Below are positions 1-64,000 of a stretch of DNA of 64,000 nt, one piece after another. The position numbers and the translations under genes were made by a program. Within the stretch, counting starts at the first letter, position 1; every line of letters starts with the position of its first letter. Source of the stretch: Pelomonas cellulosilytica (GTDB lineage: Bacteria; Pseudomonadota; Gammaproteobacteria; Burkholderiales; Burkholderiaceae_C); the NCBI RefSeq assembly GCF_021353265.1, contig NZ_JAJTWU010000009.1, positions 62,001 to 126,000 on the forward strand, written 5' to 3'. The notes below the pieces were generated by a model. The model was given only the letters and a program-made list of their open reading frames with translations. It had not been told where the DNA came from and ran no database searches.

Positions 1-221
1 ACACCGTTGAGCAGCACGGCGCCGTCGGGCATGACCTGCACGATCTTCAAGTCGTGCTTCTCGGTGCTGGGTTTGTTGCTGGGCTTGGGCATGGTGATGC
101 TCAGGCCTTGCACGCTGGCGGTGGTCATCAGGATGAACACGACGAGCAGGACGTAGGCCAGGTCGAGCATCGGGGTGACGTTGATGCTGTCGTAGGGTTT
201 GGCGTCTTGGTTGACTTGCAT
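1..221 (-). CDS. exbD: ExbD/TolR-family protein, C-terminal part missing (window edge)
   Basis: This is the N-terminal 73 residues of an ExbD/TolR-type stator protein; the gene runs off the left edge of the window. A short cytoplasmic leader is followed by the family signature NVTPMLDLAYVLLVVFI, a single transmembrane helix whose Asp is the conserved proton-relay residue. The periplasmic domain begins after about residue 40. ExbD works with ExbB to convert proton motive force into motion of a TonB- or TolA-like partner. It is the last visible gene of a run TpsB, TpsA, ExbB, ExbD, ExbD, and its first 25 or so residues closely match the ExbD at 350-763, so the two are tandem paralogs. The ATG at 221 has GGAG about 13 bases upstream. 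A TonB-like gene would be expected beyond the edge, but it cannot be seen here. Confidence 0.88.
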   Translation of the reverse strand, partial: MQVNQDAKPYDSINVTPMLDLAYVLLVVFILMTTASVQGLSITMPKPSNKPSTEKHDLKIVQVMPDGAVLLNG

Positions 222-349
222 TGGTCAGACGCTCCGATTTGTTTGGTTGTGCGCTGCTGCGGCTTGACGCGACACGGGGGTGCCGGGGCGAACTCCGGGC
301 ATGGGCTTCGCCATCAAGACAAAGCAACTAGCAACAGCGGAACACGTGT

Positions 350-763
350 TCATTCCGCCACCACCCGCTTCGTCACCAACCCGATTTCGGTGATGTCCAA
401 TTTCTTGGCCACCTCCAGCACCTGCATTACCTTCTCGTACTGCGCCGCCGCATCCGCCTTCAGCACCACCGGCAGCGACGGGTTCGCCGACTTGTACTGG
501 GCCAGCGTCGACTGCAGCTGCGTCATGTCCACCGGATAGGCGTCCAGGTAGACGCCGCCGTCCGCGGTGATCGTGATCGCGCGCGTCTGAGGCTTGGCGA
601 GGTTGTTGGCCGCCAGCGTCTCGGGCGACTTCACCTTGACGCCCTGGACCGACGCCGTCGTCAGGATGATGAAGACGACCAGCAGCACGTATGCCAGGTC
701 CAGCATCGGCGTGACGTTGATGTCGTCGTAGGGCTGGTTGTCGCTCTTGACGTCACCGGCCAT
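350..763 (-). CDS. exbD: ExbD/TolR-family proton-channel subunit
   Basis: This is a complete 137-residue ExbD-family protein. A hydrophilic cytoplasmic leader of about 15 residues precedes one transmembrane helix containing NVTPMLDLAYVLLVVFII, with the conserved Asp of the family. The rest is a periplasmic domain ending in VTKRVVAE, with the usual beta-alpha-beta pattern and full family length. It is expected to form the ExbB-ExbD inner-membrane motor with the ExbB-like protein 26 bases upstream. The ATG at 763 is preceded by a good GGGAG ribosome site. A second ExbD follows after 128 bases. Paired ExbDs behind one ExbB are known from specialised Ton systems, and the setting behind a TpsA gene suggests a role in that pathway rather than in general iron uptake; that role is inferred. 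Confidence 0.93.
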   Translation of the reverse strand: MAGDVKSDNQPYDDINVTPMLDLAYVLLVVFIILTTASVQGVKVKSPETLAANNLAKPQTRAITITADGGVYLDAYPVDMTQLQSTLAQYKSANPSLPVVLKADAAAQYEKVMQVLEVAKKLDITEIGLVTKRVVAE

Positions 764-789
764 AGCGGTCTCCCGAGGTCATCCTGGGT

Positions 790-2478
790 TCAGTGCGAGC
801 CGTACAGCTCGGCCACGCGAGTGATGAACTCGTCGATGAAGATCTGCATGTCCGACGTCGCGTTCTTAATCTGCGCCGCCAGGTAGTTGTAGCCAAACAG
901 CGCCGGAATCGCGACGCCCAGGCCCGCCACCGTCGCCAGCAGCGCTGCGGCGATGCCCGGGGCGATGGCGTTGACGTTCACGTCGCCCGCGGCGGCAATC
1001 GCGGCGAATGTGATCATCACGCCCACGACCGTGCCCAGCAGGCCCAAGAACGGGCCGCCCGAGATGGCGATGGTCAGCAGCACCATGCCCGAGTTGAGCT
1101 GCGCGTTCTCGCGCACGTAGTCGGCATCGACCGAGGCCTTCACGGCGTCTAGCGACGCGCCGGACAGCGGCTTGGCCCCCGCCTCGCCCACCTTGCGCTT
1201 GGCCAGCTCGCGGACGCCGGCCTGGTAGAGGCGGTAGATCGGCGACTCCGGGTGCGGTGCGTGTGTCTCCAGCTTCAGCAGTTCCTCATTCGCCTCGCGG
1301 AAGCGCAGCACGAAGCTGCGGTTCGCCCGCGCCACCTTGCTGACCAGCACGCCCTTGCTGACCATGACCCACGCCGCGATCGCGAACATCACGCCCAGGA
1401 TGACGATGACGACCCACGCGTCCACCGTCAGGTTCTTGACGAGGATGCCCATGTAGCCGTGGCTCTCGCCGCCCTCGGCGCTGGCGCCGTCCTTGGCCTC
1501 GCGGGCCGAGGCAACGAGCTTGCTCTCCGCGCCCTGCGCACCGGCGGCGATGGCCATCCAGTCGGCGCTGCGCAGCGCGGCCGCCACCTGCACCTCGTCC
1601 ATCAGCCCTTTGGTGCCTTCACCCAGGCGCAGCGTGCTGCCCAGCGCCGGCGTGGCCGCATCGCCCTGCGCCACCTGCGCGCCGTTGACGAACAGCGTCG
1701 CCTTGCCCAGGCCCAGGCGCAGCGCGACCTGCGTCCAGCGCGCCACGGGCACGTCGCCGCCACTCACCGCGGCCTTGTCGGCGCGGGCGACGAGCTTGCC
1801 GTCGTTCACACTCAGCGTCAGGCCGCCCCAGCTCACCAGCGTGGCGTGCTGCACGTCGTCGAGCTTGACCCACAGGCTCACCGTCAGCTGGTTGCCGGCG
1901 TCTACCACCGGCTTGTCGGACAGCGCGTACGTGATCGCTTCGCCGCTCAGCCGGGCGCTCGCCGCGAGCAGACCGTTGGGCTCGGTCACGAGCGGCCCCT
2001 GCGGCTTGACGGCGCCCAGCTGGTCCGCGCCGGCGGGCTTGTCGCTGAAGTGCAGCGCGATGACCGTCGCCGGGTCGAAGCCGCTGTCATTGCCCTCGGC
2101 CGGCGCCTTCGCATTGCCGCCGTAGACGTAGAAGACGTTCTTGTCGCTGCCCGGCAGCACGCTGGGCAGCTGCACCCACAGCACGGCCAGCTCGTTGACG
2201 CTGTCGAAGCGCTCGATGCTGAACTTCAGCGGCGTCTTGTCGTCGCCAGCCACCACGCGCAGGTCGCTGCCGTCCTCCTTGGCGGCGGTGAAGTCGAAGT
2301 TGCCGCTGTGCAGGCGCACGGCCACTGCTACGCCGCTGGCCGCTTCCTTCGTCTCCAGCCCCTGGGCGGAGGTGTTCAACGTGATCTTGGCGCGCTCGGT
2401 CCAGTCGGCGTTCCACCACGCGTTGGCGGTGGCGGGCAGCAGGGCGGCGAGCGAGAGGGCGATGAGTGCTTTGCGCAT
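790..2478 (-). CDS. exbB: ExbB/TolQ/MotA-family proton channel fused to N-terminal DUF2341 and LamG-like domains
   Basis: The product has 562 residues, more than twice a normal ExbB. Residues 1-20 are a Sec signal peptide ending ANA. Residues of about 45-130 fit DUF2341 (features such as FYVYGGNAKAP), and about 175-310 fit a LamG/concanavalin-A-like fold with LWVKLDD and ATLFVNG strands. A transmembrane helix near 350-370 is followed by a cytoplasmic stretch, and the C-terminal third is the MotA/TolQ/ExbB domain with GPFLGLLGTVVGVM and a final helix. The sugar-binding-like domains should therefore lie in the periplasm on a proton-channel base. The gene starts 16 bases after the TpsA stop and precedes two ExbD genes, so it is read as the motor of a TpsA-linked Ton-like system. 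DUF2341-ExbB fusions are known, but I know of no established function for them. Confidence 0.9.
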   Translation of the reverse strand: MRKALIALSLAALLPATANAWWNADWTERAKITLNTSAQGLETKEAASGVAVAVRLHSGNFDFTAAKEDGSDLRVVAGDDKTPLKFSIERFDSVNELAVLWVQLPSVLPGSDKNVFYVYGGNAKAPAEGNDSGFDPATVIALHFSDKPAGADQLGAVKPQGPLVTEPNGLLAASARLSGEAITYALSDKPVVDAGNQLTVSLWVKLDDVQHATLVSWGGLTLSVNDGKLVARADKAAVSGGDVPVARWTQVALRLGLGKATLFVNGAQVAQGDAATPALGSTLRLGEGTKGLMDEVQVAAALRSADWMAIAAGAQGAESKLVASAREAKDGASAEGGESHGYMGILVKNLTVDAWVVIVILGVMFAIAAWVMVSKGVLVSKVARANRSFVLRFREANEELLKLETHAPHPESPIYRLYQAGVRELAKRKVGEAGAKPLSGASLDAVKASVDADYVRENAQLNSGMVLLTIAISGGPFLGLLGTVVGVMITFAAIAAAGDVNVNAIAPGIAAALLATVAGLGVAIPALFGYNYLAAQIKNATSDMQIFIDEFITRVAELYGSH

Positions 2479-2494
2479 GGTTGTCTTTCTTCAA

Positions 2495-5400
2495 TCACGA
2501 GCTGCCGAAGCCGAGGAACTCCAGTAGCAGGTTGCGGCGCCGGCGACGGCGCTCGTCCTTGTCCTTGTCGGTGTCTGCCGCCGCAGCGGCCTGGGCCGCG
2601 CCCGTGGGCGTGGACGGCACGGTGATCGGCACCGACAGCGCGACCTCCGACGTCGCCCCCGCTCGCGCGCCTGACACCTGGATGTCGTTCGCATTGACCA
2701 GCCGCTCCGCGCCGAGGAACGCATTGCCCTTGGAGCGGATGCCCGCCTCGCCGGCATTGATCTCGCCGGTCGGCGCGTACAGGTCCAGGTCGTTGCCGGC
2801 CGACAGCACGGCGATGCCCGAGCCGCTGAACGAGCCTGACGTGTCGAACACCAGGTTGCCGGCGCTGTCCAGCCGCAGCACGGGCGCCGGCGCGCCGGTC
2901 ACTGTCTTCGCGCCGCGGCCGGCGTCGATGTTGCCGGCCGACGACCACATCAGCAGGTTGCCCTGGCCGATCGTGAAGACGCGCGACTGGTTCACGTCGA
3001 AGTTGCCGGCGACGACGGCGGACACGTCGCCACCGTTGACGGTCACGATGCCCAGCTCCGTCGGTGCCTTGTTGCCGGCTGTCACCTCGCCGGCATTGAC
3101 GCCGCCGCCCGGGTTGAGCAGCGTGATGTCGGCGCTCTGTAGCGTCTTGATTTGGCTGGTAGGCATGCGCACCTGTGCGACCGGCCGTGCCGCGGCGCCG
3201 CCCAGCGGGAACAGCAGGTTGACCGCCTGGTAGCCACGCGCATAGGCCGCCCAGCGCTCGTCGCCGTCCAGCACGGCCGCGGCGCGGCCGGCGCTGCGCA
3301 GCTCACCCATCAATACACGGTTGAGCCACGGGATGCGCCGCTCCAGCGGCAGGGCCTCGAAGCGGCGCAGCGTGTCGGCTGCGTCCGTCGGTCGTTGGCC
3401 GCCCATCAGTGTCACGTAGTCGGCCAGCTTGGCAACGTCGGCCGACGCGGCCAGCTGCGCCAGCGCTGTGCTGCGCGCCGCCAGCGTCTGCTGCGCCAGG
3501 CCGTTCATCAGTACGCGGCTGACCAACAGCGACTGCTGTGCCGCACTCAGCGTTGCGGCCTGCCCCAGCGCCGCCTCGTCGCTCAGGGCCGCCCAGGCCG
3601 GCTGCAGCAGGTTCGTCTGCTTCGCGGCCTCCGCGGCCACGGCCGGGTCGTCTACCGGCTTGCCCAGCAGCGCGGCGATGCGGGCTCGCTGGTCGCCGGC
3701 TTCGGCGCGCGCCGGCTGCGCACGCACCTGCTCGGCCGCCCACCGGTCCACGGTCGCTGCGCCGAAGCGCTGTCGTAGCAGGTCCAGCTGCTGGTCCGGC
3801 GAGGCCAGATCGAATGCCGCGGCGGAGCCGCTGCCGCCGAGCAGCACCCAGGCCTGGCCCAGCTTGCCGGTCAGGCCCGAGGCGCCCAGTACCTGGAATC
3901 CCGCGGCGCTCGCACGGGCGTAGTCATCGCCGTCGGCGCTCATGCCCGCGACGACGGTGATGCGCGCGCCTTGCTGCGGCAGCAGTGTGCTGTTGGACAG
4001 GTTGCCGCGCGCCACGATGCCCGTGCTGGTTCCGAGATCGATGTCCCGGCCGGAGAGCACCATCACGTCGCCCGGCCCGGCTAACTCCAGGCCCACGCCC
4101 GACGTGAAGCGCACGTCGCGCGCCGCCTGCAGCAGCGTCAGCTCGCTGGGGGCGTTGTCGGCGGCTGGCTGGTGCTGCACCTGCACGTTGGCCAGGCGCA
4201 CGTCGCGGCCGGCTGCAGCTGACACCGGTCGGGCCGACACGCTGTCCGACAACGTCACGTCGTCGCCCGACGACAGCAGCAGTGCCGGGCCGCGCTTGCT
4301 GGTGTCCAGCGTGGCCTGGCCGAGCGCATTGCGTGTGGCGCGCTGCGCATCGGTCAGCACGGCACCGTTGGCTTGCGTCGTGTCCACCAGGCTATTCAGT
4401 GTGGTGGCGGCCGGTGCCTGGGGCTCGCCCAGCGCCAGCACCTGCAAGTGGCCGACGCTGACCGCGTCGCGCCCGGCGATCCAGGTGCGCGCCTGTAGCG
4501 GGTCGGCGGCCGTGCTCCATTGCCATAGGTTGTCGGCGTTCACCGACCCCTGCGGCGCGAGCAGGCGCACGTCCACCGGCACGACCTGGCCCGGACGCGT
4601 CTCGCCACCTCCGCCCACCTCCAGTGGCTGGCCGCTGCCGAGGTAGCTTGCCGTGCCGGCGGCGCTCTGCACAAAGAGCTGCGCGTGCGCATCCAGCAGC
4701 GGTAGGGCCAGCCCCTCGCCGAGCGCGCCGGTGTTGGCGCGTGATGGCAGCGTCAGCGCGAAGTTGCGGGCGCTGGCCAGCGTGGCGTCGCCGCCGGCCT
4801 GCACGCGCAGCGCGCCGTCCTGGTAAATCAGCTGCAGGCCCGGATCGGTTTTCGTGTCGGCATCTGTCTGCTGACGTACGCTGCCGCCGGCGGACACGTC
4901 GATGCCGCGCGAGGCCAGCAACTGGCCGCTGACGACGTCGCGTCCGGCCCGTACCGCGACGCTGCCGCCGCCGAACTGCTGCAGGCCACGCGGCAGGTCG
5001 CTGCTGGCCGTGCTGCTCGCGTCAGCCAGGAAGCCCGAGCTCGCGGCAGCCGCGTGCACCTGCACCGCGTCGCGGCCGGCCTGCACCTGCACCGAGCCGC
5101 CGCCGAACGTGGCCACACCCTGCGAGAACAGGTCGGTGCGGGCGAACCAGGCAGTCGTCTCGTCCAGCGCGCCGCGGGCCCGCCACAACCAGCCGGTGGC
5201 ATAGAGCTGCTGGCTCGTGCTGGCGCGACCCACGACGTCGCGGCCGGCCGTCAGCCGGATGGCCGCACCGCGTTGGCTGAACGGCAGCAAGCCGGAGGCG
5301 TCCAGCGCCGTACCGAGACTCTCCAGCAGCGAGGTGTAGGGAGTCGTGGGCAGCGGGTCCGGCGTGTCGGGTGCCGGCGTCGGGCTCGGCGTGGGGGCCG

Positions 5401-8400
5401 GCGATGGTGCGGGGCTGGGCGCCGGGGCGCCGCTGCTGCCCGGCGGAGGCGGCGGCCGCACGCCGCCGGTCGTTGGACCGTTGCCGTCAGACGGCAGATT
5501 GGCGGCGGGCACGTCGGTGCCATCGGCCGCGGTGGCTCGGGCCCGCGGCGCGTCGTTGGCCGCGGGCGTCGCCGGCTCGGCGGTCACGCTGACCGGCACC
5601 CCCAGCGTGGCGACCGTCGCGCGGTCGTCGAGCCAGCGGATGTCCTGGGCGGCGGCCAGCTCAATGCGACCCGTGCTGCTGCGCAGCTGCACCGCGGGGG
5701 CGCCGGCGTCGCCGTTGCCTAGCAATACCGAACCGGCGCTCACGGCGCCTCGCGTGGCGAGCGGGTTGGCGGCGCCGAGGTCAGCACCCGCGGCTATTCG
5801 CAAGGCGCCGGCGCGGGTCGATGTGGCGACCCACTCGCCGGCGTTGGTGGGCGATTCACGCAGGCCAGTGCTGAGGCTGGCCTGCAGTTTCACGTCGCCG
5901 GCGGCGCGCAGGGTCAGTGCGGCCTCGGCGGCGTGAGGGGCGGCGCTGCGTTGCGCGGCGCTGAGCGTCGGCAGCCGCCAGTCGGCGGACAGCAGCAGGT
6001 CCCCAGCGGCCTGGATCTCGACGCCCGGCCGCACCTGCACGACCGACGACAGCCCGGGCTGGGCAGCGACCAGGCGCGCGGCGATGACCTCAGCCGTCTG
6101 TTGGGCGTCGCCCATGAAGGCCTGGTTGTCCGCCGCGACGGTGGCCAGCGTGAGCTGCCCCGCCGGCGTCGGCGCCGGTGTTGGTGCCGGGGTCGGTGCG
6201 GCCGTTGGTGGGGCCGTTGGCGCTGGCGTCGGTGGCTCCGTGGGGGCTGGCGTGGGGGCCGGCGTAGGTGCGGCCGTGGGCGCCGCGGTGGGCGCGGATG
6301 TCGGCCCGGCGGTCGGAGCAGACGACGGCGTCGTCGGCGGGGGCGGCGGCTTGACACCGCCGGTGGTGTTGCCATTGCCGTTGGACGGCTCACTGGGCCG
6401 GGGCGTTGGCGTTGGCGCTGGCGATGGCGACAACGGCGGCGGCGGCGGCTTGGTGCCGCCGGTGCTCGGGCCATTGCCGGTCGACGGCTGCGATGGTGCC
6501 GGCCCGGTGGTCGGCGCCGGCGTGGGAGCCGGCGTCGGTGCGGGTGTCGGTGCAGGCGTTGGCGCCGCAGTGGGGGCGGGCGTGGGCGCCGTGGTCGGGC
6601 CGGCCGTCGGAGCAGCTGTGGGTGCCGAGGACGGCGTCATCGGCGGAGGCGGTGGCAAGACGCCGCCGGTGCTCGGGCCGTTGCCGGTCGACGGCTGGGA
6701 CGGTGTCGGTGCGCTTGTGGGCGCAGGCGTGGGTGCGGTGGTCGGTGCGGGTGTGGGCGCAGGCGTCGGGGCCGGTGTTGGCGCCGCAGTGGGGGCGGGC
6801 GTGGGCGCCGTGGTCGGGCCAGCCGTCGGAGCAGCTGTGGGTGCCGAGGACGGCGTCATCGGCGGAGGCGGTGGCAAGACGCCGCCGGTGCTCGGGCCGT
6901 TGCCGGTCGACGGCTGGGACGGTGTCGGTGCGGTTGTGGGCGCCGGCGTGGGTGCGGTGGTCGGTGCGGTGGTCGGTGCGGGCGTGGGCACAACCGTCGG
7001 CGCGGGTGTTGGGGCGACCGTCGGCGCCTGCGTCGGCGCGGCGGTGGGCGCGGAGGACGGGGTCAGCGGTGGAGGCGGTGGCTGCACGCCGCCGGTGCTG
7101 GGGCCATTGCCGGTCGAGGGCTGGGCGGGTGACGGGGCCGTCGTGGGTGCAGGTGTGGGCGCAGCGGTGGGCGCCGACGTTGGCGCTGCCGTGGGTGCAG
7201 CCGTCGGTGCGGCGGTTGGGGCCGAAGACGGCGTAACCGGTGCGGGGGGCGGTTGCACGCCGCCGGTGCTGGGGCCGTTGCCCGACGAGGGGTCGGTGGG
7301 GGCGGACCCCGTGCCGGTGGCGTCCAGCGCCTGGCGGGTCGGCGCGGCCGCCGCCGCCGTGGGCGAGGGCGGCTGCGTCAGCGGCGGTGGCGGAGGCTTG
7401 GTTCCGCCCGTGGTGGCGCCGTTGCCGGCCGACGGGTCGGGGTCCGTGGGTACCGGGGCAGGGCCCGGGCCAGGCGTTGGTGCGGGGCCGGTGGTGGGCG
7501 CCGGCGTCGGCGCCACGGTGGGCGCGGCTGTCGGTGCGGTTGTCGGCGTTGGAGCGCTGTACTCGTCCAGCAACTGCGTCACGTCGCCGTAGACCTTGAC
7601 GGCCTCGATGTCGACGCTGCCCACCTGTTCCAGGCGCGTCTGCAGCGCCTCGATCTTCACGGCCTGGCCGTCGCGCAGCGCACGCAGCGACAGCGCGCCA
7701 CCGTCGAGGTCCATGCTGCCGCCTTGCAGCCGCAGCACACCGGCGCTGCTGTTCAGCGCGATGCGGCTGGGATCAACGGCGCTGCCGCTGGCGCCTCGGG
7801 CTACGAGCTGGGCGCCATAGGCGATGACCACGTCCTGGCCCGCGTTGAGCTGGATCTGGCCGCCTCCGGTCGGTGACGCCAGCGCGACGAGACGGCCGGC
7901 AACGGTCAGGCTGCCTTGGTCGCTGTCGAGTTCCAGCGAGCGTGCCGCCAGGCTGGCGGTGGCGGGCAGCAGCTGGTGGCCAGCGCGGTTGCGCACGGCG
8001 ATCTGCTGCTCAAACGCCCGGTTGCCGGCATTTGCGATGGCGGAGGACAGCGCGCCGAGGTCGACGGCCGCCTGGCTGTCGAGCGTCAGGCTGGCCGGTG
8101 TGACGGCCGTGGCGGAGGCCGCCGCGCGCAGCTGGCCGTCCAGTGTCAGTGCGCCACCCGGGGCGTTCAGGCTCAGCCGGCCGGCGTCGCCGTCGCCGGC
8201 GGCGGAAACGTCCAGCTGCGCCGCGCGGCCGAGCACGAGGCTGCCGCTGTGGCTGGTGGCCGTCAGGCTGCCGGCGGTGACATCGGCACGCACACTCTGG
8301 CTGCCACTGGCGATGGTGTCGCTGCGGCCGGCCACGCTGAGCCGGCCCGCGTCGATACGCAGGTCGCCATCGGCCGCCAGCGTCAACTGGCCGGCGGGCA

Positions 8401-11400
8401 AGTCAATGTCCGTCGCGATGGCGATCGTCTGCGCCGTCAGCGCGAGCTGGGCCGCGGTACCGCGCGTCGGCGTGGGGCTGTCGCTCATGGCGCTCGCCAG
8501 CTGCAGGGCACCCTGCACGTTCCACTGGCTGCTTGCCGGCGCCGTGCCCTCGGCGCTGGCGGTGACGGCGCGTGTGGCCGCCGTCACGCCGCCCGTGGCC
8601 GTGATCTGGCTGTCGCCAGCCAGCAGCACGCCGCCGGGTGCGGCGAGCGTGGTCTGAGCGGCCTGCCAGGCCTGGCCGCCAGGGCCGATCTGCAGCGTGC
8701 CGGCGCCGGCGAGCGTGATGCCGCCCGCGCCGCCCGCGTTCGCCACCGTGCGGCCGGTTGTGTTCGTCAGCACCAGGCGCTGGGCCTGGATGTGTGCCTG
8801 GTCGTCGGCTGCCGCGGCGCGCAGGGCCGGCGTGTCCAGCGTCAGGCGGGCGAGATCGGGCTGGCCCACGTCCACGCCACCGACGAGGTCGATGCCGTCG
8901 TAGCTGCGCAGCAGCAGGTCCTGCGCCTGGCCGGCCTGGGCGAGCAGTTGCGGCCCGAGCAGCAGGCTGTTGCCCGCCAACGGCTGCGTGCCGCCGAGCT
9001 GCAGGCGTGGCACGCCCAGGCCCAGTGCCGTGGCGTTCAGGCGGGCCGAGTCGGCGAGCATGGCGCTGGCTGTGGCGTCGAGCTGCACGCGACCACCCGT
9101 GGCCTGCAGCGCGGCGCCGTCATGCAACACGAGGCTGCCGGCCGCGAGCGTCGCGCCCTGGCGCAGCAACTGGCTGTCGGTCGTGGCGCTGAGCAGCAGC
9201 GCGGCGCCATCGCCGTTGACGCGCCAGTCGGTGGCGGTGGTCTTGCCGGGCTTGGCCTGCAGCTGGGCCCCGGTTCCGATGTCCAGCATCCGGCGTGCGG
9301 CCAGCACGAGGTTGGGCGCTGCCAGCACCTGGCCGGGCTCGGCGTCGACGGCCAGCGTCTGCGCCCGCACGTCGAGCGAGCCGGGCTGCTGCAGGTCACG
9401 CGGGACGGCGCCCAGTACCAGGTTGTCGACACCCAGGTTGCCGAGCTGCCGCAGGTCCAGCTGCAGCGCGCCAGGCGTGCCGCCAGTGCCGGCGCCGACG
9501 TGGATGTCCGCCGCACCGAAGTAGGCGCTGCCGCCGCGGCCCGGCTCGCCGCCGGCCGAGGTGCCGGCCGCCAGGCGCAGCGCGCCACGGATGTCGGCCT
9601 GTTGGGCTGTGACGACGAGGGCGCCGGCATCGCGGTTGAATGCCGGCGTGGCAGCGTCGTTGCGCTGCGCAAGCGCGCCGAAGAACGCGTCCGCGCCGGT
9701 CAGTCGGATCTCGCTATAGCGGCGCGCCTGCGCCGGGGTCAGGACTTGCCAGTTGCTGGTCAGCGCATCCAGCACCGCGGTGCCGGCCTGACCGAGCCTG
9801 GCTCCCACGGTCAGCGTGCCGTCGTCGCGGGGGATGGCGCGGCCCAGGCTCAGCGCGGCACCGCCGGCTGGGCGCACGAGCAGCGCACCGGGCAGCAGCG
9901 CGAAGCGGGCGGGCAGCAGCGTGTAGCTGCCCTGAAGCACGGTGCCGTCGGGCAGCGTCAGGCCTGTGCCGAAATGGATCTGTCGTCCCAGTGCCGGCAG
10001 GCCGGGCAGCGAGTTGTCCGCCGCGCCGGTGCTCTGCACGCCGGGCACGATGGCGTAGCTGCCGTCGGCGGCGCTGAAGATGTCGGTCGAGCCACCCGGG
10101 CCGGCCACGAATTGCCAGCCGAGCAGCCGCCCGCCGCCGCTGAGGTCCACCTTGGCGCCGGGCGCGATGCTGACGGTCGGGGCGTCCAGCAAGACGGCCT
10201 TGGCCGGCGCGGCGCTGGCCGTCTGGCCCGACTTGCTGCCCGGGCTGAACCAGCGCTCGCCGTTCCAGCTGCCGAACAGGAAGCTGCGGCCGTCGGCATT
10301 GACCGACGTCTCGCTGCCGTCCAGCAGCTGCACGCTCTGGCTGGCCTGAAGCGTGAGGCTGCCCTCAGGCGCGCGCAGCCGACCGCCCTGCACGATGCTG
10401 GTGGCCCGCAGCGTCAGCCGGCCTCCGGCGCTCCAGGGCAGGTCCGGCGCGGCACCGCCGGGCTGGGCGATGGTGATGCGCTGGCCGGTCGCGTCGATTG
10501 TGAAGGCGGTGTCGGTGGCGGGGAACACCTGGCGCGCGCTCAGGGTCACGTCGCCGGCCGTCGCCAAGCCTGCGCCGGTGCCGAGGTCGGCGCTGGGGCG
10601 CTGCAGCAGCAGGTCGCCGCCGCTGGCCAGGTCCAGGCGCGCGATGCCTTGCGTGGCCAGCTGGCCGCTGAGGTCCAGCCGCTCGCTCGCCTGCAGCGTC
10701 AGGCTGCCGGTGCCGGCCGTTGGCACGGCCGCGGCGCGCTGCAGGCCCTGGCCGTAGTTCAGTGCGGGCTTGGTGTTGGCCCAGCTCAGCAGAGGCGCCG
10801 ACAGCCGCGCGCCTGTCTCGCCGGTAGTCGAGGGTTTGACCGTCAGTGCTTCGCCGTCGAGCACCAGCGCGCGGTCCAGCTGCAGGTCTACACCCGACTC
10901 GATGGCGAGCCGCTCCCGCGCGCTGAGCTTGAGTTCGCTGGCACCGGAGCGTGCCAGCCATGGCGCATCGACGCGCGCCAGGACCGGCGTGTTGCGGGCG
11001 TTGCCGAGGTCGCCGGCCTTCAGCTGGGCGGTCAGTGCGCCGTCGCGAGCCGCGAGGGCCAGGTCCATCACAGGCGGTGCGGGGCCGTCCTCGGCCTGGC
11101 CGGCGCCCAGCGTGACCTGCACCTTGCCGCCGGACTGGCCTTGGCCGCCGTGCGCGTTCAGCGTGCCTTCCAGCAGCAGTTGGCCGTTGCCCTGCACATT
11201 CAGGCTGCCGGCGCCGCTGCCGACCTGCTGGCGCGTGACGAGATCACCGCTGTCCGCGCGTTCGCGCACGTCGAGCAGGCCGGTGGCGCCGCTGATGTCC
11301 AGCCTTGCGCCTTGCTGCACGACGAGGCTGGTGGCGAAGGACAGGTCAGCGCCGGCCGACGTGAGGCTGATGCTGCCGCCGCCCAGCACGCGGCCTGTCA

Positions 11401-14400
11401 GCCGGCCGTCGGTTGTGAGCTGGAGCTGCCGCAGGCCGGCCACGTCGATGCTGGCGGTGCTGCTGACCCACAGCCAGCGGGCGATGTCGGCCGTGCCCGA
11501 GCCGCTCAGCGCCAGCGACACCTTGCCGCCGGGGGCCGTGAGGCTGCCGTCCACGCGCAGCCGGTGGCGTGCGGACAGGCTCAGGCTGGCCGTGGGGTCC
11601 AGCGAGATGCTGGCGCCGGCGGCAACGGTCAGCTCGCCGCGCGGCGAGTCGGCCGCATAGCCACCGGAGGCCAGGCTCAGGTTGACCGGCTTGGGCAGTG
11701 TCAGCGTCTGCAGGCCCGGCGTGAACAGGCCGGCCGCGCTGGTGGCGCTGGGCGCGAGGCGGCTGGCTGCGTTGGGCTGCCAGAGCTGCAGCCGCGGCGC
11801 CAGCGTGGTGCCGGCGTCGACGACGAGGCTCTCGCGGCCGTTGAACGCGAAGCTCTGGAAGCCGCCGCGGTCCAGGAAGTCGGCGGCCAAGTGCAGCGTG
11901 CCCGGCGCGTCGGCGGCACCGTCGGCGTTGCCGAAGCGCAGCGCCGGCGCCGTGACGCTGAGGCTGCCGCCCTGCGTCAGCGAGTAGCCGCGAAGTTCCG
12001 CAGCGAGCTTCAACGTGCTGGCCGGGCCGGGAATGACGGCATCCGGGCCGGCGGACAAGGTCAGGCTGCCCGCCGCGCCGCCCGTGATGGAAGCCGCGCC
12101 GGGCGCCACGAGGCCACCACCGGACACATCCAGGACACCGCCGCGGCCGATGGTCAGGTCGCCGCCCGCCTGTAGGCTGAGCTGGCCGCCCGTGATGGCT
12201 GCGCTGGGCGACGACTGCGCGAGCAGCGGGTCGAGCGCCGCATTGACCCAGGCGCCGGCCACGTCGAGATGCGCCTGTTCCGCCACCGTCACGTCGCCCC
12301 GCAGGCTGCGCAGCGTGACGTTACCACCGGCCAGGTGCACCGAGCCGGCCACGTCGACGGTGCCGCGCTCCGATTGCAGGCGCAGCGTGCCGAGTGCCGG
12401 CAGTTCGAGGTCGCCGCCGAGCGTCACGTCGCCCACTGCCGTGATGCTGACGGCGCCAAAGCCCGACGACCGCAGCGTGGCGAGCGACAGGCCCGAGGCG
12501 ATGCCGTCGAGCGAGGCGGGATTGGCGTCGGCGCCGAGGCGCGGCGCGGCGTCGCTGGCGAGCCCGAAGCGGCCCAGCACCGGGCCCTGGTAGTTGCTGC
12601 TGCCGAAGTCGCCGGCGTGCACCAGCGCGCCGACGACGAGCCGGCTCGCCGCGGCGAGCGCGTCCTGCCCCAGCCGCTGGCGCTGGCCTTGCACGACGGC
12701 GCCGCTCAAGGCGCCGTCCAGCACGACGGTGGGCGCGACGAGCGTGAGGCTGCCGCCGGCCTGACCGTCCACGTAGCCGCTCTCCAGCCGCGCGGGCGCG
12801 ACGCTGCCGTAGGTGACCATCGGCCCCCAGCGGTCGTAGCGCGCCTTGCTCGTGCCGGCGTTGCTGATGGCCGTGTAGAGCAGGTCCTTGGGCGCGTTGT
12901 TCAGCGTGTAAGCGGTGCCGGTGCTGCTGAACAGCTGCGTCGGCGAGACGAGGGCGTCGGTGTAGGTCACCTTGCCGCCGTCGACGCTGATGCGCGAGCC
13001 GGCCGCGGCCAGCACTGCCTCACCAGCGATGACGCGCAGGTTGCCGCCGCTGGCCAGCCGTTCGCTGGCGCTGCGCTGCAGGCCGGTGCGGTAGTTGGCC
13101 AGGTCGCCGAGGATGGGCGACGCCTGGCGGATGTCCAGCGTGACCTTGTTGCGGTACAGCAGGCCGTCCTTCTGGAGCGGCGCATCTTTCAGATCGTTGC
13201 TGCCGAGCAGTTCGGTCGTCACGAAGTTGCGCGCGGCGCTGACGGTGGTGTCGGTCGTGCCGGCCAGGTCGATGCGCGCGTTGCCGCCGATGACGACGCG
13301 GCCGGATATGGCGCTGAGGGGCTGGGCGGTCAGCAGGCCGTCGCGGAAGTCGGGCGTGTCGAGCGCGCGGAACTCGGCCTGCGCGCCGGGCGCCGTCACC
13401 TGGCCCTGCACGTCGATGAGTGCGCCGGCGAACTGCAGGCGTGAGCGGGTGAAGCTGGCGTTGTCGTCGCTGGTCAGCGGCTTGCCGTCGGCGCCCTTGT
13501 CGTCGGGCGTGATCGTCGTGACGCTGCCGGCGGCGAGCGTCAGCGTGCCGCTGGCCGTGGCGCGCTTGAAGGAGGGGTCGCTGGTCGCCTTGCCGGCTTC
13601 GGCATCGCCCTGTGCCAGCAGCAGGATGGAGCCGTTCTGCGAGACGCTGGTGGTCGCACTGATGCGACCAGCCTGGTTGACGGCCAGGCCCACCAGCGTG
13701 GCGTTGCCGCGTGGCACGTCGATCGTGCCGTGGTGGTCGACGGACCCCGCGCCGGTAGCCATGTCGGCACGCCCGACTTCCACGAGCAGGCCGCGCAGCG
13801 CAGGCACGTTGGGGTTGGTCTCCGACGCGTACAGCGGCTCGGCCGTCGGCAGCTTGTAGAACACCTCGGCACCCGCGCCGAGCACCACCTGGCCGCCCGG
13901 GCTGGCCAGAGTGCCGTCGTTCTCCACGCGCTTGGCGTAGAGCTGGATGCGGCCGCCTTCGCCGGTGCGGATCTGGGCGCCGGGCTCGACGCGGATGAAG
14001 TTCCTGGCGTCGACGTATTCGGCGGCTGCGCCGTCATAGCGCAGCGCCGGATTGCCGCCGGTGATGTTGGCGACGAAGCCGTTGGCGTAGTCGGTGTTGC
14101 TCGGGGCCAGCGTGGTGGCCATCAGAGCGCCCACGTCCACGCGTGAGTCCTTGCCGAACAGGATGCCGTTGCGGTTGTAGAGCAGGATCTCGCCGCCGTT
14201 GGTGGCCTTGAGCTGGCCGAAGATGAGGCTGGGGCTGACGCTGCCGATGCGGTTCAGCGCGCTGGAGCCCGGCTGCGCCATGTCGAAGGTGACCGAGGCG
14301 TCGGCGCTGATGTCGAAGCTCTGCCAGGCGTAGATCGCACGCTGGCTGTTCTGCTGGATGACCATGGCGCGGCCATCGAGGCTGATGGCCGGCAGCGCCT

Positions 14401-14584
14401 GTGTCTCGGGCTTGTTGCCGTAGACGCGCCAGCCTGCGGCCGGCACGGGCAGCGTCTTCGGCGGCGGTGGAGGTGGCGCGGTGACGCGCGACTGCGCGAG
14501 CGTCACCAGCGGCAGGCTCGCGGCCAGTGCGGCCACGAGCGGCTTGAGCAGCAGGCTGGAGGTGGGCGGGACCGTCTTGGGCAT
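2495..14584 (-). CDS. giant TpsA exoprotein, filamentous haemagglutinin family (two-partner secretion)
   Basis: The product has 4029 residues. A signal peptide ends near residue 31 (LVTLAQS). The TPS secretion domain follows at about 45-165, with the motif NRNGILFG corresponding to the NPNGI of FHA-type proteins. Then come thousands of residues of beta-helix-like repeats rich in Gly, Ala, Leu and Asp (patterns such as GGxLxLxAxxD). Two Pro-Thr tracts interrupt this body at about residues 2340-2810 and 3025-3080. The C-terminal 600 residues resemble the region annotated as DUF3739 in such proteins and end in a run of Arg followed by NLLLEFLGFGSS. It is expected to be exported by the TpsB encoded 10 bases upstream and to be surface-bound or released, probably as an adhesin. 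The ATG at 14584 fits the signal peptide. Whether it is anchored or processed by the ExbB/ExbD genes downstream is unknown. Confidence 0.92.
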   Translation of the reverse strand: MPKTVPPTSSLLLKPLVAALAASLPLVTLAQSRVTAPPPPPPKTLPVPAAGWRVYGNKPETQALPAISLDGRAMVIQQNSQRAIYAWQSFDISADASVTFDMAQPGSSALNRIGSVSPSLIFGQLKATNGGEILLYNRNGILFGKDSRVDVGALMATTLAPSNTDYANGFVANITGGNPALRYDGAAAEYVDARNFIRVEPGAQIRTGEGGRIQLYAKRVENDGTLASPGGQVVLGAGAEVFYKLPTAEPLYASETNPNVPALRGLLVEVGRADMATGAGSVDHHGTIDVPRGNATLVGLAVNQAGRISATTSVSQNGSILLLAQGDAEAGKATSDPSFKRATASGTLTLAAGSVTTITPDDKGADGKPLTSDDNASFTRSRLQFAGALIDVQGQVTAPGAQAEFRALDTPDFRDGLLTAQPLSAISGRVVIGGNARIDLAGTTDTTVSAARNFVTTELLGSNDLKDAPLQKDGLLYRNKVTLDIRQASPILGDLANYRTGLQRSASERLASGGNLRVIAGEAVLAAAGSRISVDGGKVTYTDALVSPTQLFSSTGTAYTLNNAPKDLLYTAISNAGTSKARYDRWGPMVTYGSVAPARLESGYVDGQAGGSLTLVAPTVVLDGALSGAVVQGQRQRLGQDALAAASRLVVGALVHAGDFGSSNYQGPVLGRFGLASDAAPRLGADANPASLDGIASGLSLATLRSSGFGAVSITAVGDVTLGGDLELPALGTLRLQSERGTVDVAGSVHLAGGNVTLRSLRGDVTVAEQAHLDVAGAWVNAALDPLLAQSSPSAAITGGQLSLQAGGDLTIGRGGVLDVSGGGLVAPGAASITGGAAGSLTLSAGPDAVIPGPASTLKLAAELRGYSLTQGGSLSVTAPALRFGNADGAADAPGTLHLAADFLDRGGFQSFAFNGRESLVVDAGTTLAPRLQLWQPNAASRLAPSATSAAGLFTPGLQTLTLPKPVNLSLASGGYAADSPRGELTVAAGASISLDPTASLSLSARHRLRVDGSLTAPGGKVSLALSGSGTADIARWLWVSSTASIDVAGLRQLQLTTDGRLTGRVLGGGSISLTSAGADLSFATSLVVQQGARLDISGATGLLDVRERADSGDLVTRQQVGSGAGSLNVQGNGQLLLEGTLNAHGGQGQSGGKVQVTLGAGQAEDGPAPPVMDLALAARDGALTAQLKAGDLGNARNTPVLARVDAPWLARSGASELKLSARERLAIESGVDLQLDRALVLDGEALTVKPSTTGETGARLSAPLLSWANTKPALNYGQGLQRAAAVPTAGTGSLTLQASERLDLSGQLATQGIARLDLASGGDLLLQRPSADLGTGAGLATAGDVTLSARQVFPATDTAFTIDATGQRITIAQPGGAAPDLPWSAGGRLTLRATSIVQGGRLRAPEGSLTLQASQSVQLLDGSETSVNADGRSFLFGSWNGERWFSPGSKSGQTASAAPAKAVLLDAPTVSIAPGAKVDLSGGGRLLGWQFVAGPGGSTDIFSAADGSYAIVPGVQSTGAADNSLPGLPALGRQIHFGTGLTLPDGTVLQGSYTLLPARFALLPGALLVRPAGGAALSLGRAIPRDDGTLTVGARLGQAGTAVLDALTSNWQVLTPAQARRYSEIRLTGADAFFGALAQRNDAATPAFNRDAGALVVTAQQADIRGALRLAAGTSAGGEPGRGGSAYFGAADIHVGAGTGGTPGALQLDLRQLGNLGVDNLVLGAVPRDLQQPGSLDVRAQTLAVDAEPGQVLAAPNLVLAARRMLDIGTGAQLQAKPGKTTATDWRVNGDGAALLLSATTDSQLLRQGATLAAGSLVLHDGAALQATGGRVQLDATASAMLADSARLNATALGLGVPRLQLGGTQPLAGNSLLLGPQLLAQAGQAQDLLLRSYDGIDLVGGVDVGQPDLARLTLDTPALRAAAADDQAHIQAQRLVLTNTTGRTVANAGGAGGITLAGAGTLQIGPGGQAWQAAQTTLAAPGGVLLAGDSQITATGGVTAATRAVTASAEGTAPASSQWNVQGALQLASAMSDSPTPTRGTAAQLALTAQTIAIATDIDLPAGQLTLAADGDLRIDAGRLSVAGRSDTIASGSQSVRADVTAGSLTATSHSGSLVLGRAAQLDVSAAGDGDAGRLSLNAPGGALTLDGQLRAAASATAVTPASLTLDSQAAVDLGALSSAIANAGNRAFEQQIAVRNRAGHQLLPATASLAARSLELDSDQGSLTVAGRLVALASPTGGGQIQLNAGQDVVIAYGAQLVARGASGSAVDPSRIALNSSAGVLRLQGGSMDLDGGALSLRALRDGQAVKIEALQTRLEQVGSVDIEAVKVYGDVTQLLDEYSAPTPTTAPTAAPTVAPTPAPTTGPAPTPGPGPAPVPTDPDPSAGNGATTGGTKPPPPPLTQPPSPTAAAAAPTRQALDATGTGSAPTDPSSGNGPSTGGVQPPPAPVTPSSAPTAAPTAAPTAAPTSAPTAAPTPAPTTAPSPAQPSTGNGPSTGGVQPPPPPLTPSSAPTAAPTQAPTVAPTPAPTVVPTPAPTTAPTTAPTPAPTTAPTPSQPSTGNGPSTGGVLPPPPPMTPSSAPTAAPTAGPTTAPTPAPTAAPTPAPTPAPTPAPTTAPTPAPTSAPTPSQPSTGNGPSTGGVLPPPPPMTPSSAPTAAPTAGPTTAPTPAPTAAPTPAPTPAPTPAPTPAPTTGPAPSQPSTGNGPSTGGTKPPPPPLSPSPAPTPTPRPSEPSNGNGNTTGGVKPPPPPTTPSSAPTAGPTSAPTAAPTAAPTPAPTPAPTEPPTPAPTAPPTAAPTPAPTPAPTPAGQLTLATVAADNQAFMGDAQQTAEVIAARLVAAQPGLSSVVQVRPGVEIQAAGDLLLSADWRLPTLSAAQRSAAPHAAEAALTLRAAGDVKLQASLSTGLRESPTNAGEWVATSTRAGALRIAAGADLGAANPLATRGAVSAGSVLLGNGDAGAPAVQLRSSTGRIELAAAQDIRWLDDRATVATLGVPVSVTAEPATPAANDAPRARATAADGTDVPAANLPSDGNGPTTGGVRPPPPPGSSGAPAPSPAPSPAPTPSPTPAPDTPDPLPTTPYTSLLESLGTALDASGLLPFSQRGAAIRLTAGRDVVGRASTSQQLYATGWLWRARGALDETTAWFARTDLFSQGVATFGGGSVQVQAGRDAVQVHAAAASSGFLADASSTASSDLPRGLQQFGGGSVAVRAGRDVVSGQLLASRGIDVSAGGSVRQQTDADTKTDPGLQLIYQDGALRVQAGGDATLASARNFALTLPSRANTGALGEGLALPLLDAHAQLFVQSAAGTASYLGSGQPLEVGGGGETRPGQVVPVDVRLLAPQGSVNADNLWQWSTAADPLQARTWIAGRDAVSVGHLQVLALGEPQAPAATTLNSLVDTTQANGAVLTDAQRATRNALGQATLDTSKRGPALLLSSGDDVTLSDSVSARPVSAAAGRDVRLANVQVQHQPAADNAPSELTLLQAARDVRFTSGVGLELAGPGDVMVLSGRDIDLGTSTGIVARGNLSNSTLLPQQGARITVVAGMSADGDDYARASAAGFQVLGASGLTGKLGQAWVLLGGSGSAAAFDLASPDQQLDLLRQRFGAATVDRWAAEQVRAQPARAEAGDQRARIAALLGKPVDDPAVAAEAAKQTNLLQPAWAALSDEAALGQAATLSAAQQSLLVSRVLMNGLAQQTLAARSTALAQLAASADVAKLADYVTLMGGQRPTDAADTLRRFEALPLERRIPWLNRVLMGELRSAGRAAAVLDGDERWAAYARGYQAVNLLFPLGGAAARPVAQVRMPTSQIKTLQSADITLLNPGGGVNAGEVTAGNKAPTELGIVTVNGGDVSAVVAGNFDVNQSRVFTIGQGNLLMWSSAGNIDAGRGAKTVTGAPAPVLRLDSAGNLVFDTSGSFSGSGIAVLSAGNDLDLYAPTGEINAGEAGIRSKGNAFLGAERLVNANDIQVSGARAGATSEVALSVPITVPSTPTGAAQAAAAADTDKDKDERRRRRRNLLLEFLGFGSS
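5340..5515 (-). repeat. short second Pro-rich tract in TpsA
   Basis: The tract encodes a GNG...TGG...PPPPP module followed by a run of PAPSPAPTP-type dipeptides, then DTPDPLPTTP. It repeats the composition of the larger tract about 650 bases away on the other side of a beta-helical segment, so TpsA has two separate flexible linkers. Confidence 0.8.
6160..7565 (-). repeat. Pro-Thr repeat tract of TpsA with recurring GNG-TGG-PPPPP modules
   Basis: About 470 codons encode APT/TPAPT-type repeats punctuated by seven copies of a module of the form PSxGNGxxTGG, two residues, three to five prolines, then usually TPSSAPT. An eighth copy lies in the tract at 5340-5515. The reading frame is kept throughout. 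Such a sequence should be extended and disordered and is a plausible O-glycosylation or cell-wall-spanning stalk; this is inference from composition. Confidence 0.9.
6559..6976 (-). repeat. near-identical 219-bp direct repeat inside the TpsA Pro-Thr tract
   Basis: Bases 6559-6757 are almost identical to 6778-6976, giving a period of 219 bp (73 codons). Differences are single bases, such as ggccggcc against ggccagcc. The in-frame period means gain or loss of a unit would change TpsA length without a frameshift. Confidence 0.85.
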
Positions 14585-14594
14585 GGAGCGGCTC

Positions 14595-16247
14595 TCAGAA
14601 ACGCAGGGCGGCGCGGATGTGCACGCGCTCCGAAGGCAGACTGCGGCCGACGACGTCGCGGTGGCGTCGCGCCCAATCGACCGACAGGCTCAGGCCTGGC
14701 TGCAGTCCCAGCCGCAGTCCGAGGCCCGTGCCCATCAACGTGCTGCGGTGGGGCTGGCCGGGTTCGGGCTCCAGCAGCGCAACGCGGGCCATGTCACCGA
14801 AGCCGAAGACGACGATCTCCGTGAACGGCGGCAGGTTGGCGCCGTCGAAGGCCGCCAGCAGCGCCGGCGCCAGGTTGCGGCTGCGCAGCTCCAGCGATGC
14901 CAGTACGCCGTAGTCGGCCGACACCGCCGCCTCGGGGTAGCCGCGTACGGAGTCGGCACCGCCGACCGCGAATTGCTCGGCGCTGACCAGCGGCTCGCTG
15001 GCGAGCTGGCCGGCCAGGTGCAGCGCCCATTCGGTCGGTCCGACGCGGCGGCTGGCGCGCCAGTCGAGCTTGACGGTCGTGAAGCCGCCATCCGCGCCGC
15101 GCCGCTTGCAGGCGAACTGGTCTGCCACGCCGAAGCTGCCGTCCGCGAGCTGGCAGTCGCTGCGCGTTTGCCGCCACACCGGCCGCAGGCCGAAGGCCGC
15201 GTTGACGGCCAGCTGCTGGCTGCCGCCGGACTCACCCCACCAGCTGCCGTTGTAGCCCAGCTGCAGCGGCGCATAACGCAGCGGTGCGCCGATAGTGCCG
15301 GCGCTGGTCAGCACGTCCTCCTTCAGGTCCTTCACATCGACGCCCACCGACAGGCCGTGCGCGGCGTTGTCACCCAAGCGGTTCATGCCGTAGCGCAGAC
15401 CCAGCGTCGTGCCCTTACCCAGCACGCGGGTACCGCCCAGGCTGTCGATGTCGCTGCTGGAGTTGATGGCACTGAAGCTCAGCGAATCGCCACCGTCGAG
15501 CGGCACCAGGTATCCCAGCACGACGACGCGCGACTGGCTGGGGCGCATCGGTGCGGTGAGTGCAGTCAGCGACAGCGAATGGCCGCGCTGGAAGAGGTTG
15601 TCGTAGTGCAGGTTGGCGGCCGTGCGCAGGGGCTCGGTGCCGTCTGCAGCGGCATTGCTGATCTCCAAGCTGCCGCCTAGCGGCAGCTTGTCGGTGACCT
15701 TCAGCTCGGCCTCCACCGTGCCGGGCTCGCGCCCCGGGCGCAGCACCGGCTGGACACGCCGTTCGGGCGCCTGGCTGAGTGCGGCGATCTGCTGCTGCAC
15801 GACGTTGAAGTTGGGCACCTTGCCCTCGGCCAGCTCAGCCGCGACGGCGCGTATCTGCCCTTGGTCGTAATAGCGCGAGCCCGTCACGTAGAGCTTCTCG
15901 ACGCGCCCCTCCAGCACCGCCAGGCGCACAACGCCGCCATCGATGCGCTGCTCCGGCACGTCGACGAACACGGTCAGGTAGCCAGCGCCCTGGTACGCCT
16001 TCTCCAGTGCCGCGCGGGCCCCCTCGATGGCGGCCATGTCGCGGCCCTCGCCCATGAAGGGCATGACGGCCGCCTCGACCTGCAGTGGCGTCAGCCGGGT
16101 GTTGCCTTCGATCTCGAACTCGAGGATGTCGAAGCGCAGCGTGGCTTGCGCGAAGGCCGGCAGCCCACTGACGCCGAGCGCCAGGGCCATCGCAAACAGG
16201 AAAAACCAGCGCGCCCCGCACGGGGCGCGCGTCGAGCCGGCGTCCAT
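14595..16247 (-). CDS. TpsB outer-membrane transporter, ShlB/FhaC/HecB family
   Basis: The product is 550 residues when started at the ATG at 16247, which gives a signal peptide (FFLFAMALALGV...PAFAQA); an upstream in-frame start at 16397 would add 50 Arg/Pro-rich residues and bury the signal. Two POTRA domains span about residues 40-200 (FEIEGNTRLTPLQVEAAV and the following PNFNVVQQQIAAL region). The remainder is a 16-strand Omp85-type barrel containing VRGYPE, the conserved loop-6 motif, and ending in Phe (RAALRF), as outer-membrane barrels do. It recognises and exports the TpsA partner, whose ATG lies 10 bases after this stop codon. Its length is typical of the family. Adjacency makes the pairing secure. 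Confidence 0.95.
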   Translation of the reverse strand: MDAGSTRAPCGARWFFLFAMALALGVSGLPAFAQATLRFDILEFEIEGNTRLTPLQVEAAVMPFMGEGRDMAAIEGARAALEKAYQGAGYLTVFVDVPEQRIDGGVVRLAVLEGRVEKLYVTGSRYYDQGQIRAVAAELAEGKVPNFNVVQQQIAALSQAPERRVQPVLRPGREPGTVEAELKVTDKLPLGGSLEISNAAADGTEPLRTAANLHYDNLFQRGHSLSLTALTAPMRPSQSRVVVLGYLVPLDGGDSLSFSAINSSSDIDSLGGTRVLGKGTTLGLRYGMNRLGDNAAHGLSVGVDVKDLKEDVLTSAGTIGAPLRYAPLQLGYNGSWWGESGGSQQLAVNAAFGLRPVWRQTRSDCQLADGSFGVADQFACKRRGADGGFTTVKLDWRASRRVGPTEWALHLAGQLASEPLVSAEQFAVGGADSVRGYPEAAVSADYGVLASLELRSRNLAPALLAAFDGANLPPFTEIVVFGFGDMARVALLEPEPGQPHRSTLMGTGLGLRLGLQPGLSLSVDWARRHRDVVGRSLPSERVHIRAALRF

Positions 16248-16330
16248 GAAAACAGTGTCCCGAGAGCGGGTGAAGCGGTCATGAAAACGGCGGGGCGCGA
16301 AGGCGCCGTCCGCTGCTTTCGACGGAGGGC

Positions 16331-17428
16331 TCAGGCCTGGCCGCGGCGGCGTGCGCGCGCGGCGAGGGCGGCCAGGCCTAGACCCATCAGGCCCCACGTG
16401 GCGGGCTCAGGTACGGCGCTGACGTTGCCAAGGTTGAGCGTGTCGCCCACGGGCGCGCCGATCAGTCGCGTCTTGCCATAGCTGGCCGCGAACTCGGTGC
16501 GCAGTCGCAGCAGTGAGCCGGCGAATGATTGCGGCTGCGTCAGCGCGGCTTCCATCGTGTAGCTCAGGATGTAGTTGCCGCTGCCGTCGACACCCAGGCC
16601 CCAGTAGGCGTCATGTTGGTGGTTGTCGAATTCGTCAACCGTGAGCGAGGCGTCGTTGATATCGCTGCTGGTGACGGCGCGGTAAAACCAGGAGGAACTG
16701 CCTACCGGGTTCAACACGGACCCGTGACCGTTGGAGATCAGTGTTCCGCCGTTTCCCGGCAGGAGTTTGCCGACATACCCGATGGAGGCTTCAGTGTCGA
16801 AGCTGGAACCGTTGGCCTGCGTTTTGTGCGTGTTGAAGGCGCTGGCGCTGGTCGCGACATCGTTCGACCAGGTGGCGAAATTGCCAGCGGAATTCTGCAG
16901 CTCCGAGTTGTTGAAGTGATCACCGGCAACGACGTTGCCGTTCTTGTCGGTGCCGGTGAGGTCGATGTACTTGTCGTTCGTGCCGCTGCCGAAATCGCCG
17001 TTCGTCAGCGTCATGAACAACGTGTTGCTGCCTGCGCCGACGATGACGTCAGCATTGATCTCTGCGCCCAGAATGGCCCAGCTCTGGCTCGCGATGCCGC
17101 TCGAGGCGGCCTGGAAGGCGATGAAGTTCGGGTCGCTGTTCAGCGCAGGATAGAGATGCTGGAAGCCCGATTCCTGCTGCCCGTAGACGTAGAGATTCGT
17201 GCTTGTGTCACCGGATTCGTAGTTCGATGTGTAGGCGTTGATGCCCAGGTCTTTGGTGTAGGACACCTTGGCACTTCGGTCCCAGATGATCAGCACCAGC
17301 TCGGGCAAGTTGGTGCCTTTCTCTGCGCTGTCCTGCAGCCCGTCACCGATCGTGATGGTTGCGTTTGCGTGCACAAGACTCAGCATGCCGAATGCGGCGG
17401 CGATGGTCTTTCGGTGGATGGCGTACAT
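16331..17428 (-). CDS. PEP-CTERM sorting domain protein
   Basis: The product is 365 residues from the ATG at 17428, which starts directly at a signal peptide (MYAIHRKTIAAAF...VHANA); an in-frame start 48 bases earlier is less likely. The body is Gly/Asn/Ser/Thr-rich with no family I recognise. The C-terminus has the tripartite PEP-CTERM signal: VPEPATWGLMGLG, a hydrophobic stretch, then ARARRRGQA. Such proteins are cleaved by an exosortase at the inner face of the envelope and usually accompany exopolysaccharide. The gene lies 83 bases upstream of tpsB on the same strand, with no strong terminator between, so it may share the tps transcript. No exosortase is in this window. Confidence 0.88.
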   Translation of the reverse strand: MYAIHRKTIAAAFGMLSLVHANATITIGDGLQDSAEKGTNLPELVLIIWDRSAKVSYTKDLGINAYTSNYESGDTSTNLYVYGQQESGFQHLYPALNSDPNFIAFQAASSGIASQSWAILGAEINADVIVGAGSNTLFMTLTNGDFGSGTNDKYIDLTGTDKNGNVVAGDHFNNSELQNSAGNFATWSNDVATSASAFNTHKTQANGSSFDTEASIGYVGKLLPGNGGTLISNGHGSVLNPVGSSSWFYRAVTSSDINDASLTVDEFDNHQHDAYWGLGVDGSGNYILSYTMEAALTQPQSFAGSLLRLRTEFAASYGKTRLIGAPVGDTLNLGNVSAVPEPATWGLMGLGLAALAARARRRGQA

Positions 17429-17560
17429 GGCGGGCTCGATGGAGAGTCTGGCGTTGGCCTGATGCAGGGCGGGCACTTCGGCGGGTGGCCGTGAGTGCTA
17501 GTTGATGGCGTCGATGGCGCCATGAAGCAGCACACGTGATGGGTGATTCGCGACGAGTGA

Positions 17561-17591
17561 AAAGGGTTGCCCGCGCTGCGGGCAACCCTTT
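17561..17591 (-). terminator. intrinsic terminator after the PBP-like gene
   Basis: A perfect inverted repeat has arms AAAGGGTTGCCCGC (17561-17574) and its complement (17578-17591) around a 3-base loop. On the minus strand the stem ends in CCCTTTT. It begins 14 bases past the stop codon of the gene at 17605-19056, so it should end that transcript before the next gene. Confidence 0.88.
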
Positions 17592-17604
17592 GGCGGTTCA
17601 CGCT

Positions 17605-19056
17605 TTACTTAGACATGCGAACCGGCGAGCAGCTGTTGGCGCTCGTGCGGTTGGTGTGCGAGGTGTAGCTCTTGGTCACGGGATCAAGATCGGACCAGGC
17701 GCCGGTGGCGGTCGACGGCAGAGCAGCCAGGCCGTTCTGCAGATCGGCGTCGAGCCCTTGCAGGATGGAGGCCTTGCCCATTTCGCTGCGCATCTTGGCC
17801 AGCAGGTTCAGCACGTCGGTGGCGGGAGCGTTGGCAGCACCGGCCTTGGCCCATTGCATCGACGCTTCAACAGCGAAGTCATAGTCGCCGGCGATGAGGG
17901 CCGCGCGGGCGGGCGTTGCGCCGCTGAGCTTGACGTAGCGGTAGCCTTTCTCAGAGGGCGTGCCGTTGACGATGGCCTGCGGGTTGTTTTCACGACCCAG
18001 GACGCCAAAGGCGTAGCCGCCACCGGTGCTGTCGGACAGGGCTTCGACGCTGGCCAGGCAGCCTTCGACGACACCCGTGCTGCTGCCTTGCTGAACGGTC
18101 AGGGAGCCGAGGACCGACGGCGTCGCGCTCGTCGTGCCTGCCACCGGCGTGTACTGGTTGGCCGTACCACCGCAGGGGTTGTTGGCGAAGTACATGTTCG
18201 ACGCGGCTTGCGTGCCCGAGCCCGGGGTGCGACGGCAGACGTTGATGCGCTTGTTGTTGATGTTGCTGTCGACAGAAGCGGGAATCAGCAGGTTCCAGCC
18301 CTTCTTCGACGTCGAGCTGCCATTGAGCTGGCCGGTCAGAGCGCCGGCGATGAAGGTCTTGGGGATGCTCGGCTGAGCCGCGGCCGATTCATTGATCTCG
18401 GTCGCGCTCGCATCGACCAGCCCTTGGGCCTTCTGCAGCGCAAGGTACAGCTTCTTGTTGACGGCGACGGCGAAGATGTTCTGCACGAAGCCGGCAGCGT
18501 CCAGGCCGGAGACATCGAGGTTCGTGCCGCCGTTGATAGAAGCCTGCAGCAGCGCCGGCTCCACATCGGAGAAGCCGGCATGGGCCAGCGCCGTGGTCGT
18601 GGCGCCGCAGATGAAGCCGGGCTTTTGGATGTCCGTCGCCGGCGAAGGACCGGAGCCGGCCGCGCAGCTGGCGTCGATCAGCATGTGAGCCTGGGTGGCG
18701 TCGCCGCCGTTGAGCAGCGGCGTCACGCCCTGAGCGGAGCCGCCTTGGTCGCGCTTGTAGATGACGACCGGCGTGCCAACGGGCCAGGAGCCGATGGCGA
18801 CCTTGGTGCGGAACGAGTAGGCGCGGTGGTTGGAACCAGCCGCCGAGTCATAGAAGACATCGAAGGTCGAAGGCTGAGCCAGGTCGGCTTGGATGTACGC
18901 ACCGATCAGCAGGCGCAACGCGGAAGCGCCGGCCAGGCGAACTTCTTTCAGGGAACCATCAGCACGCGCAGCGACGACTTCGGCAGGCGTCAGGGCATGA
19001 GCGGCACCGAAGGAAGCCAGGCAGGCCAGGGCGATCAGGGAGGAACGGAGTTTCAT
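17605..19056 (-). CDS. secreted protein, probably a PstS/PBP-like fold
   Basis: The product has 483 residues with a clear signal peptide (LIALACLASFGAAHA). I do not recognise a specific characterised family. Features pointing to a type-2 periplasmic binding-protein fold are VRLAGASALRLLIGAY after the signal peptide, VFYDSAAGSNHRAYS, and CRRTPGSGTQAASNMYF, which resembles the phosphate-loop region of PstS-like proteins (RxxGSGT). Six or so Cys residues suggest disulfides outside the cytoplasm. There is no lipobox and no PEP-CTERM tail. It is flanked on both sides by PEP-CTERM genes on the same strand and followed by a strong terminator. No ABC permease or ATPase genes are near, so transport is unlikely; a secreted or matrix-associated role is more plausible. 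The ATG at 19056 is fixed by the signal peptide. Confidence 0.75.
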   Translation of the reverse strand: MKLRSSLIALACLASFGAAHALTPAEVVAARADGSLKEVRLAGASALRLLIGAYIQADLAQPSTFDVFYDSAAGSNHRAYSFRTKVAIGSWPVGTPVVIYKRDQGGSAQGVTPLLNGGDATQAHMLIDASCAAGSGPSPATDIQKPGFICGATTTALAHAGFSDVEPALLQASINGGTNLDVSGLDAAGFVQNIFAVAVNKKLYLALQKAQGLVDASATEINESAAAQPSIPKTFIAGALTGQLNGSSTSKKGWNLLIPASVDSNINNKRINVCRRTPGSGTQAASNMYFANNPCGGTANQYTPVAGTTSATPSVLGSLTVQQGSSTGVVEGCLASVEALSDSTGGGYAFGVLGRENNPQAIVNGTPSEKGYRYVKLSGATPARAALIAGDYDFAVEASMQWAKAGAANAPATDVLNLLAKMRSEMGKASILQGLDADLQNGLAALPSTATGAWSDLDPVTKSYTSHTNRTSANSCSPVRMSK

Positions 19057-19091
19057 GATGAAGCTTTCGCGTCAAACGTTCGGGCAGGGCT

Positions 19092-19156
19092 CCGCCAGGC
19101 TCGCCCTTCGAGGGCGGCTGGCGGAATCGAGGGAGGTGGCCGGGCGCGTGCCCGGC
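19092..19156 (-). terminator. two hairpins after a PEP-CTERM gene
   Basis: Between the genes at 19169 and 19056 there are two stems: GCCGGGC/GCCCGGC (19139-19145 with 19150-19156) and a nested stem with outer arms CCGCCAG/CTGGCGG (19092-19098 with 19118-19124) and inner arms CGCCCT/AGGGCG. Neither has a clear T-run, so termination may be partial. Confidence 0.5.
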
Positions 19157-19168
19157 TGGGCGAAGGCC

Positions 19169-19912
19169 TTAGGCCTTGCGACGGCGGGCGAGGAAACCGA
19201 CGGCTGCCAGGCCGGCGGCCAGCATGGCGTAGGTGCTCGGCTCCGGCACCGGAGCGGCGGTAGAGGCGAAGGACACCGTGGTGCCATCGAAGTTGGCAAC
19301 GGTCTTCAGCACGGAGTACTGCGACGGCGCGTCAGTGACGTCGCTGGAGGCGGTCAGGTACACCAGTTCGGACTGGGTGCCGATGTCGTTGCGGGCATTG
19401 AAGAAGCCGTTGAACGACGTGACGCCCTTGTCGGAGTAGGTCAGCGTGCCGAAGGCGGACGCCTTGCGGTTGTTGTCGACCTTGGGGGTGGACAGGCTGT
19501 CGATGTCGGCAAAGTGCACAGCCAGATTGCTGGAGCCATCGTTCGACTGGGTGTTCTGGATGGTGCCCAGGGCCTGGTTGATGTTGCGGGTGGTCCAGGC
19601 GTTGATTTCGCCGGGGTTCAGGCCAGCGTCCAGCGGCTGCACGGCGATGATGGCCCATTGGGTGTTGGCGCCGCCGAAAGACAGGAACTTGTTCCATTCC
19701 GTGCCTGCGACCGACTGGGAGAACGACTGGCCGCTCGTGAGGGCGGCGATAGCGTCGGTCGTGATGCCCAGATCCTGTGCGTAGGAGCCGGCGCTGTTGG
19801 TGGCGATGAAGACGTACTCGCCCTCGCCGAGGTTGCCACTGGTGTTGATGGTGGCGAAAGCGGGAGCGGCGGCGGCCATCAGGGCGGCCAGGGCAATGGT
19901 CTTGAACTTCAT
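19169..19912 (-). CDS. PEP-CTERM sorting domain protein
   Basis: This is a 247-residue secreted protein. Its signal peptide is MKFKTIALAALMAAAAPAFA. The middle (GEYVFIATNSAGSYAQDLGI and following) is a Ser/Thr/Asn-rich beta-type domain that I cannot place in a named family. The C-terminus, VPEPSTYAMLAAGLAAVG then RRRKA, is a textbook PEP-CTERM signal. The start is well supported by GGAG about 8 bases upstream of the ATG at 19912. A phrase near the start, NSAGSYAQDLGI, has a counterpart in the other PEP-CTERM protein (SYTKDLGINAYTSNY), so the two are probably distant paralogs. It is read leftwards, away from the EpsA-like regulator that sits upstream on the same strand. Confidence 0.9.
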   Translation of the reverse strand: MKFKTIALAALMAAAAPAFATINTSGNLGEGEYVFIATNSAGSYAQDLGITTDAIAALTSGQSFSQSVAGTEWNKFLSFGGANTQWAIIAVQPLDAGLNPGEINAWTTRNINQALGTIQNTQSNDGSSNLAVHFADIDSLSTPKVDNNRKASAFGTLTYSDKGVTSFNGFFNARNDIGTQSELVYLTASSDVTDAPSQYSVLKTVANFDGTTVSFASTAAPVPEPSTYAMLAAGLAAVGFLARRRKA

Positions 19913-20210
19913 GGGATTTCTCCGTAGTCAGTGGTGAAGGGACGCGCGGCCAACCGTGGCCGCGTGCCGTCACGCCTGGCTGCCGCCCCTGGATCGCTGG
20001 TGGCAATCGGGAGAGACCTTGGGCGCCTGGGTCGGGTGACCCGCGTTCAAAGAGCAGTGATCCGGAAGATCGGTTCCGCCGGCATTCTTGTGGAGCGACG
20101 TGACATGCGCACCGGGTTGTGATTTCGTTCGCAGTCCGAAGGGACTAGGGGCAAACCCATGAGCCGTTCGGTCGTAGGCCGTTCAGCCCATGCCTGGCTC
20201 GCCTTTCGGC
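19913..20210. other. 298-bp upstream region of the PEP-CTERM gene
   Basis: No credible gene is present here. It should hold the promoter of the PEP-CTERM gene at 19169-19912 and the 3' end of the epsA-like transcript. The only structure I can point to is the 13-base copy of ATGAGCCGTTCGG at 20159-20171 (listed separately) and a nearby GGCCGTTCAGCC. Confidence 0.6.
20159..20171 (+). promoter_or_regulatory. copy of the ATGAGCCGTTCGG element
   Basis: This 13-mer is identical to bases 21190-21202, where it forms a full dyad with GGCTCAT. Here only the left half and core are conserved. It lies about 250 bases upstream of the PEP-CTERM gene start. It is a candidate regulator site (possibly for the adjacent EpsA-like protein), unproven. 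Confidence 0.35.
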
Positions 20211-21059
20211 TCAGGGCAGCAGCCGGGGGCGCGGTGGTGGCGTCGCTGGGCGGTCCAGCAGTTGCAGCGACATGGCCTGCGCCACGGCCTGGGCGCGGTT
20301 GGCGGCGCCCAGCTTGCGCAGGATCTTCTGCACGTGGTTCTTCACGGTCAGCGCGCTGATGCCCAGCTCCTCGGCGATCTGCTGGTTGCTCTTGCCCTCG
20401 CGCAGCCAGCCGAGGATCTCGCGCTCGCGCAGCGTGACGCCTGCCGCGCGCACGACTGGCGCCTGCGGCGCGCCGGGCAGGCCCACGTCGCGCTCCACCG
20501 CCTGCACGCGCTGCCACGCGCCGTGGATGTGGGGGATGAGCAGCTCCAGCCGGCTGCTGAGCGCGGCGAGCGTCGGACCGTCCTGCGAGGCGAAGACAAA
20601 GAAGCTCTCGATCTCTTGTGGGCGCTGCGGGCGCGACACGCCATGGACCAGCACGGTATGGAAATGGGCCGCCTGGAGCGCGTCGCGCACCGGCGCAAGC
20701 GACGTGAAGGCAAGGTCGGCGGTCTCGATGACGGCCGGACGGCCGCGGGCCTCCAGCCAGCGGGCCTGCCAGTGCTGCATCAGCAGGCTGCGCGCATCGC
20801 CCAGCGCGTCCATCAGCGCCGGGTCCAGGCTCACGCTGTTGAAGACGTCGAACAGCAGCTCGCGCGAGGCGCGGTCATAGCTACCGCAGACGGCCAGTTG
20901 GTGCGGGATGAGGCGGCTCAGATAGCTCTGCGTCCAGACGAAGAACTGATAGCGGCGCCGCACGGTCAGCGCCGACTCGGCTGCGCGCACGATGGCTTCG
21001 ACCGGGTCGCCGATCGGCGTGCTGGTGGGGGGTGTGGTCGGAGCTTCCGTCATTGGCAT
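20211..21059 (-). CDS. epsA: LuxR-family regulator, EpsA-like (exopolysaccharide/PEP-CTERM associated)
   Basis: The product is 282 residues from the ATG at 21059. Earlier in-frame starts exist at 21083 and 21143; I prefer 21059 because GAAGAAA lies about 10 bases upstream and the homologous region only begins near PVEAIVRAAESAL. The N-terminal 200 residues form a sensor-like domain without receiver Asp or autoinducer-binding signatures. The C-terminal 60 residues are a GerE/LuxR helix-turn-helix (LTLREREILGWL-type start, then NQQIAEELGISALTVKNHVQ). The overall layout matches the EpsA regulators that sit beside exosortase-type exopolysaccharide clusters. Here it lies between a T2SS-like operon and PEP-CTERM genes, all on one strand, which supports control of envelope and export genes. 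A dyad at 21190-21207 lies 130-150 bases upstream. Confidence 0.8.
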   Translation of the reverse strand: MPMTEAPTTPPTSTPIGDPVEAIVRAAESALTVRRRYQFFVWTQSYLSRLIPHQLAVCGSYDRASRELLFDVFNSVSLDPALMDALGDARSLLMQHWQARWLEARGRPAVIETADLAFTSLAPVRDALQAAHFHTVLVHGVSRPQRPQEIESFFVFASQDGPTLAALSSRLELLIPHIHGAWQRVQAVERDVGLPGAPQAPVVRAAGVTLREREILGWLREGKSNQQIAEELGISALTVKNHVQKILRKLGAANRAQAVAQAMSLQLLDRPATPPPRPRLLP

Positions 21060-21189
21060 GGGCACTGCGTTTCTTCGTCGCATCGGGTTGCAGGAGCTTT
21101 GCGGGAGCGTCACAGAACTTCGCAACGGACTCACACAACGCAAACTCTAGAAACGGCCCGTGACTCGCCGTTGAAGGCTTGCGGAAAGG

Positions 21190-21207
21190 ATGAGCCGTTC
21201 GGCTCAT
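21190..21207 (-). promoter_or_regulatory. dyad ATGAGCC-GTTC-GGCTCAT (operator or terminator)
   Basis: Perfect 7-base arms flank a 4-base loop. It overlaps the stop codon of the last pseudopilin gene and on the minus strand is followed by CCTTTCC, so it can be read as a weak terminator of the secretion operon. The same core recurs at 20159 and, with three changes, at 30106-30121, which argues for a protein-binding site upstream of epsA. Confidence 0.45.
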
Positions 21208-21725
21208 GACCCCGGGGCTGAAGGAACTGTTGTGGGCGACATGAACACCCAATCGCGGGCCGTCGTGCGCCCGCCGGCTGTGGCCAGCAGCCGCCGAGTC
21301 GAGCGCGACCGCACGCCGATGATGCCGGTGGACACCGGCGCACCGGCCGCGCCTTCGGTGTCGATGCCGGCGACGGACTGGCCGACGATGAGTTCCCAGT
21401 CGGGCTGGCCGGTGAAGGGGTCGGCGTAGAGCTGCCTCAGGTGGCGGCGAGGCCTCGTGAAACGCCTGTCGGCCAACAGGTCCCCCAGCGACTGCGCGAG
21501 CGGCGGCTGGCCAACGGGCGTGGTCTCGGTGTAACGGCCCAGTGCCGCTGCGATGGCCTCGCCGCGAAAGCGCAGCTCCGCCTCGCGTTCACGCTGTTGG
21601 CGCGTGCTCTCCAGCTCGCCCAGCGCGGCCAGCGCCACGCCGCCAAGCGCCAGCACGAACAGCAGCCAAAGATAGGTGAAGCCGCGCGCGGCAGGGCCGC
21701 CGCGCCGGCGTTCACCATTCCGCAT
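21204..21725 (-). CDS. pseudopilin lacking Glu5 (type II secretion-like)
   Basis: This is a 173-residue type-IV-pilin-like protein. A basic leader of 14 residues ends in Gly before FTYLWLLFVLALGGVALAAL, a prepilin peptidase site and hydrophobic helix. Position 5 of the mature protein is Trp instead of the conserved Glu; loss of Glu5 is a property of tip pseudopilins such as GspK. After the helix comes an Arg/Glu-rich amphipathic segment, then DPFTGQPDWELIVGQ, a GspG-like loop motif. It is the last gene of the operon and overlaps the preceding pseudopilin by 14 bases. I assign it as a minor pseudopilin; equating it with GspK in function is inference, since it is shorter and lacks the GspK globular domain. 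Confidence 0.82.
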   Translation of the reverse strand: MRNGERRRGGPAARGFTYLWLLFVLALGGVALAALGELESTRQQREREAELRFRGEAIAAALGRYTETTPVGQPPLAQSLGDLLADRRFTRPRRHLRQLYADPFTGQPDWELIVGQSVAGIDTEGAAGAPVSTGIIGVRSRSTRRLLATAGGRTTARDWVFMSPTTVPSAPGS

Positions 21726-22092
21726 AGAGACTCCCGTCCGGCGCGCGGCCGGCCGCGCCGCTGCGCACGTCGCCGACCTGGCCGACCAGGTCGGCGTTGT
21801 CGGGCGGCGGCAGCGTGATCCAGCTCTGCGTGCTGCCGGTCAGCGGGTCCTCCGGCACCTGGCGCAGGTAGCGGTCCTGCACCAGCTGCTCCAGCGAGTC
21901 GGGATAGCGGCCCTTGTCCGCGGCGTACTTGTCGAGTGCGTCGCGCATGACGGCTAGCGAGGAGCGCAGAGCGTTTACCTTGGCCCGGTCCACCGAGGCG
22001 AAGTAGCGCGGCGCGGCGATGCCGGCCAGCAGCGCCACGATGGCCATGACGACGATGAGCTCGATGAGCGTGAAGCCGCGGTGGCGTCGCAT
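21712..22092 (-). CDS. minor pseudopilin, GspG-like
   Basis: This is a 126-residue pseudopilin with a very short leader (MRRHRG) and the classic FTLIELIVVMAIVALLAG helix containing Glu5. The globular part includes YAADKGRYPDSLEQLV and DPLTGSTQSWITLP, as in GspG/PulG family proteins. It lies 6 bases after the previous pseudopilin and overlaps the next by 14 bases. It is processed by a prepilin peptidase not found in the window. Together with its two neighbours it probably supplies the minor pseudopilins for the pilus-like piston of this secretion system. Confidence 0.9.
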   Translation of the reverse strand: MRRHRGFTLIELIVVMAIVALLAGIAAPRYFASVDRAKVNALRSSLAVMRDALDKYAADKGRYPDSLEQLVQDRYLRQVPEDPLTGSTQSWITLPPPDNADLVGQVGDVRSGAAGRAPDGSLYAEW

Positions 22093-22098
22093 GTGGCC

Positions 22099-22593
22099 TC
22101 ACCAGTCCCGGTAGCGGCTGCCGTCGAGGGCGATGCCCTCGGCGAGCGAATGCACGTCAAACACGTCGCGGCCCGGCGCGGGCGACTCGGGTGGGCTGTC
22201 GTAGCTGCGCAGACCCCAGGTCTGCGCTGGGGGCAGCGTCGCGTCGGCAAAAGGGTCGCGTGGCAATCGACGCAGGAAGTACAGGCGCTTCTGGCGCTGT
22301 GGGTCCCTGGCGTCGGGCACGCCCTGCACCAGCGCGTCGAGCGTCGGCGGGTACCCGCTGTCGTCGGCCTTCAGCGTGATGCGGCCTTCGCGCGCGGCCT
22401 GGAAGTAGGCGTCCAGCCCGCCGCGCAGCGCGCGCAGCGCCTGGCGCAGCTCGGCCTCGCGCTGTCGCTTGTGCACCCACACGGCCAGCGGCTGGGCCGC
22501 GGCGGCGAGGATGCCGACGATGGTGACGACGGCCAGAATCTCCACGAGCGTGAAGCCGCGGCTACGCCGGCTACTGCGCGCGGATCTCGACAC
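22099..22593 (-). CDS. minor pseudopilin, GspG/GspH-like
   Basis: This is a 164-residue pseudopilin with a GTG start at 22593, overlapping the secretin gene by 23 bases. A Ser/Arg-rich leader of 13 residues ends in Gly before FTLVEILAVVTIVGILAAAA, with Glu5 present. The ectodomain contains ALRALRGGLDAYFQAAREG, GYPPTLDALVQGV and RRLPRDPFAD, the pattern of GspG-type pseudopilins with a calcium-site-like loop. Later start codons would remove the leader, so the overlapping GTG is the only workable start. Its function is as a structural subunit of the secretion pseudopilus. Confidence 0.9.
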   Translation of the reverse strand: MSRSARSSRRSRGFTLVEILAVVTIVGILAAAAQPLAVWVHKRQREAELRQALRALRGGLDAYFQAAREGRITLKADDSGYPPTLDALVQGVPDARDPQRQKRLYFLRRLPRDPFADATLPPAQTWGLRSYDSPPESPAPGRDVFDVHSLAEGIALDGSRYRDW

Positions 22594-24751
22594 TGGATTC
22601 GCCTTCCACGCGCACGTTCAGCACCTCGCCTTTGGGGCCCGTCGCCTTCGTGTTGACGAACTCGACGACGCCAGACTGCCCGGCTGCGCCGGGCCGCGCA
22701 CGCAGCACGACGACCTTCTGGCCTTGCGGTGCCAGCTCCACCGGCACGCTGCCGCTGCTGGCCTCGGCCCCGGTGGCGTCGGCCAGCGTGAACAGCGATA
22801 CGTCGTAGGTCAGCGTGCCCGACACCGGCACCGCGGCGGTGTTGGTAAGCCCCACCGACAGCGTCTCGCCAACGGCGGCGTTCGCCGTGGTCTGCAGCTC
22901 GACGACGGCCTCGCCCGTGCGGGCGGGCGCTGCGGCCGGCGCGGGCGGCGCGACGTTGGGCGCAAGTGTGGTGCCGGCGAGCGGCGCGGCCACCGTGCCG
23001 CGCGAACGCAGCCGCACGCCCTCGGCACCCGGGTTCGCATCAAAGCCCGACGGCAGGATGGTCTGGCTGGCCTCGGGCAGGCTGACGTTGCGCAGCACAT
23101 GCGGCGTGATCAGCAGCACGATCTCGCTCTTCTTGCGACTGTCGCTGTGCACGCCGAACAGTCGACCCAGCAACGGCGTCTCAGACACATAGGGCACGCC
23201 GCTGATGTTCTTGCGGTCCTCGTCGTTGATGAGGCCGGCCAGCACCTGGGTCTCGCCGTCGCGCAGCCGCAGCGATGTGGACGCGTTGCGCGTGCCGATG
23301 CGATAGGCGCTGGTGGGCTGCGGGCCGCCAGAGCTTTCCTTCACGCCCAGGCTGCTGACCTCCAGCGCCACCTTCATGACGACCTCGTTGTCCAGCTGCA
23401 CGGTGGGCTCCACTTCCAGCTTGATGCCCACGTCGATGTAGGTCACCGCGGTGGACACACCGACGTTCGCTGTCGACGTGCTCGTGAACACGGGCACCTT
23501 GTCGCCGATCTGGATCTTGGCCTTCTCCTTGTTGCGCGCGCGCAGCTTGGGGTTGGCCAGCAGGTTGCTCGTGCCCGACGAGCCTTTCAGCCGCGCGGCG
23601 ACGACCGGATTGGCCACCAGCGTGCGGAAGCTGCCGCGCGTGGCCCACGGCACCAGGCTGGCGCTGCTGTCCAGGCTGCCGTAGGTGGCGTCGGTGGCCC
23701 AGTTGAGGCCAGCCTCGGCGCTGCGGTCGTTGGCGATCTCCAGCACCTCTACGTCCAGCATGACCTCGGGCTCAGGCAGGTCCAGCCCGGCCACGAGCTG
23801 CTCGATCATTGCGATGACCTCGGGCGTGTCGCGCGCGACGAGCAGGTTCAGCCGCTCGTCGATGAACAGGTCGCGCGTCTTGGCCATCATGCGAACGAGG
23901 GCCTGGGCCTGTTTCACGTCGGCGTTATTCAGGTAGAAGCTGCGCGTGACCAGCTCCTGGTGCTCACGCTGCTTCTGCTGCGTGTTGGGGTAGATCAGCA
24001 CCGAGTTGTCGTTCAGCAGCTTGCGCTCCAGCTGCTGCGTGCTGAGGATGACGCGCATCGCCTCATCGACGCTGACCTCCTTCAGGTAGATGCTGACGCG
24101 CGCGTCCGCCTTCACGTCTTTGTCGAACACGAAGTTGACGCCGGCGCCGCGCCCCAGCGCCTCGAAGACGGTGCGCAGCGGCGCATCGCGGAACTCCAGG
24201 CTCACCGGCTTCTGGTACGCCGCGGCCAGCGTGGACGGCACCGGTGGCGGCGCGAAGCGCTGTCGCAGCTTCTGCTGCAGCGCGAGCGCCTGCGGGTGCC
24301 CGGGGTCTTCGGCCAGCACCTGCGTGACGGCCTCGCGCGCCGCGTCGACCTGGCCGTCCTTCAGCTGCCGCGCGGCTTGCGCCAGCCTGGCCTCGTGCGC
24401 GCGGGCGCGACGCAGCGCCGCCTGCAGCGCCCGCGTACGAGGGGCCTGCGCATCAACGTCCTGCATGCGCTGCAGCAGTTCGCCGGCGATGTCGAGCTGG
24501 CCACCGGCGCGGGCGCTCTCGGCCTGCGTGGCCAGTGCCAGCAGGCCCAATTCGCGCTCGCGTTGCGCGGCGGTGCGCAGCTCGTTGTCTTGCGGCTCCG
24601 ACGCGGCGGCGTCGCGCAGCAGCCGCCAGGCGCCTTCATGCTCGCCGCGGCGGGCCAGCGTGTCGGCCTCGCGCAGCGCGGGGTTGCTGATGCAGGCCGT
24701 CAGCAGCGCGGCGGTGAGGGATGCGAGGGCGAGGGCAGGCAGGCGGCTCAT
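22571..24751 (-). CDS. gspD: secretin (GspD/MshL-like) lipoprotein with N-terminal helical repeats and C-terminal cohesin-like domain
   Basis: The product is 726 residues from the ATG at 24751, which overlaps the preceding stop as ATGA and gives a lipoprotein signal with lipobox LLTAC; the open frame continues upstream but is noise. Residues of about 20-150 look like TPR-type helices (ARRGEHEGAWRLLRDAAA). An STN/N0-like domain follows (VSLEFRDAPLRTVFEALGRG), then N1 and the secretin barrel domain with VPYVSETPLLGRLFG and KSEIVLLITPHVLR. About 150 residues come after the secretin core, the last 100 resembling a cohesin/carbohydrate-binding beta-sandwich. It forms the outer-membrane channel of the type II-like system. 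The lipid anchor could replace a pilotin, as none is seen nearby. Confidence 0.92.
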   Translation of the reverse strand: MSRLPALALASLTAALLTACISNPALREADTLARRGEHEGAWRLLRDAAASEPQDNELRTAAQRERELGLLALATQAESARAGGQLDIAGELLQRMQDVDAQAPRTRALQAALRRARAHEARLAQAARQLKDGQVDAAREAVTQVLAEDPGHPQALALQQKLRQRFAPPPVPSTLAAAYQKPVSLEFRDAPLRTVFEALGRGAGVNFVFDKDVKADARVSIYLKEVSVDEAMRVILSTQQLERKLLNDNSVLIYPNTQQKQREHQELVTRSFYLNNADVKQAQALVRMMAKTRDLFIDERLNLLVARDTPEVIAMIEQLVAGLDLPEPEVMLDVEVLEIANDRSAEAGLNWATDATYGSLDSSASLVPWATRGSFRTLVANPVVAARLKGSSGTSNLLANPKLRARNKEKAKIQIGDKVPVFTSTSTANVGVSTAVTYIDVGIKLEVEPTVQLDNEVVMKVALEVSSLGVKESSGGPQPTSAYRIGTRNASTSLRLRDGETQVLAGLINDEDRKNISGVPYVSETPLLGRLFGVHSDSRKKSEIVLLITPHVLRNVSLPEASQTILPSGFDANPGAEGVRLRSRGTVAAPLAGTTLAPNVAPPAPAAAPARTGEAVVELQTTANAAVGETLSVGLTNTAAVPVSGTLTYDVSLFTLADATGAEASSGSVPVELAPQGQKVVVLRARPGAAGQSGVVEFVNTKATGPKGEVLNVRVEGESSVEIRAQ

Positions 24752-25284
24752 GCAGGCGGGCTGGCGAAGGGAACGAACTGGGCCTGGCCCAGCGGCAGGT
24801 AGGTCAGGCGCAGGCCACCGGGCTCGACGGCGTCCACGCGCCAGGCGCCGTCCACCACCTCGCCCGCGCCGACGACGGCGCTGCGCTGCGCGTTGTTCAG
24901 CACGGCGCGCGACGCCCCATCGGTCAGGCGGCCGACCAGCTGGTACGGGAAGGGCGGTGCGCTGGGCGGTGGCGGTGGCTCGTCGGGCGCAGCGGCGGCC
25001 GGTGGCGGCGTGGCGGCCACCGTGGCGGGCGCGGCGTCGCCCCAGGCGGCCTGGGCCAGCGGATCCAGCGTCGGCCAGTCTCCGCGGGCGTTGCGGGTGC
25101 CGTGGGCGCCGGTTGCAGACGCCGGCTCGATGGCATACACGGCTGCGAGTGGGGCGCGCCGCGGCGCCGTCGCGACCTGTTCGGCAGGCTCGTCGTTGCC
25201 CGACACCCAGGCCGTGGCCGCCAGGCTCAGCGCCAGCGCACCGGCCAGTGCCCACTGGCGCGGCGCGAGGTGGTGCGGCTTCAC
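24748..25284 (-). CDS. GspC/PilP-like inner-membrane coupling protein
   Basis: The product is 178 residues if started at the GTG at 25284, where GTGA overlaps the previous stop codon; an ATG 27 bases earlier is possible but overlaps more deeply. One transmembrane helix (WALAGALALSLAATAWVSG) follows a short basic leader. A Pro/Ala-rich linker occupies about residues 80-115. The C-terminal 65 residues (YQLVGRLTDGASRAVL to LGQAQFVPFA) resemble the small beta domain of GspC and PilP proteins that contacts secretin N domains. Its position directly before the secretin, overlapping it by ATGA, matches the pilP-pilQ and gspC-gspD orders. The PDZ domain of classical GspC is absent. Confidence 0.78.
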   Translation of the reverse strand: MKPHHLAPRQWALAGALALSLAATAWVSGNDEPAEQVATAPRRAPLAAVYAIEPASATGAHGTRNARGDWPTLDPLAQAAWGDAAPATVAATPPPAAAAPDEPPPPPSAPPFPYQLVGRLTDGASRAVLNNAQRSAVVGAGEVVDGAWRVDAVEPGGLRLTYLPLGQAQFVPFASPPA

Positions 25285-25793
25285 CGGGCCACCTGCATGT
25301 GCAGCACCCACGCGAGCTCGGCCTTCACCTCGCCGGGCCTTCCCGCGTCGCGGCGCAGCCGCACGCCGTCGAGTGCCAGCCCGGGGTCGCGCTTCAGCCC
25401 CTCGGCGATGAAGTCACGAAGCGTGGCGTAGCGGCCGTTGAGCTGCATCGCGATGCGGTACTGCGCGATGCCGGCCTCGCGGTCGGCCTGGTAGCGGAAC
25501 TCGCTGCGCGGCAGCGGCAGGCCAAGCTCGGTCGCCAGTGCCAGCAGTGCTGCTGTGCGCGCCTGGCGTTCGTTGTCGGGCGGCAGGCTTGCTGTGAAGG
25601 CATCGCCATTCGAGGCCAATGCCGGGCGACCGGCCAGTGCAGCGCGGCGCTGGGCCAGAGACTGCCGCTCGGCATCCAGCCGCGACTGCTGCGCCGGCAG
25701 CCACACGGCCCCGGCTACCGCAGCCAGCGTGAGGGCCAGGGCCAGCAGCGCCGGCCAGCCGGCGCGCCGTGCAGCGAACCACCAGCGCCTCAT
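25281..25793 (-). CDS. GspM/PilO-like assembly-platform protein
   Basis: This is a 170-residue bitopic protein. It starts at the ATG at 25793, overlapping the upstream stop as ATGA; the longer open frame to 26261 is out-of-frame noise of the neighbour. A cytoplasmic MRRWWFAARRAGW leads into one transmembrane helix, then a heptad-like segment (QQSRLDAERQSLAQRRAAL), and a ferredoxin-like C-terminal domain (AQYRIAMQLNGRYATLRDF). This is the architecture of PilO and GspM. With the L-like protein before it and the C/PilP-like protein after it, it forms the inner-membrane platform that links the ATPase to the secretin. Confidence 0.78.
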   Translation of the reverse strand: MRRWWFAARRAGWPALLALALTLAAVAGAVWLPAQQSRLDAERQSLAQRRAALAGRPALASNGDAFTASLPPDNERQARTAALLALATELGLPLPRSEFRYQADREAGIAQYRIAMQLNGRYATLRDFIAEGLKRDPGLALDGVRLRRDAGRPGEVKAELAWVLHMQVAR

Positions 25794-26866
25794 CGCGCCG
25801 CTCCCGCCCGACGCACGAGCTCGAAGCGCAGTGAACCGCCGGCATCGGCCGGCGTGTCTTGCTTCTGCAGGCGGGTCAGCACGACTTCCTCGCCCGCGCC
25901 CGCCTGCATGGCCAGCCGGTCGACGAGCCGCGTCACGGCCTCGGTGTCGCCCGCCTGGCCCTCCAGTCGCAGCGACTGGCGTTCCAGATCCAGCGCGGTG
26001 AGCTGCAGGCTGGGCGGCAGCGCACGCTCGACGTCGGTCCACAGCGCAGCCCAGTCGGTGTCGAGCTGCCGCGCTGCGGCGCCGGTGCGCGCGCGCGCCG
26101 CGGTGGTGGCCGCCGTGTTGGCTGCTGCGGGCCTTGCGGCTGCGGGGCGGGCGAGGCGATCCAGCACCGCGGCCTGTTCGGCCAGGCGCTGGGCCTCCTG
26201 CTGCTGGCCCTGAACCTGCCAGGCCACCAGCCCGCAGGCCGCGGCGGCGGTAGCGGTCCACGCCCAGACGAGCGTACGCACCCGTGAGGGGCGCTTGATG
26301 AAGTCCGGCCCCGTGGCGTGACCCGGCCGGGTCAGCAGCATCTGCGCATCGACGATGCGCGGGCCGTGCAGCGTGTGCAGCAGCTCGTCGTCCACCAGCT
26401 GCTGCTGGAGGTCGGCGAGCCGGTCACCGTCGAAACGCAGCACCGTCAGCATCGTGCCGTCGCGAACGGTGACATCACCCTCGGCCGCTACTGCCAGCGT
26501 CCAGCTGGGCTGCAGTGACACGAGGCGCACGCGGTGCGCGGCGGCCACAGACTGCAGTGCAGCCAGGTCCACACCGGTCAGCGCGCAGGCCACGCGCGCC
26601 GCCGCGGCGAGCGGCCAGGCCTGCGCCGCGGGGCCGAAGTAGTGGCTGAACTGCAGCCGTGCATAGCCCAGCAGCGCGTCGTCATCGGCCAGCGGCAGGT
26701 CTTCGGGCACCAGCAGGCTGTGCACCTGCTGCGGCGGGGTGAAGAGCGCCACACGGCCGCCGGCATGCGCCGCGCACCAGGCCGCGAAGTCGGGCCAGGC
26801 CTGGCCCTGCGCGTCGACGACGCCATCGGCCGTCAGCAGCAGTCGTTCAGTCCGCGAGCGTGACAC
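25790..26866 (-). CDS. GspL/PilM-PilN-like assembly-platform protein
   Basis: The product is 358 residues with a GTG start at 26866 that overlaps the end of gspE by 20 bases. The first 190 residues are a cytoplasmic domain with a degenerate actin-like/GspL pattern (LLVPEDLPLADDDALLGYARLQ). A transmembrane helix follows at about 205-225 (TLVWAWTATAAAACGLVAW), then a Gln/Ala-rich coiled-coil and a PilN/GspL-type periplasmic ferredoxin-like domain. The order E, L, M, C/P, D downstream matches a pilMNOP-like set fused into fewer genes. It should recruit the ATPase GspE to the inner membrane. Sequence similarity to GspL is weak, so the name rests on domain order and position. Confidence 0.75.
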   Translation of the reverse strand: MSRSRTERLLLTADGVVDAQGQAWPDFAAWCAAHAGGRVALFTPPQQVHSLLVPEDLPLADDDALLGYARLQFSHYFGPAAQAWPLAAAARVACALTGVDLAALQSVAAAHRVRLVSLQPSWTLAVAAEGDVTVRDGTMLTVLRFDGDRLADLQQQLVDDELLHTLHGPRIVDAQMLLTRPGHATGPDFIKRPSRVRTLVWAWTATAAAACGLVAWQVQGQQQEAQRLAEQAAVLDRLARPAAARPAAANTAATTAARARTGAAARQLDTDWAALWTDVERALPPSLQLTALDLERQSLRLEGQAGDTEAVTRLVDRLAMQAGAGEEVVLTRLQKQDTPADAGGSLRFELVRRAGAAR

Positions 26867-28388
26867 GTTCCAGTTCCTCGAGGGTCGATTCGCCGCGCAG
26901 CACGAGTGCCACGGCGGCGTCCCGAAGCGAGCGCATGCCGCGGCTGCGTGCGGCCTCCTTGATGCGCGACAGCGGCGCGCGGCCGGCGATGAGGTCGCGC
27001 AATTCGTCGTCCAGCCAAAGCAGCTCGCTGACGGCGCGGCGGCCCTTGTAGCCGGTGCCGCGGCAGTGCGAGCAGCCGGCGCCGTGCACCAGTGCGGCGT
27101 CTTCGGGCAGGCCGTGGTCGCGCAGCACCGCGGCCGTGGCCGGTAGCGGCTGCAGGCAGTGCCGGCAGTTGATGCGCATCAGCCGCTGGGCCAGCACGCC
27201 GTTCAACGCGGAGACGACGTTGTAGAGGTCCAGCCCCATGTGCATAAAGCGGCCGACGACGTCAAACGCGTTGTTTGCATGCACCGTGCTGAACACGAGG
27301 TGGCCGGTCAGCGCCGCCTGCACGGCGATCTGCGCAGTCTCGGCGTCGCGGATCTCGCCGACCATGACGCGGTCCGGGTCGTGCCGCAGCACCGAGCGCA
27401 GCCCGCGCGCGAAGGTCAGGCCCTTCTTTTCATTGACGGGGATCTGCACGACGCCCGGCAGCTGGTATTCGACCGGGTCTTCGATCGTGATGATCTTGTC
27501 GCGGCCGGTGTTGACCTCGCTGATCGCGGCGTAGAGCGTCGTCGTCTTGCCCGAGCCAGTGGGACCGGTGACCAGCAGCATGCCGTGCGGCTGGCGGGCC
27601 AGCGCGCGGATCTGCGCGCGGGCCTCGGGTTCGAAGCCGAGGGCGTCTAGCGTCAGGGTGCCCTGGGCCTCGACCTGCGCGCGGTCCAGCACGCGGACGA
27701 CGGCATCCTCGCCGAACACGCTGGGCATGATTGAAAGCCGGAAATCGACCTCGCGGCCCTGTACGCGCAGCTTGAAGCGCCCGTCCTGCGGCAGCCGGCG
27801 TTCGCCGATGTCCAGCTCGGCCATGACTTTCAGCCGCGAGACGAGCTGTTCGGCCGCCTGCACGCCGTCGATGGTCTTCACGTCGAGCATGACGCCGTCG
27901 ATGCGGCTGCGGATCTTCATGCCGCGCAGCTGGCACTCGAAGTGGATGTCGCTGGCGCCGTCCTGCAGCGCGTCGTAGAGCGTGGCGTCCAGCAGCCGCA
28001 CGACGGGGCTGGCCTGCTCGGCCAGGTGCAGCGCCGACAGCTCTTGCGCGGCCTGCGTGTCATGGGTGGCCGTCTCGAAGGATGCCGCGAGGTCGCCTAG
28101 CGCGCGGTAGTCGGCTTCGCCAGCTTCGAGCAGCGCGTCGACGTCGGTGGGCTCGCAGGGCCACCAGAGGATGGGCTTCTGCAGGCGCGATTCGATGCGC
28201 AGGCGTAGCAGTGGCTCGAGCGGGCGGTCGGCGAGCAGCGCCAGACGGCCCTTGGCGGACGTGGCCATGACGGCGCGCCAGCGCTGGGCTTCGGCGTGAG
28301 GCCAGGGGGTGAAGGTGAGGGCCCAGGGGGCGTCGGTCGCCGGGAGCTGAGCGAGCACGTCGCGGTCGGGCCTGAGCAGTGCGTTCAT
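26847..28388 (-). CDS. gspE: type II secretion ATPase GspE
   Basis: The product is 513 residues from the ATG at 28388 (a 22-residue N-terminal extension from an earlier in-frame start is unlikely). The N-terminal 130 residues are the variable N domain. The ATPase core contains Walker A GPTGSGKTTT with Lys281, the Asp box, Walker B (VMVGEIRDAETA) and the His box (HLVFSTVHANNA). A C-terminal zinc-type tetracysteine motif is present as CRHC and CSHC. These are the features of secretion/pilus-assembly ATPases rather than PilT retraction motors. It powers pseudopilus growth from the cytoplasmic face together with GspF, encoded 100 bases upstream on the same transcript. Confidence 0.96.
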   Translation of the reverse strand: MNALLRPDRDVLAQLPATDAPWALTFTPWPHAEAQRWRAVMATSAKGRLALLADRPLEPLLRLRIESRLQKPILWWPCEPTDVDALLEAGEADYRALGDLAASFETATHDTQAAQELSALHLAEQASPVVRLLDATLYDALQDGASDIHFECQLRGMKIRSRIDGVMLDVKTIDGVQAAEQLVSRLKVMAELDIGERRLPQDGRFKLRVQGREVDFRLSIMPSVFGEDAVVRVLDRAQVEAQGTLTLDALGFEPEARAQIRALARQPHGMLLVTGPTGSGKTTTLYAAISEVNTGRDKIITIEDPVEYQLPGVVQIPVNEKKGLTFARGLRSVLRHDPDRVMVGEIRDAETAQIAVQAALTGHLVFSTVHANNAFDVVGRFMHMGLDLYNVVSALNGVLAQRLMRINCRHCLQPLPATAAVLRDHGLPEDAALVHGAGCSHCRGTGYKGRRAVSELLWLDDELRDLIAGRAPLSRIKEAARSRGMRSLRDAAVALVLRGESTLEELERVTLAD

Positions 28389-28488
28389 GCTTGGACCCTC
28401 ATCGGTGTTCTGCCGAAGTCCGCGGTGGAGGATTCCCGGCACGGCAGGCGGCACGAGGACAAAGCTGCGAGCAGCGACGCTTTCTCCA

Positions 28489-29673
28489 TCACTGCACCTG
28501 ATCCACCAACTGAAAAATCGGCAGATACATCAGTACCACCACCGTGCCGATCACCAACCCCATGATCAGCATCAATACCGGATTCACGAGCCGTGTCACC
28601 AGGTCCGACAGCCGCGACAGCTCCTCGTCGTAGAAGCCCGCCGCCTGCGCCAGCATCGCCCCCAGCTCGCCGCTGTGCTCGCCCACCCGCAACATGCGCA
28701 GCGACACCGGCGTGGCCAGCCCCTCGCGCTGCAGGCACACCGACAGCCGCTCGCCCAGCTTCACCGACTCAGTCGCGCGGTCAAGCGCGTCCCGCAGGTG
28801 GGCGGCCACGACGCCTCGCGCGTTCACCAACGCCGGCACGATGGGCACGCCCGCCAACAGCAGCATGGCCAGGCAGCGGTACAGCTGTGCGAGCGCGAGC
28901 AGATGCAGCTTCGGCCCCACCAGCGGCAGTCGCCACAGCCGCGACTGCACTGCTTCGCGCAGGCCACGCTGCCAGGCCAGCACTGGCGTCGCCACCAGCA
29001 CAGCGGCGATCAGCAGCAGCGCCACCGGATGCGCGCCGCTGAAGCGGCCCACGGCAATCAGCGCGCGGGAGGCCAGCGGCATGTCGCCGCCCACGCCGTC
29101 CAGCAGCCCGGCGAAGCGCGGCACGACGAATACCAGCAGGAACAGCACGACGGACGTGCCCGCCGTGATCAGCATCGCCGGATAGATGGCCGCGGCGACC
29201 AGCTTGCCGCGCAGCTGCTCCACCCAAGCCAGATAGCTCGCCTGTTCGAACAGCGCCTGTTCGACCTGTCCACTGCGCTCGCTGGCCTCCACGACGGCGA
29301 TAAACAGACTGTCGAAGGCCTGGGGCTGCGACGCGAGTGCGACGGAGAACGACTCGCCCTGCTGGATGCGCTCCACGACGCCGGCGAGTGCGGCGCTGAC
29401 CGAGGGTGGGTTGTCCTGCGACTGCAGCGTCTGCAGCGCTTCCAGCAGCGGGATGCCGGCGCGCAGTAGCACGGCCAGTTGCTGCGCGAACTGCCGGCGC
29501 GGAAAGCGGCCGCCGCGCGTTTGCAGCGGCTGGGCCTCGGCCGGTTCGATGGCCAGAAGCGAGGCTGGCGGCAGGCCCAGCGCCGCCGCGACGCCACCGG
29601 CATCCGTCGCGCGCACCCGCGCCTGCGCCGGCCGGCGCTGGGCATCGAGATAGCGGACGACGAACTCGGCCAT
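28489..29673 (-). CDS. gspF: type II secretion inner-membrane protein GspF
   Basis: The product is 394 residues from the ATG at 29673. Two copies of the GspF/PilC domain are present, the first with FAQQLAVLLRAGIPLLEAL and the second with CLAMLLLAGVPIVPALVNA. Three transmembrane segments are visible, including AMLITAGTSVVLFLLVFVV and the C-terminal helix LMLIMGLVIGTVVVLMYL. Family length is normal. It lies 7 bases after gspG and 100 bases before gspE. It is the polytopic platform protein around which the pseudopilus is assembled. A longer open frame upstream to 29778 is a continuation into gspG in another frame and is not used. Confidence 0.96.
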   Translation of the reverse strand: MAEFVVRYLDAQRRPAQARVRATDAGGVAAALGLPPASLLAIEPAEAQPLQTRGGRFPRRQFAQQLAVLLRAGIPLLEALQTLQSQDNPPSVSAALAGVVERIQQGESFSVALASQPQAFDSLFIAVVEASERSGQVEQALFEQASYLAWVEQLRGKLVAAAIYPAMLITAGTSVVLFLLVFVVPRFAGLLDGVGGDMPLASRALIAVGRFSGAHPVALLLIAAVLVATPVLAWQRGLREAVQSRLWRLPLVGPKLHLLALAQLYRCLAMLLLAGVPIVPALVNARGVVAAHLRDALDRATESVKLGERLSVCLQREGLATPVSLRMLRVGEHSGELGAMLAQAAGFYDEELSRLSDLVTRLVNPVLMLIMGLVIGTVVVLMYLPIFQLVDQVQ

Positions 29674-29680
29674 GCGTGGC

Positions 29681-30106
29681 TTACCAGGACGTGAGGTCGG
29701 CGTCTTCGCCCTCGCCGCCGGGGCGGCCGTCCTTGCCGTAGGACTGCAGGTCGTACTCGCCGTGCTCACCCGGCGCACGGTATTGGTAGTCGTGTCCCCA
29801 GGGGTCCTTGGGCACGGCCTTGGCCAGGTAGGGGCCGGCCCATTTGGGCTCGTCGGCAGGCTTCGCGTTCAGCGCGGAGAGGCCCTGCTCGGTCGCAGGA
29901 TAGTGGCCAATGTCGAGGCGGTATTGGTCCAGGGCCTTCTGCAACGCATCGATCTGCGCGCGCGCCGCCTTCACCTCGCTCTTGCCGATCTGGCCGAAGA
30001 ATTTGGGGCCGACATAGCCGGCCAGCAGGCCGATGATGACCATGACGACAAGCAGTTCCAGCAGCGTGAAGCCGCGTTGGTGAAGGGGGCGGGTGGTGGT
30101 GGTCAT
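29681..30106 (-). CDS. gspG: major pseudopilin GspG
   Basis: This is a 141-residue major pseudopilin. A leader of 12 residues ends in Gly before FTLLELLVVMVIIGLLAGYV, with Glu5 present. The ectodomain carries the GspG hallmarks YRLDIGHYPATEQGLSAL, DPWGHDYQYRAPG and a C-terminal Asp/Glu-rich calcium loop (GGEGEDADLTSW). It is the first gene of the secretion operon, so the operon promoter should lie in 30107-30243. No clear ribosome site is visible directly before the ATG; instead the bases adjacent to the start form part of a dyad with a CCGTTCGG core. The major-pseudopilin assignment is secure from the calcium-loop region. Confidence 0.96.
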   Translation of the reverse strand: MTTTTRPLHQRGFTLLELLVVMVIIGLLAGYVGPKFFGQIGKSEVKAARAQIDALQKALDQYRLDIGHYPATEQGLSALNAKPADEPKWAGPYLAKAVPKDPWGHDYQYRAPGEHGEYDLQSYGKDGRPGGEGEDADLTSW

Positions 30107-30121
30107 GGTCCGAACGGGTCA
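30106..30121 (-). promoter_or_regulatory. CCGTTCGG-core dyad abutting the gspG start
   Basis: On the minus strand this reads TGACCCGTTCGGACCA and ends on the A of the gspG ATG. It matches the dyad at 21190-21207 at 13 of 16 positions. It occupies the place where a ribosome site would be, so binding here could affect translation start or nearby transcription. Function is unproven. Confidence 0.35.
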
Positions 30122-30148
30122 GGGCGGCGCAGCTTAGGAAGGCGCAGT

Positions 30149-30190
30149 GACCACGGCATGAAATACAGATTCGTGACGACGGCCGTGGTC
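30149..30190. promoter_or_regulatory. inverted repeat in the gspG/protease divergent promoter region
   Basis: Perfect 9-base arms GACCACGGC (30149-30157) and GCCGTGGTC (30182-30190) are 33 bp apart, about three helical turns. They lie between the start of gspG and the start of the S8 protease, which are transcribed divergently. This suits a shared operator for both. Confidence 0.5.
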
Positions 30191-30243
30191 CGTTGGAGCC
30201 ATGTCATGGCCCCTTCACTGCAGGCGCCTACCGTGCCGGCCCG

Positions 30244-32196
30244 ATGAAGACGCTGCCTGCCCTGACCCCGCCGCCCCGCCCGACGTCGCGGGCCTTTCGC
30301 TTCAACCAGTTCGTCGCGGCTGCGACGGTGGCCGGTGTGGCGGTCTCCGCCGCCGTGCTGGCCGCGCGGCTGCCGGTGCGAGTCGTGGCGTCGCGCGCTT
30401 CGGCCCCGTTGATCGTCAAGCTGGCGGACGCGCCGGCCGACCCGCGCGAGCAGCAGGCCTTGCTCGGCCGTGTGCTGGCCGACGCTGGCGTGCCGATGGC
30501 CGCCGACCGCCCGCTGGGCTCAGGCTGGTGGCGGCTGCAGCCGCTGGCCGACGCCGCCGGCAACTCCGCCGTCTGGCTGACCCGGCTGCGAGCCGACGGA
30601 CGCCTGGCGCATGCGATGCCGGACCTGCACGAGCGCCGTGCCGCCGTGCCGACGGACTCACTGTTCCGCCCCGCAGACCCGGCCAATGCGCAGTGGTGGC
30701 TTGACGACCAGAGCGACACGACCAACGCGGGCGTCGCCAACTTCACAAAGGCCTGGGACACGACCAAGAATGCGGCCTCGCCGGTCATCGCTGTACTGGA
30801 CTCGGGCATCACGTCGCATGCCGACCTGAACGCCAACCTGCTGGCGGGCTACAACTTCGTCAGTAAGCCGGAGTACGCCAACAATGGCGGCGTGGGCCGC
30901 AGTGCCAACGCGAATGATCCGGGCGATGCGCTGACGCAGGTCGAATACGACGCCAACACCGCTCTGTGGGACGGCTGCGTCGTCAACCCGGTCAGCAGCT
31001 GGCACGGCACGGTGGTTGCCGGCCAGCTGGGGGCCGTCACGAACAATGCCAACGGCGTGGCCGGCATCAACTGGAACGTGCGCATCCTGCCCGTCCGCGT
31101 TTCGGGCAAATGCGGCGCGTCGGTGGCCGACATGGTGGACGGCATGCGCTGGGCGGCAGGCTTGACGGTGGCCGGTGTGCCGGCCAATCCGAGCCCCGCC
31201 AAGGTCCTCGTTATCGGGTTTGCCGGCGTGCCGGACAAGACCACCGGGCGCCCGCCGTCGTGCAACGTCAACGACACGGATCCCAACGTGGCGGCCGCCG
31301 CGCGGCTGTACAGCGACGCTGTGACCGAGTTGCGCAGCCAGGGTGTGCTGGTTGTGGCGGCGGCAGGCAATCAGAGCGGCTCCGTGGGTCGGCCGGCGAA
31401 CTGCGCCGGCGTCTTCGCCGTCGCGGCGGCGAACCGACAGGGCTTCAAGTCCATCTATTCCAACTTCGGCACCGAGGTGAAGCTGGCCGTACCTGGCGGC
31501 GATTCAGCGAATGGCGCCACATGCGACAACGACCTGGCCGACACCGGCATCGTGTCGACGACGAACACGGGCACGACGGCGCCGGACAAGGCCGGCTACG
31601 GCGCCGTCGCCGGAACCAGCTTCGCGGCGCCTCAGGTTGCCGGCGCGGCCGCGCTGATGTGGGCGACCAATCCCGCTTTGACACTCGCGCAGGTGGAGGC
31701 GGGCCTGAAGGCGAGCGCCCGTCCACACGTCACTGCCTACGCGCTGGGCTATTGCACGACGCTGAACAAGCGCCGCTGCACGTTCAATGACACAACCGGT
31801 GGCGCCGGCCTGCTGGATGCGGCAGAGGCGGTGAAGTTCGCTTTGACGCCGGCCAGCTACACGCCGCCGGTGCGCGCGTCGCTGGGCCTGCAGAGCGCGG
31901 CACTGACCCGCTGTGGCGCGCAGCAGGGCAGCACGGCGATTCCGGTGCCGACGCCTGCACCGACGCCGGCGCCCACCCCAGCGCCGACCCCAGCACCGAC
32001 GCCGGCGCCCACCCCAGCGCCGACACCGGCACCCACGCCAGCCCCCACACCTGCGCCGACGCCGGCACCCACTCCAGCGCCCACGCCTGCTCCGGCGGCC
32101 ACGTCGGGTGGCGGTGGCGGTGCGGCATCCGGTGTGTGGCTGCTGGGGCTGTTGGGCGCAGCGGGTGCATTGGGGTCCCGTCGCCGGCTGGATTGA
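30244..32196 (+). CDS. S8 (subtilisin) family serine protease with Pro-Thr linker and GlyGly-CTERM-like tail
   Basis: The product is 650 residues from the ATG at 30244. An N-terminal hydrophobic segment ([20 protein letters not shown]) acts as signal peptide. A propeptide-like region is followed by the subtilisin domain with Asp186 (IAVLDSGI), His254 (SWHGTVVAG) and Ser459 ([11 protein letters not shown]), a complete catalytic triad. After about residue 565 come TPAP repeats, then [10 protein letters not shown], a hydrophobic helix and SRRRLD. That ending fits the GlyGly-CTERM signal of proteins sorted by rhombosortase after type II secretion. The gene is divergent from the T2SS-like operon, so the protease is a plausible substrate. 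Four Cys in the catalytic domain suggest disulfides. Target proteins are unknown. Confidence 0.93.
31948..32092 (+). repeat. TPAP linker repeat in the S8 protease
   Basis: About 48 codons repeat Pro-Thr-Pro-Ala with codon-level variation (ccg acg ccg gcg, ccc acc cca gcg). The same PTPAPT composition forms the large tract in TpsA. It separates the catalytic domain from the C-terminal membrane/sorting tail. Confidence 0.88.
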
Positions 32197-32404
32197 CACA
32201 TTCAGCGCTGCCGGTGCATACCCGCCGGGGTCTCGGTCTCATTGTGGCGAATGTCGTTTGTGCAATGCCGCGCCATTGATGCCGTCATACGCGGTGTCAT
32301 TCGCCTGCCATTGCACAGGCAATGAAAGGTTTCCGCCAGCCGGCCGGTCGCGACAACTGTGATTGAATGCAGCACCCGAACAATTACAGACGCTGGAGTC
32401 CGGT

Positions 32405-32764
32405 ATGGCAAAGACACTGCAATCGCTACTGAAGCAAATCGATCAATTGCAGAAACAGGCGGATGCTTTGCGCTCGCGTGAAAAGGCGGAAGTCGTCGAT
32501 CGCATCAAGGAAGCGATTACCCATTACGACATCACGGCCGACGAGTTGTTCGGCGAGTCGGCGCCGCGTGCACGCCGCGCCCGTGCTGCCACGCCGAAGT
32601 CGGCCGGCAAGGTGCGCAAGCCGGCGGCCAAGAAGCAGGGCGGCGTGGCCAAGTACACCGATGGCGCCGGGCGCACCTGGTCCGGCGTGGGCAAGCGGCC
32701 CAACTGGTTCAAGGACGCAATCGCTGCGGGCAAGCAGCCCGAGGATCTGCTGATTTCCCGCTGA
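32405..32764 (+). CDS. H-NS family histone-like nucleoid protein
   Basis: This is a 119-residue protein. Residues 1-50 form the oligomerisation coiled coil (LLKQIDQLQKQADALRSRE). A Lys/Arg/Ala-rich linker follows at about 55-80, and the C-terminal domain has YTDGAGRTWSGVGKRPNWF, the conserved DNA-binding motif of Burkholderiales H-NS/BpH-type proteins. The ATG at 32405 has GGAG 8 bases upstream; a longer in-frame start at 32363 adds 14 residues without homology. The 200 bases upstream are noticeably more AT-rich than the surroundings, as expected for an autoregulated H-NS promoter. It probably silences AT-rich genes genome-wide; no direct tie to the neighbouring loci can be shown. Confidence 0.93.
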   Translation: MAKTLQSLLKQIDQLQKQADALRSREKAEVVDRIKEAITHYDITADELFGESAPRARRARAATPKSAGKVRKPAAKKQGGVAKYTDGAGRTWSGVGKRPNWFKDAIAAGKQPEDLLISR

Positions 32765-32773
32765 GTCCCGGGC

Positions 32774-33199
32774 GTGGCCGCGCCGGCGTTTTCGTGGGCG
32801 CGGTTGTGGCTGGGTGCCACCGTCGGTGCGACGGTGGCGCTGATCCTGTCGTGGCTTGTCGCGCCGGAGATTGCCAGCGTGCTGGTGTTGGGCCATGGCT
32901 ACGAAGGACCCGGCAGCGCGACCGATTCGCTGTTGCTGGCCGACGTGGCGTTGTCGTTCCTCGCCTTTGTCCTAGGGGCCCGGCTCAGCCATGCCATCGT
33001 CCGCAGCAAGCCCTATTGGGCCTGCTTCGCCGTGGGCGCGCTCGGTTGGGCGTTCTACCTGTTCGAGATGGGCGGGTTCAGTGGCCTCTTCACGGGCGAG
33101 TATCCGTTGTGGTACGAGCTCGCACCGACCCATTGGGGCGCCAGCCTGCTGGCGGCGCGTTGGGCGGCGCGAGACGGCGGCCGGCCCACGGCTGACTGA
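32774..33199 (+). CDS. small integral membrane protein of unknown function
   Basis: This is a 141-residue protein with a GTG start at 32774, only 9 bases after the H-NS stop. Four hydrophobic segments are visible (LWLGATVGATVALILSWLV; LADVALSFLAFVLGARL; YWACFAVGALGWAFYLFEM; and a weak C-terminal one). I recognise no family. Spacing suggests cotranscription with the H-NS gene. It converges with the GH39 gene 36 bases away. Confidence 0.7.
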   Translation: MAAPAFSWARLWLGATVGATVALILSWLVAPEIASVLVLGHGYEGPGSATDSLLLADVALSFLAFVLGARLSHAIVRSKPYWACFAVGALGWAFYLFEMGGFSGLFTGEYPLWYELAPTHWGASLLAARWAARDGGRPTAD

Positions 33200-33235
33200 T
33201 CGTCAGCGGGCGGGCCGTCGTGTCGGTGTGCCGCT

Positions 33236-34810
33236 TCAGGCCGGCAGCTTCCGCAGGCTCAGCAGCACCACGTCGTGGCTGCGCATCTTCAGTGTGACTG
33301 TGGCGGCGCCGTTCGCGCCGACGCGGATCTCGCGTTGCACCTCGGGCTGGTCGGTCGTGAGGCCTTGCAGCTGGGCGAGCTGGCGGGCGTCGAGATCCTT
33401 CGGTGAGCCCATCTTCAGGTAGGCGGTGTGCGCGTCGTTCGCCTCGAAGCCGGTACGGCGTTGCGTGAGCCGGTAGGTGCCTGGCGGCAGGTGGCGCAGC
33501 TCCACCGTGGTGCTGCCGACGTCTCGCGCCGGCCGTACCTTGCCGAAGAAGCTGCGGTTGCTGACCTTCTGCTCCGGGTTGCGCCAGTCCCAGACGATGG
33601 CCTGCAGTTGCTGGCCATCGGTGGCGGCCCAGGTGAAGCCGTCGCTCGTCGGCACCTCCCTGCCCTGCAACTGCGCCAGGTAGCGGTAGGCGAACCACAC
33701 CGGCTTGCGGATGCCCTCGCGCGTCATCAGGCCGAAGCCGCCGTGGAAGGGGGCGTCCGGCGGGCCTGGCTCCTCGAACAGGTCGCTGTAGACCCAGTAG
33801 CTCATGTGTTGGGCCAGGCCCTGGGTCTGCTTCAGCTTGGTCAGCACGTAAGGCGCGCTCATGTAGGAGTCGTGCACCAAGTCGCGCGGGTTGTAGCTGG
33901 TGCTCCACTCGGTGAAGAACAGCGGCAGGCCCGGCAGGTGGGAGGCCTCAATTTCCTTGCGCACCCGGCGCACGTCGCCCACGATGGCATCCGGCGACTT
34001 GGATAGTTTGCGGTCTTCCTTGCCGAACTCGTCGAGGAAGCCTTCGTCGACGCCATAGGTGTGTGTCGTGATGAAGTCCACCGGGGTGGCGGTGGCCTTG
34101 GCGTGCGCCAGGAATTCCGGCACCCAGGCTGCACCGGCCGTGGACGGGCCACCCACGCGCAACAGCGGGCTGATGGCCTTAATGGTCTTGGCGGTGCGGG
34201 TGTAGAGGTCGAAGTAGGCCTTTTGATCGGCCTTCTCCCAGAAGCCGTCGAGGTTGGGTTCGTTCCAGACCTCGAAGTACCAGTCGTGCACCTCGGGCGC
34301 GCCGTAGCGGTCCAGCAGGTGGCGGATGAAGGCGTCGATCAGCTGCACCCAGCCGTCCGGCTGCGGGTGGGAGGTGTTGCCCTCCCAGTAGAAGATCTTG
34401 TTGTCCGAGGTCTTCAGCGCCAGCGGCGTGAAGCCCAGCTCGACGAAGGGCTTGATGCGGCGCGCCAGCATTGCGTCGTAGAGCTTGTCGATGCCGGTGA
34501 AGTCGAAGACCAGCTTGCCGGCGGCGTCGCGCGTGACCGTCTTGAAGACGTCGTGGAAGATGGCGTGGAAGCGCAGGTAGCGAAAGCCCAGTTCGTCCAC
34601 CGTCGTCTTCAGCTGTGCGAGTGCATCGTGGCGGTAGGTCGTCCCAGGATAGTCGGCGCCCACGCAGTGGTCGAAGAAGCGGTCCAGCGGCTCCTTGGCC
34701 TCAGCGACGTCGAGCACGATGCGCCGGGGTTGCGTGGCGGCCATGGCGGTGGGCACGAGAGGCAGCGAAGCGGCGGCGGCGAGCAGTTGGCGGCGACGGT
34801 GGGAAGTCAT
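33236..34810 (-). CDS. GH39 beta-xylosidase with Tat-type signal
   Basis: The product is 524 residues from the ATG at 34810, overlapping the previous stop as ATGA. The N-terminus MTSHRRRQLLAAAASLP is a twin-arginine-type signal. The (beta/alpha)8 catalytic domain contains YFEVWNEPNLDGFW, where the Glu of NEP is the acid/base, and PLFFTEWSTSYNPRD, where the Glu is the nucleophile, both typical of XynB-type GH39. A C-terminal beta-sandwich (GSTTVELRHLPPGTYRL) completes the usual layout. It should remove xylose from xylo-oligosaccharides in the periplasm. It is the last gene of the GH1-transporter-GH43-GH39 run. An open frame extending to 35965 is an artefact of the GH43 gene. Confidence 0.92.
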   Translation of the reverse strand: MTSHRRRQLLAAAASLPLVPTAMAATQPRRIVLDVAEAKEPLDRFFDHCVGADYPGTTYRHDALAQLKTTVDELGFRYLRFHAIFHDVFKTVTRDAAGKLVFDFTGIDKLYDAMLARRIKPFVELGFTPLALKTSDNKIFYWEGNTSHPQPDGWVQLIDAFIRHLLDRYGAPEVHDWYFEVWNEPNLDGFWEKADQKAYFDLYTRTAKTIKAISPLLRVGGPSTAGAAWVPEFLAHAKATATPVDFITTHTYGVDEGFLDEFGKEDRKLSKSPDAIVGDVRRVRKEIEASHLPGLPLFFTEWSTSYNPRDLVHDSYMSAPYVLTKLKQTQGLAQHMSYWVYSDLFEEPGPPDAPFHGGFGLMTREGIRKPVWFAYRYLAQLQGREVPTSDGFTWAATDGQQLQAIVWDWRNPEQKVSNRSFFGKVRPARDVGSTTVELRHLPPGTYRLTQRRTGFEANDAHTAYLKMGSPKDLDARQLAQLQGLTTDQPEVQREIRVGANGAATVTLKMRSHDVVLLSLRKLPA

Positions 34811-36381
34811 GCGGTGAGTCCTCGATAGACAAAGTTGCGGGCGCGGACTTCGCCCTGGCCGGCGCTGAACAGCGCGGGTCGCAGGCTCACGAAGCCGCCG
34901 AACACGTTGTGATGCAGGCCCGAGACCTCCATCTGCCAGGAGTGCTGGGTCCAGGTCTTGCCACCGTCGTGCGAGGTGTGCCAGGTGACGACGTTCTCGC
35001 GGTTGGCCATGCGGATGAGCACACGGTGTGTGGCCACGTCCTGGCGCATCCACCGGTGCTCCTGGCCGTAGCCGTAGGTCAGCATCTGCGTCGTGCTGAA
35101 GCCGATGCCGACATGGCCGCGCTCCTCGTAGAACAGCGCCAGGCCGCCGTGGCCGTCGCCCGTGATCTCCAGGTCGACGGTGACCTCGTAGCTGCGGTCG
35201 CCCGTCGCGCAGGTCAGCGGCGAGGAATCGGGCAGCGCCTTGCCCTTGCCGCGGATGACGAGTGACTTGTCCTCGAAGCGCAGGCGCTTCGCTTCTTCGG
35301 GCCCGGGCGCGTGGAAGGCCCATTGCAGGCCCAGCTTGCCCGATGAGAAATCGTCGGACAGCGCGAAGCCGGCCGGGCTGGCCTTGCCGCCGCGCGGCTT
35401 GGGCAGCGGCCTGTCCAGCGTGCCGCCCTTGGCGCGTAGCCAGCCGTCCCTCGTCCACTCGACCGGCTCCAGCAGCGCCTGGCGGCCCAGCGTGCGCATG
35501 CCGTTTTCGTAGCCGTGGTAGACCATCCACCAGTCGCCCGCCGGTCCTTCGACGACGCTGGCGTGGCCACGCGACCACCAGGGCTCGTTGATGCTTTGCG
35601 TGCGCACGATGGGGTTGTTCGGGGCGTCTTCCCACGGTCCGTGCACGGAGCGCGAGCGGGCCACGGTGACCATGTGGCTGGTGGGCGGCCCGGCGGTGCC
35701 GCCGACGGCGCTGATCAAGTAGAACCACTCGCCGCGGCGGAACAGCTTGGGCCCCTCGGGCGCGAACATCTCGACGACCCAGTCCTTGGGGTACTGCCAA
35801 GGCCTCCAGGCGTTGTTCTCCAGCGGGCCATCGGTGGTGAGGCCGTCGTCCTTGAGCCGGATGCGCCGGCCGCCGTTGACGAACAGGTAGCGCCGGCCAT
35901 CCTCGCCGACCACATGGCCGGGGTCGATGCAGCCCGGCACGTTCAGGTCGATCGGGGCGCTCCACGGCCCGCGGATGTCGTCGGCGTGGATGACGTAGAT
36001 GCCGGTGCCCGCATCCTGCAACACCGGGATGTAGAGGTAGTAGCGGCCTTTATGCCTGATCAGGTCCATGGCCCAGACAGTGCCGATCGGCTGGGTCAAC
36101 GCTGCGGTGATGGGCGTCCAGTTCACCAGGTCCATCGAGTGCCAGATGACGGCGCCCGGGTAGGACTGGAAGGACGAGAACGTCATGTAGTAGTCGGCCC
36201 CGTCCTTCAGGATGGTGGGGTCGGCGTGGTCGCCTGCGACGATCGGGTTCATGAAGGTGCCGTCGCCCAGGTCGGCCGTGCGCTGGCCCTCGATGCCGAA
36301 GCCGAAGCGCGGCGCGGCCATGGCGGGCAGCGATGCGCCAGCGAGGGCGGCCTGCACCGCCATGCGGCGGTTGACGTTCAT
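34807..36381 (-). CDS. GH43-family beta-xylosidase/arabinofuranosidase with C-terminal beta-sandwich
   Basis: The product is 524 residues from the ATG at 36381, overlapping the transporter gene as ATGA. The signal is MNVNRRMAVQAALAGASLPAMA, with a twin Arg. The five-bladed propeller has GDHADPTILKDG (catalytic base Asp), IDPGHVVGEDGRRYLFV, and MFAPEGPKL (acid Glu). The last 190 residues (SDDFSSGKLGLQWAFHAPG onward) form a concanavalin-A-like domain as in GH43 enzymes of the xylosidase type. The expected substrates are xylosyl or arabinosyl side groups or xylo-oligosaccharides; the sequence alone does not separate the two. It shares the overlapping four-gene unit with a GPH transporter, GH1 and GH39. 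Confidence 0.9.
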   Translation of the reverse strand: MNVNRRMAVQAALAGASLPAMAAPRFGFGIEGQRTADLGDGTFMNPIVAGDHADPTILKDGADYYMTFSSFQSYPGAVIWHSMDLVNWTPITAALTQPIGTVWAMDLIRHKGRYYLYIPVLQDAGTGIYVIHADDIRGPWSAPIDLNVPGCIDPGHVVGEDGRRYLFVNGGRRIRLKDDGLTTDGPLENNAWRPWQYPKDWVVEMFAPEGPKLFRRGEWFYLISAVGGTAGPPTSHMVTVARSRSVHGPWEDAPNNPIVRTQSINEPWWSRGHASVVEGPAGDWWMVYHGYENGMRTLGRQALLEPVEWTRDGWLRAKGGTLDRPLPKPRGGKASPAGFALSDDFSSGKLGLQWAFHAPGPEEAKRLRFEDKSLVIRGKGKALPDSSPLTCATGDRSYEVTVDLEITGDGHGGLALFYEERGHVGIGFSTTQMLTYGYGQEHRWMRQDVATHRVLIRMANRENVVTWHTSHDGGKTWTQHSWQMEVSGLHHNVFGGFVSLRPALFSAGQGEVRARNFVYRGLTA

Positions 36382-37817
36382 ACTTTCCCCCGGGTCGCTT
36401 CTAGCTGCTCGCGAATCTGCAGCATGCGGCCTTCGGTAAGAGGGAAGCGCAGGATGGCGATCAGTGCGAGTACGAGGCCGATGACCGGGATGCCCGACAG
36501 CAGGATGCGGATCCAGAACAGCGACTCGGGTGTCTGCACGGCCTGCTTCGCATCGAAGCCCGTGAACTGCAGAATCCAGCCCGAGGCGCCCACGCCCAGC
36601 GCGATGCCCACCTTGGAGATCCACGACTGGCATGCCGAGAACGAACCCTCTCGGCGTTGGCCGGTCTCGGCCTCGTCGTAGTCCACGACATCGCCGATGG
36701 TGGCGGCATACAGCGTCCAGAAGCCGGCGCCGGTGAAGGCAACGAAGCCGCAGGCCAGCAACTGCAGGGCCGGGCGCTCCGGGTCGTACAGCCACCAGTC
36801 GCCGATGAAGGCGCAGATGGCCAGCGTCAGCACGCAGGCCAGGCCCGTGCGCTTGCCGAAGCGCCGCGCGATCCACGAGAAGAACGGGATGCCCGCGAAG
36901 CCGAAGGCCATGCCGGCCAGGCCCATCGCGGTGTTCCATTTGGTGGCGAGCACGACGTCGCCCTTGCAGACGTAGTAGACGGTCGCGTAGTAGCCCAGGG
37001 CGCCCACCATCGCCGTGCCGATGCTGTAGGCCAGCGACATAGTCAGCACCGTGCGGAAGGGCCGGCAGCGCAGCGTGCGCCACAGCGTGTCGGCCAGCGG
37101 GATGTGCGTCTGCGTGCGGGCCACGAGCTTCTCGTAGTAGCGCTCGCGCACCAGCAGGAAGATGGCGATGGACACCGCCACCATGATGGCCCCGAGGATG
37201 GCGGTGTAGGTCTGCGCTCCACGCAGGATGTCGGGCTTGCCGTCTACGTCGTTGAAGATGGACAGCGTCGTGAACTGCGCGGCGAAGAACATCGCCAGTT
37301 CCGGCGCCTTCTGGATCGCGTTGCGCACCGCCATCACGGAGGTGCGCTCGTGATAGTCGGGCGTCATCTCCGCGCCGAGGCTGACCCACGGCATGTTGAA
37401 GCAGCTCATCACCGGCACGTAGATGATCATGCTGATCAGCATGAACATGAAGTACTGCGTGTCGGTCCAGCCCTTGCCCACCGCGAACATCAGCGGCAGT
37501 CCGATCCCGGCCAGCACGCCGCCGACCAGGATGAAGGGCCGGCGGCGGCCGTAGCGGGTGCGGGTGTTGTCGGACAGCCAGCCGAAGACGGCGTCCGAGC
37601 CAGCGTCGATGACGATCTTGATCGCCTGGACGGTGGAGATCAGCCCGGGCGCCACGCCCAGGTAGATGTTGAACACCTGGAACGCGAGCGAGGCATAGAG
37701 CCAGTGCCCCCACATGTCGAGGATGGAGCCGAGGCCGAAGCCGATCTTCTGCCGCAGGGGCAGACGGGCGCTGGCCGCAGGCGCCGCCGCAGCGGCATGG
37801 AGGGTGCTGGTGTTCAC
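36378..37817 (-). CDS. GPH-family (XylE/MelB-like) sugar:cation symporter
   Basis: The product is 479 residues with a GTG start at 37817 that forms a GTGA overlap with the GH1 gene. About twelve transmembrane segments are present. Motifs of the glycoside-pentoside-hexuronide family include IDAGSDAVFGWLSDNTRTRYGRRRPFILVG (positions of DxxxG and RxGRRRP) and DYDEAETGQRREGSF in the second half. It should import xylosides, xylo-oligosaccharides or glucosides across the inner membrane. The translational coupling on both sides with glycosidases supports this. An in-frame ATG upstream lies inside the GH1 gene and is not used. Confidence 0.9.
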   Translation of the reverse strand: MNTSTLHAAAAAPAASARLPLRQKIGFGLGSILDMWGHWLYASLAFQVFNIYLGVAPGLISTVQAIKIVIDAGSDAVFGWLSDNTRTRYGRRRPFILVGGVLAGIGLPLMFAVGKGWTDTQYFMFMLISMIIYVPVMSCFNMPWVSLGAEMTPDYHERTSVMAVRNAIQKAPELAMFFAAQFTTLSIFNDVDGKPDILRGAQTYTAILGAIMVAVSIAIFLLVRERYYEKLVARTQTHIPLADTLWRTLRCRPFRTVLTMSLAYSIGTAMVGALGYYATVYYVCKGDVVLATKWNTAMGLAGMAFGFAGIPFFSWIARRFGKRTGLACVLTLAICAFIGDWWLYDPERPALQLLACGFVAFTGAGFWTLYAATIGDVVDYDEAETGQRREGSFSACQSWISKVGIALGVGASGWILQFTGFDAKQAVQTPESLFWIRILLSGIPVIGLVLALIAILRFPLTEGRMLQIREQLEATRGKV

Positions 37818-39283
37818 AGGATTCGTCGCTCTCGGATGACGTCGGAGTAGTAGTGGGCCGACAACTTGGGTGTGCGCACCTGCGTCTGGTAGTCGCAGTG
37901 GACGATGCCGAAGCGGCGCTGGTAGCCGTCTTCCCACTCGTAGTTGTCGATGAAGGACCACAGGAAGTAGCCCTTCAGCGGCACGCCGTCGCCAATCGCA
38001 CGGTGGGCCTCGCGCAGGTGGCCGCGCAGGTAGTCGCGGCGGTGCAGGTCCAGCACTTCACCGTTCACGACCGGCTCGTCGTCGTAGCCGCAGCCGTTCT
38101 CGGTGATGTAGACGGCCTTGTGGCCGTAGCACTCGGCCGCCAGGCGCGTGCCCCAGTAGATGCACTGCGGTACCAGACGCAGCCACACGCTGTCGGCACG
38201 CGGGTAGTTCGTTGGATGGGGCAGTGACTCGTAGGCTGCGCCGTTCCTGCCGGCGCGCACGTAGGTGGCGCTGTAGATGTTGAGACCAAGGAAGTCGGTG
38301 GGCAGGCTGATCAACCCGAAGTCGCCGGGCTGCACGTCGGGTGCATCGGCGCCGACGCGGGCGAGGAAGTTCGCCGTGTACTTGCCGGCATGGATGGCGC
38401 CGAGCACCTGCGCATTCCGGTCCTCGAACCAGGCCTTGGCTGCGGCGATGTTGGCCGGCGTCTCCGTTACCGGCACGGCCACGGCGCAGTTGTCGGTCAA
38501 ACCCACGATGGCGCCCTTGCCGCCAAACTGCCGCACCGCCCGCACGCCATGGCCATGGCACAGCAGCGCATGGTGGTAGGTCTGGTTGACAACCTTGGGC
38601 GACTCCTTGCGGCCCGGCGCCTTGGTGCCTGTGCCGTAGCCCAGCAACGTGAAGCACAGGATCTCGTTGAGCGTGATCCAGTGCTTCACGTCTTGCGCAA
38701 AGGCCTTGACGATGGTGTCGGCGTAGCGGCCGAACGCGTCGACGGTCACCCGCGAGGTCCAGCCTCCGCGGTCCTCCAAGGCCTGGGGCAGGTCCCAATG
38801 AAACATCGTCACCCAGGGCTCGATGCCGTGCTTCTTCATGCTGGCGAACAGGCGCCGGTAGAAGTCCAGCCCCTTGGGGTTCACCTCGCCGTCCCCGTTC
38901 GGGTAGATGCGTGGCCAGGCGATGGACAGCCGGTAGGTCTTGATCCCCAGCGAGGCCATCAGCGCGAAGTCCTCGTCGAAGCGGTGGTAGTGGTCGCAGG
39001 CGACATCCGGCGTATCGCCGTTGTGCACCTTGCCGGGGATGCGGCTGAAGCGGTCCCAGACGGACTCGCCCTTGCCATCCTCGAAGGCCGCGCCTTCCAG
39101 TTGTGCCGACGCCGCAGCGACTCCGAAGACGAAGTCGGCCGGAAAGGCGCTGGCATAGCCCAGCGGCGCGGCCCCCGGCGCGGGGCGCTTGGGCGGCGTG
39201 GCGGCGAATGCTGCGGGAGCCAGGGCGGGCAGCGCGGCGGCGGCGAAGAGCTGGCGACGGCGAGGGGAGCGGGGCGAAGTCAT
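37814..39283 (-). CDS. GH1 beta-glucosidase, exported (Tat-type signal)
   Basis: The product is 489 residues. MTSPRSPRRRQLFAAAALPA is a twin-arginine-type signal, so this copy is periplasmic. The GH1 core starts at FPADFVFGVAAASAQLEGA. The acid/base Glu is in HWITLNEILCF (Ile replaces the usual Pro after Glu), and the nucleophile Glu is in YITENGCGYDD. The ATG at 39283 has GAGGA 8 bases upstream, and a TATATT box about 60 bases upstream could be its promoter. It is a close paralog of the gene at 39465-40823, with long stretches of near-identical DNA. It probably hydrolyses cello- or xyloglucan-derived oligosaccharides. It couples to the GPH transporter through a GTGA overlap. Confidence 0.93.
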   Translation of the reverse strand: MTSPRSPRRRQLFAAAALPALAPAAFAATPPKRPAPGAAPLGYASAFPADFVFGVAAASAQLEGAAFEDGKGESVWDRFSRIPGKVHNGDTPDVACDHYHRFDEDFALMASLGIKTYRLSIAWPRIYPNGDGEVNPKGLDFYRRLFASMKKHGIEPWVTMFHWDLPQALEDRGGWTSRVTVDAFGRYADTIVKAFAQDVKHWITLNEILCFTLLGYGTGTKAPGRKESPKVVNQTYHHALLCHGHGVRAVRQFGGKGAIVGLTDNCAVAVPVTETPANIAAAKAWFEDRNAQVLGAIHAGKYTANFLARVGADAPDVQPGDFGLISLPTDFLGLNIYSATYVRAGRNGAAYESLPHPTNYPRADSVWLRLVPQCIYWGTRLAAECYGHKAVYITENGCGYDDEPVVNGEVLDLHRRDYLRGHLREAHRAIGDGVPLKGYFLWSFIDNYEWEDGYQRRFGIVHCDYQTQVRTPKLSAHYYSDVIRERRIL

Positions 39284-39464
39284 CTTGGTTTCCTCGTTAG
39301 GCTGCTAGGCGAGCGACAGGCCCGCGGCGGCGCGAGGAATATAGGCGGGTTGCGCTGTCCCGTGCGTGCATGTGCGAGCCGAGCGCCGGGCCGCCCCCAA
39401 GCCGGGCCCGAGGCAAACCGACTGACGTCGCGCACGTCCAGCGGGGCGCGGGCAGGCGCGGGGC

Positions 39465-40823
39465 TCACAGAATCTTGCGCTCCTGCATGACCCGGGCGTA
39501 GTACCGCGCCGAGAGCTTGGGCGTGCGCACCAGCGTCTCGTAGTCGCAGTGGACGATGCCGAAGCGGCGCTGGTAGCCGTCCTCCCACTCGTAGTTGTCG
39601 ATGAAGCTCCACAGGAAGTAGCCCTTCAGTGGCACACCGTCGGCAATCGCGCGGTGGGCTTCGCGCAGGTGGTTGCGCAGGAAGTCGCGGCGGTGCAGGT
39701 CGAAGACCTCGCCACGTACAACCGGCTCGTCGTCGTAGCCGCAGCCGTTCTCGGTGATGTAGAGCGTCTGGTGGCCGTAGCACTCGGCCGCGAAGCGGGT
39801 GGCCCAGTAGATGGACTGTGGCACCAGGCGCAGCCACACGCTGTCGGCGCGCGGGTAGCTGACCGGGTTGTCCAGCACCTCGTAGGCCGCGCCGTCGCGG
39901 CCGGCGCGCACATAGGTGCCGGTATAGACGTTCAGGCCCAGGTGGTCGGTGGGCAGGCTGATGAGGTCGAAGTCCCCGGGCTGCACGTCCGGCGCATCGG
40001 CGCCGACGCGGGCGAGGTAGTCGTCGGGATAACGCCCGGCGTGCATCGCGCCCAGCACATGCGCGTTTTTCTCCAGGAACCAGGCCCTGGCCGCGGCGAT
40101 GTCCTCGGGCGTCTCGGTGACGGGCACGCAGACGTCGCAGTTGTCCGTCAGGCCCACGACGGCGTCCCCGCCACCGAACTCGCGCACCGCCCGTACGCCG
40201 TGGCCGTGGCACAGCAGCGCGTGGTGGAAGGTCTGGTTGACGATCTTGGCGCTCTCCTTGCGGCCCGGCGCCTTCGTGCCGACCCCGTAGGCCAGTTGCG
40301 TGAAGCAGCGGATCTCGTTCATCGTGATCCAGTGCTTCACGTCATTGGCAAAGGTCTTGACGACCGTGTCGGCATAGCGCGCGAAGGCGTCGACCGTGAC
40401 GCGTGAGGTCCAGCCGCCGCGGTCTTCGAGGCTCTGCGGCAGGTCCCAGTGAAACAGCGTCACCCAGGGCTGGATGCTGTGCTTCTTCATGCTGGCGAAG
40501 AGCCGGCGGTAGAAGGCGATGCCCGCGGGGTTCAGCTCGCCGTCACCGTTCGGGTACAGGCGCGGCCAGGCGATGGACAACCGGTAGTGCTTGACGCCGA
40601 GCGACGCCATCAGCGCGAAGTCCTCGTCGAAGCGGTGGTAGTGGTCGCAGGCCACGTCGAGCGTGTCGCCACCGTGCACCTTGCCGGGAGTGCGCGAGAA
40701 GCGGTCCCAAATGGACTCGCCCTTACCGTCCTCGAAGGCGGCGCCCTCAATCTGGGCAGAGGCGGCGGCGACGCCGAAGACGAAGTCGGTGGGGAAGGGG
40801 CTGGCGTAGGTCAGGGAGGTCAT
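39465..40823 (-). CDS. GH1 beta-glucosidase, cytoplasmic paralog
   Basis: The product is 452 residues that begin directly at the catalytic core (MTSLTYASPFPTDFVFGVA) with no signal peptide, so it is predicted to act in the cytoplasm. The acid/base Glu lies in HWITMNEIRCF and the nucleophile in YITENGCGYDD. Apart from the N-terminus it aligns throughout with the exported GH1 next to it, including at DNA level, so a tandem duplication followed by gain or loss of the signal is likely. The pair would cover oligosaccharides on both sides of the inner membrane. It is separated from the GH35 gene by 141 bases with a strong hairpin and from the second GH1 by 181 bases. Confidence 0.93.
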   Translation of the reverse strand: MTSLTYASPFPTDFVFGVAAASAQIEGAAFEDGKGESIWDRFSRTPGKVHGGDTLDVACDHYHRFDEDFALMASLGVKHYRLSIAWPRLYPNGDGELNPAGIAFYRRLFASMKKHSIQPWVTLFHWDLPQSLEDRGGWTSRVTVDAFARYADTVVKTFANDVKHWITMNEIRCFTQLAYGVGTKAPGRKESAKIVNQTFHHALLCHGHGVRAVREFGGGDAVVGLTDNCDVCVPVTETPEDIAAARAWFLEKNAHVLGAMHAGRYPDDYLARVGADAPDVQPGDFDLISLPTDHLGLNVYTGTYVRAGRDGAAYEVLDNPVSYPRADSVWLRLVPQSIYWATRFAAECYGHQTLYITENGCGYDDEPVVRGEVFDLHRRDFLRNHLREAHRAIADGVPLKGYFLWSFIDNYEWEDGYQRRFGIVHCDYETLVRTPKLSARYYARVMQERKIL

Positions 40824-40928
40824 GGGTCGTTGCGAGGTGGCGTCGGCAGGGCCTGAAGGGGCGAAGGGCTCGGGCCGGGAACGGCGAAAGCGGAAGACGT
40901 GGTCGGTGGCGTGTCAGCGGATCGGCGC

Positions 40929-40950
40929 GCAGCGGGTGTCGACCCGCTGC
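40929..40950 (-). terminator. hairpin after the GH35 gene
   Basis: The arms GCAGCGGGT (40929-40937) and ACCCGCTGC (40942-40950) are perfect 9-base complements around a 4-base loop. The stem lies 15 bases past the GH35 stop codon. There is no T-run, so it may attenuate rather than end the transcript, or protect the 3' end of the message. Confidence 0.5.
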
Positions 40951-40964
40951 CGCCGGCAGCCGAC

Positions 40965-42611
40965 TTACTTCGGCCGCCCCATCCGGACCTTCAGCATTAC
41001 AGGCTCGGCCGGCAGGTTCAGGCCGTAGTCCACCTGGTCGCCGTTCCACACCCGCTCCATGACCCAGCGGCCCTGGTCGTCGAACCGGCCCTGTTCCGCG
41101 CGCAGCAGCATGCCGCGAGTGCCTTCGGCCGGCTCCATGCGCACGCGCACGCGCTGGCCGATGATGACAAACTCGTCGGGGCCGATCTGAGCGAGGGCAG
41201 CGCCGCCGCGTGGCTCTTCCGTGCCGGCTGCAGGTTTGGCGAATTCGCCTCCCCAGCTCGATTCGCCGAAGCGCCCGAGCCGGTAGGTCATCTTGGCCGT
41301 CCAGCCGGGGAAGTCCAGCTGCTGCGGCTTGCGGTCGTCGGCTTCGGCCACACCCTGCGTGCGGCCCTCGAAGGCCCATTGCGCCCACAGCCGCTGCATG
41401 GGCGCGAACATGCGGTAGACGGGCTCGAACGGCTCGACGATGCGCTTGTCGGTCTCGGTGGAGCCGAGCGGGTGGTTGCTGTAGTCGAAGTAGTCGATGC
41501 CGAAGGGCGATACACCGATGGCGCCGCGGCCCAGCATCGCCCACAGGTAGCGGCCGTAGGCCGGCTTGGTGCCGATCTCCGGGACCCACAGCGGGTTGTC
41601 AGAGCGGCCGAACAAGCGCAGGTTGGCGTTCACCTGCTCAGACTCTGGCGCATAGATGTCGGGGCTGGCAATGTCGATTGCCGGCGCCGCGGCCTTGTAG
41701 ATGTCAATGACGTCCCACGTCGGGCCGCCGCTGGCGAAGTTCTTGTTCCAGGGCTTGGGTGGCTGCTCCAGCGGATCGCGCAGTGCGTTGTTGACGTACA
41801 TCGGCAGGTTGTAGACAGCGCGGCCAGCCGTGGCGATCTCGTTGATGTAGCGCGCGATGGCCCAGGCGTGGAAGTACTCGTCGGCGTAGTCGCCGTAGAC
41901 CTCGCGCCAGCTGCCCGAGGCCTTGGCCACCGGCTTCTTGCGTGCCAGCACGGTGGCTGGCACGGGCTGCTCGAATGCGGCCTGCGCGGCCGGGCCGAAG
42001 TCCCGCACCAGCCCGTAGGTGCCGACCTCGTTTTCGACCTGCACCATCAGCACGGTGTGCTTGTCGCCGTCGATCTTCTTCAGGTGCGTCATCAGCGCGA
42101 CGAAGGCGCGCTTGTCGGCCTTCAGCGTCTCGGCACCGAAGGGGCTGAGGCTGTAGTTCGCTTTGCCGTCCGCGTCCACGTTGAAGGGGAAGCGCTGCGG
42201 GTCGAGCTTGACCCAGGCCGGCGTGTACTGGGCGCTGGTGTTCTTCCACGTGCCGAACCACAGAATGACAAGGTGCTTCTTCTGCTGGCGCGCTTCGTTC
42301 ACCAGCGTGTCGACGAAGCTGAAGTCGAACGTTCCCTCCACCGGCTCGACCTGCTCCCAGGCCACCGGCATCAGCACTGTGTTGGCCTTCAGATCGTTGG
42401 CAGCGGCCCAGACGGGCTTGAGCGCGCCGGGGTAGTTGCTGGAGTTGTGCGCCTGGGCGCCAAGGATCAGGAAGGGCTTGCCATCGACAAGCAGCGCGTG
42501 GTGGCCGTCACGCGAGGCGAGGCGGGGCAGTTCGGCAGCGAGCGCAGACTGCGAGAGCAGCAGGCCGGCGAGTGCCAGCCCGGCCAGGGCATGGAAGGGT
42601 CGGGTTTGCAT
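40965..42611 (-). CDS. GH35 beta-galactosidase, secreted
   Basis: The product is 548 residues from the ATG at 42611, which begins the signal peptide (FHALAGLALAGLLLSQSALA). The GH35 barrel contains HALLVDGKPFLILGAQAHNS, a conserved N-terminal motif, then MVQVENEVGTYG with the acid/base Glu of the NE pair, and WVPEIGTKPAYG, which holds the likely nucleophile. The C-terminal part fits the DUF5597-type domain of bacterial GH35 enzymes. In this locus it is the candidate for removing galactose from xyloglucan side chains before alpha-xylosidase acts. It follows the TonB receptor by 66 bases, so the two are probably cotranscribed. Confidence 0.9.
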   Translation of the reverse strand: MQTRPFHALAGLALAGLLLSQSALAAELPRLASRDGHHALLVDGKPFLILGAQAHNSSNYPGALKPVWAAANDLKANTVLMPVAWEQVEPVEGTFDFSFVDTLVNEARQQKKHLVILWFGTWKNTSAQYTPAWVKLDPQRFPFNVDADGKANYSLSPFGAETLKADKRAFVALMTHLKKIDGDKHTVLMVQVENEVGTYGLVRDFGPAAQAAFEQPVPATVLARKKPVAKASGSWREVYGDYADEYFHAWAIARYINEIATAGRAVYNLPMYVNNALRDPLEQPPKPWNKNFASGGPTWDVIDIYKAAAPAIDIASPDIYAPESEQVNANLRLFGRSDNPLWVPEIGTKPAYGRYLWAMLGRGAIGVSPFGIDYFDYSNHPLGSTETDKRIVEPFEPVYRMFAPMQRLWAQWAFEGRTQGVAEADDRKPQQLDFPGWTAKMTYRLGRFGESSWGGEFAKPAAGTEEPRGGAALAQIGPDEFVIIGQRVRVRMEPAEGTRGMLLRAEQGRFDDQGRWVMERVWNGDQVDYGLNLPAEPVMLKVRMGRPK

Positions 42612-42677
42612 GGGGTGTCGGTGGTGCAAAGGGAACTCCGGCGGCTGAATAGGCCGCCGGAGGATGCCAGCGCCAGG

Positions 42678-45662
42678 TCAGAAGGAGTAGCTGGCTTGCA
42701 CCGAGTAGCGGCGGCCGGTGTAGTTGACTGCGCGGGTCATGAAGCCGATGTGTTGCTGCATCAGCTGCCGGGCCAGCGAGTTGTTCAGGTTCTGCCCTTC
42801 CAGGCTGAGGCTGAAGTTGTCGTTGAAGCGGTAGGTGACGCCGGCATCGACTTGCCCGTACGCGTCGCTCCAGGTCGGCAGCGCCCAGGCCACGCCACCG
42901 CCGTTGTTGGGCAGTTGGCCGTCGCCGCCGTTGGTGCCGTTGACGTTGACGCCCTGCAGGTACCTGGAGCGCCAGCTGTAGGCCACTCGCGCCGAGATCG
43001 GGCCGTAGTCATACAGCAGCGCCAGGTTGTACGCGTTCTTGGACAGGTTCTGCAGCGGCAGGTTGCCGAAGGTGCGGCCGTCGGTGTCGCAACCGTTGGT
43101 GTTCAGGTTGAAGTTGGACGCGCCGGTGCTGGTGCCGGAGCAGTAGGCGCTGTAGACGGGAGCGTAAGGCTTGGTCTTGCTGTCAACGTAGGTGTAGTTG
43201 GCCTGCACGCCGATGCCGGACAACCAGCCGGGCAGCATGTCGAGGTAGCGCTGGAAGGCGATCTCCAGGCCACGGGCATGACCCTTGGCGCCGTTGACCG
43301 GCGAGGTGATCGTGAAGGTCACCGGGTTGCCGCTGCCGTCCTTCAGCTGCACGTTGGCCGACTGGCCCACGATGATGTCCTTGAGTTCCTTGTCGAACAC
43401 CGCAACCGTCAGGGAGCCCGTCTTGGAGAAGTACCACTCGCCGGTCAGGTCCAGCTGGTTGGACCGCACGGGCTTGAGCATCGGGTTGCCGGTGGCGGAG
43501 CCCGTGAGGGCCACACTGTCGACGATCACCGTCTTGTTGACGGTGTCCGTGTGCTGGGTGGTGTCCAGCGACAGCGAGGTGTAGGCCTGCAGCTGCGAGA
43601 AGTCAGGCCGCGAGATCGCCTGCGCGGCAGCCAGGCGGAATTGCAGCTGGTCGCTGGCCTTCATGCGCAGGTTCAGGCTTGGCAGGACGTTGGTGTACGT
43701 CCGGCTTGCGATGACCGGGTTCGAGAACGGAGAGACCGTGGGGATGGGCACGCCGCCCAGCGTGTAGCCGGATTCGACGGTGGGCTTGTTGGTCTTGAAG
43801 ACCATGTAGCCGTTGGCCTTCATGTCCGTGCGGACGACGCGCAGGCCGATGTTGCCGTCCACCGGAAGCGGCTGGTCCTCCCAGCCGAAACGGAGCTGCC
43901 CGTAAACGGCCTGGGTCTTCTCGTGCTGTTCGTTCGTGCCTTGCGGGTCGGTGCCGAAGGTGGCCGGCGTCCAGGCGCTGCAGGATGACGCGTCACCGTT
44001 GTGCTGCTCGGCGCACAGCACGTCGTGGTACTTGTGTAGCGTGGCGTAGCTGTCCGGGTAGCCCTGGGCCAGCGACACGTCGGGCACGTAGACTGGCGGA
44101 ACGCTCTGGCCGCCGAAGAAGTTCTTGAACTGGTGCAGCGTCACCGGCGCGTTGAAGCGGGGGTCGTTGAGGCGAGCGACGTGGTTGATGTCCCAGCCCT
44201 GCTGCCAGGTCTGGGTGATGGCGGCCCAGTTGTAGTCGGGCGAAGACTTGACGGTCGTCGCGCTGTTGTCGGTCAGGCGCACGCCGAACTGCAGGTCCTG
44301 CAGCACCGGGTGGTCGAAGTCGAACTTGGCATCGGCGCGCCAAACCTTGGAGTCCGCTTTGCTGCGGTCCAGGTGCTCCATGGTGAATGCCCAGTAGTAG
44401 TTCCCCTTGTCTTGCAGCGCGGCGAGGTCCGAGGCGTCGAAGACGACGCGCGGCGTCGAGCCGGTCAGGTCCAGCGTCTCCTTGGGCATCTGCAGCCCCG
44501 TCGCGACGGTGGAGTCGAAGGCATTGGTCTTGGACTTGACGATCTGCAGGTCGGTGCTGAAGCTCCAGCGGTCGCTGGCCTTCCATTTCAGGTTCCAGCC
44601 CAGGTCGCGGGTGCGGGAGTTACGTGTCATGTAGCGCGTGTCGGCGCCGAAGTTGATGCCGCCGTCGGTCGGGTCGGTCAGCGTGCCGGTGAGCAGCTGG
44701 CCGTTGTTGCCGTACGTGGCGTCGCTGGAGATCTTGATGTTGGCAGGCGTGGACTGGGCGAACAGCGCGTTCTCGTCCCAGTGCATGCGGTACTTGGACT
44801 CGAAGTAGGTCAGCGAGCTGCTGATGTCATCCTTGCGCCACTGCAGTGCACCATAGGTGCCCTCGCGGGTGCGGTCGAAGTTCGAGTCGCGCCACTGCGC
44901 GCCCTTCGGCACCCAGTGCGAGCCGTCGATGTTGTAGTAGGGCTCGACCTGCCACAGGTCGGTGCGCGTTGTCGTCTTGCTGCGCGCCAGGCTCAGCAGC
45001 GCGCCGAACTCACCGATGTCGGTCTTCCAGCGGTTGGACAGCAGGCCGGATGTCGCGGGGCTCCACTTGCCCTGCAGGTCGTTGTAGTTTCCGCTGACCG
45101 AGATCGCGCCCTTCAGACCGGCGTAGTCGAACGGCATGGCGGTGCGCAGGTTGACCAAGCCGCCGACGGCGCCTTCCACCTGTGCCGCCGAGGGGTTCTT
45201 GTAGACGTCCACGCCGGCCATCAGCTCGGGGGGCACGTCTTCGAAGTTCAGCGCGCGGCCACCGTTGGCCGAAAAGGTGTCGCGGCCGTTCACCTCGGAG
45301 CGGACATAGGAGAGGCCGCGGATGTTCACGCTGGAGCCTTCGACCGAGTAGTGCTCGGGGTCGCCCTTGGCCATCGTGCGGTCGATGGTCACACCGACGA
45401 TGCGCTGCAGCACTTCCGTGACGGAGCGGTCGGGCAGCTTGCCGATGTCGTCGGCGTTGACGGAGTCGACAACTTCGTCCGCGTTCTGCTTGATCTTCTG
45501 CGCGGATTGCAGCGCCGCGCGGCGGCCGGAGACGACAACGGTCTCGAGCTGTTGCGACTTGGCGTCCGGCGCGGGGGCGGACTGCGCCAGCGCCAAGCCG
45601 CTGCTGAGCAGCGCGGCCTGGGCTGCCGCCAGGGAAATGATGGTTTTCTGGTGCTTTCTCAC
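42678..45662 (-). CDS. TonB-dependent receptor of the hemicellulose locus
   Basis: The product is 994 residues from a GTG at 45662 preceded by AGGAG. The signal peptide ends SSGLALAQS. A short TonB-box-like segment near LETVVVSGRR is followed by the plug domain (DIGKLPDRSVTEVLQRIVGV, NIRGLSYVRSEVNGRD), then a 22-strand barrel ending in the aromatic YSVQASYSF. The plug opening AALQSAQKIKQNADEVVDSV is typical of the carbohydrate-specific TonB receptors common in Xanthomonadales and Burkholderiales. No SusD partner is present. It should import large xyloglucan or xylan fragments across the outer membrane. It lies between xylA and GH35, within the run controlled by the ROK repressor. Confidence 0.94.
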   Translation of the reverse strand: MRKHQKTIISLAAAQAALLSSGLALAQSAPAPDAKSQQLETVVVSGRRAALQSAQKIKQNADEVVDSVNADDIGKLPDRSVTEVLQRIVGVTIDRTMAKGDPEHYSVEGSSVNIRGLSYVRSEVNGRDTFSANGGRALNFEDVPPELMAGVDVYKNPSAAQVEGAVGGLVNLRTAMPFDYAGLKGAISVSGNYNDLQGKWSPATSGLLSNRWKTDIGEFGALLSLARSKTTTRTDLWQVEPYYNIDGSHWVPKGAQWRDSNFDRTREGTYGALQWRKDDISSSLTYFESKYRMHWDENALFAQSTPANIKISSDATYGNNGQLLTGTLTDPTDGGINFGADTRYMTRNSRTRDLGWNLKWKASDRWSFSTDLQIVKSKTNAFDSTVATGLQMPKETLDLTGSTPRVVFDASDLAALQDKGNYYWAFTMEHLDRSKADSKVWRADAKFDFDHPVLQDLQFGVRLTDNSATTVKSSPDYNWAAITQTWQQGWDINHVARLNDPRFNAPVTLHQFKNFFGGQSVPPVYVPDVSLAQGYPDSYATLHKYHDVLCAEQHNGDASSCSAWTPATFGTDPQGTNEQHEKTQAVYGQLRFGWEDQPLPVDGNIGLRVVRTDMKANGYMVFKTNKPTVESGYTLGGVPIPTVSPFSNPVIASRTYTNVLPSLNLRMKASDQLQFRLAAAQAISRPDFSQLQAYTSLSLDTTQHTDTVNKTVIVDSVALTGSATGNPMLKPVRSNQLDLTGEWYFSKTGSLTVAVFDKELKDIIVGQSANVQLKDGSGNPVTFTITSPVNGAKGHARGLEIAFQRYLDMLPGWLSGIGVQANYTYVDSKTKPYAPVYSAYCSGTSTGASNFNLNTNGCDTDGRTFGNLPLQNLSKNAYNLALLYDYGPISARVAYSWRSRYLQGVNVNGTNGGDGQLPNNGGGVAWALPTWSDAYGQVDAGVTYRFNDNFSLSLEGQNLNNSLARQLMQQHIGFMTRAVNYTGRRYSVQASYSF

Positions 45663-45800
45663 GGTGTCTCCTCTAGGTGTCCTCGCGGGACGGGTCTGGT
45701 TTATGGGGACTGCTGCGTTCTCGGCAACGAAGGGCTCAACATCGCCTTGAGGCGTTGGCCCGTGAGGCGGCGGTGTTCCTCACGGCGCGGTGATGGCGCG

Positions 45801-47114
45801 TCAGCGGCAAAGCCGGTTGAACAGGTTCTCCAGCACCTCCTGGCGGCCGGAGACCGGGGCCACGTCGGTGTTGCGGGTCAGTACGTCGTCGGCCAGCTCG
45901 GCCAGGCCGCGACGGCCATTCAGGATGTCCTGGCCGGCGGGCGTGTCCCACCCGGCGTAGCGGGTGTCGACGGCGGCCTTGAGCCGGCCGTCCACGATCA
46001 TCTTTTCGGCGATGAGCAGCGCCTCGGCGCAGATGTCCATGCCGCCGATGTGGCCGTGGAAGAGGTCGGCCGCGTCGATGCTCTGGCGGCGCACCTTGGC
46101 ATCGAAGTTCAGCCCGCCCGAGCCCAGGCCGCCGGCCTGCAGCACGTGGTACAGCGCCATGGCCGTCTCAGGCACGTTGTTGGGGAACTGGTCGGTGTCC
46201 CAGCCCAGCTGCGGGTCGCCGCGGTTCATGTCCAGGCTGCCGAGGATGCCCAGGGCGCCGGCCGTGGCGATCTCGTGCTCGAAGCTGTGGCCCGACAGCG
46301 TCGCGTGGTTGGCCTCGATGTTGACCTTGACTTCCTTCTCCAGGCCGTAGCGCACGAGGAAGCCGTAGACCGTGGCAGTGTCGAAGTCGTACTGGTGCTT
46401 GGACGGCTCGCGCGGCTTGGGTTCGATGAGGATGGCGCCCTTGAAACCGATCTTGTGCTTGTAGTCGACGACCAGGTTCAGGAAGCGGCCCAGCTGGTCC
46501 AGCTCCTGGCCCAGGCGCGTGTTCAGCAGCGTCTCGTAGCCCTCACGGCCGCCCCACAGCACGTAGTTCTCGCCGCCCAGGGCCAGCGTCGCGTCCATGG
46601 CGTCGCGCACCTGCAGCGCGGCCATCTTGAAGATCTCGGGGTCGGGGTTGCTGGCCGCACCGGACATGAAGCGTCGGTGGCTGAACAGGTTGGCCGTACC
46701 CCACAGCAGCTTCAGCCCGGTGGCCTGCTGCTTGTCGGCCAGCACATCGACGATGCGCTTGAAGTTGTCCTGGCTCTCGCGCGGCGTGACGCCTTCTGGA
46801 GCGACGTCACGGTCGTGGAAGCAGTAGTAGGGCACGCCCAGCTTTGCGAAGAACTCGAAGGCGGCATCGGCTTTCAGCCTGGCCAGCTCCATCGGGCTGC
46901 CGCCCTGGAACCAGGGGCGCTCGAAGGTGGCGCCGCCGAACGGGTCCAGGCCGGTCCAGACGAAGTTGTGCCAGTAGCAGGCGGCGAAGCGCAGGTGGTC
47001 TTCCATGCGCTTGCCGAGCACCAGGCGGTCCTTGTCGTAGTGCTTGAAGGCCAGCTCGTTGGTGCTGTCGGGGCCTTCGTAGCGGATCGCGGGGATGTGT
47101 TGGAAGTAGCTCAT
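45801..47114 (-). CDS. xylA: xylose isomerase
   Basis: The product is 437 residues, the usual size of class II xylose isomerase. The metal-binding and catalytic motifs are present: [35 protein letters not shown], and [28 protein letters not shown] contains the catalytic His. It converts D-xylose to D-xylulose in the cytoplasm, the entry step for xylose freed by the glycosidases around it. The usual partner xylB (xylulokinase) is not in this window. It lies 80 bases after the ROK regulator gene on the same strand, with a weak hairpin (47134-47150) between, and 138 bases before the TonB receptor. Confidence 0.97.
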
Positions 47115-47194
47115 CGGTCAGTTCGGCAGTGGCGGGCGCGATGGGCGCCCTGGTGTCATGAGGGGGAGCGGGGTGGGGCGGGCCAGGCGCCTCG

Positions 47195-48433
47195 TCAGGC
47201 GGCCTCCTGGAACGGGGTGTTCAGCGAGGCGCCGCTGTCGGCCAGCGGTACCGCGGGGCGCGTCAGCCGGTAGCGGGCCAGCGCCGCGGCGCCCACCGCC
47301 ACGGCGTTCACGCCGAAGCGGGACGTGCGCACCGTGGGGGCTGGCAGGTGGGCGGCGGCGGCGTAGTCGGCCAGCGTGTCGAGGGCGGGCGCCACGAAGG
47401 GGTCGCCCAGTTCCAGGGCAGCGCCTCCCAGCACGATGCAGCCGGGGTCGTAGGCGGTGGCCAGGTTCTGCAGCAGCACACCGAGGTAGCGGCCGGCGGA
47501 GGCCACGGTGCGCAGCGTTTCGGGGTCTTCGTCGAGTAGGTGGGCTCGGACCTCGGACAGCGACCGCAGCGCGGTCACTCCGCCGTCGCCGGTGCCCAGC
47601 ATGGCGCGTGTCGTGATCAAGGCTTCCGCACAGCCACGGCGTCCGCAGGAGCAGCGCGGGCCGCCCAGCTGTAGCACCATGTGACCCACCTCGCCGGCGA
47701 AACCGCGGTTGCCGGTCAGCAGCCGGTCGCCGACGATGACGCCGGCGCCCAGACCCTGGTTGATGGAGACGTAGAGCAGCGGGTCGGCGGCGGGTGAGGG
47801 ATTGAACTCCCGCTCGCCGAGCGCCGCGACGTCCGCCTCGTTCTGAATGAAGAGCGGCACACCCTCGAGCGCGGTACCGCGCAGGTGCTCGCCGAGCCAT
47901 GCGGCGAAGGGCAGGTCGCGCCAGCCGAGGTTCGGCGCGAAATGCAGCACGCCGCGCGCCTCGTTCACGCCGCCGGGCAGGCCCACGCCGATGCCCAGCA
48001 CCTGCTGGCGGGCCTCCAGTTGCTGCGTGACCTTGACGAGCGTCGCCGCCAGGCTGGCAAGACAGGCCTCCGCGGTGCGGTGGCGGCCGTAACTCGCGAT
48101 GTCGCTCGCCCGGACTTCGCCCGTCAGCGACGTGGCGACGACGCGCACCGACTCGATGCCCACCTCGGCGCCGAGCAGGACGAGCCGCGCCGGGTCGATG
48201 AACAGCGGCGTCGGTCGGCGGCCCAGGTCGCCCGTTGCAATCACCTCGCGCTCCACCAGCCAGCCCTCGTTCACCAGCTCGCGCACGAGCAGGCTGACGG
48301 TGGACTTGGTCAGGCCAACAGCGCTGGCAAGGTCGGCTCGCGACAGTCCCGGATGGGCACAAACGTGCCTGACCAGGGCCATTCGGTTGATGACCTTCAG
48401 CAGCTGCTGGCTCCCGGTGGCTTCCGGTTGCAA
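47195..48433 (-). CDS. xylR: ROK-family repressor, XylR-like
   Basis: The product is 412 residues with a TTG start at 48433, supported by AGGAG seven bases upstream; the next ATG is 17 codons in and lacks a ribosome site. An N-terminal MarR-like winged helix (LSRADLASAVGLTKSTVSLLV) precedes a ROK sugar-kinase-like domain with GIGVGLPGG, NEADVAALGE, and the ROK zinc motif CSCGRRGCAEAL. The ATP-binding loop is degenerate, as in ROK repressors. It is expected to bind xylose or a xyloside and control the flanking catabolic genes. It is divergent from the alpha-xylosidase gene, and palindromes lie directly upstream of its start. The ligand is inferred from context only. Confidence 0.9.
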   Translation of the reverse strand: MQPEATGSQQLLKVINRMALVRHVCAHPGLSRADLASAVGLTKSTVSLLVRELVNEGWLVEREVIATGDLGRRPTPLFIDPARLVLLGAEVGIESVRVVATSLTGEVRASDIASYGRHRTAEACLASLAATLVKVTQQLEARQQVLGIGVGLPGGVNEARGVLHFAPNLGWRDLPFAAWLGEHLRGTALEGVPLFIQNEADVAALGEREFNPSPAADPLLYVSINQGLGAGVIVGDRLLTGNRGFAGEVGHMVLQLGGPRCSCGRRGCAEALITTRAMLGTGDGGVTALRSLSEVRAHLLDEDPETLRTVASAGRYLGVLLQNLATAYDPGCIVLGGAALELGDPFVAPALDTLADYAAAAHLPAPTVRTSRFGVNAVAVGAAALARYRLTRPAVPLADSGASLNTPFQEAA

Positions 48434-48455
48434 GCGGTGTCTCCTGTTGATTGAT

Positions 48456-48504
48456 CGCTAGGGCTAGCGTTAAATCATATTAGTTCGACCGTCGCACGAA
48501 GTAA
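48456..48504. promoter_or_regulatory. candidate XylR operators in the xylR/GH31 divergent region
   Basis: Two dyads lie 20-70 bases upstream of xylR. One is CGCTAG-GG-CTAGCG (48456-48469), perfect arms. The other has arms TTAGTTCG (48480-48487) and CGAAGTAA (48497-48504), complementary at seven of eight positions around a 9-base spacer. A further CTAGCG half-site is at 48520-48525. The region is AT-rich for this genome and probably contains the xylR promoter. Confidence 0.55.
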
Positions 48505-48603
48505 ATTGGGTGAAAGCCCCTAGCGCAATCGACGGGGTCCAGTCGAAGATGACTGCGTGCGCCGGGTCCCGCGATGTGGTCAGGCCAAATCGCAAAATAC
48601 CCC

Positions 48604-48867
48604 ATGTCAGACCCGTCTCCTAGCAACATCGTCAACGGCGGCGGCGCCGCCGGCTGGATGCGGCTGCGCGGCTGGCGCGCTGCTTGGGCGAGCCTCGGCG
48701 CGAGCGTCTCCTCATCGAGTCACGCGAGATCGGACATCCTGATCGACGATGCGGCCCCGCTGCAGCGCTTCGTGCGGCTGCGCCAGACCATCGCGCAGAC
48801 CGCGGACGGCATCCCAGACCACGCAAACGACATTCAACGGCATGTCAAGGCGCCCGCGCCGGCCTGA
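48604..48867 (+). CDS. possible small ORF between xylR and the GH31 gene
   Basis: The ATG at 48604 opens 87 codons with GC-rich third positions (ATC, GTC, AAC, GGC), giving MSDPSPSNIVNGGGAAGWMR at the start and KAPAPA at the end. I recognise no family, there is no clear ribosome site, and it lies in the long 5' region of the alpha-xylosidase gene. It may be a gene remnant or an untranslated leader. The remainder of the 498-bp gap holds the XylR-type palindromes near 48456-48525 and an AAGGA ribosome site before 48932. Confidence 0.25.
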   Translation: MSDPSPSNIVNGGGAAGWMRLRGWRAAWASLGASVSSSSHARSDILIDDAAPLQRFVRLRQTIAQTADGIPDHANDIQRHVKAPAPA

Positions 48868-48931
48868 CTGCTCGTTCCATAAAAGACAAACTGGCAAGAC
48901 GCCCTTCACGGAGACACAAGGAAAACAACTC

Positions 48932-51220
48932 ATGAAATTCACTGACGGACAGTGGATGCTGCAACCCGGCGTGGCCGCGCACTACGCGGCCGAGGCTTAC
49001 GAGGTTGAAGCCCACGAAGACCGGCTGGTCGTGCTGGCCACGACGCGGCCCATCAAGCACCGTGGCGACACGCTGCAAGGTCCCACGCTGACCGTGACGC
49101 TCAGCTCCCCGCTGCCCGGCGTCATCCGCGTCAGCATCGAGCACTACACGGCGTGCAGCGCGCCGCGCCTGCACATCCCCATGGTCGGCGCCACGCAGCC
49201 CGCCGTGCAGATCACCCAGACCGACACCCACGCGCGCCTGACCTCGGGCGCCATCTCCGTAGAGGTCAAGAAGGGCGAAGGCTGGGGCCTCGTCTTCCGC
49301 GAGGGTGACCGCGTGCTGACCAGGAGCGACTGGCGCGGCCTCGGCTACATCCAGTGGGGCGCCAAGGGCAACCACGTCCACGAGCAGCTCGCGCTGGCCG
49401 TCGGCGAAAACGTCTACGGCCTTGGCGAGCGCTTCACTCCCTGGGTCAAGAACGGCCAGGTCGTCGAGAACACCAACAAGGATGGCGGCACCGCCTGCGA
49501 ACAGGCCTACAAGAACGTTCCGTTCTACCTGACCAACCGCGGCTACGGCGTGCTTGTCAACGAAGCCGGCCCGGTGTCCTTCGAGGTCGGCTCCGAGAAG
49601 GTCGCGCGCGTGCAGTTCAGCCGCGAAGGCGAGAGCCTGGACTACTGCGTCATCGCCGGCCCGACACCCAAGGCTGTCGTCAGCCGCCTGACCGCGCTCA
49701 CCGGCCGCGCGCCGCTGCCGCCGGCGTGGAGCTTCGGCCTGTGGATGACCACGTCGTTCACCACCAAGTACGACGAGGCCACCGCCACCCACTTCATCGA
49801 CGAGATGGCCCGGCGCGAGCTGCCGCTGTCGGTCTTCCATTTCGACTGCTTCTGGATGCGCGAGTTCCAGTGGTGCGACTTCGAATGGGACCGTCGCGGC
49901 TTCCCCGAGCCCGAGGCGATGCTCAAGCGCCTGCATGCCAAGGGCCTGAAGATCAGCCTCTGGATCAATCCGTACGTGGCGCAGAAGTCGCCGCTGTTCG
50001 CCGAAGGCGTCCGTGAGGGCTACTTCATCAAGCGCACCGACGGACGCACCTTCCAGACCGACCAGTGGCAGCCCGGCATGGCCATCGTCGACTTCACGAA
50101 CCCGACGGCCAAGGCCTGGTACCAGGGCCACCTGCGCCGGCTTCTGGCCACCGGCGCCGACTGCTTCAAGACCGACTTCGGCGAACGCATCCCCAGTGAG
50201 GGCGTGACCTACTTCGACGGCTCTGACCCCGTCGAGATGCACAACCTCTATGCGCTGCACTACAACGAAGCCGTCTTCGAGCTGCTCAAGGAAGTGCAGG
50301 GCAGCGACGCCATCGTGTTCGCCCGCTCCACGTACGCCTCGGGCCAGCGCTTCCCCGTGCACTGGGGCGGCGACTGCTGGAGCACCTTCGAGAGCATGGC
50401 CGAGAGTCTGCGAGGCGGCCTGTCGCTGACCACGAGCGGCTTCGCCTTCTGGAGCCATGACATCGGTGGCTTCGAAGGCAACCCGCCGCCGGCCGTCTAC
50501 AAGCGCTGGATCCAGTTCGGCCTGATGTCCTCGCACAGCCGTCTGCACGGCAGCAGCAGCTACCGGGTGCCATGGCTCGTCGACGAGGAAAGCTGCGACG
50601 TGCTGCGCGTCTTCACGCGGCTCAAGCACCAGCTCATGCCGTATCTCTTCGCCAAGGCCTATGAGGCGACCGAGACCGGCGTGCCGCTGATGCGCGCCAT
50701 GCTGCTGGAGCACCCCGACGACCCGGCCTGCGCGACGCTGGACCGGCAATACCAGCTGGGCGAAAGCCTGCTGGTGGCGCCCGTCTTCACCGAGACCGGC
50801 GACGTGGAGGTCTACCTGCCTGAATCCGGAGCAGGCGGCGGCGCGTGGACGCACCTGCTGTCTGGCCAGAAGAAGGCCGGCGGGCGCTGGTACCGCGAGA
50901 CGCATGACTTCCTGAGCATGCCGCTGTACGCCGCCCCGGGCAGCGTCATCGCCTGGGGTGTCGAGACCGAGCGGCCCGATTACGACTACGCCCGTGGCAC
51001 CGTGCTGCGCATCTTCGAGCTGGCGGACGGTGCCAACGCCAGCTTCGTCGTGGCCGCGGTGGGCGGCGGCATCGCCGCGCGTGGCACGGTCAAGCGCGAA
51101 GGCAGCCGCTTCACCGCGCAGGTCGGCGAAGGCGCGCTACGGGATTGGGCGCTGGAGGTCGATGGCCAGCGCAGCCCGGTGCTCGCCGAGGGCGCCTCGC
51201 TGACCTGGCAGCGGGGGTGA
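48932..51220 (+). CDS. GH31 alpha-xylosidase (YicI/XylS type)
   Basis: The product is 762 residues from the ATG at 48932, preceded by AAGGA; the open frame extending to 48749 has no homology. There is no signal peptide, so it acts in the cytoplasm. After the N-terminal beta-sandwich come FGLWMTTSFTTKYDE, FHFDCFWMREFQWCDFEWD, the nucleophile region DCFKTDFGERIP and the acid/base region HWGGDCWSTFESM. KTDFGERIP is characteristic of alpha-xylosidases as opposed to alpha-glucosidases in GH31. It should remove alpha-1,6-xylose from xyloglucan oligosaccharides. It starts the plus-strand run GH31, GH9, MFS, deacetylase and is divergent from xylR. Confidence 0.95.
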   Translation: MKFTDGQWMLQPGVAAHYAAEAYEVEAHEDRLVVLATTRPIKHRGDTLQGPTLTVTLSSPLPGVIRVSIEHYTACSAPRLHIPMVGATQPAVQITQTDTHARLTSGAISVEVKKGEGWGLVFREGDRVLTRSDWRGLGYIQWGAKGNHVHEQLALAVGENVYGLGERFTPWVKNGQVVENTNKDGGTACEQAYKNVPFYLTNRGYGVLVNEAGPVSFEVGSEKVARVQFSREGESLDYCVIAGPTPKAVVSRLTALTGRAPLPPAWSFGLWMTTSFTTKYDEATATHFIDEMARRELPLSVFHFDCFWMREFQWCDFEWDRRGFPEPEAMLKRLHAKGLKISLWINPYVAQKSPLFAEGVREGYFIKRTDGRTFQTDQWQPGMAIVDFTNPTAKAWYQGHLRRLLATGADCFKTDFGERIPSEGVTYFDGSDPVEMHNLYALHYNEAVFELLKEVQGSDAIVFARSTYASGQRFPVHWGGDCWSTFESMAESLRGGLSLTTSGFAFWSHDIGGFEGNPPPAVYKRWIQFGLMSSHSRLHGSSSYRVPWLVDEESCDVLRVFTRLKHQLMPYLFAKAYEATETGVPLMRAMLLEHPDDPACATLDRQYQLGESLLVAPVFTETGDVEVYLPESGAGGGAWTHLLSGQKKAGGRWYRETHDFLSMPLYAAPGSVIAWGVETERPDYDYARGTVLRIFELADGANASFVVAAVGGGIAARGTVKREGSRFTAQVGEGALRDWALEVDGQRSPVLAEGASLTWQRG

Positions 51221-51225
51221 CCGGC

Positions 51226-52920
51226 ATGCGCCGCTTGATGCTCGCCGCGGCGCTGCTGTCCGCCGGCGCGGCGGCGGCGGCCGACATCGCCCTGAACCAG
51301 CTGGGCTTCCTGCCGGGGGCCGCCAAGGTGGCGGCCGTTCCGGCCGGTGCCGCCGGCGAGTTCCGTGTCATCGACATGCGAGGCGGCGGTGTCGCGCTAC
51401 GCGGCCGCCTCACGCCGGCGGCGACCTGGGCGCCATCGGGCCAGGCCGTGCAGCTGGCGGATTTCTCCGCGCTCCACGCACCAGGCCGCTACCGGCTGCA
51501 GGTGGACGGCCTCGCCGATTCGCTGCCCTTCGACATCGGCGAGCGCGTCTATGCCGACGTGAATGCCGGTGCAATCAAGGCCTACTACTACAACCGGGCC
51601 AGCTCGCCGCTGCTGCCGCAGCATGCCGGTCGCTGGGCGCGGCCGGCCGGCCACCCGGACGACCATGTCCTCGTCCATGCCTCCGCCGCCAGTGCAGAAC
51701 GGCCGGAAGGGGCGGTCATCGCCGCGCCCAAGGGCTGGTATGACGCGGGCGACTACAACAAGTACGTCGTCAATTCCGGCGTCACGGTCTACACGCTGCT
51801 GGCCGCTTACGAGCACTACCCATCCCTGTTCAAGGACGGTGCGTTGAACATCCCCGAGAGCGGCAACGGCCTGCCCGACCTGCTCGACGAGGTGTTGTGG
51901 AACCTCGAATGGATGCTCGCCATGCAGGATCCGGCCGATGGCGGCGTTTATCACAAGCTCACCAACTCGGGCTTCGACGGCATCGTCATGCCCGCCGACG
52001 CCAAGGCCGAGCGCTATGTCGTGCAGAAGAGCACCGCGGCGGCGCTGGATTTCGCCGCTGTCATGGCCCAGGCCAGCCGCGTGTTCGCCGCGTTCGACAA
52101 GCAGCGCCCGGGGCTCTCGGCCCGCATGTTGGCCGCATCGCGCCGCTCGTGGGACTGGGCGCGCGCCCATCCCGGCGAGGTCTACCGCCAGCCGCCCGAC
52201 ATCCACACCGGCGCCTACGGCGACAACGAGCTGGCCGACGAGTTCGCCTGGGCGGGGGCCGAGTTGTGGGTCACCACCGGCGAGGCCAGCTACCGGCCCG
52301 ACCTGGACCGGCTCGCCATCGGCGTGCCCGGCTGGAGCGACGTGAAAGGGTTGGCCTGGGTGACGCTCGCGCAGCACCGCGACAAGCTCGCTCCGGCCGA
52401 CCGCAGCCGCGTGCATCAGCGTGTCGCCGGTCTGGCCGACGACCTCAGGGCCGGCTGGAAGGCGTCGGCCTACGGCGTGGGCCTGGGACTCAAGGACTAC
52501 GAGTGGGGCAGCAATGCCGTCGTGCTCAACCGCGCCTTGATGCTGATTCAGGGCTACCGGCTGCAGCCGCAGCCCGACACGCTGGCCGCCGCGCAGGCCC
52601 TGTTCGACCACGTGCTGGGCCGCAACCCGTTGGGCCAGTCCATGGTGACCGGCTTCGGTGCCCGGCCGCCGATGCACCCGCATCACCGCCCCTCTGAGGC
52701 CGATGGCGTGGACGACCCCGTGCCTGGCTTCCTCGTCGGCGGCCCCAACCCCGGCCAGCAGGACGCCAAGCAGTGCCCGGCCTATCCGGCGAAGCAGGCA
52801 GCGCTGAGCTACCTTGACAACTTCTGCAGCTACGCAAGCAACGAGGTGGCCATCAACTGGAATGCGCCGCTGGTGTACGTGTCGGCGGCACTGCAGGCGC
52901 TCACGCCGCGACCCCACTAG
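51226..52920 (+). CDS. GH9 endoglucanase with N-terminal Ig-like domain
   Basis: The product is 564 residues from the ATG at 51226, five bases after the GH31 stop. The signal peptide is MRRLMLAAALLSAGAAAA. Residues of about 20-110 are the CelD-type Ig-like domain (IALNQLGFLPGAAKVAAV). The (alpha/alpha)6 barrel contains GWYDAGDYNKYVVNSG with the two catalytic-base Asp residues, HPHHRPSEADG, the conserved His/Arg region, and SYASNEVAINWNAPLVY with the acid Glu. All key residues are intact. It should cut beta-1,4-glucan backbones (xyloglucan or cellulose) in the periplasm or outside. No carbohydrate-binding module or cohesin/dockerin is seen. Confidence 0.93.
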   Translation: MRRLMLAAALLSAGAAAAADIALNQLGFLPGAAKVAAVPAGAAGEFRVIDMRGGGVALRGRLTPAATWAPSGQAVQLADFSALHAPGRYRLQVDGLADSLPFDIGERVYADVNAGAIKAYYYNRASSPLLPQHAGRWARPAGHPDDHVLVHASAASAERPEGAVIAAPKGWYDAGDYNKYVVNSGVTVYTLLAAYEHYPSLFKDGALNIPESGNGLPDLLDEVLWNLEWMLAMQDPADGGVYHKLTNSGFDGIVMPADAKAERYVVQKSTAAALDFAAVMAQASRVFAAFDKQRPGLSARMLAASRRSWDWARAHPGEVYRQPPDIHTGAYGDNELADEFAWAGAELWVTTGEASYRPDLDRLAIGVPGWSDVKGLAWVTLAQHRDKLAPADRSRVHQRVAGLADDLRAGWKASAYGVGLGLKDYEWGSNAVVLNRALMLIQGYRLQPQPDTLAAAQALFDHVLGRNPLGQSMVTGFGARPPMHPHHRPSEADGVDDPVPGFLVGGPNPGQQDAKQCPAYPAKQAALSYLDNFCSYASNEVAINWNAPLVYVSAALQALTPRPH

Positions 52921-52936
52921 AACCTACGGAGACCCG

Positions 52937-54253
52937 ATGTCCACGACCCACCGCCACCCGCTGACTTGGGTGCCCTCGCTTTACCTGGCCATGGGCCTGC
53001 CCAACGTGATGGTGGGCGTCGTTGCGGCCATCATCTACAAGAACCTGGGCGTGGCCAACGAGGACATCGCGCTCTACACGTCGCAGATGTACCTGCCCTG
53101 GGTGTTGAAGCCGCTGTGGGCGCCGCTGCTGGAGGCCTATCGCAGCAAGCGCTTCTGGGTCATCAGCATGGAGTTCACGATGGCCGCGGGCCTGGGCCTC
53201 GTGGCGCTGTGCCTGCCACTGGACGGGTTCTTCAAGCTGTCGCTGGCGTTCTTCTGGCTTGTCGGCTTCGCGTCGGCTACGCAGGACACCTGCGCCGACG
53301 GCGTCTTCATGACTACGGTCAACAAGACCGACCAGGCCCGCTATTCCGGCCTGCAGGGCATGTGCTGGAACATGGGCGCAGTCATCGCATCGGGCCTGCT
53401 CGTGTCGCTGACGGGCTACCTGCACAACCACGTCGGCATGAGCTGGACGCAGTGCTGGGTGGTCGTCGTGTCGCTGGCCGCGGCGGCGATGGCGCTGTTC
53501 GGCACCTACCACCTTCGTGTGCTGCCGCCCGGCGCGCCGTCGTCGCTGCACGGCCAGGGACTCGCCGTGGGCCTGAAGGCCACGGCGGAGGCCTGGGTCA
53601 CGTTCTTCCAGAAGCCGCAGATCTGGATGATGCTGGCCGTCATCTTCTTCTACCGCTTCGGCGAGGGCTTCATCGAGAAGTTCGGCCCGCTGTTCCTGCT
53701 GGACGGCCGCGCCGCCGGCGGCCTGGGTCTGGACAACGAGGCGTTGGGCCACATCAATGGCACGGTCGGCACGCTGACCTTCATCGCCGGCGCCTTCGTC
53801 GGCGGCTTCTTCGTCGCCCGCCGCACGCTGCCGCGCAGCTTCTTCACGCTGGCGCTGGTGCTCAACGTGCCTCACCTGACCTACTTCTACCTGGCGCAGA
53901 CGCTGCCGACCGACACGACGACGATTGCGCTGGTCGTCGCGATCGAGAAGTTCGGCTTCGGCATGGGCTCGACCGGGCACATGCTCTACATGATGCAGCA
54001 GATCGCCCCGGGGCCCTTCCGCATGGCCCACTACGCGATGGCCACCGGCGTCATGGCGTTGACGAAATGGGGCACCGGCACCGTCAGCGGCGCGCTGTGG
54101 AACGCGGTGGACCATCACTACGTCAGCTTCTTCGGCTGGGTGCTTGTGTTCTCCATCCCGCCGGTCATCCTCGCGTGGCTCGCGCCGTTCCCGCACGAGC
54201 AGGACCACACGGCCGCAGTCGACGGCCAGGCCGCACCTGCCGGAGGACACTGA
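52937..54253 (+). CDS. MFS transporter, AmpG/PAT-like
   Basis: The product is 438 residues from the ATG at 52937; an earlier in-frame start overlaps the GH9 gene and adds Arg-rich noise. About twelve transmembrane helices are present. The opening WVPSLYLAMGLPNVMVGVV and LKPLWAPLLEAYRSKRFWV match the AmpG-like branch of the major facilitator superfamily, whose best-known members import muropeptides. In this operon, 16 bases after GH9 and 2 bases before a deacetylase gene, it more likely carries oligosaccharides from glucan or xyloglucan breakdown. Substrate is inferred from context. Confidence 0.85.
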   Translation: MSTTHRHPLTWVPSLYLAMGLPNVMVGVVAAIIYKNLGVANEDIALYTSQMYLPWVLKPLWAPLLEAYRSKRFWVISMEFTMAAGLGLVALCLPLDGFFKLSLAFFWLVGFASATQDTCADGVFMTTVNKTDQARYSGLQGMCWNMGAVIASGLLVSLTGYLHNHVGMSWTQCWVVVVSLAAAAMALFGTYHLRVLPPGAPSSLHGQGLAVGLKATAEAWVTFFQKPQIWMMLAVIFFYRFGEGFIEKFGPLFLLDGRAAGGLGLDNEALGHINGTVGTLTFIAGAFVGGFFVARRTLPRSFFTLALVLNVPHLTYFYLAQTLPTDTTTIALVVAIEKFGFGMGSTGHMLYMMQQIAPGPFRMAHYAMATGVMALTKWGTGTVSGALWNAVDHHYVSFFGWVLVFSIPPVILAWLAPFPHEQDHTAAVDGQAAPAGGH

Positions 54254-54255
54254 CG

Positions 54256-54984
54256 ATGAAACCGCTGTTGACGCTGATCATGGCCACCCTGACCACCGCG
54301 GCCTTCGCCGCACCGCCCGCCTGCGGGTCCGACGCGCTCGGTACCTCGCGCACGCTGACGCTCAGGCGCGAAGCCGCCGCCTGGGGCACGGCGCAGCACG
54401 CTGCGCTGCCGGGCCTGGCGCCCAGGGAGGTGGTGCTGACCTTCGACGATGGCCCTCGGCCAGAGTCCACGCCGCTCGTGCTGAAGGCGCTGGCGGATCA
54501 GTGCGTGAAGGCGACGTTCTTCATGAACGGCGAGCCGCTGCGCCAGCATCCTGAGACGGCGCGCCAGGTGCGCGACGCCGGGCACTCGGTCGGCATGCAC
54601 GGCTTCCGCCACGACAACTTCAGCCAAATGCCCGCGGCAGCGCAACTGGCCGACCTGGACGCGATGGTGGCGGCCTACCGCGAGGTACTGGGTGACGAAC
54701 CAGCGGCGTACCGCTTCCCATTCCTGGCCGAGGCTCCGGCCTTGCTCGCGGCGCTGAAGGACCGCGGCCTGACGGTGATGTCCGTGGATGCCGGCGCCGA
54801 GGACTGGCTGCCCAACCAGACGCCGCAGATGCTGGCCGACAAGCTGCTGGGCCAGCTCGCCAAGAGTGGCGGCGGGATCGTGTTGCTGCACGATGCGCAG
54901 GATCAGACGGCGAGGGCGTTGCCGTTCCTGCTGTCTGCATTGAAGGGTGGTGGCTACCGCGTGGTGCAGCTGCGCTGGGAGTGA
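54256..54984 (+). CDS. secreted polysaccharide deacetylase (NodB/CE4)
   Basis: The product is 242 residues from the ATG at 54256, two bases past the MFS stop. A signal peptide (MKPLLTLIMATLTTAAFAA) precedes the NodB homology domain. Motif 1 is VLTFDDGP, with the metal- and base-type Asp pair; motif 2 is HGFRHDNFS, with the His pair; motif 3 is near YRFPFL; and motif 5 is VLLHDA. The catalytic set appears complete. It could remove acetyl groups from plant hemicellulose or from a cell-surface polysaccharide. The position at the end of the glucan operon favours acetylated xyloglucan or xylan, which is inference. A larger open frame around it is an antisense-like artefact. Confidence 0.88.
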   Translation: MKPLLTLIMATLTTAAFAAPPACGSDALGTSRTLTLRREAAAWGTAQHAALPGLAPREVVLTFDDGPRPESTPLVLKALADQCVKATFFMNGEPLRQHPETARQVRDAGHSVGMHGFRHDNFSQMPAAAQLADLDAMVAAYREVLGDEPAAYRFPFLAEAPALLAALKDRGLTVMSVDAGAEDWLPNQTPQMLADKLLGQLAKSGGGIVLLHDAQDQTARALPFLLSALKGGGYRVVQLRWE

Positions 54985-55196
54985 GCGCGTTGGCGACCCT
55001 TCTGGCGGTCAGCTGCGGTTTGCCGCAACGTCGTTTGCTCGTTGCTGAGGGTGCTGCGAGCCCACCACGGCGGGCCGAACTCCCGGAAGGCGCCGAGCAA
55101 AATGTGCAACAGAAAAGGCCTTCTCGCTCGACGTCGGGGTCGGCGTGGATCTCAGCTCGGTCGAACCCACTGTGTGGTCGGCCCGGGCAGTAAGAC
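54985..55196. other. convergent intergenic region between the two sugar loci
   Basis: This gap of 212 bases separates the deacetylase (plus) from the DeoR-type regulator (minus). A short hairpin TGCGG-TTTG-CCGCA (55013-55026) follows the deacetylase stop by 28 bases and could be a weak terminator. I see no gene. Confidence 0.45.
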
Positions 55197-56009
55197 CTAC
55201 GCCAGCACCACCTCAATCCCCCGCCCCCTCAACTGATCCACGATTGCCTGATCCGCCCCACTGTCCGTGATCAGCATGTCCAGCTGCTCCACCGGCGCAA
55301 TGACGGACAGGTTGCGCTTCATCAGCTTCGACGCATCGGCCACCGCGATCACCTGCCGCGAGATCTTCATCATCTGGGCGTTGAGCTGCGCTTCCAGCAG
55401 ATGCGGTGTCATCAGGCCGATGTCGGGGTCCAGGCTGTCCACGCCGAGGAACAACCGATCGGCGTAGAGCCCCTGAAGCGCCGCCACCGCCTGGGGCCCC
55501 GACAGCGAGTACGAGTTCGGCCTCAGCTGGCCGCCCGGCATGATGAGGTTGACGTGCGGCACCGTCGCCAGCAGTGCGGCGATGTTGAGCGCGTTGGTGA
55601 TGACGTTCAGCGACGTGAGCCGCAGGCCGCGGATCTGCTTGGCGATCTCCTCCGTCGTGGAGCCGCTGTCCAGCAGGATGGTCTCGCCGTCGCGGATCAG
55701 CTTCGCGGCCTCGGCGGCGATGCGCGCCTTCTGTTCGTGCCGCAGCTTCTGCTTCACGCCGATCGGCACTTCCTCGGTGTCGCGCTGCGCGAGCGCGCCG
55801 CCGTGCGTGCGCAGCACGGCGCCGGTGGCGGCCAGCGCGTTGAGGTCGCTGCGGATCGTCACGACCGAGGTGTGGAAGCGCTCGGCCAGCTCGTCCACGG
55901 TCACGCGACCCTGCGTCTGTACCAGCTCGCGAATGACGCGTCGGCGTTCGTCGATGAGCAGAGGGCTTTCGGTCTTCTTTTCTGTCGCTTTGGCAACGGC
56001 GGCTGGCAT
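55197..56009 (-). CDS. agaR: DeoR-family repressor, AgaR-like
   Basis: The product is 270 residues from the ATG at 56009; 20 further codons are open upstream but contain the operator-like repeats. The DeoR helix-turn-helix is at about residues 18-70 (RRRVIRELVQTQGRVTVDELAERF). The C-terminal sugar-phosphate-sensing domain has ILLDSGSTTEEIAKQI, NVITNALNIAALL, LFLGVDSLDPDIGL and DASKLMKRNLSVI, all typical. The family senses a phosphosugar; with AgaS, a kinase and GatZ upstream on the same strand, galactosamine- or tagatose-6-phosphate is the likely inducer. CGAAAG/CTTTCG pairs lie just upstream of its start and in the main divergent promoter. Confidence 0.9.
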   Translation of the reverse strand: MPAAVAKATEKKTESPLLIDERRRVIRELVQTQGRVTVDELAERFHTSVVTIRSDLNALAATGAVLRTHGGALAQRDTEEVPIGVKQKLRHEQKARIAAEAAKLIRDGETILLDSGSTTEEIAKQIRGLRLTSLNVITNALNIAALLATVPHVNLIMPGGQLRPNSYSLSGPQAVAALQGLYADRLFLGVDSLDPDIGLMTPHLLEAQLNAQMMKISRQVIAVADASKLMKRNLSVIAPVEQLDMLITDSGADQAIVDQLRGRGIEVVLA

Positions 56010-56015
56010 GGCACT

Positions 56016-56036
56016 CGAAAGGCGTGATGACTTTCG
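56016..56036. promoter_or_regulatory. CGAAAG-N9-CTTTCG dyad upstream of agaR
   Basis: CGAAAG at 56016-56021 and CTTTCG at 56031-56036 form an inverted pair 7-27 bases upstream of the agaR ATG. The same hexamers form a cluster in the 60423-60654 promoter region, so this is the likely autoregulatory site. Confidence 0.6.
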
Positions 56037-56071
56037 GATGATATCGAGCGAAGGTCGCGCGCCAGCCACGG

Positions 56072-57028
56072 TCAGCCCTGCAGCAGGCCCAGCGCCGCGC
56101 CGCGCAGCGGCTGGCCGGCCAGGCGAGCGGCGTACAGCGCGGCGCCCATTTCCGGGCCGAAGCGCGGGCGCTTCAGCACCGCGCCGGGCTGTCGGCGCGA
56201 CAGCGCGGCCTGCAACGGCCCCAGCACCAGCTCGCCTGCCGTGAACACGCCGCCGGAGTACGACACGTCGAGCGGCGCGCCGGCGGGCAGTCCGAGCGAG
56301 CGGGCAGTGCCGGCGGCCAGCAGCGCCAGCTCGTCACCCGCGCGCACGAGCAACTGTCGGGCCTGTGCGTCACCCGCCTGGGCTGCGGTGGTGGCAAGGC
56401 GCGCAGCCTGCGCGAAGCGGCTGCGCGCGGCGCTGCCGTTGATGGCGGCGCACAGGTCCAGATCGTGCGCCAGCTGGAAGTGCTCCCGCACCAGAGCCAG
56501 CAGCGGGCCCGGTTCGGTGCGGCCATCGGCCATGCGGGAGAACAGCGCCAGCACCTCTCGCGCCAGCCAGTACGCTGAGCCTTCATCACCGAATACCTCG
56601 CCCCAGCCACCGCAGCGAGCGCTTCGGCCCTGCCATTCGCCGTAGGCGATGGAGCCGGTGCCGGCGACGAGGCTGATGCCGTCCGCGCCGGCCAGCGAGC
56701 CGGCCCAGCTGCACACCATGTCGTTGCCGACGGTATGCCGCGGCAGCGCTCCTTCCAGCAGGCTGCTGAAGTCGGCGAGCAGCGCGCTGTCTTCGCCATG
56801 CGCAGGCAGGCCGGCGAAGGCATGTGTCACGTCCGATGACTGGGCGCCGGCCAGGTCGAGCGTGGCCTTCACACCGTCGTGCAGCAGCGCCCGCAGCGCG
56901 TCGAAGCCGATCTCCAGGTAGTAGCTGGTCGTCGATTCGTGTCGTGCGAGCAGGCGGCCGGCGGCGTCCACCAGAACGAAGGCAGTCTTGGTGCCGCCAC
57001 CGTCTATGCCCAGGAACATGGCGCTCAT
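56072..57028 (-). CDS. BadF/BadG/BcrA-type sugar kinase (N-acetylhexosamine kinase-like)
   Basis: The product is 318 residues from the ATG at 57028, overlapping the agaS stop as ATGA. The ASKHA-fold ATP-binding signatures are GIDGGGTKTAFVLVD at the N-terminus and VAGTGSIAYG in the middle, followed by GGWGEVFGDEGSAYWL, the hallmark of NagK-like members of the BadF/BadG family. It should phosphorylate N-acetylgalactosamine or N-acetylglucosamine in the cytoplasm, supplying the phosphosugar for the AgaS step. This replaces a PTS, of which there is no sign. Substrate specificity cannot be read from sequence. It is 62 bases upstream of agaR. Confidence 0.88.
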   Translation of the reverse strand: MSAMFLGIDGGGTKTAFVLVDAAGRLLARHESTTSYYLEIGFDALRALLHDGVKATLDLAGAQSSDVTHAFAGLPAHGEDSALLADFSSLLEGALPRHTVGNDMVCSWAGSLAGADGISLVAGTGSIAYGEWQGRSARCGGWGEVFGDEGSAYWLAREVLALFSRMADGRTEPGPLLALVREHFQLAHDLDLCAAINGSAARSRFAQAARLATTAAQAGDAQARQLLVRAGDELALLAAGTARSLGLPAGAPLDVSYSGGVFTAGELVLGPLQAALSRRQPGAVLKRPRFGPEMGAALYAARLAGQPLRGAALGLLQG

Positions 57029-58209
57029 GCGTGCGATTGCTGCTGCTGAACCAGGGGGTGGATGGTGACACCGCTGACGACGCGGGTCACGGTGCCCGAG
57101 GCGCTGGGGTTGTCCGGCGTGATGCCGCGCGAAAGCGAGGCCAGCAGCGCCAGGCATTGGGCGAAGACGAGTGCGATCGGCGCCAGCGCCACGTCGGGCG
57201 AGTTGGGGGGCAGGGCGACCCGCACGTCGTCTGCATGTAGCGGCGTCATGCCGTCCGGCCCTGCGCTGCTGAGCGACACCACCCGGGCGCGGCCTTCCCG
57301 GCGCAGCTCGCGCAGCAGGTCCAGGTCGTAGCGGCGGGTATAGGCATCGTTGGACAGGAAGATGACGACCAGCGTGCGGTCGTTGAGGATGGTCTTCGGC
57401 CCATGACGGAAGCCCAGCGGCGAGTCGGCCAGTGCAATCAGCTGACCATCGGTCAGCTCCAACAGCTTCAGCGCCGCCTCGCGGGCAAGACCCTGCAGCG
57501 CGTTGCTGCCCAGGTAGACGACGCGCTCGAACGGCTGATCGGCCAACGCGTGGAGCCGGTCGGCCTCGGTGGCCAGCAGCTGTTGCGCGGCGGATGCCAG
57601 CGCGGTCGCCGGCGCAAGTGGCAGCCCGAACGCCCAACCCGCGGCCAGCAGCATGCCGCTGAAGCTGGACGTCATCGCAAAGGCGCGGTCATGTGTCTCG
57701 TCGGGCAGCAGCAGCACATGGGCGTTCGCCTGGCTGGCCATGCGGCGGTTGAGCTGGCCCTCCGCGGCGCAGGTGACGACGAGGTGGTGGCAGTGCTGCA
57801 CGAGCTGGTCGGCCAGCTCGACGGCGGCCAGGCTCTCCGGGCTGTTGCCTGAGCGCGCGAATGAGACGAGCAGCGTCGGCACGGCGGGCTGCAAACATTC
57901 GGCGGGGCTGGAGACGATGTCCGTCGTGGCCACGGCCTCGACGCGGATGCCAGGCCGCTGGCCCAGCATGCGCAGCAGGCCCGGTGCCAGGCACTGGCCG
58001 ATGAAGGCCGAGCTGCCGGCGCCGGTCAGCACGATGCGCAGGTCCGGCAGCGCGAGCAGCGGCTGCAAGAAGGCATCGAGTGCCGCCCGGCCGGCCTGCA
58101 GCTGGTCGTGCACGGTCTGCCAGACCGCCGGCTGATGGGCGATCTCACGGGCGGTGTGGTGGCCGCCGCGGTGGTCGAGGTCGGCAGGGTCGAGTTGGAG
58201 CAGGGTCAT
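57025..58209 (-). CDS. agaS: SIS-domain sugar isomerase/deaminase, AgaS-like
   Basis: The product is 394 residues from the ATG at 58209. Two SIS domains are present: the first with IVLTGAGSSAFIGQ and VSFARSGNSPESLAAVELAD, the second with VVYLGSNALQGLAREAALKLLEL and PLGFRHGPKTIL. The layout and length match AgaS, which converts galactosamine-6-phosphate to tagatose-6-phosphate with release of ammonia. The glutaminase domain of GlmS is missing, so it is a deaminase-type rather than an amidotransferase. The neighbours (kinase, GatZ/KbaZ, AgaR-like repressor) support the galactosamine assignment over glucosamine. It is separated from the GatZ gene by 20 bases. Confidence 0.9.
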   Translation of the reverse strand: MTLLQLDPADLDHRGGHHTAREIAHQPAVWQTVHDQLQAGRAALDAFLQPLLALPDLRIVLTGAGSSAFIGQCLAPGLLRMLGQRPGIRVEAVATTDIVSSPAECLQPAVPTLLVSFARSGNSPESLAAVELADQLVQHCHHLVVTCAAEGQLNRRMASQANAHVLLLPDETHDRAFAMTSSFSGMLLAAGWAFGLPLAPATALASAAQQLLATEADRLHALADQPFERVVYLGSNALQGLAREAALKLLELTDGQLIALADSPLGFRHGPKTILNDRTLVVIFLSNDAYTRRYDLDLLRELRREGRARVVSLSSAGPDGMTPLHADDVRVALPPNSPDVALAPIALVFAQCLALLASLSRGITPDNPSASGTVTRVVSGVTIHPLVQQQQSHA

Positions 58210-58229
58210 CTTGTTGTCGTTTTGAACAG

Positions 58230-59513
58230 TCAAGCGGTGCAGGCCGCGAGGTAGGGACGCAGCGCTTGCACGGTGCCGTCGCGCAGCAGGGCGTCGGTGT
58301 GCGTCGGCAAGCGGCCTTCGCGCACGGCCTCGTACTGGCGCGGCAGGTACTGGCTCAGCAGCGTCAGCGGTGGCGGTGCGGCGTCGAGGCGGGCGAGCAT
58401 CGTGTCGCAGGCCCGGCGCACGGCGGGGTGGGCCCAGTAGTAGCGGATGCGGTCGCTCAGGGAGTAGGCCAGGTCCACGTCCAGGCGCGAGGCGTCCTGG
58501 TAGTAGCCGCGCCAGTGCTCGGGCTCCGCGCGCATGACGCCGAGCACCGTATCCACCAGCCCATCGCCTTCGCCCACCCACTCGCGCTCCACGGCGGCCA
58601 GGCCCCACAGCGTCTCGCGCAGCGCGAAGGTCACGCCCGGGCCCACCTTCAGGATGGCGAAATGGTCGCGCGCCAGCTGAGCGAGGTGCTCCGGCGTCTG
58701 GTAGTCGGTGGAATGGGCCTCGTAGACGAGGCCAGGCTGGGTCTCGATGAAGGCGCTCAACTCGCGGGCCTTCTCGGGGCGGTAGTCGATGACCTTGTGG
58801 TGGTCGAACTCCACGCCAGGCTGCACGACCATCGCGATGACACGCTGCCAGGCCAGTTCCAGCCCGGCGCGCTCGAACGCATGGCGATGCAGCGCCAGCG
58901 TTGACGAGGCCGCGTCGGGAGACGTCACGGCGAGCTCGCCGAGGTCTTCATGCGCGCCGCCGGGCACTGGTACTTCGGTGCCGATGACGTAGACGGGCGG
59001 CTCGCCGCGGTCGGTCGCGTCGCGCCAGGCGGCTTCGGCGGCGTGGCAAAGGCGCACGGCGCGGGCGGCGATGACTTCTTCCGGCAGCGGGACCGGGTCA
59101 CCGGCGCAGCTCATAGAGCAGTCCAAGTGGATCTTGCGGAAGCCCGCGGCCACGTACTGCGCCACCATCACCTCGGCCTTGGCCATGGCGGCCTCGGCCG
59201 GCAGTTTGCGCCAGGCATTGGGCCCGAGGTGATCGCCACCGAGCACCAGCAACTCGGGCGGCAGCCCCTCTTCGGCAGCCATTTGCTGCACGTACCGGCG
59301 GAAGTCGACCGGTGTCATGCCGGTGTAGCCGCCGTCCTGGTTGACCTGGTTGGACGTGGCTTCGATGAGCGCCGGCCGGCCGTGGGTCGCGCATTCACGC
59401 AACGTGGCGGCGATGACGACGGGATGCGCGGAGCAGACGGACGGGATGCCCACGGCGGCATGCCCCGGGGCGGTTTGCTTGTGGCGGCGCACGAGTTCGA
59501 GCATGAGCTTCAT
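58230..59513 (-). CDS. GatZ/KbaZ/AgaZ-like protein of tagatose-bisphosphate metabolism
   Basis: The product is 427 residues from the ATG at 59513, with AAGGAG upstream and an ATGA overlap with the permease gene. The family pattern is clear: GIPSVCSAHPVVIAATL, IEATSNQVNQDGGYTGMTP, LVLGGDHLGPNAW, KIHLDCSMSCAGD and VIGTEVPVPGG. Members are described as non-catalytic subunits of class II tagatose-1,6-bisphosphate aldolase (partner GatY/KbaY), and in some amino-sugar pathways have been proposed to act as the tagatose-6-phosphate kinase. No GatY/KbaY-type aldolase and no PfkB-type kinase is in this window, which leaves its exact role open. Confidence 0.9.
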   Translation of the reverse strand: MKLMLELVRRHKQTAPGHAAVGIPSVCSAHPVVIAATLRECATHGRPALIEATSNQVNQDGGYTGMTPVDFRRYVQQMAAEEGLPPELLVLGGDHLGPNAWRKLPAEAAMAKAEVMVAQYVAAGFRKIHLDCSMSCAGDPVPLPEEVIAARAVRLCHAAEAAWRDATDRGEPPVYVIGTEVPVPGGAHEDLGELAVTSPDAASSTLALHRHAFERAGLELAWQRVIAMVVQPGVEFDHHKVIDYRPEKARELSAFIETQPGLVYEAHSTDYQTPEHLAQLARDHFAILKVGPGVTFALRETLWGLAAVEREWVGEGDGLVDTVLGVMRAEPEHWRGYYQDASRLDVDLAYSLSDRIRYYWAHPAVRRACDTMLARLDAAPPPLTLLSQYLPRQYEAVREGRLPTHTDALLRDGTVQALRPYLAACTA

Positions 59514-60415
59514 GCGGCGTCTCCTTGAACGGGTTGGGAGGAAGAGGGCGTTTCCGGCTGCAGCGCCAGCAACAGCGCGGCCAGCAGCGCCAGCGCCACG
59601 CCGGCCAGCTTCGATCCGCTGGGAGCCGTGCCGCTGAGCGCCATCGACAGCACGGCCGTCAGCAGCGGCGCGCCGGCGTTGACGAGCGGCGACACGACGA
59701 GCGCCTTGCCATGGCGAAAGGCGTAGACCAGCGTCAGCGCGCCAATGGCATTGAGCACCTGGATGACGGCGGCGAGGCCCGGCCCGTTCCAGCCCCACTC
59801 GATGGGCTGCGAGAAGTCGGTCATCGCCAGCGCGGCCGGCACGCACACCAGCGCGCCGACAGTCATGTAGAAAAAGATGCTCTCGGTGCTGGTGCCCGCG
59901 CTCGCCAGCTTGATGAAGTAGGCCTGCAGCCCCCAGGCCGCCAGCACGACGAGTGCGAGCACGAACCACAGCCCCATGCCCGACCCGCCGGCACCGAGCT
60001 GCAGGTCGAACAGCGGCAGCGCGCACAGCGCCAGCACGATGCCGGCCACGCCCAGCCGCCCGGTGCGCTCGCCGAGCAGTCCGTAAGACAGTGCGATGGT
60101 CAGCCCTGGCGACAGCGAGACGATGGGGAAGATCAGGTAGGCCGGGCCAAGCTGCACGGCGCGGAACAGCAGCATCTGGCCCCCGGCGCCGAGCAGCCCC
60201 ACGGCCAGGCCCAGCACGATGGCGCGGCGGTCGCGCTGGATGCGCCAGCCACTGCGTGCCAGCACGGCGACAGCCGGCGGGATCATCGTCAGCGCCCAGA
60301 CGACGTAGACCAGGGTGTCCGGGAAGCCATGTTCCGACGGCAGGCCCGTAAAGGCGCCCCACACGCCCCAGAGCAGCGTGGTGGTCAGTGCATAGGTGAG
60401 CCAGGTGCTCGGCAT
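59510..60415 (-). CDS. EamA/DMT-superfamily permease
   Basis: The product is 301 residues from the ATG at 60415; the upstream open frame to 60505 overlaps the operator repeats and is not used. About ten hydrophobic helices are present, arranged as two EamA-like halves (first half LLWGVWGAFTGLP to ALSYGLLGERTG, second half WGLQAYFIKLAS to LLALLLALQPE). Drug/metabolite transporters usually export, but some import sugars in eukaryote-like and bacterial nucleoside/rhamnose branches. As the first gene of the permease-GatZ-AgaS-kinase unit and the only inner-membrane transporter in it, it is the best candidate for amino-sugar uptake; this is inference. Confidence 0.82.
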   Translation of the reverse strand: MPSTWLTYALTTTLLWGVWGAFTGLPSEHGFPDTLVYVVWALTMIPPAVAVLARSGWRIQRDRRAIVLGLAVGLLGAGGQMLLFRAVQLGPAYLIFPIVSLSPGLTIALSYGLLGERTGRLGVAGIVLALCALPLFDLQLGAGGSGMGLWFVLALVVLAAWGLQAYFIKLASAGTSTESIFFYMTVGALVCVPAALAMTDFSQPIEWGWNGPGLAAVIQVLNAIGALTLVYAFRHGKALVVSPLVNAGAPLLTAVLSMALSGTAPSGSKLAGVALALLAALLLALQPETPSSSQPVQGDAA

Positions 60416-60422
60416 CGGTCGA

Positions 60423-60654
60423 CTTTCGTGCGGTGGGTTATCGTCGGAAAACTTTCGAGCGAAAGCATAAGCGAACAAAAACGAAAACGCAACGCCGAAA
60501 GCCACTTTCGTTACCCATGAACCGATTCTGTGAGCGTATCCCCTATGAGGTGCGGCAATCCCGCTCTATGCACCATGAATGTGGCGCTTTTCGATGAGGC
60601 GTTTATCGAAAGCAATTTTCATTGGTGGAAACGCTATACGAAATTAAACGAAAG
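60423..60654. promoter_or_regulatory. cluster of CTTTCG/CGAAAG repeats in the divergent promoter (AgaR-type operators)
   Basis: The 374-bp gap between the permease gene and the divergent TonB receptor holds CTTTCG at 60423, 60452 and 60505 and CGAAAG at 60460, 60496, 60607 and 60649. Two pairs are compact dyads: CTTTCG-AG-CGAAAG (60452-60465) and CGAAAG-CCA-CTTTCG (60496-60510). Degenerate copies (CGAAC at 60472, CGAAAA at 60482, CGAAA at 60639) give 10-14 base spacing. This tandem, helically phased layout is typical of DeoR-family operators. The rest of the gap (60655-60789) is GC-rich, with an AAAGGA ribosome site near 60776. Confidence 0.7.
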
Positions 60655-60789
60655 AATTCGTAGACTTGCGCCAAGCCGCTTCCGGGGCGATTCGTGGAGC
60701 GGCAACTGCCGGGCATTCGGCCCGGGCGCCGCCGCCGATCGCGTGGGGCCGCGCTGCTGCGGCCTCGACAAACACAAAGGAACCGTTGG

Positions 60790-63645
60790 ATGAGTTCTCG
60801 ACTGCACCCTCTGCCGCAAGCCACTCTTCGCTTCGCGCTGCATCCGTTGGCCGCGGCCGGCCTCGTGGCACTGGGCGCGCTGGCTGCGCCTGCCGCAACA
60901 GCGCAGGATGCCACCGCACCCGATGCCAAAGACGCCGATCAGACGCTGGAGCGCGTCGAGGTCGTCGGCACCCGCGCCAGTCTGCAACGCTCGCTGACGC
61001 TCAAGCGCAATGCAGCCGTCGTGCAAGACAGCATCAGCGCGATCGAGCTGGGCCGCTTCCCTGACGACAACGTGGCCGACTCGCTGAGCCACATCACCGG
61101 CGTGGCCATCTCTCGCACGGCCGGCGGCGAGGGTCAGAAGGTCAGCATCCGCGGCCTGGGCCCCGAATACACGATCACGACATTCAACAACCGCATCCTC
61201 GGCACCGATGGCGCGGGCCGTGATTTCGCGTTTGACGTGCTGCCGGCCGACGTCATCAGCGGCGCCGACGTCGTGAAGGGCACGCAGGCCTCGCTGACCG
61301 AAGGCTCCATCGGTGGCCTCGTCAACCTGCGCTCGGCCAGTCCCTTCGACCAGCGCGGCCAGCACGGGCTCGTGCGCTTCGAAGCGGACCGCAACGCCAT
61401 GACGCGCTTGAACGGCGGCAAGCTGTCGGCCACCTACAGCAACACCTTTGGCAGCGACGTCGGCGTGCTGCTGGGTGTCGTGTACGCCAAGCGCAAGGAG
61501 CGCACCGACACGGCCGGCAACGACGGCGGCTGGTCGCGCAATGCCGTGCCCAGCGACCCGGGCGCGTTCTGGCCCTGGGGCAATACCTGGGGCGGGGCCA
61601 TCGACCCCAACGGCAACGGCACGCTGGACAAGAACGAGGAAGGCCTCATCGGCCCGGGCCAGTTCCGATTCGGCAGCATCTTCGAGGACAAGAAGCGCAC
61701 GGCGCTGTCTGGCAAGGTGGAGTGGCGGCCAGCCGACGGTGTGAAGGTCGTCGTCGACGGCATCAAGACGCGGCTGAACTCGCCGCAGGTGGGCTACCAG
61801 CAGTCGTTCTACCCGCTCTACGCGCCTGGCCGCTGGTCCAACATGAAGATCAACAACGGCGTCGTCACCGACCTGACACTGGACAACGCCGATCCCGAGC
61901 TGCGCCTCAACCCGGAACTGCTCAACAAGACCGAGTACCGGGTTGTCGACACGGCGCTGTACGGCGCCAACGTCGAGTGGAAGGCTAGCGCCGACCTCAA
62001 ACTGACGGGGGACATCTATCAGTCGACCTCCAAGCGCCACTCCGGCGGTCACGACAGCTACGTCGTGCTGCGGATGAACCAGCCCAACGTCACACGTATT
62101 CAACTGACGGGCTCGGCCGTGCCTGACGTCAAGACGACCTTCGCAGATGGCCGCGACCTGCAGACGGGCCTGGCGCAGGGCCTGTTCAAGGCGAGCGACT
62201 TCAACACGCATTACTTCAGCCTGTCGGGCGACAACGTCGACGACCGCATCACCGGCGCCAACCTCGATGCGACCTGGACGCTGGGCGGCAGCTGGCATGT
62301 CGATGCGCTGAAGTTCGGCATCAGCCAGACTGACCGCAAGAAGTCGCGCGACCTGGTCGATAACGCTTTCAATGCCGGCGCCGACCACTACTCCGGCGTC
62401 AACGCGATCAACGTCGGCACGCTGGGCGGCAACGTCATCAACCAGACGCTCAGCCCGTCTGACTTCCTCAGCGGTGTCAGCGGTAACTTCCCGCGCACTT
62501 TCCTCGGGTTCGACGTGGACAGCTACGTGCAGGCGCTCAAGGCCTACGACGGCAAGCCGCGCCCGGGCGGCGGCGTCTACAGCTCCACGGCTGCCGCGCC
62601 GGCGTGGGACCCGCTGCAGAGCTACCGCGTGACCGAGAAAACGACGGTCGCCTATGTGCAGGCCGACCTGTCGGGCGACGGCTGGAGCGCCGACGCCGGC
62701 CTGCGTTTCGTGAGGACCAAGACGACCGCCCAGGCCTGGGACGCCAAGATCCTCGACATCATCGAGAACGGCGCGTTCAACTACACGGCCGTCTACGCAG
62801 CGCCGTCCAACATCCAGCAGGACGCGAGCTACAGCTTCGCGCTGCCCTCGGCCAACGTGACATTCGAGCTGCGCCCCGACCTGCAGCTGCGCATCGGCGC
62901 CGCCAAGACGATGGCGCGCCCGTCGGTCGACAAGCTTGCGCCCACCAGCACTACGCAGAGCATCTCCTGGGGTGACTTCACGCAGGTATTCGGCGGCAAT
63001 GCCGAGCTCAAGCCCTATAGCGCTCGGCAGGCCGACCTGTCGCTGGAGTGGTACTACGCGAAGGACTCGGCGCTGACCGTCGCGGTGTTCCAAAAGAACA
63101 TTAAGAACCAGATCACCAGCATCTATCTGACGGGTCAGGATATTGGCGCGCCTGGCGGCCGCCCGTTCAACGTCAGCAAGCCCATCAACGGCGACAAAGC
63201 CCGCGTGCGCGGCTTCGAGATCGGCCTGCAGCAGCTGTGGCAGAACGGCTTCGGTGTCCGGGCGCAGTACACGCGCAACAACTCGCGCAGCTGGGTGGGT
63301 GGTGAGGAGCGCCCGCTGGAAGGCATTGCCCCGGCCACGTCGTCGCTGGGCCTGCTGTACGAGAAGGGTCCCTGGAGCCTGAGTGCCACGGCCGACCACA
63401 CGGACACCTTCGTCACCGCCACCAATGTGCTGGGCGCCGGCTTCAACGAGCGCGCCAAGGCCATGACCTGGCTGACGGCGCAGGCGGCCTACGAGGTCAA
63501 CAAGATGCTGCGCATCAGCATCGAAGGTCGCAACCTCACCGATGCCGTCCAGCAGTACACGCTGGGCAACGGCGCGATCTCGCTACCGCAGGGCTACAAC
63601 CGCTTCGGCCGCGCGTTCACCGTTGGGGCAAGCCTGAAGTTCTGA
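60790..63645 (+). CDS. TonB-dependent receptor of the amino-sugar locus
   Basis: The product is 951 residues from the ATG at 60790, preceded by AAAGGA; an earlier in-frame start adds an Arg-rich stretch without signal character. The signal peptide runs to PAATAQDA. A TonB-box-like LERVEVVGTRA opens the plug, which contains SISAIELGRFPDDNVADSL, KVSIRGLGPEY and VLPADVISGADVVKG. The barrel ends AFTVGASLKF with the terminal Phe. The plug type is that of the large carbohydrate receptors of Proteobacteria. Its promoter shares the CTTTCG cluster with the permease-agaS operon, so a chitin-, mucin- or other amino-sugar oligosaccharide is the likely ligand. It is only distantly similar to the other TonB receptor here. 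Confidence 0.94.
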   Translation: MSSRLHPLPQATLRFALHPLAAAGLVALGALAAPAATAQDATAPDAKDADQTLERVEVVGTRASLQRSLTLKRNAAVVQDSISAIELGRFPDDNVADSLSHITGVAISRTAGGEGQKVSIRGLGPEYTITTFNNRILGTDGAGRDFAFDVLPADVISGADVVKGTQASLTEGSIGGLVNLRSASPFDQRGQHGLVRFEADRNAMTRLNGGKLSATYSNTFGSDVGVLLGVVYAKRKERTDTAGNDGGWSRNAVPSDPGAFWPWGNTWGGAIDPNGNGTLDKNEEGLIGPGQFRFGSIFEDKKRTALSGKVEWRPADGVKVVVDGIKTRLNSPQVGYQQSFYPLYAPGRWSNMKINNGVVTDLTLDNADPELRLNPELLNKTEYRVVDTALYGANVEWKASADLKLTGDIYQSTSKRHSGGHDSYVVLRMNQPNVTRIQLTGSAVPDVKTTFADGRDLQTGLAQGLFKASDFNTHYFSLSGDNVDDRITGANLDATWTLGGSWHVDALKFGISQTDRKKSRDLVDNAFNAGADHYSGVNAINVGTLGGNVINQTLSPSDFLSGVSGNFPRTFLGFDVDSYVQALKAYDGKPRPGGGVYSSTAAAPAWDPLQSYRVTEKTTVAYVQADLSGDGWSADAGLRFVRTKTTAQAWDAKILDIIENGAFNYTAVYAAPSNIQQDASYSFALPSANVTFELRPDLQLRIGAAKTMARPSVDKLAPTSTTQSISWGDFTQVFGGNAELKPYSARQADLSLEWYYAKDSALTVAVFQKNIKNQITSIYLTGQDIGAPGGRPFNVSKPINGDKARVRGFEIGLQQLWQNGFGVRAQYTRNNSRSWVGGEERPLEGIAPATSSLGLLYEKGPWSLSATADHTDTFVTATNVLGAGFNERAKAMTWLTAQAAYEVNKMLRISIEGRNLTDAVQQYTLGNGAISLPQGYNRFGRAFTVGASLKF

Positions 63646-63731
63646 GCGCCCGAGGCCGCAGGTGCCCTGTGTGGCCGCGGCCAAGGGATGGTTCGAGGCT
63701 CTCGCCTCTCGTTCGCCTGAAAGATTTCCTG

Positions 63732-63896
63732 ATGTTGAAGAGGTCATGGGTCCGCTGGGCCGTCAACGCGAGCAAGTACGTGAAGAACCAGAGCAGCGCG
63801 CGTACCAAGCTGTGCACCGACTTGAAGGCGGTCAATCAGCGCACGCTGGTGTTGCCGCCTGAGCTCGACGACAGCCTGCGTTTCGGCTGCGATTGA
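63732..63896 (+). CDS. possible small protein of unknown function
   Basis: The ATG at 63732 opens 54 codons (start MLKRSWVRWAVNASKYVKNQ, end DDSLRFGCD). Codon choice is strongly coding-like (GTC, AAC, AGC, AAG, TAC, ACC). I recognise no family and see only a weak GAAAG about 10 bases upstream. It could be a real small gene, or the remnant of a larger one. It lies 86 bases after the TonB receptor stop on the same strand. Confidence 0.35.
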   Translation: MLKRSWVRWAVNASKYVKNQSSARTKLCTDLKAVNQRTLVLPPELDDSLRFGCD

Positions 63897-64000
63897 CCCG
63901 CCACCCCCACGCCACTCGCCCGGTGCCTGCTCCGATGCCACGCCTGCTTCGTCGAATTCCACGCCCTCCCTTTCCGCTGACCACGTCCGTGCTCTCTGCA
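63897..64000. other. right edge, no feature seen
   Basis: The last 104 bases are GC-rich and contain no start codon with a supported reading frame. Together with 63646-63731 they are treated as intergenic. Confidence 0.4.

What the first reader, a model, noticed from the sequence alone, without database searches (positions are those of the whole stretch)
1..16247. A two-partner secretion pair in one run with a dedicated ExbB-ExbD-ExbD motor
Seen: tpsB, tpsA, exbB, exbD, exbD lie on one strand with gaps of 10, 16, 26 and 128 bases and no terminator between. Known: classical TPS needs no energy input at the outer membrane beyond folding, and ExbB/ExbD power TonB-like proteins. Inferred: a proton-driven step, such as stretching, releasing, anchoring or retracting the 4029-residue TpsA, may be built into this pathway. 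I know of no characterised mechanism for this pairing.
Basis: partly seen in the sequence, partly recalled or inferred. Interest (0 to 1): 0.78.

Follow-up and report, generated by a model that had tools for sequence, protein, structure and literature searches.

The report
Giant surface protein with dedicated motor
A huge bacterial surface protein is encoded together with its exporter, a proton-powered motor, a TonB arm and a porin, and its tail ends in a conserved tag that the arm may grip, which would make this an energy-driven version of a secretion route thought to need no energy.

Summary
In detail: tpsB, tpsA, exbB, exbD, exbD lie on one strand with the stated gaps, and the run continues past the window into tonB, a Porin_5 porin and a coiled-coil gene. 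It is not chance. In 369 class-level genomes DUF2341-ExbB (22), DUF3739-TpsA (23 over cut-off) and full-length Porin_5 (24) fall in the same 24 genomes, while TPS domains occur in 122; in 249 phylum-level genomes ExbB and DUF3739 occur in the same six. The pairing is already in print for Pseudomonas PUMA3 (pdtA/pdtB-exbB2-exbD2-tonB4), where the motor is called uncharacterised. New here: DUF3739-TpsAs end in a conserved tail motif (about TVEVLGFG) that 16 usable control TpsAs lack. It resembles a TonB box in register but weakly, and co-varies with the cluster's TonB C-terminal domain more than with the neighbouring TpsA domain. Best reading: the tail stays in the periplasm and the dedicated TonB grips it, so the motor pulls on a tethered fibre; a PstS-like neighbour hints at phosphate. 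Grip, retention and pull are inferred, and the window's own tail is a poor TonB-box match. Double ExbD is not general (27 of 80 loci).

The parts
14595..16247 (-). tpsB: outer-membrane TPS transporter, POTRA_2 plus ShlB barrel
   Evidence: CdiB is the best PDB sequence match
2495..14584 (-). tpsA: 4029-aa exoprotein
13616..14398 (-). TPS secretion domain of TpsA (aa 63-323)
   Evidence: PF05860, E 1.2e-21
3212..3928 (-). helical domain of TpsA before DUF3739 (aa about 3553-3791)
   Evidence: AlphaFold model of the last 490 residues
2651..2962 (-). DUF3739 (aa 3875-3978)
   Evidence: PF12545, E 2.5e-29
2498..2635 (-). tail of TpsA, predicted disordered
   Evidence: pLDDT under 50 over most of it
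2504..2533 (-). conserved tail motif, here NLLLEFLGFG (aa 4018-4027)
790..2478 (-). exbB: DUF2341, lectin-like LamG domain, MotA_ExbB channel
350..763 (-). exbD, first copy
   Evidence: PF02472
1..221 (-). exbD, second copy, start only; it continues outside the window, followed by tonB, porin and coiled coil (L001 15221-11832)
17605..19056 (-). secreted PstS-like neighbour, associated but not proven part of the module
   Evidence: 13 related ORFs in the loci searched; family profile matches phosphate-binding proteins

Best explanation
This is a two-partner secretion module with its own Ton/Tol-type motor. TpsB exports TpsA, but the last part of TpsA (helical domain, DUF3739, flexible tail) is not fully released and the tail stays in the periplasm. 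[quoted passage not shown] The TolQ-like ExbB and the ExbD use the proton gradient to pull on that tail through TonB, so the giant fibre is tethered to, and tugged from, the inner membrane. The porin and the coiled-coil protein complete the outer-membrane and periplasmic side. The most likely use is capture of a nutrient, perhaps phosphate, at the surface. Shown here: gene set, order, conservation, tail motif. Supported only indirectly: tail-TonB contact. Inferred: periplasmic retention, pulling, phosphate role.
For: Same 24 of 369 genomes hold ExbB, DUF3739-TpsA and full-length porin, apart from three single misses in draft genomes; same six of 249; TPS gene in 75 of 80 loci and in 59 of 59 with at least 9 kb on both sides. 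Tail motif: 53 of 56 tails score above every one of 1120 shuffles, and 14 of 16 further tails carry it. 0 of 16 usable control TpsAs. The genome's TonB-box matrix puts its best hit on the motif in register in 25 of 56 tails, about 1 in 102 expected per tail. Motif distance follows TonB C-terminal distance after all other parts are held constant (0.34, 0 of 500). Three TpsAs of G551 share an identical 12-residue motif while one ExbB was found there. The tail is predicted disordered.
Against: No tail scores as high as any receptor box (best 11.9 against 14.7 for the lowest, self-scored box), and the window's own motif ranks 13th in its tail. The motif also co-varies with the porin (0.22, 0 of 500), and shared ancestry is not fully removed. 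Two tails (L166, L167) are weak. Second motor copies exist without adjoining TPS or porin (L013, L018, L019). No call tests where the tail lies. The review seen in passages says type V export can run without external energy. In P. aeruginosa, tpsA, tpsB or tonB-homologue insertion mutants did not change the induced virulence in zebrafish.
Confidence: 0.45

Rival explanations
1. The motor serves the Porin_5 porin or another outer-membrane partner, and TpsA is only co-inherited as part of one surface programme.
For: The porin is as tightly linked as TpsA and the tail motif also co-varies with it. A conserved segment before the porin barrel was matched by a simple pattern in 59 of 92 porin ORFs.
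Against: The TpsA tail motif co-varies more with TonB than with the porin, and a porin alone would not explain a conserved TpsA tail.
Confidence: 0.17
2. Export drive: TonB works on TpsB or on the incoming chain and supplies energy for moving a 4000-residue protein, then lets go.
For: TpsA is very large, and motor and pair are co-inherited.
Against: Classical TPS works without it (review passages), and large TpsAs occur in this class without such a motor (open frames of several thousand residues).
Confidence: 0.13
3. Adhesion motor: the same tether is used for retraction or surface movement, as in gliding motors, and not for nutrients.
For: TolQ/TolR-like motor, TonB-like arm, outer-membrane barrel and long fibre. 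The TonB-like protein has a weak GltJ match, E 0.0014, far below its cut-off.
Against: The PstS-like neighbour and published phosphate control point elsewhere; no further gliding parts were looked for.
Confidence: 0.13
4. The tail motif is an anchoring or sorting strand for another partner and does not bind TonB.
For: Absolute TonB-box scores are low and the window's own motif matches poorly.
Against: In-register best hits in 25 of 56 tails and co-variation with the TonB C-terminal domain; motif seen in TpsAs of the class that comes with this motor and not in the 16 usable controls.
Confidence: 0.1
5. Neighbouring genes without a shared job.
For: In some genomes the motor and tpsA lie apart (L002, L004, L006).
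Against: Co-occurrence holds even where the genes are apart.
Confidence: 0.02

Closest known systems
Pseudomonas aeruginosa PUMA3 (VreI) regulon: pdtA, phdA, pdtB, exbB2, exbD2, tonB4, PA0696 (putative porin), PA0697
   Same: TPS pair beside ExbB, ExbD, TonB and a putative porin; association reported in further bacteria (PMC2729926 and PMC7035377, passages). A Klebsiella plasmid with the same gene series has DUF3739, DUF2341-ExbB, Porin_5 and the tail motif.
   Different: The window has tpsB before tpsA, a second exbD, and no FecR-type regulator on its contig. The P. aeruginosa sequences themselves were not available to me.
Classical two-partner secretion (type Vb), such as FhaB/FhaC or CdiA/CdiB
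   Same: TPS domain, POTRA and ShlB barrel.
   Different: Dedicated motor, TonB and porin, DUF3739, conserved tail motif.
TonB-dependent transporters with ExbB-ExbD-TonB
   Same: Motor and TonB-type C-terminal domain; box-like motif.
   Different: No plug domain reported for TpsB or TpsA by Pfam; the motif is at the C-terminus of the exported protein.
Myxococcus Agl/Glt gliding motor (recalled, beyond the passages)
   Same: TolQ-like subunit with TolR-like partners, TonB-like arm, outer-membrane barrels, surface adhesin.
   Different: Works-like comparison only; homology of the outer parts was not tested.

Membership tests
Two-partner secretion (type Vb) | TPS secretion domain at the N-terminus of the exported protein | tested here: met
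   PF05860, aa 63-323
Two-partner secretion (type Vb) | Partner with POTRA domain and ShlB/FhaC barrel | tested here: met
   PF08479 and PF03865
Two-partner secretion (type Vb) | Export without energy input at the outer membrane | not testable with these tools
   needs mutants
Ton/Tol-type motor | MotA/TolQ/ExbB channel fold | tested here: met
   PF01618; Foldseek to solved ExbB and TolQ chains
Ton/Tol-type motor | Ion-path residues (Thr in the channel helices, Asp in the ExbD helix; roles recalled) | tested here: met
   T483 and T516 invariant in both ExbB alignments; Asp pattern in 127 of 130 ExbD ORFs, one of the three exceptions still has the Asp and two look like wrong frames
Ton/Tol-type motor | TonB/TolA-type C-terminal domain | tested here: met
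   PF13103 over cut-off
PUMA3-type pdt/exbB2-exbD2-tonB4 module | TPS pair, ExbB, ExbD, TonB and Porin_5 together | tested here: met
   synteny with L173
PUMA3-type pdt/exbB2-exbD2-tonB4 module | FecR-type (VreR-like) regulator at the locus | tested here: not met
   Six FecR matches in the genome, none on contig C29; so the module is related but not filed as PUMA3-regulated
TonB-dependent transporter | Plug domain in the outer-membrane partner | tested here: not met
   No Plug domain reported for TpsB or TpsA or the porin
TonB-dependent transporter | TonB box | tested here: inconclusive
   In-register resemblance in 25 of 56 tails, low scores
Agl/Glt gliding machinery | Homologous outer-membrane and adhesin parts | not tested
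   only a weak GltJ match of the TonB-like protein was seen

The most novel reading that the evidence does not exclude
A two-partner-secreted giant fibre is a TonB client: its C-terminal tail remains in the periplasm and a dedicated proton motor pulls on it through TonB. In some clusters, at least one beside a VreA-like sensor (STN plus TonB-like domain), the tail carries a second similar motif, and the sensor may read the same tail, coupling the state of the fibre to gene control.
Probability: 0.4. Interest if true: 0.88.

Novelty: new variant of a known kind. Interest (0 to 1): 0.7.

Why it matters
Type Vb secretion is the textbook case of outer-membrane export without an energy source. A TpsA class that comes, in the genomes sampled, with its own proton motor and a grip-like tail would be a TPS substrate under active mechanical control. 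It would give a role to the DUF2341-ExbB, DUF3739 and Porin_5 families and to the exbB2-exbD2-tonB4 motor of Pseudomonas, still called uncharacterised in 2020. It turns an open question into one peptide-binding test and one tail deletion.

Tried and rejected
Chance or hitch-hiking: disfavoured by co-occurrence in 369 and 249 genomes. Motor tracking TPS in general: not so, TPS domains occur in 122 of 369 genomes, of which 20 are among the 22 ExbB genomes. Double ExbD as general design: no, 27 of 80 (recounted with start-free frames). PDB fold match for the TpsA C-terminal part: none at E 0.001 or better. Pfam for the 483-aa neighbour: none; its family profile found phosphate-binding structures. 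The genome's own TonB-box matrix as proof of a TonB box: insufficient. Clostridial neurotoxin chains in the Foldseek list were read as a shared lectin-like fold only and not followed.

Dropped rows and caveats. One search gave 24 genomes at E 0.001; G223 is below the family cut-off and its fetched tail (L162) has no motif. One search gave 54 genomes; the 24 counted have E of 1e-139 or better, the next best is 1.8e-34. G104 lacks DUF3739, G101 and G200 lack ExbB; all three are drafts of 220 to 340 contigs, with the hit at a contig end (G104, G101) or 64% completeness (G200). One search scored at most three candidates per genome; 64 C-termini gave 56 after near-duplicates were removed; one of the 56 (the second L063 frame) looks like a wrong frame; of 20 controls, three run off their contig (L143, L145, L146) and one has a masked tail (L132), leaving 16; best score 11.0 (L151). 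L152 was mis-picked by the script and its tail was read. Some further tails come from close relatives of the first set (L155, L157); 28 of 30 receptor N-termini used (L109, L120 were wrong frames), 21 of 28 placements taken as boxes. The odds of the best and novel readings were lowered slightly on weighing the weak box scores and the porin co-variation again.

Full report
What is there. The window is G000:C29:62001-126000. Past the edge (L001) the run continues with tonB, a Porin_5 porin and a coiled-coil protein. In L001 11500-19000 no sigma-70-like promoter was found and terminator-like sites are no more frequent than in shuffles. The best ExbB match among named genomes is Roseateles saccharophilus, 91% identical.

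Domains. ExbB has a signal peptide (by eye), DUF2341, a LamG domain and a MotA_ExbB channel. NCBIfam places the channel nearer TolQ than ExbB and the first ExbD nearer TolR, all below curated cut-offs. The AlphaFold model (mean pLDDT 84.5) shows beta domains followed by the TolQ/ExbB helices, and Foldseek lists solved ExbB and TolQ chains. The genome has eight MotA_ExbB matches over cut-off and 59 plug-domain matches over cut-off, so this motor is one of several.

Is it a module? In 369 class genomes, P0001 finds DUF2341-ExbB in 22 at E 1e-40, DUF3739 is over cut-off in 23 and full-length Porin_5 (E 1e-139 or better) is in 24. All lie within the same 24 genomes; G104 lacks DUF3739, G101 and G200 lack ExbB. 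TPS domains occur in 122 of 369, including 20 of the 22, so the motor marks the DUF3739 class and not TPS as a whole. In 249 phylum genomes, ExbB and DUF3739 occur in the same six. Fisher values ignore relatedness. Of 80 named loci (the best matches to the query, so biased towards it), 75 hold a TPS gene, 80 ExbD, 27 two ExbDs, 77 TonB, 76 porin and 71 the coiled coil. All 59 with at least 9 kb on both sides hold a TPS gene, and the five without are short of that. Records include Beta-, Gamma- and Alphaproteobacteria and some labelled Verrucomicrobia.

Exceptions to adjacency. Of the 20 class loci first read, six show ExbB without an adjoining TPS gene. In L002 the genome's DUF3739 hit is on another contig; in L004 and L006 it is about 20 kb away. 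L013, L018 and L019 are second copies, without a porin in the stretch, in genomes with a further copy beside a porin. L015 is cut off at its contig end. In L012 and L014 the TPS genes lie on the other strand.

What is known. Llamas and others (PMC2729926, passages) and the VreI paper (PMC7035377, passages) describe pdtA, phdA, pdtB, exbB2, exbD2, tonB4 and PA0696 in P. aeruginosa. The first notes association of TPS, ExbBD and PA0696 homologues in other bacteria; the second calls the Ton system uncharacterised. A Klebsiella plasmid (NZ_CP084804.1) shows FhaB-type protein, ShlB, ExbB, ExbD, TonB, porin, hypothetical, YbjN, peptidylprolyl isomerase and LysR genes. The window differs in gene order, double exbD, and in having no FecR match on its contig. 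My searches (DUF2341 with ExbB; two-partner secretion with ExbB and TonB; DUF3739; TonB box with two-partner secretion; exbB2, tonB4, PA0696) showed no paper, in listings and in the passages opened, proposing a TonB-gripped TpsA tail. Only open-licence PMC papers were searched, and most listed papers were not opened.

The tail. DUF3739-TpsAs end in a flexible, often Ala/Ser/Gly-rich stretch with a motif near S-h-h-T-V-E-V-L-G-F-G-D/E. A motif search on 56 non-redundant tails gave information content 17.2 against 7.8 to 8.4 for shuffled tails. With the resulting matrix 53 of the same 56 tails score above the best of 1120 shuffles. Of 16 further tails from over-cut-off hits, nine and four exceed it, L152 has it by eye, and L166 and L167 are weak (8.9, 10.7). 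The Klebsiella tail has it by eye. None of 16 usable control TpsAs does. In the model of the last 490 residues, a helical domain precedes strands of the DUF3739 region, and the tail is mostly below pLDDT 50.

Why TonB. A motif search on receptor N-termini of the same genome recovered TonB-box-like strings such as LERVEVTG. Their matrix puts its best hit on the TpsA motif, in register, in 25 of 56 tails; but no tail reaches the lowest receptor box, only 9% of tails exceed the 99% shuffle level, and the window's motif ranks 13th. Across 51 loci the motif distance follows TonB C-terminal distance (r 0.54) more than ExbB channel (0.14), ExbB N-terminal part (0.35), ExbD (0.27), DUF3739 (0.16) or porin (0.48). 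With all others held constant TonB keeps 0.34 (0 of 500 permutations) and porin 0.22 (0 of 500). Without the RRNLLLEF-type tails (41 loci) TonB keeps 0.25 (1 of 500) and porin 0.12 (41 of 500). This fits a contact, but ancestry is not fully removed.

One motor, several fibres. G551 has three DUF3739-TpsAs with an identical 12-residue motif and one ExbB match. In L063, L163-L165, L168 and L173 a second, similar motif follows (by eye except L063). A VreA-like protein (STN plus TonB_2) lies next to the L163 TpsA, and another is in L057. L173 has a DUF4880 protein upstream. No regulator was seen for L168. Llamas and others speculated that the VreA C-terminal domain might bind an outer-membrane partner; the second motif is a candidate.

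Phosphate hint. The protein encoded at 17605-19056 has 13 related ORFs in the loci searched, two of them copies of one gene. Its family profile matches phosphate-binding proteins weakly, best E 6.9e-5. R276, S280 and G281 are invariant in the 11-sequence alignment; that this resembles the PstS phosphate loop is recalled. In P. aeruginosa the pair is induced by phosphate starvation (review passages). This is a lead only.

Verdict. A TonB-gripped TpsA tail is a new, testable proposal with indirect support.

Noticed in passing
window 17605-19056 (-) and 16331-17476 (-): Upstream of tpsB lie a secreted PstS-like protein and a PEP-CTERM protein; relatives of the first recur near tpsB in other loci.
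   Followed up: partly
L013 13519-16643, L018 3406-6305, L019 13551-16395: Second copies of the DUF2341-ExbB, ExbD, TonB set without a porin in the stretch; the L019 copy sits among genes that look like type II secretion genes (by eye).
   Followed up: no
L173 (Klebsiella quasipneumoniae plasmid NZ_CP084804.1): The whole module is carried on a plasmid typed as conjugative (IncFIB).
   Followed up: partly
L063, L163-L165, L168, L173: A second motif (QVLGAG type) follows the tail motif in these TpsAs; VreA-like STN plus TonB_2 proteins were confirmed in L163 and L057.
   Followed up: partly
window about 6158-7555 (-), TpsA aa 2344-2809: Long Pro/Thr-rich stretch with recurring TGG..PPPP units inside TpsA.
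   Followed up: no
window 14595-16247 (-), N-terminus of TpsB: Only about five residues seem to lie between the signal peptide (by eye) and POTRA, so the plug helix H1 of CdiB/FhaC may be missing.
   Followed up: partly
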